A stretch of 41,801 nucleotides of DNA from assembly GCA_040754315.1 (NCBI GenBank), contig JBFMCS010000019.1:1-41801 (forward strand), read 5' to 3'. The number at the start of each line of letters is the position of its first letter. Position 1 is the stretch's first letter. Made by a program: the position numbers and the translations under genes. Origin of the DNA: Bacillota bacterium. Its GTDB lineage: Bacteria; Bacillota; Sulfobacillia; DUSP01; JBFMCS01. This document shows, piece after piece, positions 1 through 41,801 of the stretch. The notes beneath the pieces are model-generated. The model had not been told where the DNA came from. It did no database searches and saw nothing but the letters and a program-made list of their open reading frames with translations.

Positions 1-132
1 TTCCTTCACATCAACCAGGATCGTTCCCGTCGGCAGCCTGGTCGCTGGAACCGGTAGAATCCCTGCCTTGAACCAGCGCCAGGCCGTCTGGTATCGTACG
101 CCGTTTTGCTTTGCCCATTCTGACAGCTTCAT
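1..132 (-). CDS. IS607-type serine recombinase (TnpA), N-terminal part, cut by window edge
   Basis: The gene starts with ATG at 132 on the minus strand and runs out of the window at position 1, so only the first 44 residues are seen. They begin MKLSEWAKQNGVRYQTAWRW and continue through a KAGILPVPA segment to TGTILV. This is the MerR-like helix-turn-helix that precedes the resolvase domain in IS607-family transposases; in the family it binds the element ends and the following serine recombinase domain cuts DNA. The catalytic part and any tnpB partner would lie left of the window. Whether the full gene is intact cannot be judged. An excisionase-like HTH of another protein is the main alternative. 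Confidence 0.75.
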   Translation of the reverse strand, partial: MKLSEWAKQNGVRYQTAWRWFKAGILPVPATRLPTGTILVDVKE

Positions 133-648
133 GGGATTACTATAACATAGAAAAGCATAAATCACTGCACTATCGCCAGCAGTTAACAACCCCTAAGAAC
201 AGCACTGGGGAGGATTGAGACTCAAGACACGAAAAGCCACTCCAACGAGGCAAAGGTTGACCGGCGAAACCCTCGTGGCGCTTCGATCCTTGAGGAGCAA
301 CCGGGGGAAGCGGGGGCGAACTCAGGGCAGGTATCAAGTACATCGCCCAGGCAGCGGGATGAAGGATCAGGCCATGGAGGGTCCGTTTCTCGATATCGGG
401 TCTGGGGAACTCAGCCACATGGAGATGGTGGCCACAACAAGATACCTGCTGAATGGGCACAGCCCTGGCGCTGGAGAACCCGGAAAGTGGAACCTACCCC
501 GCAGCCTCGACCTGGCCAATAGGGATGCCATGGTCACGGCCAACTAATCCATCCAACACGGACCCATTAGGCAGGAGTCTGAGGAGCCGTGACCTAATTG
601 ATCACTTGTGGAATAGGGCTCTTGAAACAGGTGAGGGGGGGGTAGACC
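133..648. other. Non-coding gap after IS607 end
   Basis: No convincing gene is seen in this stretch. The open frames present have no recognisable domains and lack good ribosome binding sites. The right end of the IS607 element should lie shortly after 132, but IS607 elements have no terminal inverted repeats, so I cannot place it. The last bases carry a GAGGGGGG ribosome binding site for the next gene. Confidence 0.4.
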
Positions 649-687
649 CTGAGCATTCGCAGCGCTTTTGTCCTAGCCCTTATCCTA

Positions 688-2403
688 ATGGGGGCTCTCT
701 TGTACGCCATTGCCCCTCCAATCACGGTGGCGCCTGGTAGCGCGCTGGATGCCTCCTCACATGCTGGTGACGAGGCTCCGGGCGTTTCCTCCCCAGAACT
801 GGATGTGCTTCCCACAGCAACTGAACCCCTGGTCTACCGGGAACCCCTGGTGTACCAGGACGGTGTGTTGTTGGAGCACGGTTACCCTGACTTCACGCGA
901 GACATAAAGGTGGTGAGAAGGGAACCGGAAGTCCAGCGCTTCACCAACTACCCAGGGGGATACGTGGTAGGTCTTCCACCGGGAATGGAGCTGGACTTCA
1001 AGTACTCCCCGGCCTATGTCCGGGCACTTTGCGCAGAACTGGATATCAAGATCTCCAGGGAACGCTCCCCCTATGGGGACGTGGAGATGTATCTCAGGGA
1101 CTATCCAAACCGCTTCACAGCCCGGGAGGACTTCAGCTCCCACCGGCAAGTCAACGGGATCGAGCTCATTGAAGACACCTGGCAGGTACTCAACGGGCAC
1201 CGTGCCCGTATAATAGCCCTCCGCCGCACTCCTGCGGCCGGCAGCGAGGAGACGCAGAACGAGTACCTGCTCGCGTACGTGCTTGCCTCTCAGCGGGAGT
1301 TCTACTGTCTCTTCTTCAGGACGGAATCCCTGGAGGCCCAAAGGGCTGTCATCGAAGGTGTTCTCGGCTCCTTCACCCCGGTGGAGCCTCAAGGCTCCGC
1401 CCGGTTCAACCTGGATCTCCATCCAGTGCCAGGCAACTGGAACGCAGAGACCCGGGCATTCTATGACCAGATGGTGAGCGGCGAGGGCTTCTACTGGGGG
1501 GTCTTTTACCCCTGGGCCCTTACTGACCCGGAGGCCTACGAGAGAGTGACAGTAATGGAGCGGGCTCTCGGGTTCGAGTTTCCCATTCTCCTGCACTACC
1601 TCCACGCGGACCATCCCTTTCCCACCGGTGGCATGCAGCAGGCATTTGAACGGGGGCAGGTTGTCGAGCTGACCATGCAGACGGTGACCTTCGACAGCGA
1701 GAACGCCGGTCTCAGAAGCGCCCACTGGGCACTGCTTGACGGCGAGATGGACGATGTACTCAGGGAGTTCGCCCGGGATGCAAAGGCCTTTGGGCACCCC
1801 TTCCTCTTCCGTCTTAACAACGAAATGAATACCGACTGGACCCAGTACGGTGGCGTCAGAACCCTGCTGGACGTCGACGTGTACATAAAGGTCTGGCAGC
1901 GCATTTACCGTATCTTCAAGGAAGAAGGGGTGGACAATGCCATCTGGGTCTTCAACCCCAACGAGTGCAGCTACCCACCCATGAACTGGAACCACCACTC
2001 CTGTTACTACCCAGGGAATGAGTATGTGCATGTGATTGGCCTCACCGGGTATAACACCGGCGATTACTTCAAGGGGGTGACAGGGGAGCGGTGGAGGTCC
2101 TTTAGCCAGATCTATGAGCCCCTTGCCTTGCAGTACAGGGCGCTGTACAGCCAGTTCCCGTGGATAATCACGGAATTCGCCAGCAGCTCGGTGGGCGGTG
2201 ACAAGGAACGGTGGATCCGGGAGATGTTTGCGGCCCTGCCCCGGTTTCCTGAGATACGGGCGGCTGTGTGGTGGTCGTACGCCGACTTCGATTACAGGCC
2301 AGGCCGGGAGGACATTGCTGCCAGGCGCTACTGGCTGGACGAGTCCGAATCATACCTTTCGGCATTCCGGGCCGGGCTAGCCGGCCAGGGGCTCATTGAG
2401 TAG
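688..2403 (+). CDS. Secreted GH26-like glycoside hydrolase
   Basis: A 571-residue protein with a C-terminal TIM-barrel-like half (about 230-560) resembling GH26 mannanases and relatives. The likely acid/base is E379 in RLNNEMNTDW and the likely nucleophile is E496 in IITEFASS; an aromatic barrel end, AVWWSYADFDY, follows. The first 230 residues form a separate domain that I do not recognise. The ATG at 688 is the first standard start, but the open frame continues upstream to a CTG at 649, which sits just after GAGGGGGG. Starting there would add SIRSAFVLALILM and complete a signal peptide, so the true start may be 649. GH26 members cleave beta-mannans or beta-1,3-xylans; the substrate here is unknown. 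The gene stands alone, about 60 bases before the amidase gene. Export is inferred from the hydrophobic N-terminus. Confidence 0.75.
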   Translation: MGALLYAIAPPITVAPGSALDASSHAGDEAPGVSSPELDVLPTATEPLVYREPLVYQDGVLLEHGYPDFTRDIKVVRREPEVQRFTNYPGGYVVGLPPGMELDFKYSPAYVRALCAELDIKISRERSPYGDVEMYLRDYPNRFTAREDFSSHRQVNGIELIEDTWQVLNGHRARIIALRRTPAAGSEETQNEYLLAYVLASQREFYCLFFRTESLEAQRAVIEGVLGSFTPVEPQGSARFNLDLHPVPGNWNAETRAFYDQMVSGEGFYWGVFYPWALTDPEAYERVTVMERALGFEFPILLHYLHADHPFPTGGMQQAFERGQVVELTMQTVTFDSENAGLRSAHWALLDGEMDDVLREFARDAKAFGHPFLFRLNNEMNTDWTQYGGVRTLLDVDVYIKVWQRIYRIFKEEGVDNAIWVFNPNECSYPPMNWNHHSCYYPGNEYVHVIGLTGYNTGDYFKGVTGERWRSFSQIYEPLALQYRALYSQFPWIITEFASSSVGGDKERWIREMFAALPRFPEIRAAVWWSYADFDYRPGREDIAARRYWLDESESYLSAFRAGLAGQGLIE

Positions 2404-2462
2404 GCTGTCTACCCCTGGTGCATTGACCGTTAGGGTAGAGGCAATAGATTGGAGGAGGGACC

Positions 2463-3275
2463 ATGTCCAGGGTGAAGATCGGCGTTGCACAGATGGAATG
2501 CAGGCTGGGGGATTGGGAGAAAAACCTGCTAGTGGCCCGGGACCTTGCCGGGCGCTGCCTGAGCCTAGGGGCACGGCTCGTTGTTTTCCCGGAGATGTTC
2601 AATACAGGGTATGTTCTGGATGACAGGATCCCAGCCCTGGCCGAGGAGGCCTTTCCCGCCACCATTGAGTCCCTTTCGCGACTCTCAACCCAGCATGGGG
2701 TTTACGTTCTTGCCGGAATACCTATCCCGGGAACGCCCAAACCCATGAACGGCCTTGTGCTGGTTACTCCTGAGGGGAATGCAGCCTATGGGGGGAAGAT
2801 GCACCTGTGCCATGTTGGAGGAGATGAGGGGGCGCAGATGTCTACTTCCAGCGAGGCCTTTTGTTTTGACGCGGGCGGGGCGCGGATGGGTGCGTGCGTG
2901 TGCTATGATGTTGCCTTTCCCGAGGTCGTGAGGGTACTCGCGCTGGAGCGGGCGAAGGTGGTGCTGGTGCCAGCGGCGTGGAATCTGTCGCCCAGGGCCT
3001 ACGTCTACGACATCTGCACGAGATCCAGGGCGGTGGAAAACGGGCTGTGGGTGGTCACGGCCAATCAAACCGGAGGCCCCCGTGACAGCGCCTTCTTCGG
3101 GCGTAGTCGCTTCGTCAATCCCAAGGGGGAAGTCACCGGTGAGATGGGTGGTGAAGAAGGCGTCATGGTGCAGGAAGTGGATGCGGGCCTGTACGACACC
3201 ATGGTTACCGCAGGTTCAGCCTATCCCTTCCTTGAGGATCGTGTGCCTGGCTGCTATGGCAGGCTCGTGGAGTAA
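2463..3275 (+). CDS. Nitrilase-superfamily carbon-nitrogen hydrolase
   Basis: A 270-residue protein, the usual length for a single-domain member of the nitrilase superfamily. The catalytic triad is visible: E44 in VVFPEMFNTGY, K112 in YGGKMHLC and C147 in CVCYDVAFPE. These enzymes hydrolyse the C-N bond of linear amides or carbamoyl compounds through a thioester; true nitrilase activity is less common. There is no signal peptide, so it is cytoplasmic. The ATG follows GGAGGAGGGACC, an excellent ribosome binding site. The substrate cannot be told from sequence; omega-amidase or N-carbamoyl amidohydrolase activity is plausible, the latter attractive given the hydantoin-racemase-like gene 17 kb away, but that link is only inference. 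It may be co-transcribed with the glycosidase. Confidence 0.88.
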   Translation: MSRVKIGVAQMECRLGDWEKNLLVARDLAGRCLSLGARLVVFPEMFNTGYVLDDRIPALAEEAFPATIESLSRLSTQHGVYVLAGIPIPGTPKPMNGLVLVTPEGNAAYGGKMHLCHVGGDEGAQMSTSSEAFCFDAGGARMGACVCYDVAFPEVVRVLALERAKVVLVPAAWNLSPRAYVYDICTRSRAVENGLWVVTANQTGGPRDSAFFGRSRFVNPKGEVTGEMGGEEGVMVQEVDAGLYDTMVTAGSAYPFLEDRVPGCYGRLVE

Positions 3276-3658
3276 TTGCATGGCTTTCGGTTTTACCTCA
3301 AAATGACGTGGAGGTAGCGGGCCTACACCGAAAAGTCAGCCACCAAGAACTGCCTGCAACGCCATGCATTGAAACCAGTTGGGGCTGGAACTGCTATTGA
3401 TTTGCAGCAGTCTACCTGCTGGTGAGGCGGAGATACCTAAACCCGAAGGGTCTTACGGTGGCCCCTATCCTTTTCCCGGGAGGAATGCGGACCCGTGGTG
3501 ATGGGTCCAGCCGAAGGTGTGGTCTTGCACAGAAGGTAACGCCATATCCCACCTTGAGAAGGATAAGAGATGACTTCTAGGGAAGGCTGAAGGAGGAAGC
3601 CTTCAGGAGTGACTGAGCACAACAGGGTGCCAGGGAAACAACAACACACAACACCGGA
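3276..3658. other. Non-coding gap before HepT fragment
   Basis: No gene is supported here. The sequence has many short G-rich and complementary blocks and looks as if it could fold, which made me consider a group II intron remnant. I did not find a convincing domain V, and no reverse transcriptase is near. The MNT nucleotidyltransferase partner expected before a hepT gene is absent, so the join at about 3658 is probably a rearrangement boundary. Confidence 0.35.
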
Positions 3659-3824
3659 TTGATTGAAGAGAACCTGCAGACACTTGCCTCCTTGGGGGAG
3701 GTGAGTGAAGACTCCTTCCTAAGGAGTTTCAGAGAATACGATGCAGCAAGGTATAACCTGCAGGCCACCATCGAGGCCATGCTGGATATCTGTAACCACG
3801 TCATATCCCGGATGACCCTGGGAA
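3659..3824 (+). pseudogene. HepT (DUF86) toxin fragment, interrupted by IS21-type element
   Basis: About 55 residues remain, with EENLQTLASLGEVSEDSF and then YDAARYNLQATIEA and DICNHVISRM. These are typical of HepT-family HEPN ribonucleases, the toxin half of HepT/MNT modules. The usual first residues are missing, since the frame opens with TTG directly at a sequence change, and the C-terminal half with the HEPN catalytic RX4HXY motif is absent. The frame runs at 3825 into the left end of an IS21-like element, so the insertion explains the loss of the 3' half. No MNT antitoxin is present. The gene is dead. Confidence 0.7.
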
Positions 3825-3832
3825 TGTCAACG

Positions 3833-3932
3833 GTCATGCAATTCACCCACCTGAGGGGAAATTCCGTCAAGTAATTCACACATCCCAGAGTCAGGTAATT
3901 CACCCACCCTTAGTGTCAAGGAATTCACCCAC
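3833..3932 (+). repeat. Four IS21 terminal repeats
   Basis: Four copies of a motif close to GTCAAGTAATTCACCCAC start at 3833, 3866, 3890 and 3915. The first, third and fourth have AATTCACCCAC and the second AATTCACACAT. Multiple direct repeats of about 20 bases at the ends are known transposase-binding sites in IS21 elements, so I assign them to the IS end rather than to a host regulator. Confidence 0.75.
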
Positions 3933-4002
3933 ATAAGGGGTCGTGGAGCGCAGCGGAGAATACAGCCATTCTGGTGATAAGAGAGAAGAAGGAGGCACCG
4001 GA

Positions 4003-4743
4003 ATGGCACGGAGGGATTTCGCTGTGCGCGTTCTCATTGAGATCTACCTTCACTGGCAAGCGGGGAGTTCAATTCGGAGAATAGCATCGAGTTTGGGGAC
4101 AGACAGAAATACGGTCAGGAAATACGTTCGGAGAGCGGAAGAAGCCGGAATCACCCGAGACACACCCGTATCTGAGGCAGATTGGGTTCGGTTCATACGG
4201 GAGGCTTTTCCGTTTACTCATGACCCTTTCGCACGGTGCGTGAGCTTTGAGGGTCTCGAGCCGTACAAGGAGCATATCCGGGAAGCTTTAAAGGAGAACA
4301 AAGCCAGTACTGTATGGCAAAGGCTCAAGGACGAAGCAGGTATTGGCGTAAGTGAGAGCACCTTCAGGCGATACACAAAGGCAGCGATGCCGGAGGTGCT
4401 ATTGGTTTCACGTCCCACCGTATGGCGGCCCGAAGTTGCCCCTGGTGAAGAAGCCCAGATAGATTTCGGTTACCTTGGTCTTTGGGAGGATCCACCTGGA
4501 GTCAGGAAGAAAGCATGGGGCTTCATCATGGTGCTCTCCTTCAGCCGCCACATGTTTGTTCGAGTCGTCACGCGGATGGATAACCGGAATTGGCTCATGT
4601 GTCACGTGATAGGCTTTGAGTTTTTTGGAGGACGTCCCCAAAGGCTTGTCCTGGAATATGTTCCGCGGAACATATTCGACCACCATTTTCCCAGGAGGTT
4701 TTTTGCTGTCAAAAGTCATTCAAAAGTCTACAGGAATGCTTGA
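4003..4743 (+). pseudogene. istA: IS21-family transposase IstA, C-terminally truncated
   Basis: The ATG at 4003 follows GAAGGAGGCACCGG, a good ribosome binding site; an upstream GTG at 3943 opens the same frame but is less likely. The N-terminal helix-turn-helix (SIRRIASSLGTDRNTVRKYV) and the start of the integrase core (GEEAQIDFGYLG, with the first catalytic Asp) are clear. Homology stops at about FEFFGG, near 4640-4650. The remaining residues to the stop at 4743 come from foreign sequence. Roughly half of a normal IstA (about 400-500 residues) is left, missing the later catalytic acidic residues. The ATPase partner istB is absent. Confidence 0.8.
4654..4677. repeat. Perfect 24-bp palindrome at IS junction
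   Basis: The 24 bases beginning GAATATGTTC and ending GAACATATTC, with centre CCGCGG, read the same on both strands without a mismatch. The palindrome lies exactly where istA homology ends. It has no U-tract after it, so it is not a normal terminator. It could be a head-to-head junction of a short duplicated segment, an operator, or a transposon target. Confidence 0.6.
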
Positions 4744-5293
4744 TCACCTTCTTCCACGTACTGCCGTCCTGGGACTTACCCTGGCAGGTTTTCTTGCCGA
4801 AATCGGCGTCCGTATCACGCCTCCTGTCTCCAGACTCTTCCCGCTTCCCGGGCATGGCATGGGACGGAATGGCTTTGCCGTCTACCGCAAGGCGAGTCCC
4901 TAAATCCGGAAGCAAGCCCCTTAATTCCTCTATCACCCGGTCGAAGATGCCCTGGACCATCTTCTCCTTCTTGAGCACCTTCCCAAGAAACCGGCTATAT
5001 ACCCATGAAGGTGGCACATCCTGTAGACCACATACGTATCTGATCCGGGCATTCCGCCCAAGTTCCCGCCTTAGGCTTTCGATGGATGGATGCCCAAACA
5101 CCACACCCGCCAGGATCGAGTTCCACACCCCGCGTATTGGGTAATCGTCCCTGCCGTTTCCCCTCTCGGACTCCAATTCTCTCATCAATTCCCCATCGGG
5201 CATGTGCTCCACTACCAGCCTAAGCCGCTCCAGGTCCCCAAGTTCCTCAATCTCCTCCCACCCAAACAGCCGCCCCTGTGGTATAATTGCCAT
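4709..5293 (-). pseudogene. IS5/IS1182-like transposase (DUF772 type), C-terminally truncated
   Basis: The minus-strand frame starts with ATG at 5293 and gives MAIIPQGRLFGWEEIEELGD, then VWNSILAGVVFGHPSIESLRREL, a typical InsH/DUF772 N-terminal domain. The first DDE aspartate is seen in LAVDGKAIPSH. Homology ends at about GSTWKKVIK, near 4741, and the last residues come from the neighbouring segment. More than half of the DDE domain, with the second Asp and the Glu, is missing. It points tail-to-tail towards the istA fragment, so the join between the two elements lies near 4650-4741. I am sure of the transposase nature, less sure of the IS family name. Confidence 0.7.
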
Positions 5294-5320
5294 GGGTGAT
5301 CCTACATCCTGTCAGGGGTT

Positions 5321-5584
5321 TTGTGCGTCAAACATCACTTCGACAACGAGGGCAGGATTACCTGGTTCTTTCTTGGGGTCGATTTCCGAAAACCCTCCCT
5401 ATCTACGACCAAAAACCCCACGTATGCACTATCCCGTGGGGTAAACCTTTTCTTCCCTCAACTATCATCCATGCTCAGCCTGCCGATTTTCTGGAACGCA
5501 AATGGCTCAGAGGACTTTGAGGATTTCGTTAAAGCCATAACCCGCTTGTTGGAGAAGGAGACGGGCAAGGCTCCACTGGTTTGA
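5321..5584 (+). other. Unrecognised open frame, possible gene remnant
   Basis: An 87-codon frame ends at 5584 with FEDFVKAITRLLEKETGKAP, which looks like a genuine amphipathic helix. I do not recognise the family. There is no clear ribosome binding site, and the frame sits between a broken transposase and the leader of the alcohol dehydrogenase operon. It may be the tail of a gene whose front was lost to the insertions, or chance. Confidence 0.2.
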
Positions 5585-5681
5585 ACTCCGCCAGGAGGCC
5601 CGCAGGTAATACCACAAGATTTAGGAATTTCCCCCTGCCAAGAAGGAGAAACCTCCATGGTGTAGAATAATCAGCAAGTAA

Positions 5682-5712
5682 GGAACAACGCCGTTCCCCT
5701 GGCAACGAAGCC
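5682..5712 (+). promoter_or_regulatory. Tandem hexaloop hairpins, putative ANTAR antiterminator target
   Basis: Hairpin 1 (5682-5697) has five pairs, GGAAC with GTTCC, closing the six-base loop AACGCC. Hairpin 2 (5701-5712) has GGC with GCC closing the six-base loop AACGAA; a C-G pair outside one mismatch can extend it. Both loops have A at position 1 and G at position 4. Two neighbouring hairpins with AnnGnn hexaloops are the known binding site of ANTAR-domain antiterminators such as EutV and NasR. The 3' arm of hairpin 2 overlaps the 5' arm of the terminator that follows, so the two structures exclude each other. An ANTAR response regulator is encoded at 13527-14180. The link is inference; the fold is read directly. 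Confidence 0.75.
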
Positions 5713-5755
5713 TGTTGAGCCGACGACTGTCGGCCAGCAGGCTGTATTCTTTCTC
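5709..5755 (+). terminator. Intrinsic terminator/attenuator in the adh-aor leader
   Basis: The arms AGCCTG (5709-5714) and CAGGCT (5738-5743) pair, continued by a short TTG/CAG helix with one wobble, a bulged A at 5718, and GCCGAC with GTCGGC around the tetraloop GACT. A T-rich tail, GTATTCTTTCTC, follows to 5755. The first four bases of the 5' arm are also used by the upstream hexaloop hairpin, the classic arrangement for regulated antitermination. The dehydrogenase gene starts 27 bases later. Confidence 0.7.
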
Positions 5756-5781
5756 AGTACCCAAAAAAGGAGGAGTTCGTA

Positions 5782-7023
5782 GTGTCCACCTCAAGTTTCG
5801 GAAGGCCGGGGCAGCAGTTCGCGTGGGATAACCCGCCAAGGGTACTATTCGGACCCGGCTCACTGGAGCACGTCGGAGACGAGGTTAAGGCGCTGGGGCA
5901 AGAGTCCAAGAATGTGCTGGTCATCACTGACAAGTTCCTCGAGAGTTCGGGGGTGATATCCAGGGTCACTGACCAGATGTCAAAGAGCGGCCTGGACGCT
6001 ACGGTGGTTGCCACCGAAGCCACAGAGCCGGACATGGAGAGCATGAGGCATGTTGCCTCAAGGGCCCGGGAGAAAGACTTCAGTGTGGTCCTGGGTGTAG
6101 GCGGAGGCAGCTCCATGGATAGGGCCAAGGTTGCCGCCCTGATGGCCACCAATCCGGGTGACGTCAAGGAGTACTCCGCTCCCGCCGACACTGACGGGAT
6201 GGTTCGTTCTCATGCCCTCCCTAAGGTGCTCGTTCCCACCACCTCGGGAACAGGAAGTGAGGTCTCCAACACCGCAGTACTGAGCGAAGCCGGCATCAAG
6301 ACCTGGATTACCAGTTCCCAGCAGCTGGCCGCAGTAGCCATAGTGGACCCGGTGCTGACCCTTACCGTCCCGCCCTACGTCACGGCTGGCACAGGGATGG
6401 ACGCCCTGAGCCACTGCGCTGAGGCAGTGATGTCCATGCAGTCAAACCCCCTGTCGGATTCCATGGGCCTGGAGGGGATCCGCCTTGTAGGGAAGAGCCT
6501 GCGCAAGGCCTACTATTGGGGTGAGGACCTGGAGGCCAGGACCGACCTGTCGTTCGCAGCGATGCTGGGCGGGTGGGTGATAGGTTTCCCCTGGGTCGGA
6601 GGGCCAGCGCTTCTAGGGCACTGCGTATCTGAAGGCATATCGGCAAGGTACTCCATCCCCCACGGGGTTGCTTGTGGGGTGGCCCTTCCCTACGTAATGC
6701 AGTTCTGCATGGCGAACCCGTACTGCGAAGGAAAACTTGCCTCGATTGCCACTGTCCTGGGGAAGGACATAAGCGGCCTGTCCCAGCGAGACGCTGCCAA
6801 GGCCGGTATCAAGGCTGTATTCGAGTTGATGGAGGACGTGAGCCTGCCGCTGTGCCTGAAGGATGCGGGCGTACCGGAAAGCGACCTGGACGAAGTCGCG
6901 GACTACCTGGTCAATGAGAGACAGTTCATGTATGACCTGGCAAGCTACAACCCCGTGAGGCTTACCACCGAAAACACCCGGAAGTTCATGCGTGACATGT
7001 ACAACGGCAACACGACGGTCTGA
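5782..7023 (+). CDS. Iron-dependent alcohol dehydrogenase
   Basis: A 413-residue group III (iron-containing) alcohol dehydrogenase. It has the NAD(P)-binding loop GGGSSMDRAK (108-116) and the family signature PTTSGTGSEVS (152-162). The metal ligands match the FucO pattern: D207, H211, H280 and H294, in MDALSHCAEA and GHCVSEGISARYSIPHG. It should interconvert an alcohol and an aldehyde in the cytoplasm. The GTG start at 5782 follows AAAGGAGGAG with good spacing. It is the first gene of an apparent operon with a ferredoxin, a tungsten AOR and a MoaD-like gene, so its likely role is to make or consume the aldehyde handled by AOR. Expression is probably controlled by the hairpin leader at 5682-5755. 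Substrate is not predictable. Confidence 0.93.
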   Translation: MSTSSFGRPGQQFAWDNPPRVLFGPGSLEHVGDEVKALGQESKNVLVITDKFLESSGVISRVTDQMSKSGLDATVVATEATEPDMESMRHVASRAREKDFSVVLGVGGGSSMDRAKVAALMATNPGDVKEYSAPADTDGMVRSHALPKVLVPTTSGTGSEVSNTAVLSEAGIKTWITSSQQLAAVAIVDPVLTLTVPPYVTAGTGMDALSHCAEAVMSMQSNPLSDSMGLEGIRLVGKSLRKAYYWGEDLEARTDLSFAAMLGGWVIGFPWVGGPALLGHCVSEGISARYSIPHGVACGVALPYVMQFCMANPYCEGKLASIATVLGKDISGLSQRDAAKAGIKAVFELMEDVSLPLCLKDAGVPESDLDEVADYLVNERQFMYDLASYNPVRLTTENTRKFMRDMYNGNTTV

Positions 7024-7041
7024 CCAGGAGGGATTAAAGGT

Positions 7042-7443
7042 ATGAACCGGTTGGATTGTGATCCTAGTCTGTGTACAGACTGCCGCACCTGTCAACTGGC
7101 ATGTGCCTTCGAGAAGGTGGGTACCTTCAACCCCCGGAAAGGCGTGTTGAGGATCGCTGTGGAGAAGGACGGCGTGTGGGCAAGGCCATGGGTCTGCCTC
7201 CAGTGCAGGAACCCGGTATGTGCCAAGGTGTGTCCCTCCGAGGCCATTGCCCGGGATGAGGAGACCGGCGTAGTGAAGATAAGCGCGGACGACTGCACCG
7301 GGTGCGGCGAGTGTGCCAAAGCGTGTCCTCAAGGCGTGATCGTCATGGACGGTGACATTGCGCGGAAGTGTGACCTTTGCGGGGGAAGTCCATCTTGCGT
7401 GGAGTGGTGTCCTACCGGGGCGCTCTCTTACGGTGGGAGGTGA
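7042..7443 (+). CDS. Polyferredoxin (4Fe-4S, HycB/CooF-like) electron carrier for AOR
   Basis: A 133-residue protein with cysteine groups arranged for several [4Fe-4S] clusters: CDPSLCTDCRTCQLAC near the start, CLQCRNPVCAKVC in the middle, CTGCGECAKACP after that, and CDLCGG...CVEWCP at the end. This is the HycB/CooF-like layout of about four clusters. It would move electrons between the adjacent AOR and cytoplasmic partners. GGAGGGATTAAAG precedes the ATG. It starts 18 bases after the dehydrogenase stop and ends 6 bases before AOR starts, so the three are surely co-transcribed. Such small ferredoxin subunits are known partners of AOR in bacterial Aor complexes; an NADH-binding subunit is not present here. 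Confidence 0.9.
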   Translation: MNRLDCDPSLCTDCRTCQLACAFEKVGTFNPRKGVLRIAVEKDGVWARPWVCLQCRNPVCAKVCPSEAIARDEETGVVKISADDCTGCGECAKACPQGVIVMDGDIARKCDLCGGSPSCVEWCPTGALSYGGR

Positions 7444-7449
7444 ACAGCC

Positions 7450-9291
7450 ATGTCCTATGCGGGGAAAATCCTGCAGATTGACCTGACTAGCAGGAGGCAC
7501 TCCTTCGTCCCACTGCCTCAATGGGCAAAGGAGAGTCTCATCGGAGGCAAGGGCCTTGGAGCGAAGATGCTCCTTGAGAGTTTCAAGGACAAGGCATTTG
7601 GGCCATATGACCCGGAAGCCCCGTTGATGTATGTCTCAGGCCCACTCACGGGTACGATGGCGCCTTCGATGAGGGGATGCGTTGTATGCAAGTCTCCTCT
7701 GACAGACATGTTCAATGACTCATACTTCGGAGGTCATTTTGCCCAAGAAATGAAGTACGCCGGGTACGACGCCATAGTCATTACCGGGCAGGCCCAGGAA
7801 CCTTCGTACATCGTCATAGACGATGAGAGCGTGGAGATACGGCCTGCCCGAGAAATGTGGGGCCTGGACACGTACGAAACCTACGCGTGGCTTCGCAAGA
7901 ACCTCGGTGACGATGGCTTCAGGATCTCGTGCATAGGCCCTGCAGGGGAGAACCTGGTGAGGTACGCCGTGGTGGATTGCGACCCCCACAGGCAGGCCGG
8001 TAGGTGCGGCGCCGGGGCGGTCATGGGTTCAAAGAAGCTGAAGGCCGTGATCATCAGGGGCACAGGTGGCCCTCGGGTAGCTGACCCCCGTGGTTTCATC
8101 GAGGCTGTGCGGGAGGCAACGAAGGAGATCGCGGATTCCACCTCAAGCCTGGCACTGGCCAATTCGAGCAGCCTCTCGCTCCTGGACTTCTCCAACACCT
8201 ACGGGTTCTTCCCAACCAGGAACTTCTCCGACGGGTGGTACGAGAAGGCTGACCCCATCAACGTGGATGGCCAGTCCAAGCTCTGGGTCCGGCACGTAGG
8301 GTGTGCCGGGTGTCCCATTCACTGCAGCAAGATGGTGTACCTGTCCAGCGGGCAGGTATGCGACAACGTGGAGTATGAGACCACTGGCCTTCTCGGCGGG
8401 AACCTCGACATAGCGGACCCGTGTGACCTGGCAGAGTTCAACGAGCTGGCCGACCGCATGGGGCTAGACACAATTAGCCTTGGTGCGGTCCTCGGCTTTG
8501 CCGCGGAGGCCTTCAAGGAAGGACTCCTGAAGAGCGATGAGTGGAGAGAAGGGGGCATTGCCTTCGGCAACTCGGGCGGTCTCATGGCTCTATCGAAGGA
8601 CATAGCCTACAGGCGTGGCACCGGCGACCTGCTCGCCGAGGGACTCGAACGGGTAACCGGTGAGTTGGGACCGAAGAGCCGGGAACTTGGGTGCTTCATC
8701 CAGGGCCTCGAGACGCCGGCCTGGGGCCCGAGGGGCTCAGCTGGGATGGGGCTTGCCTACCTCAGCGGCGACCGGGGTGGCTGCCACCAGCGGGCCTTCC
8801 CCATCGGCTATGAGACAGAGGGAACATGGCTCGACAAGCCCGTTGAGGACGGTCGCAGCACGCAGGGCAAGGCCGAGATCGTGGCATGGGAGCAGAACCT
8901 CCTGGCAGGCCTTTACTCCCTCGTTGCCTGCGAGTTTGGGAGGTCCGGGATCTCCACGGGATCCTACATCAGGATGCTCAACGCGGCCACGGGCCTCTCC
9001 TATGATGAGAAGGCCTTCTTCGAGACAGGGGAGAGGATCTGGAACCTGATCAGGTGCTTCAACCTGTCTCAGGGGTGGACCCAGGAGAGCAAGGCCAAGA
9101 TGCCACCACGCTTCCGCCAGCCCCTGCCCAACGGGATGATGAAGGGCCACGCCTTTGACGAACAGACTGAAGCCTTCCTCCTGAAGGAGTACAATTCCGT
9201 CCGGGGATGGAGTGCCAGCGGTGAGCCCCTTCCCGGAACCAAGGCAAGACTGAAAGTCAACGATCTACTGGGCAAGACGATGTTACGGTAG
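7450..9291 (+). CDS. aor: Tungsten aldehyde:ferredoxin oxidoreductase (AOR)
   Basis: A 613-residue protein, normal for the AOR family. The N-terminal bis-pterin domain is clear (IGGKGLGAKM, SGPLTGTMAPS). The [4Fe-4S] ligands are C285, C288 and C292 in CAGCPIHCSK, with C494 in LVACEFG as the fourth. Active-site residues of the Pyrococcus AOR have counterparts at E310 (EYETTG) and H446 (GGCHQRAFP). The enzyme oxidises aldehydes to carboxylic acids with ferredoxin, or reduces acids when reduced ferredoxin is abundant. The ATG lies after GGGAGGTGAACAGCC, overlapping the end of the ferredoxin gene. With the neighbouring alcohol dehydrogenase it can complete an alcohol-to-acid or acid-to-alcohol route. 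I infer tungsten rather than molybdenum from the family. Confidence 0.95.
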   Translation: MSYAGKILQIDLTSRRHSFVPLPQWAKESLIGGKGLGAKMLLESFKDKAFGPYDPEAPLMYVSGPLTGTMAPSMRGCVVCKSPLTDMFNDSYFGGHFAQEMKYAGYDAIVITGQAQEPSYIVIDDESVEIRPAREMWGLDTYETYAWLRKNLGDDGFRISCIGPAGENLVRYAVVDCDPHRQAGRCGAGAVMGSKKLKAVIIRGTGGPRVADPRGFIEAVREATKEIADSTSSLALANSSSLSLLDFSNTYGFFPTRNFSDGWYEKADPINVDGQSKLWVRHVGCAGCPIHCSKMVYLSSGQVCDNVEYETTGLLGGNLDIADPCDLAEFNELADRMGLDTISLGAVLGFAAEAFKEGLLKSDEWREGGIAFGNSGGLMALSKDIAYRRGTGDLLAEGLERVTGELGPKSRELGCFIQGLETPAWGPRGSAGMGLAYLSGDRGGCHQRAFPIGYETEGTWLDKPVEDGRSTQGKAEIVAWEQNLLAGLYSLVACEFGRSGISTGSYIRMLNAATGLSYDEKAFFETGERIWNLIRCFNLSQGWTQESKAKMPPRFRQPLPNGMMKGHAFDEQTEAFLLKEYNSVRGWSASGEPLPGTKARLKVNDLLGKTMLR

Positions 9292-9311
9292 GCCTACGGA
9301 GGAAACCCCAT

Positions 9312-9545
9312 ATGCCAATTGTGAGAGTCTGGACAGCCGGCGGATTGACTCCATGCAAGCACACGGGTAAGGATGAGGTGGTACTTGAACCGAAATCCAC
9401 TCTGCGAGACTTGTTCAAGGTCTTGGGCTTGTCACCCGGACCCGGAGTGGTGGTTCTAGTGGATGGAAGACGCATTGAACTCGATGACCTTCTTCCGGAC
9501 GGCTGTGAGGTTACAGTCTTCCCGCACGTTGCGGGGGGAGCCTAG
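9312..9545 (+). CDS. MoaD/ThiS-like ubiquitin-fold sulfur carrier
   Basis: A 77-residue beta-grasp protein located 20 bases after AOR with a good GGAGG site. The C-terminal region VVVLVDGRRIELDDLLPDGCEVTVFP is typical of MoaD/ThiS proteins. In the family the chain ends in Gly-Gly, which is adenylated and thiocarboxylated to carry sulfur for pterin cofactor synthesis. MoaD-like genes next to aor are common and thought to serve tungstopterin. Here the chain ends GGA, so one alanine follows the Gly-Gly. Either the alanine is removed or activation is altered. The stop codon is clear in this sequence. Confidence 0.85.
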   Translation: MPIVRVWTAGGLTPCKHTGKDEVVLEPKSTLRDLFKVLGLSPGPGVVVLVDGRRIELDDLLPDGCEVTVFPHVAGGA

Positions 9546-9880
9546 GACGACTGGAGCACCTCTAAAGGTGTTGCCAGGGCTAGAGACAGGTTCACTGGAA
9601 GGCATGCGGGCGGGCCAGGTGGAACAAGAAGGGGAAGACCAGTGATGCCATGGCCCGCCGCATGCCCGGTAGCGGCGGCTGGAACAGACGGCCCTGGATG
9701 ATGATACCGGAATCACGGCAATAGGAAGCCAAGATGGCTAGGATGCCTTTGCCTGGGGGCAATGGTGCAAGTCTCAGGCGTTCCCTGGAACCAGCTTTTC
9801 GGCTACGCCAGGGCTTGGGGGGGACATCTGGAAAGACATTGCCAGAACATTCCCATAAAATCAAGGGGGGTTGAAGCTGG
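9546..9880. other. 335-base gap between moaD-like and TRAP genes
   Basis: No gene is seen. The gap contains a short hairpin near 9561 (CACCT and AGGTG around CTAA), the long inverted repeat at 9601-9666, and a further possible hairpin near 9782-9812 with CCCTGG and CCAGGG arms. None is followed by a convincing U-tract. The spacing leaves open whether the TRAP genes have their own promoter. Confidence 0.5.
9601..9666 (+). repeat. Long inverted repeat / stem-loop
   Basis: Left arm 9601-9617 (GGCATGCGGGCGGGCCA) pairs with right arm 9651-9666 (TGGCCCGCCGCATGCC) over 16 pairs with one bulged G. The loop is 33 bases and has no open frame. No poly-U follows the right arm. It could stabilise or separate the upstream aor message from the TRAP message, or be a mobile palindromic element. 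I do not recognise a riboswitch class. Confidence 0.6.
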
Positions 9881-10984
9881 ATGAGCCGGAAAAACAGAGG
9901 GTTCCTCGTCATTAGCAGGTATGTGATGGTGGTGATGTTGATCACGGTCATGATGGTATTGAGCGGTTGTTCGCAGGGAGCATCCGCTCCGCCGGAGAAT
10001 TCCTCCGGCAGCAGTATTTCAGCTCCGAAGGGCGAGCCCATCAGGTGGAGACTCCAGTCCTATGCAGGTTCTGCCCTGAACGAGCACGTTGTGCTGAACG
10101 CCATCAAGGAGTTCAATGAAGCGGCAAACGGAGAGATGATCATTGAGGTGTACGCCGCTGACCAGCTGGTCCCTCAGTCGGAGATCTTCCGGGCACTGAA
10201 GGATGGGACCATCAACATGGCGGTCAGTGACGATGACTCAATGGCCTCCCCCGTGGATGTCTCCATCTTTGCCGCCTACTTCCCGCTGGCCGCGCGCACC
10301 GGGCTGGATGTGAACGTCCTGTGGAACTGGTATGGACTGAATGAGATCTGGGAAGAGGCCTACGGTGAGATAGATGGCGTGACTTGGATAAGCCAGGGTA
10401 GCTGGGACCCCTGCAACATCGCTTCCGTCAAGCCCATTAACAGGCTGGAGGATCTTAAGGGCCTCAGGTTGTACATGTTCCCCACTGGCGGCAAGTTCAT
10501 GCAGCGCTTCGGCGTTGTACCGGTGACCATCCCCTACGAAGACGTGCAAATGGCTATCCAGACCGGGCAGCTGGACGGTGTTGCCTGGTCTGGCATCACT
10601 GAGGACTACACCGTGGGATGGGCCGATGTCTGCAAGTACTATCTCACCAATCCCATCTCAGGAGGTTGGTCTGGCGGCTGGTTTGCCAACACGAAGGCCT
10701 GGGAGGCCCTGCCGGACCACCTGAAGACCATGTTGAGACTGGCAATAGACAAGTCTCACTACTACAGGCTCCACTGGTACTGGTGGGGAGAGGCTCACTA
10801 CCGCGTGAAGGGTGACAAGTTGCAGCTCACAACTATCCCGGCAGACGAATGGGCCATCGTGGAACAGGAGGCACTCAAGTTCTGGGACGAGATTGCTGCT
10901 CAGAGCCCCAGGTGCGCCGAGGTTGTGGAGATCCTGAAGGAGTACGCTGACATCTTGGAGAAGGCCGGTCCTCCCTACAAGTAA
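9881..10984 (+). CDS. dctP: TRAP transporter solute-binding lipoprotein (DctP family)
   Basis: A 367-residue extracytoplasmic solute receptor with a lipoprotein signal; the lipobox is VLSGC with the lipidated cysteine at residue 30. Core DctP features follow: RALKDGTINMAV near 104-115, then RLEDLKGLRLYMFP and MAIQTGQLDGVAWSG. It binds a substrate outside the membrane for the DctQM permease encoded next. At the place where most DctP proteins have the carboxylate-binding arginine (G-L-K-x-R) this one has Tyr198, so its ligand may not be a plain carboxylate. AAGGGGGGTTGAAGC precedes the ATG. Its position behind aor suggests import of the substrate of the alcohol/aldehyde pathway. Confidence 0.9.
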   Translation: MSRKNRGFLVISRYVMVVMLITVMMVLSGCSQGASAPPENSSGSSISAPKGEPIRWRLQSYAGSALNEHVVLNAIKEFNEAANGEMIIEVYAADQLVPQSEIFRALKDGTINMAVSDDDSMASPVDVSIFAAYFPLAARTGLDVNVLWNWYGLNEIWEEAYGEIDGVTWISQGSWDPCNIASVKPINRLEDLKGLRLYMFPTGGKFMQRFGVVPVTIPYEDVQMAIQTGQLDGVAWSGITEDYTVGWADVCKYYLTNPISGGWSGGWFANTKAWEALPDHLKTMLRLAIDKSHYYRLHWYWWGEAHYRVKGDKLQLTTIPADEWAIVEQEALKFWDEIAAQSPRCAEVVEILKEYADILEKAGPPYK

Positions 10985-11027
10985 GGACCACAGGGTTCAG
11001 GATTATGCGCTTGGTGGTGGATAAACG

Positions 11028-11546
11028 TTGTTAGAGAGACAGATGAGAGCGTACGTACGCTTCACGGACAGGCTGACCGAGGTAGTTGGCGGTTTCGCCA
11101 AGTACCTGATCTTCCTGCTCATGGGGATCTTGATTTACGAGGTATTCTCGCGAACCATCTTCAACAAGCCTCACATCTGGCAAGTCGAGATGTCCGCGTT
11201 CACCATGACGGCCTACTACATGCTTGGCGGCGCCTACACCCTTATTCGCGAAGGGCACGTGAGGATGGACCTTTTCCACTACAAGTGGTCGGCCAGGGGA
11301 AAGGCCGCTGCTGATGTGATCACCTTTCCCATAATCATGGTGTACATGGCCATCTACCTTTATGGCAGCATCACGTCCCTGCAGTATGCCATGGAGTACC
11401 GCCAGGTAACGTACTCGTCATGGGGACCGCCCCTGGCGCCCATCAAAGTCATTATGCTCATCGGGATCGCCTTGATGACCATGCAAATGCTTTCGGAGTT
11501 CTTCAAGAACCTCTTGAGGATGAGAGGGAGGGAGACCACTAGATGA
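11028..11546 (+). CDS. dctQ: TRAP transporter small permease subunit (DctQ family)
   Basis: A 172-residue membrane protein with four predicted hydrophobic segments: about 18-36, 50-68 (MSAFTMTAYYMLGGAY), 90-112 and 130-150. EVFSRTIFNKPHIWQVEM and REGHVRMD are typical of DctQ subunits. It joins with DctM to form the membrane part of the TRAP system. The frame opens with TTG at 11028 after GGTGGTGG; an ATG at 11043 is an alternative start. The stop overlaps the dctM start in ATGA, which indicates translational coupling. Confidence 0.88.
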   Translation: MLERQMRAYVRFTDRLTEVVGGFAKYLIFLLMGILIYEVFSRTIFNKPHIWQVEMSAFTMTAYYMLGGAYTLIREGHVRMDLFHYKWSARGKAAADVITFPIIMVYMAIYLYGSITSLQYAMEYRQVTYSSWGPPLAPIKVIMLIGIALMTMQMLSEFFKNLLRMRGRETTR

Positions 11547-12862
11547 ACTACGAGATGATAGCCATTCTGATGTTCCTTTCCATGCTCACCCTCCTTCTTA
11601 CGGGCCGCCACATATTTGCGGTTATCGGCTTTGTGGCGGCCCTCTTCGCCCTTTTCCTGTGGGGCGAAGGGTCCTTAGAACTTGCCTACCACGGAAGCTT
11701 CAAGCTGCTGAACTGGTACGCGCTGGTAAGCCTCCCGATGTTCATCTACATGGGCTACATGTTCTCAAAGTCAGGAATAGCGGATGACCTCTACCAGATG
11801 ATGTATGTCTGGTTTGGCCCGGTCAAGGGCGGCTTGGCCATAGGCACTGTGATCCTGATGTCGATCATCGCAGCCATGAACGGCCTGAGCGTGGCCGGTA
11901 TGGCCATTGGAAGCACCCTGGCTTTGCCGGAAATGCTCAAGCGCGACTATGACAAGATTATGGTTACAGGGGTTATCCAGGCGGGCAGTTCACTGGGCAT
12001 CATGATACCACCCAGCGTGGTCCTGGTTCTTTACGCGATGATAGCGCGGCAGCCGGTTGGGCGGTTGTGGATGGCGGGCATCTTGCCTGGCCTGCTCCTG
12101 GCGGGCCTGTTCATTCTCTACATCTACATAAGGTGCCTGTTCCAGCCGCACCTGGGGCCTGCGGCGACGCTGGAGGAGCGGCAAATCCCCCTGGCGAAGA
12201 AGCTGGCACTGCTCAGTGCCGGAGTGATCCCCCTGATCATCATCTTCACCATGACGGGACTGTTTCTAATGGGGATCACCAGCATGGTAGAGTGCTCAGC
12301 GGTGGGTGCTCTCGCAGTGACGGTGGTTGCCCTTGCCAAGCGAAGGCTCGACTGGAAGGGAATGATGGAGGTACTTCACGAAACCCTGAATGTGAGCTGC
12401 ATGTTCATGTGGGTCATCTCCGCGGCCCTGGCCTTCAGTTCTGTGTTCGATGGTCTTGGTGCAGTGAAGGCTCTGGAGAACGTGTTTCTCAACTATAACT
12501 TGAGCCCCTGGGCGGTAATGGGGGTGATGCAGATATCCTACCTTCTAATGGGCACATTCCTGGACGACACCGCCATGCTGATCATCGTTGCCCCGCTCTA
12601 CGTTCCGCTTGTAATCAAGCTGGGCTTTGACCCAATCTGGTACGGGGTTCTGTACACTATTACCTGCCAGGTTGCCTACTTGACACCGCCCTTCGGGTAC
12701 AACCTGTTTCTCATGAGGGCCATGGCCCCCAAGGAGATAACGCTGGCGGACATCTACCGTTCGGTGGTTCCCTTTGTGCTGATCATGTGCCTTGGGTTGT
12801 TGATCGTCATGGCGTTTCCGCAGATCGCATTGTGGATCCCTGACATGTACTTCTCGAGATAG
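11543..12862 (+). CDS. dctM: TRAP transporter large permease subunit (DctM family)
   Basis: A 439-residue, highly hydrophobic protein of normal DctM length with about 12 membrane segments. Family motifs include SLPMFIYMGYMFSKSGIA, AAMNGLSVAGMAIGSTLALPEM and the IMIPPSVVLVLYAMIA stretch, and later LGTFLDDTAMLIIVAPLY-like sequence. It is the sodium-coupled translocation subunit that accepts solute from DctP. It overlaps dctQ by four bases and ends the block; a weak TAGGC/GCCTA hairpin lies over the stop. Confidence 0.93.
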   Translation: MNYEMIAILMFLSMLTLLLTGRHIFAVIGFVAALFALFLWGEGSLELAYHGSFKLLNWYALVSLPMFIYMGYMFSKSGIADDLYQMMYVWFGPVKGGLAIGTVILMSIIAAMNGLSVAGMAIGSTLALPEMLKRDYDKIMVTGVIQAGSSLGIMIPPSVVLVLYAMIARQPVGRLWMAGILPGLLLAGLFILYIYIRCLFQPHLGPAATLEERQIPLAKKLALLSAGVIPLIIIFTMTGLFLMGITSMVECSAVGALAVTVVALAKRRLDWKGMMEVLHETLNVSCMFMWVISAALAFSSVFDGLGAVKALENVFLNYNLSPWAVMGVMQISYLLMGTFLDDTAMLIIVAPLYVPLVIKLGFDPIWYGVLYTITCQVAYLTPPFGYNLFLMRAMAPKEITLADIYRSVVPFVLIMCLGLLIVMAFPQIALWIPDMYFSR

Positions 12863-13526
12863 GCTGGTATGGCCTAGTCACATCAATCCGGACAGGTCTA
12901 CACTGTAGGAGGGTGACCAGGCAGTATTTGCCGAGAGCCGAGGAAAGGAGGTGTGCTAGCCCCGGTGCTGGCGGTACCAGTGTGCGAGGACGTTTCGCTC
13001 AGTAGTGTCCCTCGTCTTGCGAGATGGCACCTGAGGGGAGCCCATAGGCGAGAGGCAAAGGTTCGGAGTAGGTCAACCTAGTACATGCGCCAGTGTTAAC
13101 GGGTAAGGCGAGGGGGCGCCCATTATCTTTAGCGGCTGAGTCGTAGGATATGGGCCGCAGGCCAATGAGGCGCTTCCCGGGGCCTTCCCGCGAATCTAGG
13201 GAGGTAGCGGAGCCCGCCTGACTTTGCGTGATGGCGGCCGGCCATGATCTATCTCTTAGTCTCGGACAGAATCAACGTTTCCACGGTCTGGTATTCCGCT
13301 CTACCAGAGAACGGGCAGCATGGTCTTAACCCACTCACGGGATGAACTAGTGGGCAGATGCGGAGGGAGCATGGGGGGAAGTAGACGGTTTCGAGCACAT
13401 ATGCACTAACATTTGGCCGTGAGATCTGCAGGAATTCTCCCACAATTGCCGAACTTCTGTGTGTGTACCTTCTCTCAGGGCCAAACTGCGGAGTTCCTGG
13501 CAAAAAGCGGCATGGGGGTGCAGTGC
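12863..13526. other. 664-base gap upstream of the ANTAR regulator
   Basis: No gene is recognised. Several GC-rich complementary blocks occur, for example CGAGGAC near 12983 with GTCCCTCG near 13008. I looked for a second pair of AnnGnn hexaloop hairpins such as those at 5682 and did not find a convincing one. The open frame of the regulator extends back to 13413, but the family alignment begins later. Confidence 0.4.
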
Positions 13527-14180
13527 GTGAATGCTCCAAGGAATTGCTTGTCCGCGGTAATAGCGGATGACGACCCTCTGATTAGGCTAGACCTGCGAGA
13601 GGTATTGAATGATGTTGGAGTATACGTGTGTGGGGAAGCAGCTGATGGTGTGACGGCCATGGTGATGGTAGAGACAACAAGACCTGATGTGGCCATTCTT
13701 GATGTGAAACTACCCCGCCTTGATGGCCTCGAAACCGCATTTGAGATCTTGCAGAGGAGACTCAGTGCGGTGGTGCTCCTCACCGCATATTCTGACCAGG
13801 TTATGGTGGAACAGGCATTGCTCTGCGGGGTGCAGGCCTACTTGGTCAAGCCCATCAAGCCTGATGGTCTTCTTCCTGCGATAAAGGTGGCGGTATCCAA
13901 CTTCCGGAAGATGTGTGCCCTCGAGGAAAAGGTGAACAGCATCGCCACCAAACTCGAGGCAAGGAAGCTGGTGGAGAAGGCGAAAGGGCTTGTGATGAAG
14001 CACACGGGCTGTTCCGAGGAAGAAGCCATGAAGGTGCTGCAGCGATCGAGCATGAACGCCAGGAAGAGCATGACAGAAATCGCAGAATCGGTGATTGCCT
14101 CCTATAGCCTGCTAAGTCGTGAGGTTTCTTCTCGGGATCCGGTAAGGGAGCCGGCAGGCGATCTGTTCCTTGGCCGCTAG
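13527..14180 (+). CDS. Response regulator with receiver and ANTAR RNA-binding domain
   Basis: The frame is open from 13413, but receiver homology starts at SAVIADDDPLIRLDL, so I choose GTG at 13527 after GGGGGTG (217 residues). The receiver has the acidic cluster DDD at 14-16, the phospho-acceptor D59 in VAILDVKLP, a Thr in LLTAYS and the conserved Lys in YLVKPI. A coiled linker leads to a C-terminal ANTAR domain (KLVEKAKGLVMKHTGCSEEEAMKVLQ). ANTAR proteins of the AmiR/NasR/EutV/PdtaR class bind paired hexaloop RNA hairpins and prevent termination. The convergent kinase gene is its likely partner, and the leader at 5682 its likely target. Confidence 0.92.
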   Translation: MNAPRNCLSAVIADDDPLIRLDLREVLNDVGVYVCGEAADGVTAMVMVETTRPDVAILDVKLPRLDGLETAFEILQRRLSAVVLLTAYSDQVMVEQALLCGVQAYLVKPIKPDGLLPAIKVAVSNFRKMCALEEKVNSIATKLEARKLVEKAKGLVMKHTGCSEEEAMKVLQRSSMNARKSMTEIAESVIASYSLLSREVSSRDPVREPAGDLFLGR

Positions 14181-14273
14181 TCGCTTCATCACCCCGGCGG
14201 GCCTCATGTTCCTTGACAGCCCGCCCATTCAGGACAAGGCGGGACTCCGCCGCCACCCCCACATGGTGAAGGT

Positions 14274-15701
14274 CTAGGCAAAACTGCTCATGGGAAACTC
14301 GAGCTCCGCGACTGCCCCTCCATCATTCAGAAGGCGGATACTGCCGCCGAATACCTCTCTTACAAGCACGTTCACTATCTGAAGCCCCGTACCCTGTACT
14401 TCGCCGGTCAACACCCTTCCTCCAAATCCTGAACCGTTATCCGAAATGCGGATGCGATAGTGGGAGTCTGACTTCTCCAACTTGATTAGCACCCTTAACA
14501 TGCTGGTGTCTGCTGCATGCTTGAAACAATTCTGCACGATCTCATGCAGGATCAAGGCGACAGGAGTTACCTTCTCCGGGGATATCTTCATCTCAACCCC
14601 TGAGACAGATATGTCAGCCCTGCCGCCAAACTGGTACTGGTCCTGGATGTTGCGAATGATCCGGTTAACGACCTCCTCTATGTTGGTTAGCTGGGTTGTG
14701 GTTGCCCCCATAGATATCTCATGGAAGGTGGCGATGGTATTGATGAGGCTTATGGCCTCGAGGTATGCCCTCCGCCCTTCCTCTGATGAACAATTGCGTT
14801 GCCTCATGCGCAAGAGGGCACCCAGCGTGTGGAGGTCGTTCTTGACCTTGTGGTGCACCTGGCGGATGGTAAGCGTCTTTGCCAGGAGCTCCTTTTCCTT
14901 CCTCTTGATGTCAGTAACATCCCTCATCACCAGGAATGCACCTACCAAGTGTTCCCTGTCAAAGAGAGGTACCACCTGGACCAGGAGTGTCTTGTTCTGC
15001 ATCTGGACCTCTCTCTCCAGCTGCACAGCCCTGCCAAGACCGTCCTGCTCCGCAAAACCCCTACCGAGAATGATCTCGATGTTCCGGCCTTCAGGGACGG
15101 GCACATCATACAGTTCTGAGAAGAGGCGGCTTGCCGATGCATTCACATAGGTTATGGTACCGGAAGCGTCCACGGCCACTAGTCCGTCCAAGAGGATGTC
15201 AGGCAGTCCACCGTTCTGAAGGGCCACCTGGAGAAGGCTCTCAGTGAGTATGTGAGTTCGGTTTTCCAAGAGTTCCACCCGGGCTCTCTGCTGGATGTGC
15301 TCTGTGACGTTCTGCTCCATGATGAGACATCCAACGGTGACACCGGAGGCGTTCTTGATGGGGATGGCGCTCTGGCTGACACACACCCCTTCCTGGCTGA
15401 CCCCCCTGGTGCTGTGGGTGGGGATCCCATACTCCAGTGTTCGGAGAACGCCAGGCTCCTTATCACGAAAGGCAAGCTGTCCCAAGACTGAAGACCGGTA
15501 CTGGGAGTCTCCCGTTGTTGGCTTGCCGTGGGCCACTACCACTGCTGAGGACGAATCGCGGGTGAGGCAGTCGATGAATATGTCTGACCGGGTCAAATCC
15601 GCTATCAACTGGACGTGCAGTTCCACCGACTCGAGGACTGCTATGTCGTCGGAAGACAGTTTGCTGTGAGACCGGCATATCTGTCTTAATCCACTACCCA
15701 T
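14274..15701 (-). CDS. Soluble PdtaS/EutW-type sensor histidine kinase
   Basis: A 475-residue kinase with no membrane segment, hence cytoplasmic. Residues 1-140 resemble the H_kinase_N sensor domain of PdtaS (LIADLTRSD, SAIPIKNASGVTVGCLI). A PAS domain follows at about 165-265 (GLVAVDASGTITYVNASA). The dimerisation domain is of the HisKA_2/HWE type with H283-H284 in VHHKVKNDLHTL, then the N-box HEIVQNCFKH (386-395) and G-boxes DNGSGFGG and GTGLQIV. This class pairs with ANTAR response regulators. The gene converges on the regulator gene with 93 bases between stops. The N-terminal and PAS domains should sense an intracellular ligand; which one is not visible. Confidence 0.9.
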   Translation of the reverse strand: MGSGLRQICRSHSKLSSDDIAVLESVELHVQLIADLTRSDIFIDCLTRDSSSAVVVAHGKPTTGDSQYRSSVLGQLAFRDKEPGVLRTLEYGIPTHSTRGVSQEGVCVSQSAIPIKNASGVTVGCLIMEQNVTEHIQQRARVELLENRTHILTESLLQVALQNGGLPDILLDGLVAVDASGTITYVNASASRLFSELYDVPVPEGRNIEIILGRGFAEQDGLGRAVQLEREVQMQNKTLLVQVVPLFDREHLVGAFLVMRDVTDIKRKEKELLAKTLTIRQVHHKVKNDLHTLGALLRMRQRNCSSEEGRRAYLEAISLINTIATFHEISMGATTTQLTNIEEVVNRIIRNIQDQYQFGGRADISVSGVEMKISPEKVTPVALILHEIVQNCFKHAADTSMLRVLIKLEKSDSHYRIRISDNGSGFGGRVLTGEVQGTGLQIVNVLVREVFGGSIRLLNDGGAVAELEFPMSSFA

Positions 15702-16474
15702 GTCTGATCACTTCATTCCTTTTTGTAAAGGATTGTCTATTGATTCTTCAGTGGAGGAGCCATTCCCTTCAGGACAGGTTACCATACGTGGCCTCCAAAC
15801 CCCCATCAGTCTCTAGATACCCTCTTGCCAATTCTCTTAGGACTAGTTGATGACCCACAGGAAACTCGATTTGGCCTACGCCAAGTGGCATGGTACCACC
15901 CTGACGTTCTTGCGCCCGTTGGCATCACTGTCATTGGTGAAAGAAGTATCGTGAGCCAGCGAAGATTGCCCCCGGCCCTCCGGCGTATTCTCCCAGAATC
16001 GGCTTCGCTCCCGCCCGTACTTGCTTTCTTGGGTAGCCCGGTGGGTTCGCCTCCGCACGCAGCGCCGGAGATTTCGAAACCAGGACTGGCGCTTATGCGC
16101 TCTTTGCTTCTGTGGCTGACGCTTCAAAGTCGGCCAGCACATTAATGCCGCAAAGGAACCAGTACGTGAACGAGGCGAGGCTTACAAGACGGCATCTTTG
16201 TATCGGCCACGCAAGAGGGTTTGAGCGGTGGCGCCCAGGGCGAAAGACGAGCAAGGCTAGAGGAGATACACGGAAACTTCATTCCGAAACTGCCGTCGCG
16301 GCTTCTGGAAGGAATCTGTTCTAACCCGCAGAAACCATTCCAAAAACCGTTAATGGAAGAAACAGACTCCCCATCCCCACCACTCTGCCCACTGCACCGT
16401 AAGTTGCCGTAATCCGCAGTTAGGTTCAGCTGACTAAATAATTCCGGCATCACGAGAGATGGGCAGGGATCCTC
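15702..16474. other. 773-base gap between kinase and pucR
   Basis: No supported gene. Open frames on both strands here lack family features and good ribosome sites. The segment about 16080-16330 has a base pattern unlike the neighbours and may be a decayed mobile or repeat sequence, since short frames on opposite strands look remnant-like; I cannot name it. The kinase promoter should lie close to 15720-15760 in an AT-rich patch that includes CCTTTTTGTAAAGG, a small dyad. Confidence 0.35.
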
Positions 16475-18142
16475 ATGAGTCATCTCTACGATGCTCTTTA
16501 TCCAGAGGCTACAGGGATTACCGTCAAAGAGGCGCTAAACCTTGGCGCGTTGACGAAGGCTCGAGTTGTGGCAGGAAGAGGCGGCCTTTCTAACATCGTC
16601 CGGCACGTGAGTGTCATCGAAGTCCCTGATGCCGTACGCTGGTTTAGCGGGCACGAGCTCATGATAACCGCAGCATACTGTTACCGCACCGCGAAAGATC
16701 TCGTCCAGCTGGTGGAGGATCTTGTGTGTGCGGACGCAGCAGCCCTTGCGGTATGCTATTCCGAGAGATATCTTCACGGGATCCCGGAAACCGTGATTGC
16801 CCGGGCGAACGAGCTGGAATTTCCCATTTTGGAAATCCCCCTAGATGTAAGGTATATCGAGATCATCACTCCTGTAGTCACTGCTATTGTGAACAGGCGA
16901 GCGCAGTACCTGGACTTGGCCTTCCAGGCACACATCGAACTTGAGACCCAGATTATTGAGGGCATGGGCCTTGAGCCCATGATACAGAAACTGGCCGATT
17001 TGCTGAAGGTGCCCGTTCTCCTTCTAGATCCAAAACTAAAGGTCCGCTTCCTTGCATGCCCGCCTGGGGAAGTGATGCCCATCGAGGTGATAGGCATTGA
17101 CTTGCGGGCAGCCCTGGACGGAGCGCGACTGGATGGGGAAGAGAGCACCTGCCTGGTGCAAGAAATAGACGGCATAAACTACTTCACTGTCCCTCTGGGA
17201 GCCAAAGCGCTTATGCTCGGCTACCTCGTGGCATTGGAGACCAAGCGCGATGATACCAAACGCCTACTGCTTGCACAGTGTTCACTGCCAGTCGCATTGG
17301 CGCTGCTTTTCGAAAGAACCTTCAAAGAAGCGGAGTGGCGAATGCAGAGGGGCTTCTTTGATGATCTGCTGGACGGATTGATACCCAAGGAAGTGCTTCA
17401 GAGAAGAGCACACGCATACGGGGTCAATCTCGCGGGCTGTCACTGTGTGTTGGTGGCTGATACCAAGGTGCGGGCTGGCAGGGGCCGGGACCCAGAGCAA
17501 GAAGATCCAGTGTCTATCGAGAAGGAGAAGCTGAAGAAGATGGCAATCCGGATGGTAGACACCGAAGCCGATGGGGGCTTCGTGATGTCCAGGGGGGACC
17601 TGCTGATAGTGCTCCCCCAGTTCCCCAAAGCACATAGGAGGGCAGTGTTGCAGGAAGCCAAGCGCATAGCCGAGATGTTGGCCCAGGAGATCTCTAGACG
17701 TCTCTCACACGTCACCGCTTCCATAGGGGTTGGATGCTACTGCGCCGAGATCGGAGAACTGCCTAAAGGTTTCTCCACCGCCCGTAACGCAATCGAGGTG
17801 GGGTCACGGCTCCGAGGGTCCTCCGGGGTCCACTGCTGGGATGATCTGGGCGTCTACCAGCTGCTCTTGGCGGTGAAAGGAGCGGGAGAGCCCGCCGCTT
17901 TCGTTTCGGAAAGACTGCGACCCTTGCTCGACCACAGCAACCCGCGCAACGCGGAGCTCCTGCAAACCTTGGAGGTCTTCCTGGCGTGTCGAGGGAACCA
18001 TGAGCAGACGGCGTCGCGCCTGCACCTGCACCGCAACACTGTCAAGTACCGCCTTCAGCAGGTCCGCTCGCGGCTGGGGTATGACCCCATGGAACGCTCG
18101 CTCGAAGTCGAACTGGCCTTGGCGTTGCGCAAGCTGCAGTAG
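16475..18142 (+). CDS. pucR: PucR-family transcriptional regulator
   Basis: A 555-residue regulator with the three parts of the family. The N-terminal PucR domain (about 10-140) includes TVKEALNLGAL, ARVVAGRGGLSNIVRHVSVIEVPD and the GHELMITAAY motif. A central CdaR/GGDEF-like region spans about 300-440. The C-terminal HTH_30 domain is clear: FLACRGNHEQTASRLHLHRN followed by TVKYRLQQVRSRLGYDP. PucR of Bacillus activates purine degradation genes, and relatives often sit beside amide, hydantoin or purine catabolic genes. It is upstream of and in the same direction as the M29, racemase and transporter genes, which are its likely targets. No TM segments. The start at 16475 follows a weak GGGCAGGG site. 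Confidence 0.93.
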   Translation: MSHLYDALYPEATGITVKEALNLGALTKARVVAGRGGLSNIVRHVSVIEVPDAVRWFSGHELMITAAYCYRTAKDLVQLVEDLVCADAAALAVCYSERYLHGIPETVIARANELEFPILEIPLDVRYIEIITPVVTAIVNRRAQYLDLAFQAHIELETQIIEGMGLEPMIQKLADLLKVPVLLLDPKLKVRFLACPPGEVMPIEVIGIDLRAALDGARLDGEESTCLVQEIDGINYFTVPLGAKALMLGYLVALETKRDDTKRLLLAQCSLPVALALLFERTFKEAEWRMQRGFFDDLLDGLIPKEVLQRRAHAYGVNLAGCHCVLVADTKVRAGRGRDPEQEDPVSIEKEKLKKMAIRMVDTEADGGFVMSRGDLLIVLPQFPKAHRRAVLQEAKRIAEMLAQEISRRLSHVTASIGVGCYCAEIGELPKGFSTARNAIEVGSRLRGSSGVHCWDDLGVYQLLLAVKGAGEPAAFVSERLRPLLDHSNPRNAELLQTLEVFLACRGNHEQTASRLHLHRNTVKYRLQQVRSRLGYDPMERSLEVELALALRKLQ

Positions 18143-18517
18143 GCTGCTTTTCCACCCGCCACCCCCCCAGGAGCTTCTCATCCTTCTCGCCATACCGGGC
18201 ATGTTGTACTGCGGGGCGCCCCCACCTTGAAGGAGTGCCTCATCCAACCCCGGGCCTTCTTCACATTTCGCTCGACCTAGACCTTTCCCGGCTGGGTCAG
18301 TGGGTTCGGACAAGAGATGCCCCAACCGTTTGTGCATGCCTGACAACAACCCGGACCTTGCCTCTTCCTATCACGGAATATGGCATCTTATCCCAAAATT
18401 GACTCTTAGCAATATTGTCCAAGCGTGGGGCTGAACTTCGGTCGTCTTCGACGAAGGGCTCCTGGCCTGCCAGAGGGAAGTGGGTAGGCAGATTATGGCA
18501 CGGAGGTGTAGTGAATA
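18143..18517. other. 375-base regulatory gap before the M29/racemase operon
   Basis: No gene is seen. The gap separates pucR from its probable target operon and should contain the operon promoter and PucR binding sites. I found no promoter good enough to mark. CACGGAGGTGTAGTGAATA just before 18518 provides the ribosome binding site for the next gene. Confidence 0.4.
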
Positions 18518-19561
18518 ATGCCGTCCATTCAAGACCTTGAGCTGGCGACGACAGGGCACAAGATTATCAACGAGTTGTGTAAGGTGAAACCGGGAGAGAG
18601 CGTCCTCATCACCATCGACTCAGCCTCGGAATGGAAGCCCGCTGAGGAGATCGCCAAGGCTGCTGAGGTGGCAGGGGCCAATGTCATGGTTGCCTGGCAC
18701 TCCACTCCCGCAGGCTACGGCAAGGTTGCCGACCCTAGGCTGGCTGACGGGTTGAAGGCTGCCATACCTAACACTGACGTATGGATTGAGCTCAACAACC
18801 AGTGGCTGCTGTATTCCTCGCCTTGGCTGGAGGCGATGAACGGCACCCGGGTCAGGTACCTTTTCCTGGGTGGCCTGGATACCGACCAGTTCGTCCGCTG
18901 TATAGGGAAGATCGATATACCCGCGCAACACGCTTTCCAGTCGGAGCTCGTCTCCATGACTCGCAGCGCCAAGCACATGCGTATCACGAACCCTTCGGGT
19001 ACTGACGTGAGCTTCGAGAATGATCCAGAGAGGCCGGTCACCAACGAACTCTTTGCAGATGTCCCCGGAGCGCACTTCCTGATAGGCCAGATCGGCTGGG
19101 CTCCAGTGGAGGAAAGCATAAACGGGGCAATTGTGTTTGACGGCTCTTTCTCGGGCGGAGGGGAAGCTGATCTGGGCATCCTGAAAGACCCCGTCAAGTT
19201 GACCGTCAAGGAAGGAATCATTACCGGGATCGAGGGTGGGGCGGAAGCAGCGAAGGTCAAGGACTGGTTGGAGAGGCTGGGCGATGAGAAGATGTATCAC
19301 ATGGCCCACGTGTGCTATGGGTATAACCCCGGGGCACGCCTTTCAGGGTTGTGCACTGAAGACGAACGCGTATGGGGCTCCACGGAATGGGGCATCGGCT
19401 TTCAGGGGCCCTTCTTCAAAGGAAAGGTAGGCACGGCGGCGACTCATGCCGATGGGATCTGCTTGAATTCATCCGTATGGATTGACGGCGAGATGATAGT
19501 GGAGGAAGGCAGGGTCGTGCATCCTAAACTGGCCCGCTTGGCCGCCGGTCTCGGCAAGTAG
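18518..19561 (+). CDS. NicX-like / M29-fold metalloenzyme
   Basis: A 347-residue protein of the aminopeptidase T (M29)/2,5-dihydroxypyridine dioxygenase NicX superfamily. The C-terminal metal site appears as H264 in HMAHVCYGYNPGA and H310-x-D312 in THADGICLNSSVWIDG. This resembles the His, His, Asp iron site of NicX. The glutamate found in aminopeptidases in the NLPAGE motif is not present; DVPGAH stands there instead. In an anaerobe an oxygenase is unlikely, so hydrolysis of a cyclic or linear amide is a reasonable guess, but the reaction is unknown. It is the first gene after pucR and is followed by a second, more peptidase-like relative and a racemase. Annotated relatives are often called leucyl aminopeptidase. 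Confidence 0.8.
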   Translation: MPSIQDLELATTGHKIINELCKVKPGESVLITIDSASEWKPAEEIAKAAEVAGANVMVAWHSTPAGYGKVADPRLADGLKAAIPNTDVWIELNNQWLLYSSPWLEAMNGTRVRYLFLGGLDTDQFVRCIGKIDIPAQHAFQSELVSMTRSAKHMRITNPSGTDVSFENDPERPVTNELFADVPGAHFLIGQIGWAPVEESINGAIVFDGSFSGGGEADLGILKDPVKLTVKEGIITGIEGGAEAAKVKDWLERLGDEKMYHMAHVCYGYNPGARLSGLCTEDERVWGSTEWGIGFQGPFFKGKVGTAATHADGICLNSSVWIDGEMIVEEGRVVHPKLARLAAGLGK

Positions 19562-19682
19562 ATAGGGGTCCAGAAGGTGCCGCCTCTTCAAGACGGGAAG
19601 TAGACGCTCTAACCTGGACAATGCGTGCTTAATCCGAGCGGCGGCAGTCAATCACCAGGCTTGTCCAGGGAGGGAAGCGAAG

Positions 19683-20651
19683 ATGCAGCAGGACCTTACG
19701 GCCAGACTACAGGCAGGAGCGCTTGTAGCCGTCAGCCAGTGCCTAAGCGTCCAGCAAGGTGAAACCGTTCTCATAGTGACGGACCAGCACTGCCTCGATG
19801 TGGCATGGGCTCTGTGGCGGGCCGCCTGGAAGGTCCGGGGAGAACCCATGATGATGGTCATGCGCCCGCGGGAGGCGCACGGAGAAGAGCCCCCTCTACC
19901 GGTGGCGAAGGCCATGAAGGAATCGGCCGTATGTCTCCTCCCGACCTCCAGGTCTCTCACCCACACGGTTGCGAGAAGAGAAGCTAGCGAAGCCGGAACC
20001 CGCCTTGCCAGCATGCCGGGCATTACCTCTGATATCGCCGCACGCTCACTGGATGCTGACTACGGGCAGATCTCGTGTGTTACCGAAAAAGTGGCTTCGC
20101 TGCTGGATGCGGGAGCCTCGGTGCAGCTGGAGACGCCCGCAGGCACGCATCTTACGATGGACATTTCCGGCCGCAGGGCAGTCCGCGATACGGGCCTATA
20201 CACATCCCCAGGCGCTTTCGGCAATCTACCCGCAGGCGAGGCTTACATTGCCCCGGTTGAGGGTTCGGCCACCGGGCACATGGTAGTTGACTCGACTATG
20301 GCTGGCATAGGGTTCCTCGACCATCCCCTTGTGATAGAGGTGGTGGAGGGGAAGGCCGTGTCAGTGACAGGGCGCGGCTACGCGGAGAGGCTGGAGGCCA
20401 TGCTTGACGCAGCAGGTCCTGCCGCCCGAAACCTGGCCGAGCTGGGGATTGGCACGAACCCGGCGGCAACCATTGTGGGGAACGTTCTCGAGGATGAGAA
20501 GGTGCTGGGCACAGTGCACGTGGCACTGGGGTCCAACGCTAGCTTCGGCGGGCGGGTTAGGGTAGCCTGCCACCTTGACGGGGTGATGCTGCGCCCCAGT
20601 CTTTGGGTTGACGGAGTCTTGGTGATGGAGTCGGGGATGCTGTTGGCGTAG
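19683..20651 (+). CDS. M29-family aminopeptidase-like metalloenzyme
   Basis: A 322-residue relative of the preceding protein but with a full set of M29 metal ligands: E186 in NLPAGEAYIAP, E253 in AELGIGTNP, H279 in GTVHVALG, and H297-x-D299 in ACHLDGVM. M29 enzymes use two metal ions to release N-terminal residues or to cleave related amides. The protein is shorter than AmpS/AmpT (about 410 residues). The ATG at 19683 has GGGAGGGAAGCGAAG before it. It stands between the NicX-like gene and the racemase gene and is probably co-transcribed. The operon context of a racemase and importers argues for catabolism of an amide-bond compound taken up from outside. Confidence 0.8.
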   Translation: MQQDLTARLQAGALVAVSQCLSVQQGETVLIVTDQHCLDVAWALWRAAWKVRGEPMMMVMRPREAHGEEPPLPVAKAMKESAVCLLPTSRSLTHTVARREASEAGTRLASMPGITSDIAARSLDADYGQISCVTEKVASLLDAGASVQLETPAGTHLTMDISGRRAVRDTGLYTSPGAFGNLPAGEAYIAPVEGSATGHMVVDSTMAGIGFLDHPLVIEVVEGKAVSVTGRGYAERLEAMLDAAGPAARNLAELGIGTNPAATIVGNVLEDEKVLGTVHVALGSNASFGGRVRVACHLDGVMLRPSLWVDGVLVMESGMLLA

Positions 20652-20689
20652 AGAGGCATAGAACGCCAATGCGCTGGAGGCGAGGTTGA

Positions 20690-21391
20690 ATGAGAATTAA
20701 GGTCATAATACCCAATTCCTCCCTGGAGTTTCTAGGACTGGCCATTGAGGAACGCAGGAAGGCTGTCCCTGAGGGTATTCGAGTCGACACCGTCTGTTTG
20801 GAGCACGGCCCCGTGTCGCTGGAATCAGCCTCAGACGAGGCTCTGGTCGCATCGCATTTGCTAGGGGAGGTGCGTAAGGCCGAAAACGAAGGGTACAATG
20901 CAGTTACCATAGACTGTGCTGCGGATCCGATTGCCAGGGCGGCAAGAGAGGCTGTCAGCATACCGGTAGTGAGCGCTGGACTAGCCAGCTACCAGTATGC
21001 CATGGGCCTGTGTCGCAGGTTCTCGGTAATAACTGTGCTCAACTGTACAGCCAGTCTCATCAGGGACAATATCAGCAGGTATGAGCTATCCCAGAAGGTG
21101 GCTTCGGTAAGGGCCGCGGACGTGCCGGTTCTAGCCTTGAAGGAGCACAACAAGGCGATCACCGCAATTATTTCAGAGTCCAGGCGAGCTATCGAACTGG
21201 ATGGAGCTGAAGCCATAGTGCTGGGGTGCACGGGCATGTCTTCCTTTACCGACCTCCTGCAATCTGAGCTGGGGGTTCCGGTGATAGATCCCGCAGCTGC
21301 TGCCTTGAACATGGCCATTTCTCTTTGCCGGATGAATCTGACGCAGAGCAGGCAGTGCTTCTTAATCTCGCCCGCTAAAGAGGTGTTATAG
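20690..21391 (+). CDS. Hydantoin/Asp-Glu racemase family protein
   Basis: A 233-residue protein of the Asp/Glu/hydantoin racemase family. The N-terminus MRIKVIIPNSSLE matches the usual IxVINPNTS start. The two catalytic cysteines are visible in VTIDCAADP and VLGCTGMSS. LEHGPVSLESASDEALVA and RRFSVITVLNCTASL fit hydantoin racemase rather than glutamate racemase or maleate isomerase. The reaction would be inversion at a carbon next to a carbonyl, for example of a 5-substituted hydantoin. GGAGGCGAGGTTGA precedes the ATG, and the gene is 38 bases after the M29 gene. No hydantoinase is in the window, so the two M29-fold proteins may take that role; that is inference. Confidence 0.88.
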   Translation: MRIKVIIPNSSLEFLGLAIEERRKAVPEGIRVDTVCLEHGPVSLESASDEALVASHLLGEVRKAENEGYNAVTIDCAADPIARAAREAVSIPVVSAGLASYQYAMGLCRRFSVITVLNCTASLIRDNISRYELSQKVASVRAADVPVLALKEHNKAITAIISESRRAIELDGAEAIVLGCTGMSSFTDLLQSELGVPVIDPAAAALNMAISLCRMNLTQSRQCFLISPAKEVL

Positions 21392-21557
21392 GCACCACGA
21401 TTGGCTGTGGGAAAGACTCTCGGCAAGAACAGCGACAAGAGGACCTTGCTGGTACTGGATGGCAGCAGGTGAAGGTCTGAGGAGGTGAATCTCGTAGAGG
21501 AAACAGCATCGCCTAGGGCAGTATGGCATCAGGAAATGAGGGAAAGGAGGAGTGTGC

Positions 21558-22877
21558 ATGAACAAGAAGACGCTTAAAGCGCTCGCGGCGTTGTCACTGG
21601 CGATACTACTCGCCGGAGGTGTCACGTCATGCACTGCACCGACCGCCCCTGCACCTACTGACACCACCCTACCGGCTATCAAGATTCTTGGCACAATGCC
21701 ATTGTCAGGGGAAGCTGCCAACCTCGGACCAGCGTATGACAGGGCGATTCGCATGGCGGTGGACGAACTGAACGAGACTGGAATTCCCGGGTTTGCCGGC
21801 ATCGATTACAAGGTGATTGACACCGAAACCAAACCTTCAACGTTTCAGAAGAAGCTCGAACGGGAAGTCCAGACTTGGGGGCCGGACCTAATCATCGGTG
21901 CTGCGCTGGAAACGGAGCTCCGAGTGCCATGCCAGCTGTCGCCACAGTACAAGCTTCCCTGCGTGGTTGGTGGTCACCTAAGCATGTCCAAGTACATCCC
22001 TCCAGGGGAAGTCCCCCTATCCAAATGGGTCTGCTACTATGGATACTCCGACTACTACTGTGGGTGGCTTGCTGGCCAGTTCTTCCACGAGATGGGCGCC
22101 AAGAAGGTAGCCTTTGTAGGTGGCGATTACGATTGGAGCTACAGCAACAGCATGGGCCTGAAGGCATACTGGGAGAATAACGGGAAACCTTTCGAAATCT
22201 CACCCGTCATTTATACCCCACTTGACAAGACCGATTTTGCCACTGAGGTAGATATCATCAAACAAGCACAGCCAGATGCCCTCTACTGCGCCTACATGGG
22301 GGCCGGTTGGTTCAGCTTTCCCAAACAGCTTCGAGATGCCGGAGCCGTCCCGGAGTACTTCCTGTACGATCCCACGTATTCAAACATGGGAGGTGCCAAG
22401 ATCACAGGAGCGTACGGAGCGGAAAACATCTATACGCTCGCCGATCACGACCCGGACAGTTCGGCCTGGGCTGAATTCGTGAAAAAGTGGAAGGAAAGGT
22501 ACGGGCAGGACGCTTATCCCGAAGCCTATACCAACAACCACTATCAGGCCATTTACTGGTTCATTGAAGCCGTTAAGAAAGCCGGGCCTAAGGCGCTAGA
22601 AGACCACGAGTTGCTCATTGATACCATGCTTGAGACGTCCTTCCAAAATGTCTGTATCAGCCCCATGGGACCATTGTGCGATTATGGGAGCAACGCGGGG
22701 GCAACGGGGGCGATCATACAGTTCCAACCCGGTTCCGGGTTGGACCCAAGCTTCCCTTTGCACGAGGTGATGATTAAGACCTACGAGACTCCCAAGAAGG
22801 ATTCAATGAGCGTTCTCCAGGAGATGAAAGGTCTCACGAAGCTGGAGCAGGGTCAGGCCTACCCTGCGGGGGATTGA
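21558..22877 (+). CDS. LIV-type ABC transporter substrate-binding lipoprotein
   Basis: A 439-residue periplasmic-binding-protein type I (Peripla_BP_6) protein of the branched-chain amino acid/amide uptake class. ATG at 21558 is preferred to GTG at 21552 because of its spacing from GGAGG. The signal is LAILLAGGVTSC, with a lipidated cysteine. IKILGTMPLSGEAANLGPAYDRA is the usual start of the mature domain. It captures a solute for the four ABC components encoded next. LIV-family transporters carry amino acids, amides, urea and aromatic acids; the catabolic neighbours suggest an amide or cyclic ureide rather than leucine. It has a 166-base leader after the racemase gene. Confidence 0.9.
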   Translation: MNKKTLKALAALSLAILLAGGVTSCTAPTAPAPTDTTLPAIKILGTMPLSGEAANLGPAYDRAIRMAVDELNETGIPGFAGIDYKVIDTETKPSTFQKKLEREVQTWGPDLIIGAALETELRVPCQLSPQYKLPCVVGGHLSMSKYIPPGEVPLSKWVCYYGYSDYYCGWLAGQFFHEMGAKKVAFVGGDYDWSYSNSMGLKAYWENNGKPFEISPVIYTPLDKTDFATEVDIIKQAQPDALYCAYMGAGWFSFPKQLRDAGAVPEYFLYDPTYSNMGGAKITGAYGAENIYTLADHDPDSSAWAEFVKKWKERYGQDAYPEAYTNNHYQAIYWFIEAVKKAGPKALEDHELLIDTMLETSFQNVCISPMGPLCDYGSNAGATGAIIQFQPGSGLDPSFPLHEVMIKTYETPKKDSMSVLQEMKGLTKLEQGQAYPAGD

Positions 22878-22961
22878 TTCACCGGTGACTGTGCCCCCGT
22901 TGTCATGATTAGACAAGCAACGGGGGCAGCAATTATCCTTTCAAACGGAGCGTCAAGAAGG

Positions 22962-23675
22962 ATGCTGGAGACAAGAGGTGTCAAGAAGGCTTTCGGGGGT
23001 CTTGTGGCCTTAAAGGGTGTTGACATTGCTGTTCCCCCGGCAAGGATCACGTCCTTGATAGGGCCCAACGGTGCCGGCAAAACAACCTTGTTTAACATCA
23101 TTTCCGGTGCTTTGAAGCCTGACTCAGGAAAGGTCATTCTTGCAGGCACGGACATTACCGGGAAGCCACCGTACAGGGTCTCCCAGCTTGGGATTGCGAG
23201 GACATTCCAATTACGCAACATATTTCACGACCTCAGTGTCTTCGAAAACGTCAACGCCGGATTCCTGAAAGACCAGGGCTCAAGGCCATCGGAGAACCGT
23301 GAACGGGCCATGGATATTATTGCCTACCTAGGCCTGAAAGAAAAGTCAAATCGGCCAGTGAGCAGCCTGTCTCCCCTCGAAATGAAACTGGTGGAGCTGG
23401 GGAGGGCGTTAGCCACAAGGCCAAGACTCCTTCTTCTTGACGAATTGCTTGGAGGTCTTATAGGGCCTGAGACTCAGAAGATCTGCGAATTCATAGAAGA
23501 CTTGCGTTTCAAAGGCTATACCATCCTGCAGATTGGGCACGAAATGAAACCGATCATGCGCACCTCTGACTGGATTTATGTCCTCAGTGAGGGAGAGAAG
23601 ATCGCGGAAGGACCCCCAGAGACAATACGTCAAAATGGCGAGGTACTGGCAATTTACCTGGAATTGGAGGAGTAA
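22962..23675 (+). CDS. livG: LIV-type ABC transporter ATPase (LivG-like)
   Basis: An ABC ATPase with Walker A GPNGAGKTT and Walker B LLLLDE. The frame opens at 22905, but the family alignment begins at MLETRGVKKAFGG, so I choose ATG 22962 (238 residues). Two motifs are unusual: the signature is LSPLE instead of LSYGQ/LSGGQ, and the D-loop region reads LLGGLIGPET instead of PxAGLNPxET. The catalytic Glu and the switch His (IGHEMK) are retained, so it is probably functional. It pairs with the LivF-like ATPase encoded directly downstream. Confidence 0.9.
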   Translation: MLETRGVKKAFGGLVALKGVDIAVPPARITSLIGPNGAGKTTLFNIISGALKPDSGKVILAGTDITGKPPYRVSQLGIARTFQLRNIFHDLSVFENVNAGFLKDQGSRPSENRERAMDIIAYLGLKEKSNRPVSSLSPLEMKLVELGRALATRPRLLLLDELLGGLIGPETQKICEFIEDLRFKGYTILQIGHEMKPIMRTSDWIYVLSEGEKIAEGPPETIRQNGEVLAIYLELEE

Positions 23676-23677
23676 AG

Positions 23678-24388
23678 GTGCCTGTTCCCCTGTTGGATGC
23701 AAGACAGCTTACGGTAGCGCACGGTCCCTACCTGGCCCTTAAGGGGGTAGATTTCTCTGTGTCCGAAGGTGAGATCGTGGCTATCGTTGGGCCAAACGGT
23801 GGTGGCAAAACCACCTTGTTAGAGACCTTCGCCGGCCTGAACAACCCAAGGTCGGGAGACCTGATCTTCTTGGGCAGGGCGATCGCGAGGTTGAGCCCGC
23901 TGCAGCGGAGGAAAATGGGCCTTATGCTGATCCCACAGGAAGGGAACCTCTTTCCCGCGATGTCTGTCAGAGACAACCTGCAACTGGGCGCCTTCTTCGG
24001 GAGCAAAGACACAACCAGTGAACTTCTAAGGCACGTCTTCCATGCTTTTCCCAGGCTCGAGGGTCGCATCTCCCAAGTCGCTGGAACGATGAGCGGTGGA
24101 GAACAGAAGATGCTGGCCATAGGCATAGGGATAGTGTCTGATGCGAGGGTCCTGATGATCGATGAGCTCTCTCTGGGGCTAGCACCCAAGGTAGTGGCAA
24201 GCATCTTAGCCATCCTGAGGGATTTCCGTGACAGGACCGGCATTACCATAATCCTTTCTGAACAGAGCATCAAAGCACTTGAGGTCGCAGATCGAGTCTA
24301 CGGCCTGGACGCAGGCGAAATAGTGTTTACCGAGAACGCCAGGGAGATGAACCGGGAACTGGTAAAGGCCCTTTATATGGGCGCCTGA
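23678..24388 (+). CDS. livF: LIV-type ABC transporter ATPase (LivF-like)
   Basis: A 236-residue ABC ATPase with Walker A GPNGGGKTTL, a Q-loop LIPQEGNLFPAMSV, signature MSGGEQKMLAIG, Walker B VLMIDELSLGLAP and the H-loop position occupied by SEQSIK, as usual for LivF proteins, which often have Gln there. Start is GTG at 23678, two bases after the livG-like stop, with GGAGGAGTAAAG before it. It forms a heterodimer with the LivG-like subunit to power uptake. Confidence 0.92.
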   Translation: MPVPLLDARQLTVAHGPYLALKGVDFSVSEGEIVAIVGPNGGGKTTLLETFAGLNNPRSGDLIFLGRAIARLSPLQRRKMGLMLIPQEGNLFPAMSVRDNLQLGAFFGSKDTTSELLRHVFHAFPRLEGRISQVAGTMSGGEQKMLAIGIGIVSDARVLMIDELSLGLAPKVVASILAILRDFRDRTGITIILSEQSIKALEVADRVYGLDAGEIVFTENAREMNRELVKALYMGA

Positions 24389-24420
24389 CTATGAGGCTTC
24401 GATACGGGAGGAGTTGGCCT

Positions 24421-25272
24421 ATGGGGGGCATCATCACAGGGGTCATCATAGGAGGGGTTCTCTCCTTGCCGGTAATGGGTGTTGCGCTCGTCTATGGGGT
24501 TTCGGGAATCCTCAACTACGCCATCGCCACCATCGGCACCTTCGGCGTATTCGTCACCTGGATGCTGCGCCCGTCTCTCGGGACCGTCCCTTCTATCATG
24601 GCAGGCTTGCTCAGCAGTTTTGCCCTAGGTTTCGGACTGCAGCGATTCATCTTGAACCCAGTCATCAGGAAGAAGGGTATCGATCTTACATTGTTCTTCA
24701 TCATTACTTTTGGCATCGCTACGGTCGTGTCGGGATTAACCAAGATCCTCTTCCCAAGGCCGACAATATCCATAGAGCTGCCAAAGGTCGGCACTCTCCT
24801 CATGGCGGGCGCTGCGGTGGATGTGAGTAAGGTGATTGGTGTAATCATCGCTGTGGCAGTGCTGTTCGGCATTTGGATCGTTGAACTGACAACAAAGACT
24901 GGCAAGGCATGGGTTGCGACATCCCAAAACCTCAAGATGGCCAAGCTGGTGGGGATCAATGTTGAACTGGTATTCAGTCTAGTCTCAGGCATTGGCCATG
25001 CCCTGGGTTTCGTTGGCGCCCTGTTCTGGGCGGTTCTGTACAACCTCACGGTTAACACGGGCTGGGATCTGTGTTTTCTCGGTTACATCATCGCTATCGT
25101 GGGTGGGATAGGAAACGTGTGGGGCGGGATGATCAGTGCTTTGATCATGGGCATCGTCATAAGCCTTGCTGGCTACTGGTTAGGCGGAATGTGGCAAAGC
25201 GTTCTCTTGTACGGAATCCTGCTGGTCATTCTCATCATTGCCCCTAGGGGGATCCTCGGCAAAGAACGTTAG
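24421..25272 (+). CDS. livH: LIV-type ABC transporter permease (LivH-like)
   Basis: A hydrophobic permease of about 283 residues with around eight membrane segments. The frame opens at 24391, but ATG 24421 is preceded by GGGAGGAGTTGGCCT, an ideal ribosome site, so I choose it. Typical LivH stretches are GVALVYGVSGILNYAIATIG and the late GYIIAIVGGIGNVWGGMISA. It forms the membrane channel with the LivM-like subunit. Confidence 0.92.
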   Translation: MGGIITGVIIGGVLSLPVMGVALVYGVSGILNYAIATIGTFGVFVTWMLRPSLGTVPSIMAGLLSSFALGFGLQRFILNPVIRKKGIDLTLFFIITFGIATVVSGLTKILFPRPTISIELPKVGTLLMAGAAVDVSKVIGVIIAVAVLFGIWIVELTTKTGKAWVATSQNLKMAKLVGINVELVFSLVSGIGHALGFVGALFWAVLYNLTVNTGWDLCFLGYIIAIVGGIGNVWGGMISALIMGIVISLAGYWLGGMWQSVLLYGILLVILIIAPRGILGKER

Positions 25273-25294
25273 CCAGCGGAGGATGGTCGGTAGC

Positions 25295-26281
25295 ATGAGC
25301 TTGCACAGACTGCAAAACAGGTGGGTTATACTTCCAATCATTATGGTCTTTCCTGCGCTCTTTGTCCTCACAGGCGGCTACGCGCAATGGGTGACCGGGT
25401 ATCTTTACCTTTTCATCATCCAGGGATACGCGAGTTGGCTTTTGTTCTACAAGACCGGCCAGCCGTTCTACGGGTACTCCGCCACTATGGCACTCGGGGC
25501 CTATACCTGCGTAGTATTGCAGCGGTTCATTGATGCTTCGCCTTTTCTCGGGATTTTCCTTGGCGCCTTCTTATCCTTGCTTCTTGCGGTCACATTCTAC
25601 CTGGCGATCAGCCGCTCAAGGGGTTTCTACACCGGAATGGCCTCCTTCTTGCTGGCGATCCTCATGCCCAAGCTAATCGAAGCGCTTTACCCCATTACGG
25701 GAGGGCGAAGTGGAGTTCAAATCGACAGCCTGAACAGGCTGCTCGGCTCCACACACTACTTCTTGATGGTGGTCTTACTCACCGCAGCTACAGTGTCTTT
25801 CATTGTCTGGTTGACCAAGACGAAGTTGGGGCAAATCTGGACCCTGATAGCCGGAAACGAAGACCTTGCCCAAGCCGTGGGATTGAACACCTTCTACTTC
25901 AAATTGCTTGCCTATGCCATAGCCGGCTTGGTCTCTGGACTGGGTGGGGCGCTATATGTTCATTACGCGAGTTCCATCTCGTCTGTGGATATTAATGTGT
26001 TCACCTCTGTCTCCATCTTCTTCATTCCCTTGCTGGGAAGCAAGAGATCGATGTACGGCCCTTTGATTGGTGCCTTGTTCATCGTCTTGTTCCCAGAGCT
26101 CTTCAGCTCAATCGAAAGATATGTGGAAATCCTTTATGGTCTGTCATACATCCTGGTAATGATCTTCCTGCCCAACGGTTTGATCGAGGATCTGGGGCGA
26201 CTGCGGAAGAGCCTGCCTTATGGAAACTTCATCAAGAACTTGAGACGGAGTGAGTCAAAGCCAATGCTTGAAGACAAGTAA
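25295..26281 (+). CDS. livM: LIV-type ABC transporter permease (LivM-like)
   Basis: A permease of about 328 residues. The frame overlaps the livH-like gene from 25238, but GGAGG at 25278-25282 favours ATG at 25295; ATG 25283 sits too close to that site. LivM features include PFYGYSATMALGAYTC, AISRSRGFYTGMASFLLAI and AQAVGLNTFYFKLLAYAIAGLVSGLGG, followed by a C-terminal LLGSKRSMYGPLIGALFIV segment. It completes a five-gene transporter in the order binding protein, two ATPases, two permeases. Confidence 0.92.
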   Translation: MSLHRLQNRWVILPIIMVFPALFVLTGGYAQWVTGYLYLFIIQGYASWLLFYKTGQPFYGYSATMALGAYTCVVLQRFIDASPFLGIFLGAFLSLLLAVTFYLAISRSRGFYTGMASFLLAILMPKLIEALYPITGGRSGVQIDSLNRLLGSTHYFLMVVLLTAATVSFIVWLTKTKLGQIWTLIAGNEDLAQAVGLNTFYFKLLAYAIAGLVSGLGGALYVHYASSISSVDINVFTSVSIFFIPLLGSKRSMYGPLIGALFIVLFPELFSSIERYVEILYGLSYILVMIFLPNGLIEDLGRLRKSLPYGNFIKNLRRSESKPMLEDK

Positions 26282-26583
26282 CCGGAAGTGGGGGATATGG
26301 GAAAGCACCCGGTGCGGCGAATGAGGTCCGCTGTCCTGACGGCGCTAGGCCTCACGGGGCGAGCTTCCGCCAAGCATTCGAAGCACACACCCTGGGCAGC
26401 GCTGGCACACTATCAGATCCATGACACTGCGGAAGGCGGGAAACCCCCATTCCGAGTGAACCTGGCGCATACACAGGCTGCGGAAACGCATCCAATCATG
26501 ACCTCGGGATCAGGACCAGTGTAGTGCTCTCTTGAAGGAAAGGCTCCTTATGATGGCGCATGCATGAAAAGGAGGGAAGCAGG
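26282..26583. other. 302-base gap with a doubtful short frame
   Basis: A 78-codon frame from about 26288 to 26524 has no recognisable domain and its amino-acid make-up is not protein-like, so I do not call it. The gap ends with AAAAGGAGGGAAGCAGG, the ribosome binding site of the permease gene. Nothing else is seen. Confidence 0.4.
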
Positions 26584-27894
26584 ATGAGCGAGAAGAGGAA
26601 TAAGAGAGCATCCTTCGATGAGGACGTGTACGAACCCATCCCCGAATCCAAGCGTGTTCCTTGGCCATCCATGATGATGATCTTCGTTGGAATGTGGGTA
26701 TCCCTTTACTCCGTCGCCATAGGCTATCACATTGGCATGAACCTATCTGCCGCCCCAGCTATCTGGTCATGCATCCTTGGGTATGGAATTGCGGGCATTA
26801 TCGCTGCCCTCATGGGCGAGATCGGTAGAGCCAGGGGACTGCCAAGCTACGTATTGGCAAAAGGGCCCTTACAGTGGTACGGGCAGACCCTCATTGCCTT
26901 GGTCATGTTCACGGTCATAGGTTTCGGCTCAATAGGTTTGCAGGCTGACGCTGTGGGGCGTTCCATCGGGGAGACCTACCCCACGCTTTCTGGAAGCCTG
27001 AGGCCACTGGTGTCAGGACTCGTGTGTGCGATGATGATGCTAAGTGCGATACTGGGAATCAGGTACATGGCCAAGGTCAGTTGGGTCACAATGCCCTTCT
27101 TCTTCGTGATTTCGCTGATTGCCACGTTCATAGCTGTCAGGGGCTTTGGGGGCTTGCAGGCGGCCTTAGCCGTGGAAAAGACTGGAATGGACTTCTCTTA
27201 CGCCGTGTTTCTGAATGCCGGGGCTTGGGGTGGCTTCGTCATGCTCATGGCAGACGTGAGCAGGTTTCTCAAGTCAAGAAGTGAAGCCCTTACAGTAATT
27301 CCCATCGCCTTCTTAATAGGGGCCATTCCACCCATATGTGGGGTGCTGCTGGGCGCGACCATCCAGGTCCCCTTGGAGGCCCTGTTCCCCACTCTAGGCC
27401 TAGGATTCTTAGGCCTGTTGTCCATCATCGGCATAGGGTGGACGACGAACGATAACAATGCCTATACTGCTGGACTAGCGCTGTGTACTGCCATTTATCC
27501 CTGGAAGAGAGTTGGACGAATGAAGATAACCATGATAGTGGCCGTGCTTGGAGTCATGGGCGCCATTACCGGAATAGGGAGACTGTCGGTATTCGAATGG
27601 ATCGCTGGATTTCACGGCTCCTACAACATGAGTTTTGTTGGCGTATTGATCGCCCACTACTACATAGTATCCAAGGATCGATTCGTGCAAACAAACGGCT
27701 TTTCCGGACTGGTTTCATGGCTCCTAATAGGTACACTGAGCCACTTTCGTATGCTTCCCGTGCCTTTCATCACCGCCACGCTCTTTTCACTTGTGCTGTA
27801 CCTAATCCTCTACTATGCGGTGGAGAAGCCTCTGTTTGGTGAGAGGGTGGAAGGCGGGATTGAACCCAAGGCTTTCGTGAGGAGCGCTCCATGA
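26584..27894 (+). CDS. NCS1-family permease (CodB/allantoin-type)
   Basis: A 436-residue transporter with about 12 membrane segments. The open frame starts at 26560, but ATG 26584 follows AAGGAGGGAAGCAGG and is preferred. The N-terminus (YEPIPESKRVPWPSMMMIFVG), the RARGLPSYVLAKG segment and GWTTNDNNAYTAGLAL are typical of the NCS1 (purine/cytosine/hydantoin/allantoin) family; the last resembles the W-x-T-x-D-x-N-x-Y motif of CodB. It probably imports a nucleobase-like or hydantoin-like ring by cation symport. Sitting downstream of the LIV transporter and racemase, it supports the view that the PucR-controlled block handles an N-heterocycle. Confidence 0.9.
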   Translation: MSEKRNKRASFDEDVYEPIPESKRVPWPSMMMIFVGMWVSLYSVAIGYHIGMNLSAAPAIWSCILGYGIAGIIAALMGEIGRARGLPSYVLAKGPLQWYGQTLIALVMFTVIGFGSIGLQADAVGRSIGETYPTLSGSLRPLVSGLVCAMMMLSAILGIRYMAKVSWVTMPFFFVISLIATFIAVRGFGGLQAALAVEKTGMDFSYAVFLNAGAWGGFVMLMADVSRFLKSRSEALTVIPIAFLIGAIPPICGVLLGATIQVPLEALFPTLGLGFLGLLSIIGIGWTTNDNNAYTAGLALCTAIYPWKRVGRMKITMIVAVLGVMGAITGIGRLSVFEWIAGFHGSYNMSFVGVLIAHYYIVSKDRFVQTNGFSGLVSWLLIGTLSHFRMLPVPFITATLFSLVLYLILYYAVEKPLFGERVEGGIEPKAFVRSAP

Positions 27895-28353
27895 TACCTG
27901 CCCGGTAACAGAAACTGACAGTGAGTGCTTGGGGTTTGCCCTGGAGAAGGCAGGTCACCGGCAATTGCCCCGCAAACGAAGATCACGCTGTGAGAAAAGG
28001 GCGCCCGAAAGGTGCCCTTCTCTCGTGGTAGTATGCCCGGCATGGGCGTTATCACTCCTTGCGGAAACATGGCCTGCCTTCCTTACCAACGGCAGAAGAA
28101 TCCAATGCCCAGATCAGTTTTACTTGTGACCTGGGCTAAATCTAAGGCTGCCAAGAGAGCACTACCGGCTAGAGCGACCCCACCTTAGGAAGAAACCAGG
28201 GACAGCCCTCGCTACTGTTCGGGGTCTATAGTTGCGTGGGCTGGTCACTCTTTGCCCGGACTGGTGCCCTCCCTGGCGGCAGCGGGCTCGGGAAGGGAGA
28301 AACCGGGCATACTGCGGGATGCTCCTTGCCGGCGATCTCTTAGGAACTGCCAT
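27895..28353. other. Gap between the convergent NCS1 and hyp operons
   Basis: No gene is seen between the two convergent operons. It contains the hairpin at 27992-28024, which likely ends the permease transcript. The remaining part before the hypE stop is without recognisable signals. Confidence 0.45.
27992..28024 (+). terminator. Terminator-like hairpin after NCS1 permease
   Basis: GAGAAAAGGGCGCC pairs with GGTGCCCTTCTCTC over 14 positions with one A-C mismatch and one G-T pair, around the loop CGAAA. No U-tract follows, so termination strength is uncertain. It lies between convergent operons, about 100 bases after the permease stop. Confidence 0.5.
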
Positions 28354-29376
28354 CTAGCATATTCTTGGCAACGGGTTTCCCACGAGCATCTGGAGCGGCC
28401 GGGTGCCTCCCAAATTGGTCTTGAGGTATACATTCCCCTTCCCTTTCTCCAAATGGCCGATGACCTCAGCACCCTGACTGAGCGGGTGCTGCCTCAGGGC
28501 GTCAAGTATACAGCTCTCCCTTCCCTGCTCCGCAACGATGACCGCTCTGCCCTCCGAAGGAAGGTATAACGGGTCCACACCCAGGATATCCGTTACAGCC
28601 CTGACCTTCCCGGACACAGGAATCCTGTCTTCCACTAGCAGGATGTCCAGGCTGCCGCTCCGGACCAGCTCTTTCAGGCAAGTGGCGAGCCCTCCCCTGG
28701 TGGGGTCCCTCATGAACCTGATGCTTCCAAGGTATGGCGACAACACCTCCAGGAGAAAGGTGAGCGGGGCGCAGTCGCTCTTGGGTGATTCATCCGTATC
28801 CAGGCCTAACCTGGAGGAGAGGATGGCCGCGCCGTGATCCGCGATGCTTCCCGTGATGATTACGCTGTCAAGCGGTTGAAGCCTGCTAGTGCTGAAGTCA
28901 CATTCAGGATGGATCCTCCCGATACCGGTGGTATTGATGAAAATATCGCGGGGGTTGTACCCGCCGACCACCTTTGTATCGCCGGTTACCACTGGGACTC
29001 CCACTGAGCGCGCAGTCTCCGACATGGACTGGACTATCTCGGAAAGGACACTCACGGGCATTCCCTCCGCCACTATGAAGGAGGCAGACAGGTAAAGAGG
29101 CCTGGACCCGCTGACGACAAGGTCGTTGACAGTACCGCACACCGCCAGCTTCCCTATGTCCCCGCCGGGAAAGAAAGGCGGAGAGACGATGAAGGAATCG
29201 GAGGAAAACGCATACTTGCCCGCCTCCAGAGGGAACCTGGCCGAGTCGCCAGCCTCATCGAGGATGTCATTTCGAAAGGCTGGCAAGAACAGGCCATCCA
29301 GCAGCTGGTGTGTCAGAAGGCCTCCATCGCCATGGCTTAACAGGATGACGTCGTGTTCCTGAGGGGTGTTTTTCAC
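28354..29376 (-). CDS. hypE: Hydrogenase maturation factor HypE
   Basis: A 340-residue protein ending in PRIC, the hallmark C-terminus whose Cys carries the carbamoyl group that HypE dehydrates to a thiocyanate, the source of the CN ligands of the [NiFe] site. The AIR-synthase-like nucleotide-binding fold shows in HGDGGLLTHQLLDGLFLPAF, VNDLVVSGSRPLYLSASF and MRDPTRGGLAT. The start is GTG at 29376, overlapping the hypD stop in GTGA, with GAGGAGAGGTGCC upstream. It acts in the cytoplasm with HypF. It is the last gene of the operon. Confidence 0.95.
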   Translation of the reverse strand: MKNTPQEHDVILLSHGDGGLLTHQLLDGLFLPAFRNDILDEAGDSARFPLEAGKYAFSSDSFIVSPPFFPGGDIGKLAVCGTVNDLVVSGSRPLYLSASFIVAEGMPVSVLSEIVQSMSETARSVGVPVVTGDTKVVGGYNPRDIFINTTGIGRIHPECDFSTSRLQPLDSVIITGSIADHGAAILSSRLGLDTDESPKSDCAPLTFLLEVLSPYLGSIRFMRDPTRGGLATCLKELVRSGSLDILLVEDRIPVSGKVRAVTDILGVDPLYLPSEGRAVIVAEQGRESCILDALRQHPLSQGAEVIGHLEKGKGNVYLKTNLGGTRPLQMLVGNPLPRIC

Positions 29377-30545
29377 TGTGGCACCTCTCCTCGGTTGTGG
29401 GAATGGCGCCGGTCACGATAGTGATAGTAGGCGCTGCAAGCCCCTTCTGAGGACACCATGCACGGTCCCATCGGAGAAAGTGGATCACAGCCATTATCAA
29501 AAAAGCTGCAGTCAAGAGGGCTCATTTGGCCAACTATGATGTCTCCGCACCGGCACAGGTGGTCGTGCCCCTCAGCGCTCTGCACGGGCTGAAGTGGCAT
29601 CCCGAGCCTTCTTTTGGCATCGTGAGCAGCGTATTCGGCTCTGAGCTCCAGGCCGCTGCCGGGGATAAGACCGAAACCCCTCCACAGGGTGTCTCCTTCC
29701 TCAAAGCATCGTGACAGCATTCTCATGGCTTCAGGGTTCCCAGACTCCTTAGCGACGTGGGCGTAGGCGTTGACAGTCAGCGATCTGCCGGCGTTGACCA
29801 GGTTCAGCAACGTAGACAGCCCTAAGAGAAGGTCAACGTCCCCAAACCCCGTAACCACTGAAGGGATCCCGTACTCCCAGGCCAGGAAGTCAAAGGCCTT
29901 CTTCCCGATGAGGGTTGACACGTGGCCTGGCAGTATGAGGCCGTCAAGGCCGGTATTGCCTCTTCCCAAGAGAGCCCTCAACGCAGGTGGGAGCACTTTC
30001 ACCGCGCTGTACACAGAGAGGTTGTCGAGTCTTTCTCTCTTAGCCTGGATCACAAGCGCCGCAATCGCCGGGGCGGTGGTCTCGAAGCCTACTCCAAGAA
30101 ACACGACCTGCGCCGTGCTGTGTGACTTGGCAGCCTCGAGGGCTTCCATCGGAGAATAGCAGATGTGGATGAATGCGCCCTTTGCCCTTTCTTTCTCCAG
30201 GGATGTTCTGTATCCTGGCACCCTGAGAAGGTCGCCAAAGGTTGCCACGATGACATCGTCCATCTGCCCGATACCGATCATCCGGTTCAGGTCTTCCTGG
30301 TGGGTAACACAGACGGGGCAGCCAGGGCCGCTGATGAGCTCAATGACGTCTGACAACGCCTCGGTGATGCCTGTCCGGGCCAACGCAACGGTATGGGTGC
30401 CGCAGACCTCCATCAGCTTGACCCGCCTGCCCTTCTTGTGGGCAATCCGAGACCCAATATCCCTTATCTTCGAGACATACTCAGCGGATGCCAGGTTACT
30501 GGAATAGCCGGGGTGCCTCTCGGGATAATCGGCTCTAGCCTGCAT
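29373..30545 (-). CDS. hypD: Hydrogenase maturation factor HypD
   Basis: The ATG at 30545 follows GGGGGAGGACCAAGAAG and gives 390 residues; the open frame reaches further up but overlaps hypC. Key motifs are KLMEVCGTHTVALAR (near 55-70), SGPGCPVCVT and the C-terminal cysteines in CRCGDIIVGQMSPLDCSFF and CDPLSPMGPC, which hold the [4Fe-4S] cluster. HypD assembles Fe(CN)2CO with HypC. It overlaps hypC by 11 bases and hypE by four. Confidence 0.95.
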   Translation of the reverse strand: MQARADYPERHPGYSSNLASAEYVSKIRDIGSRIAHKKGRRVKLMEVCGTHTVALARTGITEALSDVIELISGPGCPVCVTHQEDLNRMIGIGQMDDVIVATFGDLLRVPGYRTSLEKERAKGAFIHICYSPMEALEAAKSHSTAQVVFLGVGFETTAPAIAALVIQAKRERLDNLSVYSAVKVLPPALRALLGRGNTGLDGLILPGHVSTLIGKKAFDFLAWEYGIPSVVTGFGDVDLLLGLSTLLNLVNAGRSLTVNAYAHVAKESGNPEAMRMLSRCFEEGDTLWRGFGLIPGSGLELRAEYAAHDAKRRLGMPLQPVQSAEGHDHLCRCGDIIVGQMSPLDCSFFDNGCDPLSPMGPCMVSSEGACSAYYHYRDRRHSHNRGEVPQ

Positions 30546-30780
30546 CTTCTTGGTCCTCCCCCATGTCTCCCAGAAGCCGGGCCAAGAACTCGAGCCTGTG
30601 CTTGGCCAGTTCAGGATCGATGATCTCAATGGCAAACCCTGCGTGAACGACTACCGAATCCCCAGCGCTAACCTGAGGTACAAGGTCTATGCGTATCAGC
30701 TGTGTGATCCCCATGGTCTCCGCCCGGGCGACAAGCGAGTTACATATCTCCTTTACCTGCATTGGAACCCCGAGACACAT
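30535..30780 (-). CDS. hypC: Hydrogenase maturation chaperone HypC
   Basis: An 81-residue protein starting MCLGVPMQVKEI; the Cys after the initiator Met is the essential ligand for the iron precursor. ATG 30780 follows AGGAGGTGGCAGGAAG. The OB-fold core includes LVPQVSAGDSVVVHAGFAIEII. It carries the Fe(CN)2CO unit between HypD and the large subunit precursor. It overlaps the end of hypF by 41 bases and hypD by 11. Confidence 0.95.
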   Translation of the reverse strand: MCLGVPMQVKEICNSLVARAETMGITQLIRIDLVPQVSAGDSVVVHAGFAIEIIDPELAKHRLEFLARLLGDMGEDQEDAG

Positions 30781-33091
30781 CTTCCTGCCACCTCCTGTAA
30801 GCGATAACTGCCTGCCCGAGGGCAAGTCCTCCGTCATTGGTGGGTACCTTATCGTGAACCAGGACATTCATTCCCTGTTCAGTTAGGCTCCTGGTTGCCC
30901 TCTTGATGAGATAGGGGTTTTGCCACACCCCTCCCGAAAGCGCAACCGTTTCCAAAAAGGTCTCATAGCTAACGCTGTCAACAGCCTTGGCTATCGCCTC
31001 CACAACCGTATCATGGAATCTCTTGACAACTGTCACGACCTCGCGGCCCACAGTTATTTCCTCGCATATGGCTGAGAACATTGGGGAAAAGTCTATCTTG
31101 CCCTCGCCTATGGAAACGGGGTAGGCCTCCGGGGCTCCCTGCGGGTCAAGCCCTTCAAGCAGTTCGCTCATCTGGATTGCAGCCTGCCCCTCGTACGTGC
31201 TATGGTGGCAGATACCTAGGAGCGCTGCAACAGCGTCGAAAAGACGCCCACAGCTGGAGGTTGGAATGGAGTTCTGGAGCGAGCGAGCCTCCCTGAAGAG
31301 GATATCCAGCTCCTTTCCACCGACGCTGCCGAACAACCGGCTGCCTATCTCGACCCCCGTCTCGCCCAGGGTTTGGTACAAGTAGCTCAATGCCATCCTC
31401 CAGGGCCACCTGATGCTTCCTTCTCCACCAAGCAGGGGGACGTATCGCTGGTGGTAGTGTCTCTGGAAATCCATGTGATCACCCGTTATGATCTCGAAAC
31501 CCCATATGACACCGTCAAGACCAAACCCTGTGCCGTCCAGGATCACCCCGATGGCTGGCCCCTCATGCCCGTGTTCGGCCAGGCACGACGCAAAATGGGC
31601 GTGATGATGCTGGATCGCGTACTTCCAGGGCACCTTGAGGCCCTTAGCCAGTAACGCCGTATGGTAGGCGGGATGAAGGTCATGCCCCAGGACCTCTGGG
31701 GGACTGTCCAGGAGGCGCTCGAAGTGCCTGAGGGCTTCGAGGAAGAAGGCCTCGGACTCCATCGTGCCCATCTCTCCCAGGTGCTGGCTCATGAATGCCC
31801 TTTGGCCCTTGAGGATGCAGAAGGTGTTCTTCATGTCCCCTCCGACCCCCAAGACCGGTTTCTCTGTGGCAAATGACAGGTCAATGGCATCGGGCACGTA
31901 ACCCCGGGAACGGCGAATGACCTGCACTCTCTTATTGATCACCCTTACGACGGAATCATCGCATCTTTGGACTATGTCACGGTTGTGCACGAGGAAGAGG
32001 TCGGCTATGCCTCTGAGTGTCTTGAGAGCCTCGTCATTCTCGGATATGAGGGGTTGATCCGATGGGTTGGCGCTTGTCAGGACCATTGCGTCAAAGGGAC
32101 CCTGTAACAGGAGGAAATGCAGCGGGGTATAGGGGAGCATGACACCCAACGTTGCCATCCCGGGGTTCACACTCCGGGGCATGGGTGTGTCCCGCTTCAT
32201 TCTCATCAGGGTGATAGGGGAGGCCGAAGACGCCAGGACATCCAGGTCGCCATCGTCTACTTCGCAGTACGTTGCTATGGTCTCTACTCCCCTGCACATT
32301 ATGGCGAAAGGCTTGAACGGCCTTTGTTTTCTCACTCTCAGCCTGGCGATTACCGGCTCCTCAAGGACGCAGGCGAGATGGAACCCCCCCAGCCCCTTGA
32401 CAGCCAGTATCTTGCCCTCTGCTAGTTTGTCCCAGCAAAAGGGCAGCCAATCACCGGGCTCGACAACGGGGGTCCCACTGTCGTCCAAAACCTGGATCCC
32501 TGGCCCGCACAGGGGGCAGGCAACCGGCTGCGCGTGAAACCGGCGGTCCCTTGGGTCTTCATATTCAGCGCGACAGCTTGGACACGGGGCAAATCCCCTC
32601 ATCGATGTGTTAATGCGGTCATATGGGACATCCTGGATGATTGTGAATCGCGGGCCACAGTGCGTGCAGTTGGTGAATGGATACCCATAATGCCTATCGG
32701 TGGCGTTCAGGACGTCATGCAGGCACTCCCTGCAGGACGCCGCGTCCGCGGGGATAAGGGCGTCTCTCCTCCGGTGGGTCCGGCTTTGGATGATATCGAA
32801 GGAACCGAAGTCCTGGGGCACTATGGCCTCTTGGTGGACGGAATCAATCCTGGCCAAGGGTGGCGGGTCAGTGGTCAGGCGAAGACAGAAGGACACGATC
32901 TCCGAGGGGTCTCCCTCTATCTCTACCAGAACCCCTTCGGTGTCATTTCTCACCCAACCCTTCAGGTTTAGTTCCTGCGCCAGGCCATACACGTAGGGGC
33001 GGAACCCGACCCCTTGCACGATCCCTTGGATCCTCAGCCGGAGAGCCTCTTTCTCTTGTCCTCGAGCTGCTGCTCCAACCACTGGCACCAT
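30740..33091 (-). CDS. hypF: Carbamoyltransferase HypF
   Basis: A 783-residue protein with the full HypF order: acylphosphatase domain (about 15-105, RIQGIVQGVGFRPYVYGLAQE), two Zn-finger-like cysteine groups (CRECLHD...CTHCGPRF and CPSCRAEY...CPLCGP), a YrdC-like domain (about 215-400) and a Kae1-like carbamoyltransferase domain with HHHAHFASCLAEH. It makes carbamoyl-adenylate from carbamoyl phosphate and ATP and passes the carbamoyl group to HypE. ATG 33091 has GGGGAGGG upstream and lies inside the end of hypB (58-base overlap). Confidence 0.96.
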   Translation of the reverse strand: MVPVVGAAARGQEKEALRLRIQGIVQGVGFRPYVYGLAQELNLKGWVRNDTEGVLVEIEGDPSEIVSFCLRLTTDPPPLARIDSVHQEAIVPQDFGSFDIIQSRTHRRRDALIPADAASCRECLHDVLNATDRHYGYPFTNCTHCGPRFTIIQDVPYDRINTSMRGFAPCPSCRAEYEDPRDRRFHAQPVACPLCGPGIQVLDDSGTPVVEPGDWLPFCWDKLAEGKILAVKGLGGFHLACVLEEPVIARLRVRKQRPFKPFAIMCRGVETIATYCEVDDGDLDVLASSASPITLMRMKRDTPMPRSVNPGMATLGVMLPYTPLHFLLLQGPFDAMVLTSANPSDQPLISENDEALKTLRGIADLFLVHNRDIVQRCDDSVVRVINKRVQVIRRSRGYVPDAIDLSFATEKPVLGVGGDMKNTFCILKGQRAFMSQHLGEMGTMESEAFFLEALRHFERLLDSPPEVLGHDLHPAYHTALLAKGLKVPWKYAIQHHHAHFASCLAEHGHEGPAIGVILDGTGFGLDGVIWGFEIITGDHMDFQRHYHQRYVPLLGGEGSIRWPWRMALSYLYQTLGETGVEIGSRLFGSVGGKELDILFREARSLQNSIPTSSCGRLFDAVAALLGICHHSTYEGQAAIQMSELLEGLDPQGAPEAYPVSIGEGKIDFSPMFSAICEEITVGREVVTVVKRFHDTVVEAIAKAVDSVSYETFLETVALSGGVWQNPYLIKRATRSLTEQGMNVLVHDKVPTNDGGLALGQAVIAYRRWQEDVSRGSNAGKGDM

Positions 33092-33705
33092 TGTCCGACA
33101 CCCTCCCCGGTCTTCGCTGATACCTGTATTACGGTCGCATCCTCGTTGGCCAGTCTCAACTCCTCCAAGACTCCAGCGACGTCAAAGTCGCAGTAAGGCA
33201 GCAAGTCGATCTTGCTGATCAGGATCGCCTGAGATCCCTTGAAGGCCAGAGGGTACTTGCTAGGCTTGTCGCTTCCTTCGGTGGCGCTCATCATGGCGAC
33301 CCTCAGGTCTTCACCCAGGTCGAATTCCGCGGGGCAGATCAGGTTGCCGATGTTCTCTATGAAGATGATGTCCGATGCCAGCAATGCCTCGTTATCCTCG
33401 ATTATCCTGCCGATCATGCCGGCTTCAAGGTGGCAAGCCCCTTCAGTGTTTAGCTGGATGACCTCCCAGCACCAAGGTTCGAGCCTCTGGGCATCCTTGG
33501 CCGTGTAGAGGTCAGCCTCAATAACGGAGGCCCTTCGACTCTTGGATAGGTTTTGGAGCGTATGCTCCAAGAGGGAGGTCTTTCCCGCACCGGGGGATCC
33601 GATCAGGTTTACCATCAGGATCCGCTTTTCCTGGAGGATTTCCCTGTTGGCGTTAGCCCCTGACCTATTGGCTTCCCGAAGGTCCTTGGACAGATAGACT
33701 CTCAT
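33034..33705 (-). CDS. hypB: Nickel-insertion GTPase HypB
   Basis: A 223-residue SIMIBI-class GTPase. The P-loop is GSPGAGKTSLLEH (about 37-49), a metal-site segment is CWEVIQLNTEGACHLEAGMIG, and the G4-like motif is ILISKIDLLPY. It lacks the His-rich or CxxCGC N-terminal nickel store seen in some relatives, so storage must occur elsewhere. With HypA it inserts nickel into the large subunit. It starts four bases after hypA ends, with GAGGGGGAATGAG as ribosome site. Confidence 0.95.
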   Translation of the reverse strand: MRVYLSKDLREANRSGANANREILQEKRILMVNLIGSPGAGKTSLLEHTLQNLSKSRRASVIEADLYTAKDAQRLEPWCWEVIQLNTEGACHLEAGMIGRIIEDNEALLASDIIFIENIGNLICPAEFDLGEDLRVAMMSATEGSDKPSKYPLAFKGSQAILISKIDLLPYCDFDVAGVLEELRLANEDATVIQVSAKTGEGVGQWCQWLEQQLEDKRKRLSG

Positions 33706-33708
33706 ATC

Positions 33709-34050
33709 TCATTCCCCCTCGTAGTAGTCAAGATGGATTCCGTCACCCCTGGAGAAGGATGCCAGTCCCTTGCCGCAAACGGGACACAGGAAGAAGGGGG
33801 GGGTGGGTTTTCGATCCTCCCCGCAGGTGCGACACCTCCCCCGGGCCTCCTCCCGTTCCAGGTTGAAGGAGGCCCCTTCAAGAATGGTGTCCTTCGTGAG
33901 ATGCTCTAGGGCAAAGGCAAGCGTATCGACATTTACCATTGAAAGCTCGCCAATCGTAATGGACAGGCGGTTCACTTTGCCAAATCCACGTTCCGTGGCG
34001 TCCCGGGTTACTGTCTCAATGATCGACTCAGCTACAGATAGCTCATGCAT
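33709..34050 (-). CDS. hypA: Nickel chaperone HypA
   Basis: A 113-residue protein beginning MHELSVAESIIETV; His2 is the conserved nickel ligand. The zinc site is made by CRTCGED and CPVCGKG. It delivers nickel to the hydrogenase large subunit together with HypB. It overlaps the protease gene by eight bases, indicating coupled translation. Confidence 0.95.
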   Translation of the reverse strand: MHELSVAESIIETVTRDATERGFGKVNRLSITIGELSMVNVDTLAFALEHLTKDTILEGASFNLEREEARGRCRTCGEDRKPTPPFFLCPVCGKGLASFSRGDGIHLDYYEGE

Positions 34051-34570
34051 TGGTCTTAAGCCAGTGGCCTATCTCCTCCTCGACGCAGGTTTCAAGCATG
34101 GGTAGACGTTCCCTCATCTCTTCACTTAGCCCCATTTCTGGCTCAATGGCGGCTACCTGGATCCCGAGAAGGATAACGTTCTTAGGCAAGCAGCCCATGA
34201 GCCTGGCGTGGCTAAGAAGGTCCAAAACCCCTGATTGATGGTGGGAGACCTTGCCCTCCCCCTCGGTCGCTTCCAGGTCATGCAGTGAGTACCAGATCAG
34301 GGTTCCTGGCTCGGCCCCCGCATCGGTCGAGTCAATGATTATGACATCGGAATAGGACTCGAACAGATAAAGGAGACCCAGGCCGATTGTCCCACCGTCA
34401 ATGATGTCCACGTTCTCGTGTTCAGTGCGGTGGGAGAGCCTCTCGGCCAGCACTGAGCCTATGCCGTCGTCACGGCAAAGCCGATTTCCTATTCCCAGAA
34501 CCAGGAGTCTCTTTCCCTCATTCAAGGGCTCACCTGCCTCCTTACAGTGCGCTGCTTGCCGGCGGATCAT
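34043..34570 (-). CDS. Hydrogenase maturation endopeptidase (HybD/HyaD family)
   Basis: A protease of about 175 residues; the family domain begins at LLVLGIGNRLCRDDGIG. The nickel-sensing ligands of HybD have counterparts: an Asp in RDDGIG (Glu in E. coli HybD), the Asp in IIDSTDAG and the His in SHHQSG. It removes the C-terminal tail of the large subunit after nickel insertion. ATG 34570 overlaps the large subunit stop in ATGA; a TTG at 34525 behind AAGGAGG is an alternative start closer to where homology begins. Confidence 0.9.
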   Translation of the reverse strand: MIRRQAAHCKEAGEPLNEGKRLLVLGIGNRLCRDDGIGSVLAERLSHRTEHENVDIIDGGTIGLGLLYLFESYSDVIIIDSTDAGAEPGTLIWYSLHDLEATEGEGKVSHHQSGVLDLLSHARLMGCLPKNVILLGIQVAAIEPEMGLSEEMRERLPMLETCVEEEIGHWLKTNA

Positions 34571-36159
34571 CCAACTCGCAAGCCAAGGGGTATGACCTTT
34601 TCACCTTTCGGGTGGATCATGTGTATGGCGCAGGCAAGGCACGGATCGAAGGAGCGTATAATGCGCACCACGTTTACGGGGTTGTCCACGTCCGGCACGG
34701 GTGCTCCTATAATGGCCTCCTCCATCGGGCCGTGGTTTCCCTGTTCGTCCACTGGCGAGGCATTCCAGGTCGTTGGCACTACCATCTGGTACTGCTTGAC
34801 CTTCCTGTCGGCGATTTCAATCCAGTGACCCAGGGCCCCACGCGGTGCCTCGTTCAGCCCTGCGCCCCGGCCTTCCTTGGGTGGTTCCCAGGCACCCGTG
34901 TCGTGAATGAGGGCACTTCCGGTGTCACCGTAGATCCCCGTTGTCCCAACGAGCTGGATGAGTTCTCCGATCCACGTATCCATCATGTCAGCCATGACCA
35001 AGGTGTCTACCGCCCGGGCCGCATGTCTCATCACAACCCCAGGCCTGGTGATTCCCTGTTCCTTGAGGAGCTTCATGAAGCTTGGGTTTTTGGACACCAG
35101 CATCCTGGCGAGGGGGCCTACCTCAATGGGTTTCCCCTGATAGCGTGGGGCTTTTATGAATGTATAGGCCCTTGGCTTGTCAAACTCAACGGACGTGAAC
35201 GTACTGGCGGGGTGCCCGGGCCTGGGTTCATCTTTGTACCAGGAATGGGCCAGGTCTTCGACGACGGCTGTGGGGTCGAAGGGCTTGACGCTGTCCAGAT
35301 CACCGTCAAGGATTACCCCGCTCGGGAAGAGCATCCTGTCACCGTGGGAGTCCAGCGGGTACCCGCCATAGCTCATGTAGTGTCCCGCGGTGGCACCAAC
35401 CGATGCTCGTTCCAGCGGCAGTAGGTACTCGCTAGCCACTGCAAGCACGTCCGGTACGTAGGTGCCTCGAACGAAATCGATGACCTCCCGTATGATCCGC
35501 CTGAACTGCTCGATATGTCCCAGCGTAGGATAGAAGGTTACCCCTCCCACAACCATAGTGGAGTGATGGGGCTGCTTGCCGGCAAAGATCGCGGAGGCCT
35601 TCCTTCCCTTCGCCTGTATTTCCAACGCCTGTATGTAGTGGTATACAAGCTCAGTCACCACATCAGGATCCCTGACGCAGAAATCATCCGGAGCGTAACT
35701 AGGCAAGATGGGGTGGAGATCCCCTGCTTCTGCCAACGCCTTGATCTTGTCCCGGACCGAGATGAGCTGGGGGGACCCGCCCGTATAGCTCAGGATCGCG
35801 GTAGGGTCAATATAATCCAGCGCTGAGAGGTGGTAGAAATGCAGTACGTGATCATGGAGCCACAACGCCCCCATCATCAGGTTCCGCAACACCCGCCCCA
35901 TCTCAGGGACGACGGCGTTATGAGCCTGCTCAACGGCCATGCAGGATGCCCAGCCGTGCACACCTGCGCATACACCACAGGCACGTTCAACTACGTACGG
36001 CACGTCCCTGGGGTCCTTGTCTATGACTATCTGCTCCAAGCCCCGGAACATCGTGCCCACACACCGCGCGTCCGCAACCTTGCCCTGTTCCACCGTGACC
36101 TCTACCTTCAGATGCCCCTCTATCCTGGTAACTGGGTCTATGACTATCTTGTTACTCAT
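34567..36159 (-). CDS. [NiFe] hydrogenase large subunit
   Basis: A 530-residue catalytic subunit. The N-terminal motif is RACGVCAGVH (C61 and C64) and the C-terminal motif DPCLACAIH (C507 and C510); together the four cysteines bind Ni and Fe. A 17-residue tail MIHPKGEKVIPLGLRVG follows His513 and should be cleaved by the adjacent protease. Features such as TRIEGHLKVEV and the length fit group 1 respiratory uptake enzymes. It has no signal peptide and would be exported with the Tat-tagged small subunit. It overlaps the small subunit gene by eight bases. Confidence 0.96.
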   Translation of the reverse strand: MSNKIVIDPVTRIEGHLKVEVTVEQGKVADARCVGTMFRGLEQIVIDKDPRDVPYVVERACGVCAGVHGWASCMAVEQAHNAVVPEMGRVLRNLMMGALWLHDHVLHFYHLSALDYIDPTAILSYTGGSPQLISVRDKIKALAEAGDLHPILPSYAPDDFCVRDPDVVTELVYHYIQALEIQAKGRKASAIFAGKQPHHSTMVVGGVTFYPTLGHIEQFRRIIREVIDFVRGTYVPDVLAVASEYLLPLERASVGATAGHYMSYGGYPLDSHGDRMLFPSGVILDGDLDSVKPFDPTAVVEDLAHSWYKDEPRPGHPASTFTSVEFDKPRAYTFIKAPRYQGKPIEVGPLARMLVSKNPSFMKLLKEQGITRPGVVMRHAARAVDTLVMADMMDTWIGELIQLVGTTGIYGDTGSALIHDTGAWEPPKEGRGAGLNEAPRGALGHWIEIADRKVKQYQMVVPTTWNASPVDEQGNHGPMEEAIIGAPVPDVDNPVNVVRIIRSFDPCLACAIHMIHPKGEKVIPLGLRVG

Positions 36160-37252
36160 TCTGTGCCCTCTCCTTTATGTTCTTTTTCAGGAGTTTTTCT
36201 ACTTGTGTTGCCACCAGCGGCACCGCGGCTATGCCGACCCCGAGCGCAACCGACGCTGGGTCAAGCCCTCTCTGGCTCTTGACGAGCGGGAGCATTTCAT
36301 CCTCCGTTCCAGGTGCAAAGGGAGATGCGTACAGCGGGGATAGTTCCTTGTAGAATTCCGGCTGAACGCAACCGGCGCACGGGGAGCCTGCTTTCACACA
36401 CGAATTCGCCCCGTCATTCCAGAAGACGCTGTTACAGTCGGCATATGTAACCGGGCCCTTGCATCCCTTCTTGAGCAAGCACCAGGCTGACGTTGACGGG
36501 TCGTTCCAGTCCTCAAGGAACTGCCCCCTCTCAAAGTAGGCAGCCCTGGCACAAGAGTCGTGAAGGAAGTGCCTGCCGAAGTAGGCCAGCGGTCGCTTTT
36601 GTGCGTCCAGGGCGGGAACCTCTCCGAAGGTGAGGTAGTACAGAAGCGTGCCCACCAGCCAATCGGGTTTTAGAGGGCACCCAGGAACGTTTATGATGGG
36701 TTTGTCGCTGATTAGGTCAGAAACGCTCTTCGCTCCGGTAATACCTGCCTGCGGTATTCCGCCATAGGCAGCGCAGGTTCCAGCCGCGATGACTGCTGAA
36801 GCGTTCTTTGCGGCTTTCATCAGCAATTCGTCGAAGGGCATGCCCTCTACCATGCAGAACCTGGGGTCTGCTGTGGGGATTGACCCTTCCACCACCAGGA
36901 GATAGTCGCCTTCCTGCATGGAGCTTTTCAGGACTTCTGTGCTAACATGTCCTGCTGAGTTCATTATGGTGCTGTTGAACCTCATTGAGATCGCATCCAG
37001 CAGGATCTCAGCAGGTCCCGGGCTCATTGATGAGAGAAGGGAGCAACTGCAGCCGGTACACCCCTGGCCCTGGATCCATATGACGGGCTTCTTCTTCACA
37101 GCAGTAGTTGCCGCCTGGGCCAAGAGACCACCGAAGCAGTAGTTCATCCCCAGCATCATCGCTGTTGCGCTACAGTACTTGAGGAAGTCCCTTCGTGAGA
37201 CTCCCCTTAGTTCCAGTTTGAGCAAGCCTGTTTCCAGGTTGGTGGTACCCAT
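36152..37252 (-). CDS. [NiFe] hydrogenase small subunit, Tat-exported
   Basis: A protein of about 366 residues. ATG 37252 follows GGAGGAGAGCGTT; the TTG at 37267 is part of that ribosome site and is not chosen. The twin-arginine motif SRRDFLK near residue 20 directs export. Cluster ligands are seen in CTGCSCSLL (proximal), GTCAAYGG, GCPLKPDW, HDSCARAAYFERGQF, and WNDGANSCVKAGSPCAGC (distal). A C-terminal hydrophobic helix, VALGVGIAAVPLVATQV, anchors the enzyme to the membrane. It relays electrons to the HybA-like protein encoded before it. Confidence 0.95.
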   Translation of the reverse strand: MGTTNLETGLLKLELRGVSRRDFLKYCSATAMMLGMNYCFGGLLAQAATTAVKKKPVIWIQGQGCTGCSCSLLSSMSPGPAEILLDAISMRFNSTIMNSAGHVSTEVLKSSMQEGDYLLVVEGSIPTADPRFCMVEGMPFDELLMKAAKNASAVIAAGTCAAYGGIPQAGITGAKSVSDLISDKPIINVPGCPLKPDWLVGTLLYYLTFGEVPALDAQKRPLAYFGRHFLHDSCARAAYFERGQFLEDWNDPSTSAWCLLKKGCKGPVTYADCNSVFWNDGANSCVKAGSPCAGCVQPEFYKELSPLYASPFAPGTEDEMLPLVKSQRGLDPASVALGVGIAAVPLVATQVEKLLKKNIKERAQNE

Positions 37253-37268
37253 AACGCTCTCCTCCAAT

Positions 37269-38162
37269 CTACTGATTAGAGTGGTTTTTTAAATTGGGGC
37301 TCTGAAGATGCGAGACTGACAGCCTGTTGGATACCAGGCCAAAGGTTAAGGCCGCTATTGCCAGGGCCTTTAGGGGCTTGAACAGCGGAGCCCAAATCTG
37401 AGCGTGTGCTGGCAATTGAGGGTCTTCGGGCAAGCCGTACTTCTCAAGTGAGGATGTCTTGCCTTCATAAAGAAGGCATGCCACTCCGAGACCTCCCAAT
37501 TCCTCGATGCCGTAAACGTCCGCTTCCGGGTAGTTGTTCTTTCGCGCTTGCACAGTCCTGTCTTTAGCCTCAAGGACTAGGCTGTCTCTTCTCCCAAAGA
37601 TGAGCGCGTCGGTAGGACAGGCTTGAACGCACGCAGGGTTATCCCCCCTAAGCAGCCGGTCATAACAGAACGTGCACTTTCGTGCAACGCCTGCGGATTG
37701 GTCAAATCCCATTGCCCTGAAGGGGCATGCGGAAACGCAATAGTTACAGCCGATGCACACGTCTTGGTTAACATTGACAGTGCTGAACTGGGTATGAGTG
37801 CACGCACCCACTGGGCATACCTTGACACAGGCTGCATCCGCGCAGTGCATACAGCTGTGTCTCATGTATCTCACGTCAGCTCCTGGCTTGTTGTTTGACC
37901 ACATGCTCACCCATCTGGTGCCCGTGAGGTTTCGGCGATTCCGGTACAGGCCGGTTGCCTGGTCCTCCTCTACGGGCAGTCTGTTCCACTTCCGGCAGGC
38001 GACCTCGCAATTACGGCACCCTGTGCACCTCCCCATGTCAAACAGGATTGTCTTAGCATAGCTCACTGCATGAGCCTTGGTATTCAGGCCCATCATTGTC
38101 AAGCCCATGGCCGTTACCACTAACCCACCAGCTTTGAGAAAATCGCGCCTAAGAACCTCCAT
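37269..38162 (-). CDS. HybA-like Tat-exported 4Fe-4S ferredoxin subunit
   Basis: A protein of about 297 residues starting at ATG 38162, preceded by GAGGAAGGGGGGC. The N-terminus VLRRDFLKAGGLVVTAMGL is a Tat signal. Several four-cysteine groups follow (CTGCRNCEVAC, CMHCADAACVKVC, CIGCNYCVSAC, CTFCYD...CVQACP), enough for four [4Fe-4S] clusters. A C-terminal hydrophobic stretch, ALAIAALTFGLVSN, may anchor it. HybA proteins move electrons from the small subunit to a membrane subunit HybB, but no hybB/nrfD or cytochrome b gene is present here. It is the first gene of the hydrogenase operon. Confidence 0.92.
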   Translation of the reverse strand: MEVLRRDFLKAGGLVVTAMGLTMMGLNTKAHAVSYAKTILFDMGRCTGCRNCEVACRKWNRLPVEEDQATGLYRNRRNLTGTRWVSMWSNNKPGADVRYMRHSCMHCADAACVKVCPVGACTHTQFSTVNVNQDVCIGCNYCVSACPFRAMGFDQSAGVARKCTFCYDRLLRGDNPACVQACPTDALIFGRRDSLVLEAKDRTVQARKNNYPEADVYGIEELGGLGVACLLYEGKTSSLEKYGLPEDPQLPAHAQIWAPLFKPLKALAIAALTFGLVSNRLSVSHLQSPNLKNHSNQ

Positions 38163-38467
38163 TGATCGGTCTGCCCCCCTTCCTCTTGCCCGGAAAACTG
38201 GCATTCTTCATTCACTCTTCCTGGTAATTCATGAAAGGCCGCTGGCTTCCCCATTCCTCCCCTCATGTTCATGACTCAGTGCTCCACACCTGTCGTGCCA
38301 GGGATCTCCTGACCTTGCCATTCTTGGATCGAGGGGCATATGCCCGAATCCGGGGCAGCCAGCTAGGTGCCTGCAGGTTGGCTCCTCGCCAGCGGCTCTG
38401 AAGCTCCGCAGGACAGATGCTCCGTTGAGAACAGCGCTATACTGGTCCTCCGCCGCTCCCTGTAGAC
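38163..38467. other. Gap upstream of hydrogenase operon
   Basis: No gene is recognised. The hydrogenase operon promoter must lie here on the minus strand, but I see no strong sigma-A hexamers. A 106-codon minus frame (38229-38549) has no family features. Confidence 0.35.
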
Positions 38468-38549
38468 TCAAGGCTGTCTCCCACCGGCTGGCCACCTCAA
38501 GGATGCCGTCACTGCACCTGCTTGGACCCAGGTACTCTCTTCCCCTCAC

Positions 38550-38684
38550 TTACTCGGCTCTTCGAACCCTCGGGGCTCGAAAAAAAAGAACCTCCCGCCC
38601 TATTGGCGGCAGGTTGTCTCCTGGTAGCAGTTTCTTCCGCCATCTGTATTTGCACTTCCACCAGTGATTATGTTCTAGTGTCAT
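38550..38684 (-). CDS. Possible small basic peptide, copy A
   Basis: A 44-codon frame starting at ATG 38684 after AGGTGGAG. The first 20 residues, MTLEHNHWWKCKYRWRKKLL, are shared with copy B at 40777 apart from three changes. The peptide is rich in Trp, Lys and Arg. In this copy the frame reads through the terminator hairpin and stops only at 38550, so a one-base indel may have destroyed the original stop. It could equally be a non-coding RNA with a chance frame. Confidence 0.3.
   Translation of the reverse strand: MTLEHNHWWKCKYRWRKKLLPGDNLPPIGREVLFFRAPRVRRAE
38580..38613 (-). terminator. Intrinsic terminator of module A
   Basis: On the minus strand CCTGCCGCC pairs with GGCGGGAGG over eight of nine positions, followed by TTCTTTTTTTT. 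This is a clear Rho-independent terminator. The hairpin is kept in copy B although the arm sequence differs. Confidence 0.7.
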
Positions 38685-38765
38685 ACTCCACCTATCCCTA
38701 CGGCATGCCCTTCTGGAGATGGGGCTTTGCCGATAGAAAGCCCCGTATTCGGACAGTACAACTCC

Positions 38766-38793
38766 ATTATAAACTGAACACGACATAAGTCAA
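38766..38793 (-). promoter_or_regulatory. Consensus sigma-A promoter of module A
   Basis: On the minus strand TTGACT (38793-38788) and TATAAT (38771-38766) are separated by 16 bases. The start would be near 38759 and the transcript to the terminator about 180 bases. In copy B the matching region reads CATAAA with no good -35 box. Confidence 0.65.
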
Positions 38794-38816
38794 GCCCGCG
38801 CAATCACTCACCTATA

Positions 38817-39540
38817 ATGCTACCCAAAGAGGAGTGGCTCACTCGCGACAGAATGTTACCGCGACGGGGGGTCTTAGTGAGGATGTCAGTGAGAAGCCGT
38901 AAAGAGTACTTGGAGAAGATGCATGAACGGTACTGCAAGACCGGGAGTCAATCAGCCAGGACTGCCATGATCGACGAAGCAGTGAGTGCTTGGCTATCAC
39001 AGAAAACACGCTATTCGGGTTCTCAACGGGATGCTCCCTGGCAAGCGGCCTTCGGTTAAGCGCAGAAGACAGGTCAAGTATCTTGAGTCTCTCCCTGCCA
39101 TCCAGTTAGCCTGGGAAGCTTTGGACTATCCATGTGCCGAAAGACTTCATCCGGTTTTGGCAAAAACCGCTCAGATACTGGCCTCTCATGGTGAGACCCA
39201 CCTCACACCAAGTGTTTGCCAGCAACTTACCCAGATCAGTCGTTCCACCTTGGCAAGGCGGATATCAAAGTGGGACTGCCCGAAATTCCGTCATGCCCTA
39301 AACAAGAGACCCAATTCATCCGCAATGTCCCAAGTACCAATGGGGCGCTATGATTGGAATGAAACACGCCACGGCGCCCTAGGAGTAGACCTTGACACAA
39401 CGGTGGCTCCTGCATTGGTCACTTTGCATACACATTGACCGTAGTGGACACTGTCAGCGGTTATAGCCGCCGCAGGGCCATCCTAGGGCGAGGTCAGGCC
39501 GGGGTCTTCGCCGAACTCACTCCTGATAGGGACTCCCAGT
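38817..39540 (+). pseudogene. Integrase-core (rve) transposase, two frameshifts and truncated
   Basis: The frame starts MLPKEEWLTRDRML and matches a family of IS481/ISNCY-like rve transposases. It breaks near 38988 (DEAVSA then LGYHRKHAIRVLNG in another frame) and again near 39393, where HNGGSCIGHFAYTLTVVDTV continues in the third frame to about GQAGVFAELT. After that homology is lost, so the rest of the catalytic domain is missing. The three pieces in three frames make it a clear decayed gene. ATG 38817 matches the usual start. Confidence 0.75.
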
Positions 39541-39679
39541 CTCCAGCTTCCGTGGTAGGGTTCGTTATCCCTAGAATATTGTGCTAATCCCCGGCTTTGC
39601 CCCAGCAGCACCCCATAAAGACTTCCGCTTGTAGGCTAATTCAAGACGGGCAGGGGATCTCGTTATTGCTTTGTTTTAA

Positions 39680-39708
39680 TTGATTTCAGTTGATTATTCC
39701 CCTATAAT
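39680..39708 (+). promoter_or_regulatory. Sigma-A promoter of the Uma2-fusion gene
   Basis: TTGATT (39680-39685), a 17-base spacer and TATAAT (39703-39708) form a near-consensus promoter. Transcription would start near 39715, just at the GGAGGTGG ribosome site, so the message has almost no leader. Confidence 0.65.
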
Positions 39709-39726
39709 CAAAGTGGAGGTGGTATT

Positions 39727-40467
39727 ATGGCCCATGATCTAATCACCGCCGAGGCCCTGGCCGAAGCCCTGAACCTTTCTGTTGAGACGATCTGGCGCTA
39801 TACCAGGGAGAATAAGATCCCTTTCATCAAATTGGGCACCAGGCAGTACCGCTATAATTTCTCAGATGTAATCGGCGCGTTGTCGGGAGCAATCGTCCGG
39901 GAAAAGGAACCTGAGTACAAAGCCGGCGGCAAGAAATATACATACCAGGATTACCTGGAACTGCCCGAGGAACCTGGCTATCGTTATGAGGTCTTGGATG
40001 GCGAGCTGATTAGAGAACCTTCCCCGAACGTTCCCCACCAGCGTAGCTCGCGCCGCCTGCAGCGCATTCTTGAGGACTACTTCTGGCAGGTTGACCCTGA
40101 AGGCGAGGTATTCTGCGCACCGCTGGATGTGACATTTCACGATACAACCGTGGTCCAACCGGATATCTTCTACGTGTCAGGGGAGCAAAAGGCCATAGTA
40201 GAATATGCTCGGGTTGACGGACCACCTGCCTTGGTCATCGAAATACTGTCCCCTTCCACCAGCAGCAAGGACCGGTTCAAGAAAATGCACATCTATCAGC
40301 GCGTCAGAGTACAGCATTACTGGCTTGTCAACCCGGACGAGAAGTCCCTGGAGTGTTTCTCCCTCAATGATGGTGTGTATGAGCTTGTCGCATCCGGTAC
40401 GGGCGAAGACATCGTGAAACACCCGGGTTTTGAGGGGTTGACTATCGATTTGAAAGGCCTGTGGTGA
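39727..40467 (+). CDS. Excisionase-type HTH fused to Uma2 (DUF820) endonuclease-like domain
   Basis: A 246-residue two-domain protein. Residues 1-60 are a MerR/Xis-like helix-turn-helix (LITAEALAEALNLSVETIWRYTRENKIPFIKLG). Residues about 75-246 are a Uma2 domain, a PD-(D/E)XK-like fold, with YEVLDGELI, the conserved VVQPDIFYVS aspartate and ALVIEILSPSTSSKDRFKK giving the E-x-L...K part of the active site. Uma2 proteins are widespread in cyanobacteria and Bacillota and their role is unknown. The HTH suggests site-specific DNA binding. GGAGGTGGTATT precedes the ATG. Confidence 0.88.
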   Translation: MAHDLITAEALAEALNLSVETIWRYTRENKIPFIKLGTRQYRYNFSDVIGALSGAIVREKEPEYKAGGKKYTYQDYLELPEEPGYRYEVLDGELIREPSPNVPHQRSSRRLQRILEDYFWQVDPEGEVFCAPLDVTFHDTTVVQPDIFYVSGEQKAIVEYARVDGPPALVIEILSPSTSSKDRFKKMHIYQRVRVQHYWLVNPDEKSLECFSLNDGVYELVASGTGEDIVKHPGFEGLTIDLKGLW

Positions 40468-40560
40468 CCAACCTAGATCTTTTGGAATAACGGCCGTAAC
40501 GGCAGACTCGTGGCTGTTGGGTGCCAGGGTGCACCCAACCTACCAATCCCCGCAGGTTCA

Positions 40561-40872
40561 CGGCTATCTCCTACCGGCCGGCCTCATTGAGCAGGGAGCC
40601 GGCCCCGCACATCGCTTGGGACGCACGATCTTCATTCTCCCGGCTCACGTGCACTGTTGAATCTATCGGGGCTACGAGAGAAAACCTCCCGCCCTATTGC
40701 CGAGAGGTCTCACTCGATAGCAGCTTCTTGCGCCATCTGTATTTCCGCTTCCACCAGCAATTATGTTCTCGCGTCATACTCCACCTGATCCCTGCGGAAT
40801 GACGTTGTGGATCTGCGGCTAGCCTGTAGAACACCCTCATGCTCGAACAGTGAACTCCATTTATGAACTGGA
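40561..40872 (-). repeat. Repeat module copy B
   Basis: Diverged second copy of 38468-38775, in the same orientation. On the minus strand it keeps the AGGTGG-ATG block, the basic peptide frame and a terminator-like hairpin (CCTCTCG with CGGGAGG, then TTTTCTCTC). The -10 region is CATAAA and the -35 is not recognisable, so this copy may be silent. The stretch 40468-40560 before it shows nothing. Confidence 0.6.
40694..40777 (-). CDS. Possible small basic peptide, copy B
   Basis: A 27-codon frame starting at ATG 40777 after AGGTGGAGT: MTREHNCWWKRKYRWRKKLL and seven more residues, with the TAG stop inside the terminator hairpin. Shared residues with copy A suggest a once-coding sequence, but the size is small and several explanations remain. 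Confidence 0.3.
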   Translation of the reverse strand: MTREHNCWWKRKYRWRKKLLSSETSRQ

Positions 40873-40900
40873 CAGAGATTCAGCTTTTTTGAATATCTGA

Positions 40901-40930
40901 TTGACGGGAAGCACTATCACGGATTATTAT
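40901..40930 (+). promoter_or_regulatory. Probable promoter of the toxin-antitoxin pair
   Basis: TTGACG (40901-40906), an 18-base spacer and TATTAT (40925-40930) precede the antitoxin gene. The likely start near 40937 falls just after the first GGAGG, which favours the later ATG at 40980 as antitoxin start. Confidence 0.5.
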
Positions 40931-40949
40931 TGGAGGTAGTGGATGAGAG

Positions 40950-41255
40950 GTGAGTGCATTGGCAGGAGAAACCATTAAAATGGGAAAACGAGGCACTGTG
41001 GTTATACCTCGAGCCCTAAGAGAATGTTACGGATTGACTGAGGGAGCGTTCATGGTCGCAGAGGCGCGGCCCGAAGGGATTCTGTTCCGACCCATGGTCA
41101 CGCTGCCTGTAGAAATCTATTCCCTGGAGCGCAAGGCCGAATTCCTCCTTAACAACGCAGTCACAGCGGAGGACTACCACCGTGCGATGGACCAGGTGCG
41201 CCAGCTCGGGCTTGACCCTGAGACAGTGCCCCACGAAAGACCGGAGGGTATCTGA
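40950..41255 (+). CDS. AbrB/SpoVT-type antitoxin
   Basis: A 101-residue protein (GTG 40950) with an AbrB swapped-hairpin DNA-binding domain: IKMGKRGTVVIPRALRECYGL, then EGAFMVAEARPEGILFRP. An alternative ATG at 40980 after AGGAGAAACC would still keep most of the domain. The C-terminal helices (EDYHRAMDQVRQLGLDP) should bind and neutralise the PIN toxin encoded one base after the stop. Such antitoxins usually repress their own promoter. Confidence 0.85.
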   Translation: MSALAGETIKMGKRGTVVIPRALRECYGLTEGAFMVAEARPEGILFRPMVTLPVEIYSLERKAEFLLNNAVTAEDYHRAMDQVRQLGLDPETVPHERPEGI

Positions 41256-41256
41256 A

Positions 41257-41649
41257 GTGAATGAGGTGTTCCTGGACGCGAACGTGCTGTTCTCGGCTGC
41301 GTACGGCAGTTCAGGTTTGATGATCCTTTGGGAGAGGGCCGAGAAGGATTGCTGTGTGCTCCTGGCCTCAGAGTACGTCATTGAAGAGGCTAGACGCAAT
41401 CTGGTCGGTTGGGAATCCCAGTCGAGACTGGAGGAACTGTGCGCCGGGCTCAAGATTATACCGGAGGCCGATCCATCGCTGCCTTGCCCCATAGACCTGT
41501 CCGTGAAGGACCAACCTGTTTTTATGGCGGCGCTATTGGGCAAGGCCACTCACTTCCTTACCGGTGACCGGAGACATTATGGGCGCTACCTTGGCACCAC
41601 CGTTCGCGGTATGTGGGTTGGGAGTCCTGGGGGTTACCTGAAGGGTTAG
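41257..41649 (+). CDS. PIN-domain ribonuclease toxin (VapC-like)
   Basis: A 130-residue PIN protein. The acidic site is formed by the first Asp in FLDANVLFSAAY, Glu in EYVIEEARRNL, Asp in VKDQPVFMAALLG and Asp in FLTGDRRHYG. PIN toxins cleave RNA in a metal-dependent way. GTG 41257 is chosen because GGAGGGTATCTGAA precedes it and the gene begins one base after the antitoxin stop; the open frame from 41182 overlaps the antitoxin. Confidence 0.87.
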   Translation: MNEVFLDANVLFSAAYGSSGLMILWERAEKDCCVLLASEYVIEEARRNLVGWESQSRLEELCAGLKIIPEADPSLPCPIDLSVKDQPVFMAALLGKATHFLTGDRRHYGRYLGTTVRGMWVGSPGGYLKG

Positions 41650-41801
41650 GTCTTAGCGGCCACTAATCCATCCGAACCGTTCCAAAAAGCATAGCGTTTT
41701 ATCAACTGCTAAGACGCCGGGCGAACAGCGCTCCCGACAATTTGCGCCGGGGGATCGCACCCCGGTGCCGGAGCCAGACCATCTCGCGGCGGGCCGTGTG
41801 C
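41650..41801. other. Tail with inverted repeats
   Basis: GTCTTAGC (41650-41657) and GCTAAGAC (41708-41715) are perfect inverted repeats, and CCGGGG/CCCCGG at 41747-41765 can form a hairpin. No gene is seen before the window ends. Confidence 0.35.

Follow-up and report, generated by a model that had tools for sequence, protein, structure and literature searches.

We identified, in a 41,801-nt stretch of DNA from a Bacillota bacterium (contig JBFMCS010000019.1; the whole stretch is hereafter called the window), a leader RNA at 5682–5743 that is very probably an ANTAR-responsive transcription antiterminator. Through it, a EutVW-type regulator–kinase pair encoded outside any eut operon would control an operon for an iron-containing alcohol dehydrogenase (ADH), a ferredoxin-type electron carrier, an aldehyde:ferredoxin oxidoreductase (AOR) and a ThiS-like protein. 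The preliminary description of this DNA had already read the site as an ANTAR-type antitermination switch in front of the ADH/AOR operon, and that reading is now supported by matches to two covariance models, by conserved loops, by co-occurrence with EutV-like regulators and by the single ANTAR regulator of the genome.

Architecture of the leader RNA

The leader runs in the order AAGGAAC, AACGCC, GTTCC, CCT, GGC, AACGAA, GCC, TGTTGAGCCGACGACTGTCGGCCAGCAGGCT and GTATTCTTTCTC, followed by AGGAGGAG and the GTG start codon of the ADH gene at 5782 (Table 1). The P1 and P2 hairpins have Watson–Crick stems of 5 and 3 bp (at least 3 bp being the dual-hairpin definition), and both carry a hexaloop with A at the first and G at the fourth position (A1 and G4). 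They are joined by a 3-nt linker, CCT (5698–5700), as compared with 0–8 nt in clear cases among relatives. On direct reading, the hairpin sequences, the three-base gap and every coordinate described earlier proved exact, and A1 and G4 are present in both loops as described. The 3-bp stem of P2 is the minimum used by Ramesh 2012, and 3-bp P2 stems in the same register, with the P2 arm within the start of the terminator, occur in the eut leaders of other families (for example L219, L209 and L220).

The intrinsic terminator lies in the sense orientation and overlaps P2: nucleotides 5709–5712 are common to both, and the 3' arm of P2 falls inside the 5' arm of the terminator, making the two structures mutually exclusive. 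This overlap had been pointed out before, and our folding calculation reproduces it. The terminator tail is T-rich, with an imperfect U tract rather than a clean T run. The minimum free energy (MFE) of 5670–5770 is –36.7 kcal/mol, as compared with –23.9 ± 3.5 kcal/mol in shuffles (z –3.6). The MFE state combines P1 with the terminator and the alternative state combines P1 with P2; within 5682–5755 their energies are –33.6 and –9.7 kcal/mol, respectively, indicating that P2 needs help to win. No promoter was recognized.

The RNA could also be an ANTAR target that acts translationally or by sequestration through single-hexaloop binding. ANTAR targets that lack terminators exist (PMC3369931) and EutV binds single hexaloops (PMC8934654), but the mutual exclusion of P2 and a strong terminator, together with a Shine–Dalgarno sequence outside both hairpins, makes this mode of action highly improbable as compared with antitermination.

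Table 1. Features of the leader RNA, the operon downstream and the putative regulatory proteins (window coordinates)
Feature	Position	Strand	Description or basis
P1 hairpin	5682–5697	+	5-bp stem GGAAC (5682–5686)/GTTCC (5693–5697), hexaloop AACGCC (5687–5692); sequence, in MFE fold, R2 match
P2 (antiterminator) hairpin	5701–5712	+	3-bp stem GGC (5701–5703)/GCC (5710–5712), hexaloop AACGAA (5704–5709); sequence, R2 match
Intrinsic terminator hairpin	5709–5743	+	35 nt, about –27 kcal/mol, followed by the tail GTATTCTTTCTC; folding
Shine–Dalgarno sequence of ADH gene	5768–5775	+	AGGAGGAG; sequence
Fe-containing ADH, first operon gene	5782–7023	+	413 aa; PF00465/PF25137
4Fe-4S ferredoxin-type electron carrier	7042–7443	+	PF13187/PF13247
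AOR, tungsten family	7450–9291	+	PF02730, PF01314
ThiS/MoaD-like protein	9312–9545	+	77 aa; PF02597, E 1.5e-9
TRAP transporter dctPQM	9881–12862	+	PF03480, PF04290, PF06808
ANTAR response regulator (EutV-like)	13527–14180	+	GTG start; Response_reg and ANTAR domains; putative trans-acting factor
EutW-like sensor histidine kinase	14274–15701	–	Pfam GAF_PdtaS, PAS, HisKA_2, HATPase_c; groups with eut-operon kinases

The motif is not a chance pattern

A loose form of the motif, in which dual AnnGnn hexaloops are combined with any terminator-like fold, occurs 2.1 times per shuffled window; it is thus expected about twice per window by chance, and the pattern alone is weak evidence. The loose scan was therefore dropped as not discriminating and replaced by a strict one, in which both stems contain at most one G-U pair and are accompanied by a dense overlapping terminator hairpin and a T-rich tail. 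The strict motif matched once in 100 shuffled windows and in none of 5000 shuffles of the leader. No match was found in 389 kb of the genome that holds the window, nor in 198 kb from two genomes of the same order that lack ANTAR genes. By comparison, 636 kb flanking the ANTAR genes of relatives contained 17 matches, 10 of them in 295 kb around ANTAR genes of the class and 7 in 340 kb around EutV-like genes of the phylum. The strict scans and the R2 score given below establish that the motif at 5682–5743 is not due to chance.

These results bear on the simplest alternative, that the terminator merely ends a transcript arriving from the region of transposase remnants before 5584 and that the two hexaloop hairpins are coincidental. 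An IS21-like transposase gene does lie upstream, and the frequency of the loose motif would allow such a coincidence. This explanation is nevertheless improbable: the strict motif arises by chance in about one of 100 windows and is missing from 587 kb of control DNA, the site has the closing pairs and loop bases specific to the family (R2, 23.7 bits), the terminator ends 38 nt before the ADH start codon, which is the position of an attenuator, and the genome carries an ANTAR regulator about 8 kb away.

Covariance models and related ANTAR RNAs

ANTAR genes are present in 23 of 154 genomes of the class, and the motif adjoins such genes, for example before a glutamine synthetase gene, a nifH-like gene and eutA (gene names assigned by eye). 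We built two covariance models with the window excluded: R1 from fourteen ANTAR-adjacent copies of the motif, and R2 from 26 sequences, all of them ANTAR target RNAs of relatives and mostly located beside ANTAR genes. R1 was validated by its recovery of unseen copies in the eut leaders of other families. In the R2 alignment, 98% of cells are paired and 33 two-sided changes are seen versus 8 in shuffles, a count that is partly circular, because pairing was itself a criterion for choosing the seeds.

The preliminary description had proposed, among others, four checks: a covariance-model search, a comparison of the loops in homologous leaders, co-occurrence with ANTAR regulators, and a search for the same hairpins before other aor operons. 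The first three came out in favor of the switch. R1 ranks the 5682–5743 site first in the window (19.6 bits), and R2 matches it at 5683–5713 with 23.7 bits (E 5e-4 for the window), the second-best match in the window scoring 13.1 bits; the site is also the top R2 match over 668 kb of mixed DNA. P1 fits positions 1–14 of R2, with the consensus AC-AACGnn-GT. Homologous ANTAR leaders keep both A1/G4 loops and their closing pairs (AC-loop-GT and GGC-loop-GCC). Furthermore, R2 matches coincide with EutV-like regulators across 398 genomes of the phylum (52/73 versus 51/325; Fisher p 5e-20). An Rfam search at a relaxed threshold returned only chance matches and no fitting family.

The fourth check yielded no further case. 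About 70 other R1/R2 sites were sampled, and no ADH/AOR genes were recognized downstream of them; the genes found there encode glutamine synthetase, glutamate synthase, an ammonium transporter, asparagine synthase, NirB-like, NifH or eut proteins, or are unassigned (names outside the tblastn set were read by eye from the sequence). In two genomes (G023 and G073) that have ANTAR, ADH and AOR genes a few kilobases apart, no motif precedes those ADH/AOR genes. ADH homologues of the class, up to 40% identical, yielded no orthologous leader, and no close relative sharing the operon was found, leaving the window leader without an orthologue for conservation comparison.

Two eut leaders differ from the consensus. 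They belong to the two nearest relatives of the window regulator within the class (G037, L064:10382–10450; G011, L065:9438–9500, minus strand), and their P2 loops have 7 nt (AACGGAA and GATGGAT), their P1 loops start with G, and the apical loop of the terminator is a hexaloop with G4 (GATGAT and AAAGAT). They may be a variant ANTAR target.

Other candidate sites in the genome

Other R1 matches examined in the same genome score 14.8–19.0 bits and lie mostly within open reading frames. None has an overlapping terminator with a T tract; one has a coding-region fold that lacks the T tract. The prefilter of the whole-genome model search dropped the known site of the window itself, so further sites may also have been missed. 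The EutV-like regulator might act mainly on other targets in the genome, with the 5682–5743 site being one, perhaps decayed, member of a larger regulon, as related organisms do have several ANTAR RNAs. We consider this rather unlikely, given these mostly intragenic R1 matches, the lack of any strict motif in 389 kb of the genome, and a genome devoid of EutB.

The ANTAR regulator and its probable partner kinase

The regulator is the sole ANTAR protein found in the 2.92-Mb genome (a draft of 65 contigs), which leaves a single candidate for the trans-acting partner; a search of the contigs with the regulator otherwise returned only two distant receiver domains. It is at best 44–47% identical to EutV-like proteins, and is clearly similar to the solved structures 1s8n (a putative antiterminator) and 6wsh. 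We take the latter to be EutV, because its sequence fits the residues named in PMC8934654. The regulator combines REC and ANTAR domains with the phospho-acceptor Asp54 and most of the RNA-contact residues of EutV named in that paper: Arg142, Lys143, Lys147, Lys149, Glu160, Met172, Asn173 and Arg175 are kept. It differs from EutV at positions 164, 168 and 177, which also vary in relatives; residue 164, a Tyr that stacks on G4 in EutV, is Met in the regulator, and Phe, His and Met occur in relatives. Its nearest relatives in the class, those of G037 and G011, are encoded within eut operons. The tree of ANTAR proteins was unresolved, and thus the kinase tree alone was used for grouping.

The kinase gene is convergent with the regulator gene. 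The kinase shares 35–38% identity with most eut kinases sampled versus 24–26% with other ANTAR-paired kinases, and scores 213–324 bits against nine eut-operon kinases versus at most 137 bits against others; two further kinases from loci with eut genes score just 106–111 bits. In the tree, it joins the EutW kinases with support of 89/89, on a long branch. The window yielded no match to eut genes and the genome none to EutB, and the pair is not encoded with ethanolamine utilization genes.

The target operon

The ThiS/MoaD-like gene is likely the last gene of the AOR unit. The four genes from ADH to the ThiS-like gene are closely spaced. The regulated unit would surely include ADH and probably extends through the ThiS-like gene. 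It perhaps also takes in the TRAP genes, which begin 335 nt after the ThiS-like gene and have no ANTAR RNA of their own by R2 search. The genome (G000) has eight Fe-ADH matches (contigs C3, C4, C16, C20, C33, C51 and C52), some adjoining AOR or ferredoxin genes; no strict motif was found around the other Fe-ADH genes in the stretches read, and the ANTAR leader was seen at the window copy only.

A proposed mechanism

By default, the polymerase would make P1 and then the terminator, and transcription would stop before the ADH–ferredoxin–AOR–ThiS operon. Upon sensing its ligand, the EutW-like kinase may phosphorylate the EutV-like regulator, a dimer of which would bind both AnnGnn hexaloops as they emerge. 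The bound dimer is predicted to hold P2, which takes the 5' arm of the terminator, allowing the polymerase to read through; control would then be in the direction of switching on.

Comparison with known ANTAR systems

The Enterococcus faecalis EutVW/eut leaders share with the window two AnnGnn hexaloop hairpins, a P2 overlapping an intrinsic terminator, and a histidine kinase paired with an ANTAR response regulator. They differ in that the window has no matched eut genes, the genome has no EutB, and the target is an ADH–ferredoxin–AOR–ThiS operon; in addition, the regulator and kinase genes form one operon there, whereas they are convergent here. In NasR/nasF and AmiR/amiE, too, an ANTAR protein antiterminates transcription at a terminator in the leader. 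NasR is itself the nitrate sensor and AmiR is held by AmiC, whereas the input of the window system would be a histidine kinase. The ANTAR RNAs of relatives before glnA, gltB, amt, asnB, nir and nif genes have the same RNA architecture and loop consensus, but control nitrogen assimilation, which is not obviously the case for the window site.

The literature links ANTAR antitermination mainly to nitrogen metabolism and ethanolamine (PMC3369931). The switch mechanism is thus already known, and it is the target, away from nitrogen or ethanolamine genes, that is unusual. The preliminary description had called ANTAR control of a tungsten AOR not a standard example. This holds for the roughly 70 related sites, but a partial precedent exists in the eut cluster of Thermacetogenium phaeum (PMC6436200), where an AOR gene lies in a cluster putatively under ANTAR control and the aldehyde is oxidized by AOR. 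That AOR belongs to an ethanolamine/microcompartment cluster, and the window has no such genes nearby. Among the papers searched, none combined ANTAR with the plain phrase 'aldehyde ferredoxin oxidoreductase', although the spelling with a colon would escape such a search.

We lean toward the view that, in this lineage devoid of ethanolamine ammonia-lyase, a EutVW-type two-component antitermination system has lost its link to ethanolamine use and, now responding to a different ligand, has become a switch dedicated to an operon for tungsten-type alcohol/aldehyde oxidation. ANTAR control would thereby reach beyond nitrogen metabolism. If so, this stand-alone ADH–AOR case, with a EutVW-like pair in a genome lacking EutB, would indicate that the module is movable to carbon and redox metabolism. 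It would also supply tungsten-type aldehyde oxidoreductase operons with a regulator that can be tested, and provide a means of finding which ligand an orphan EutW-like kinase senses.

Additional observations

An IS21-like transposase gene or fragment lies at 3943–4743, upstream of the leader region. At 16475–26281, a PucR regulator precedes a pair of paralogous proteins, one of which matches peptidase M29, together with an Asp/Glu racemase-family protein and an ABC transporter of the branched-chain amino acid type; the gene content resembles that of a cluster for the catabolism of a nitrogenous compound. The minus strand at 28354–38204 carries a nickel-dependent hydrogenase operon comprising small and large subunits, an iron-sulfur protein, a maturation protease and hyp maturation genes. 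Elsewhere in the class, one genome (G140, L124) has three ANTAR RNAs (7697–7735, 10481–10522 and 12072–12108) near nifB-, homocitrate synthase- and nifH-like genes (names by eye), beside an ANTAR gene, an arrangement suggesting that a nif regulon is under ANTAR control in this class.
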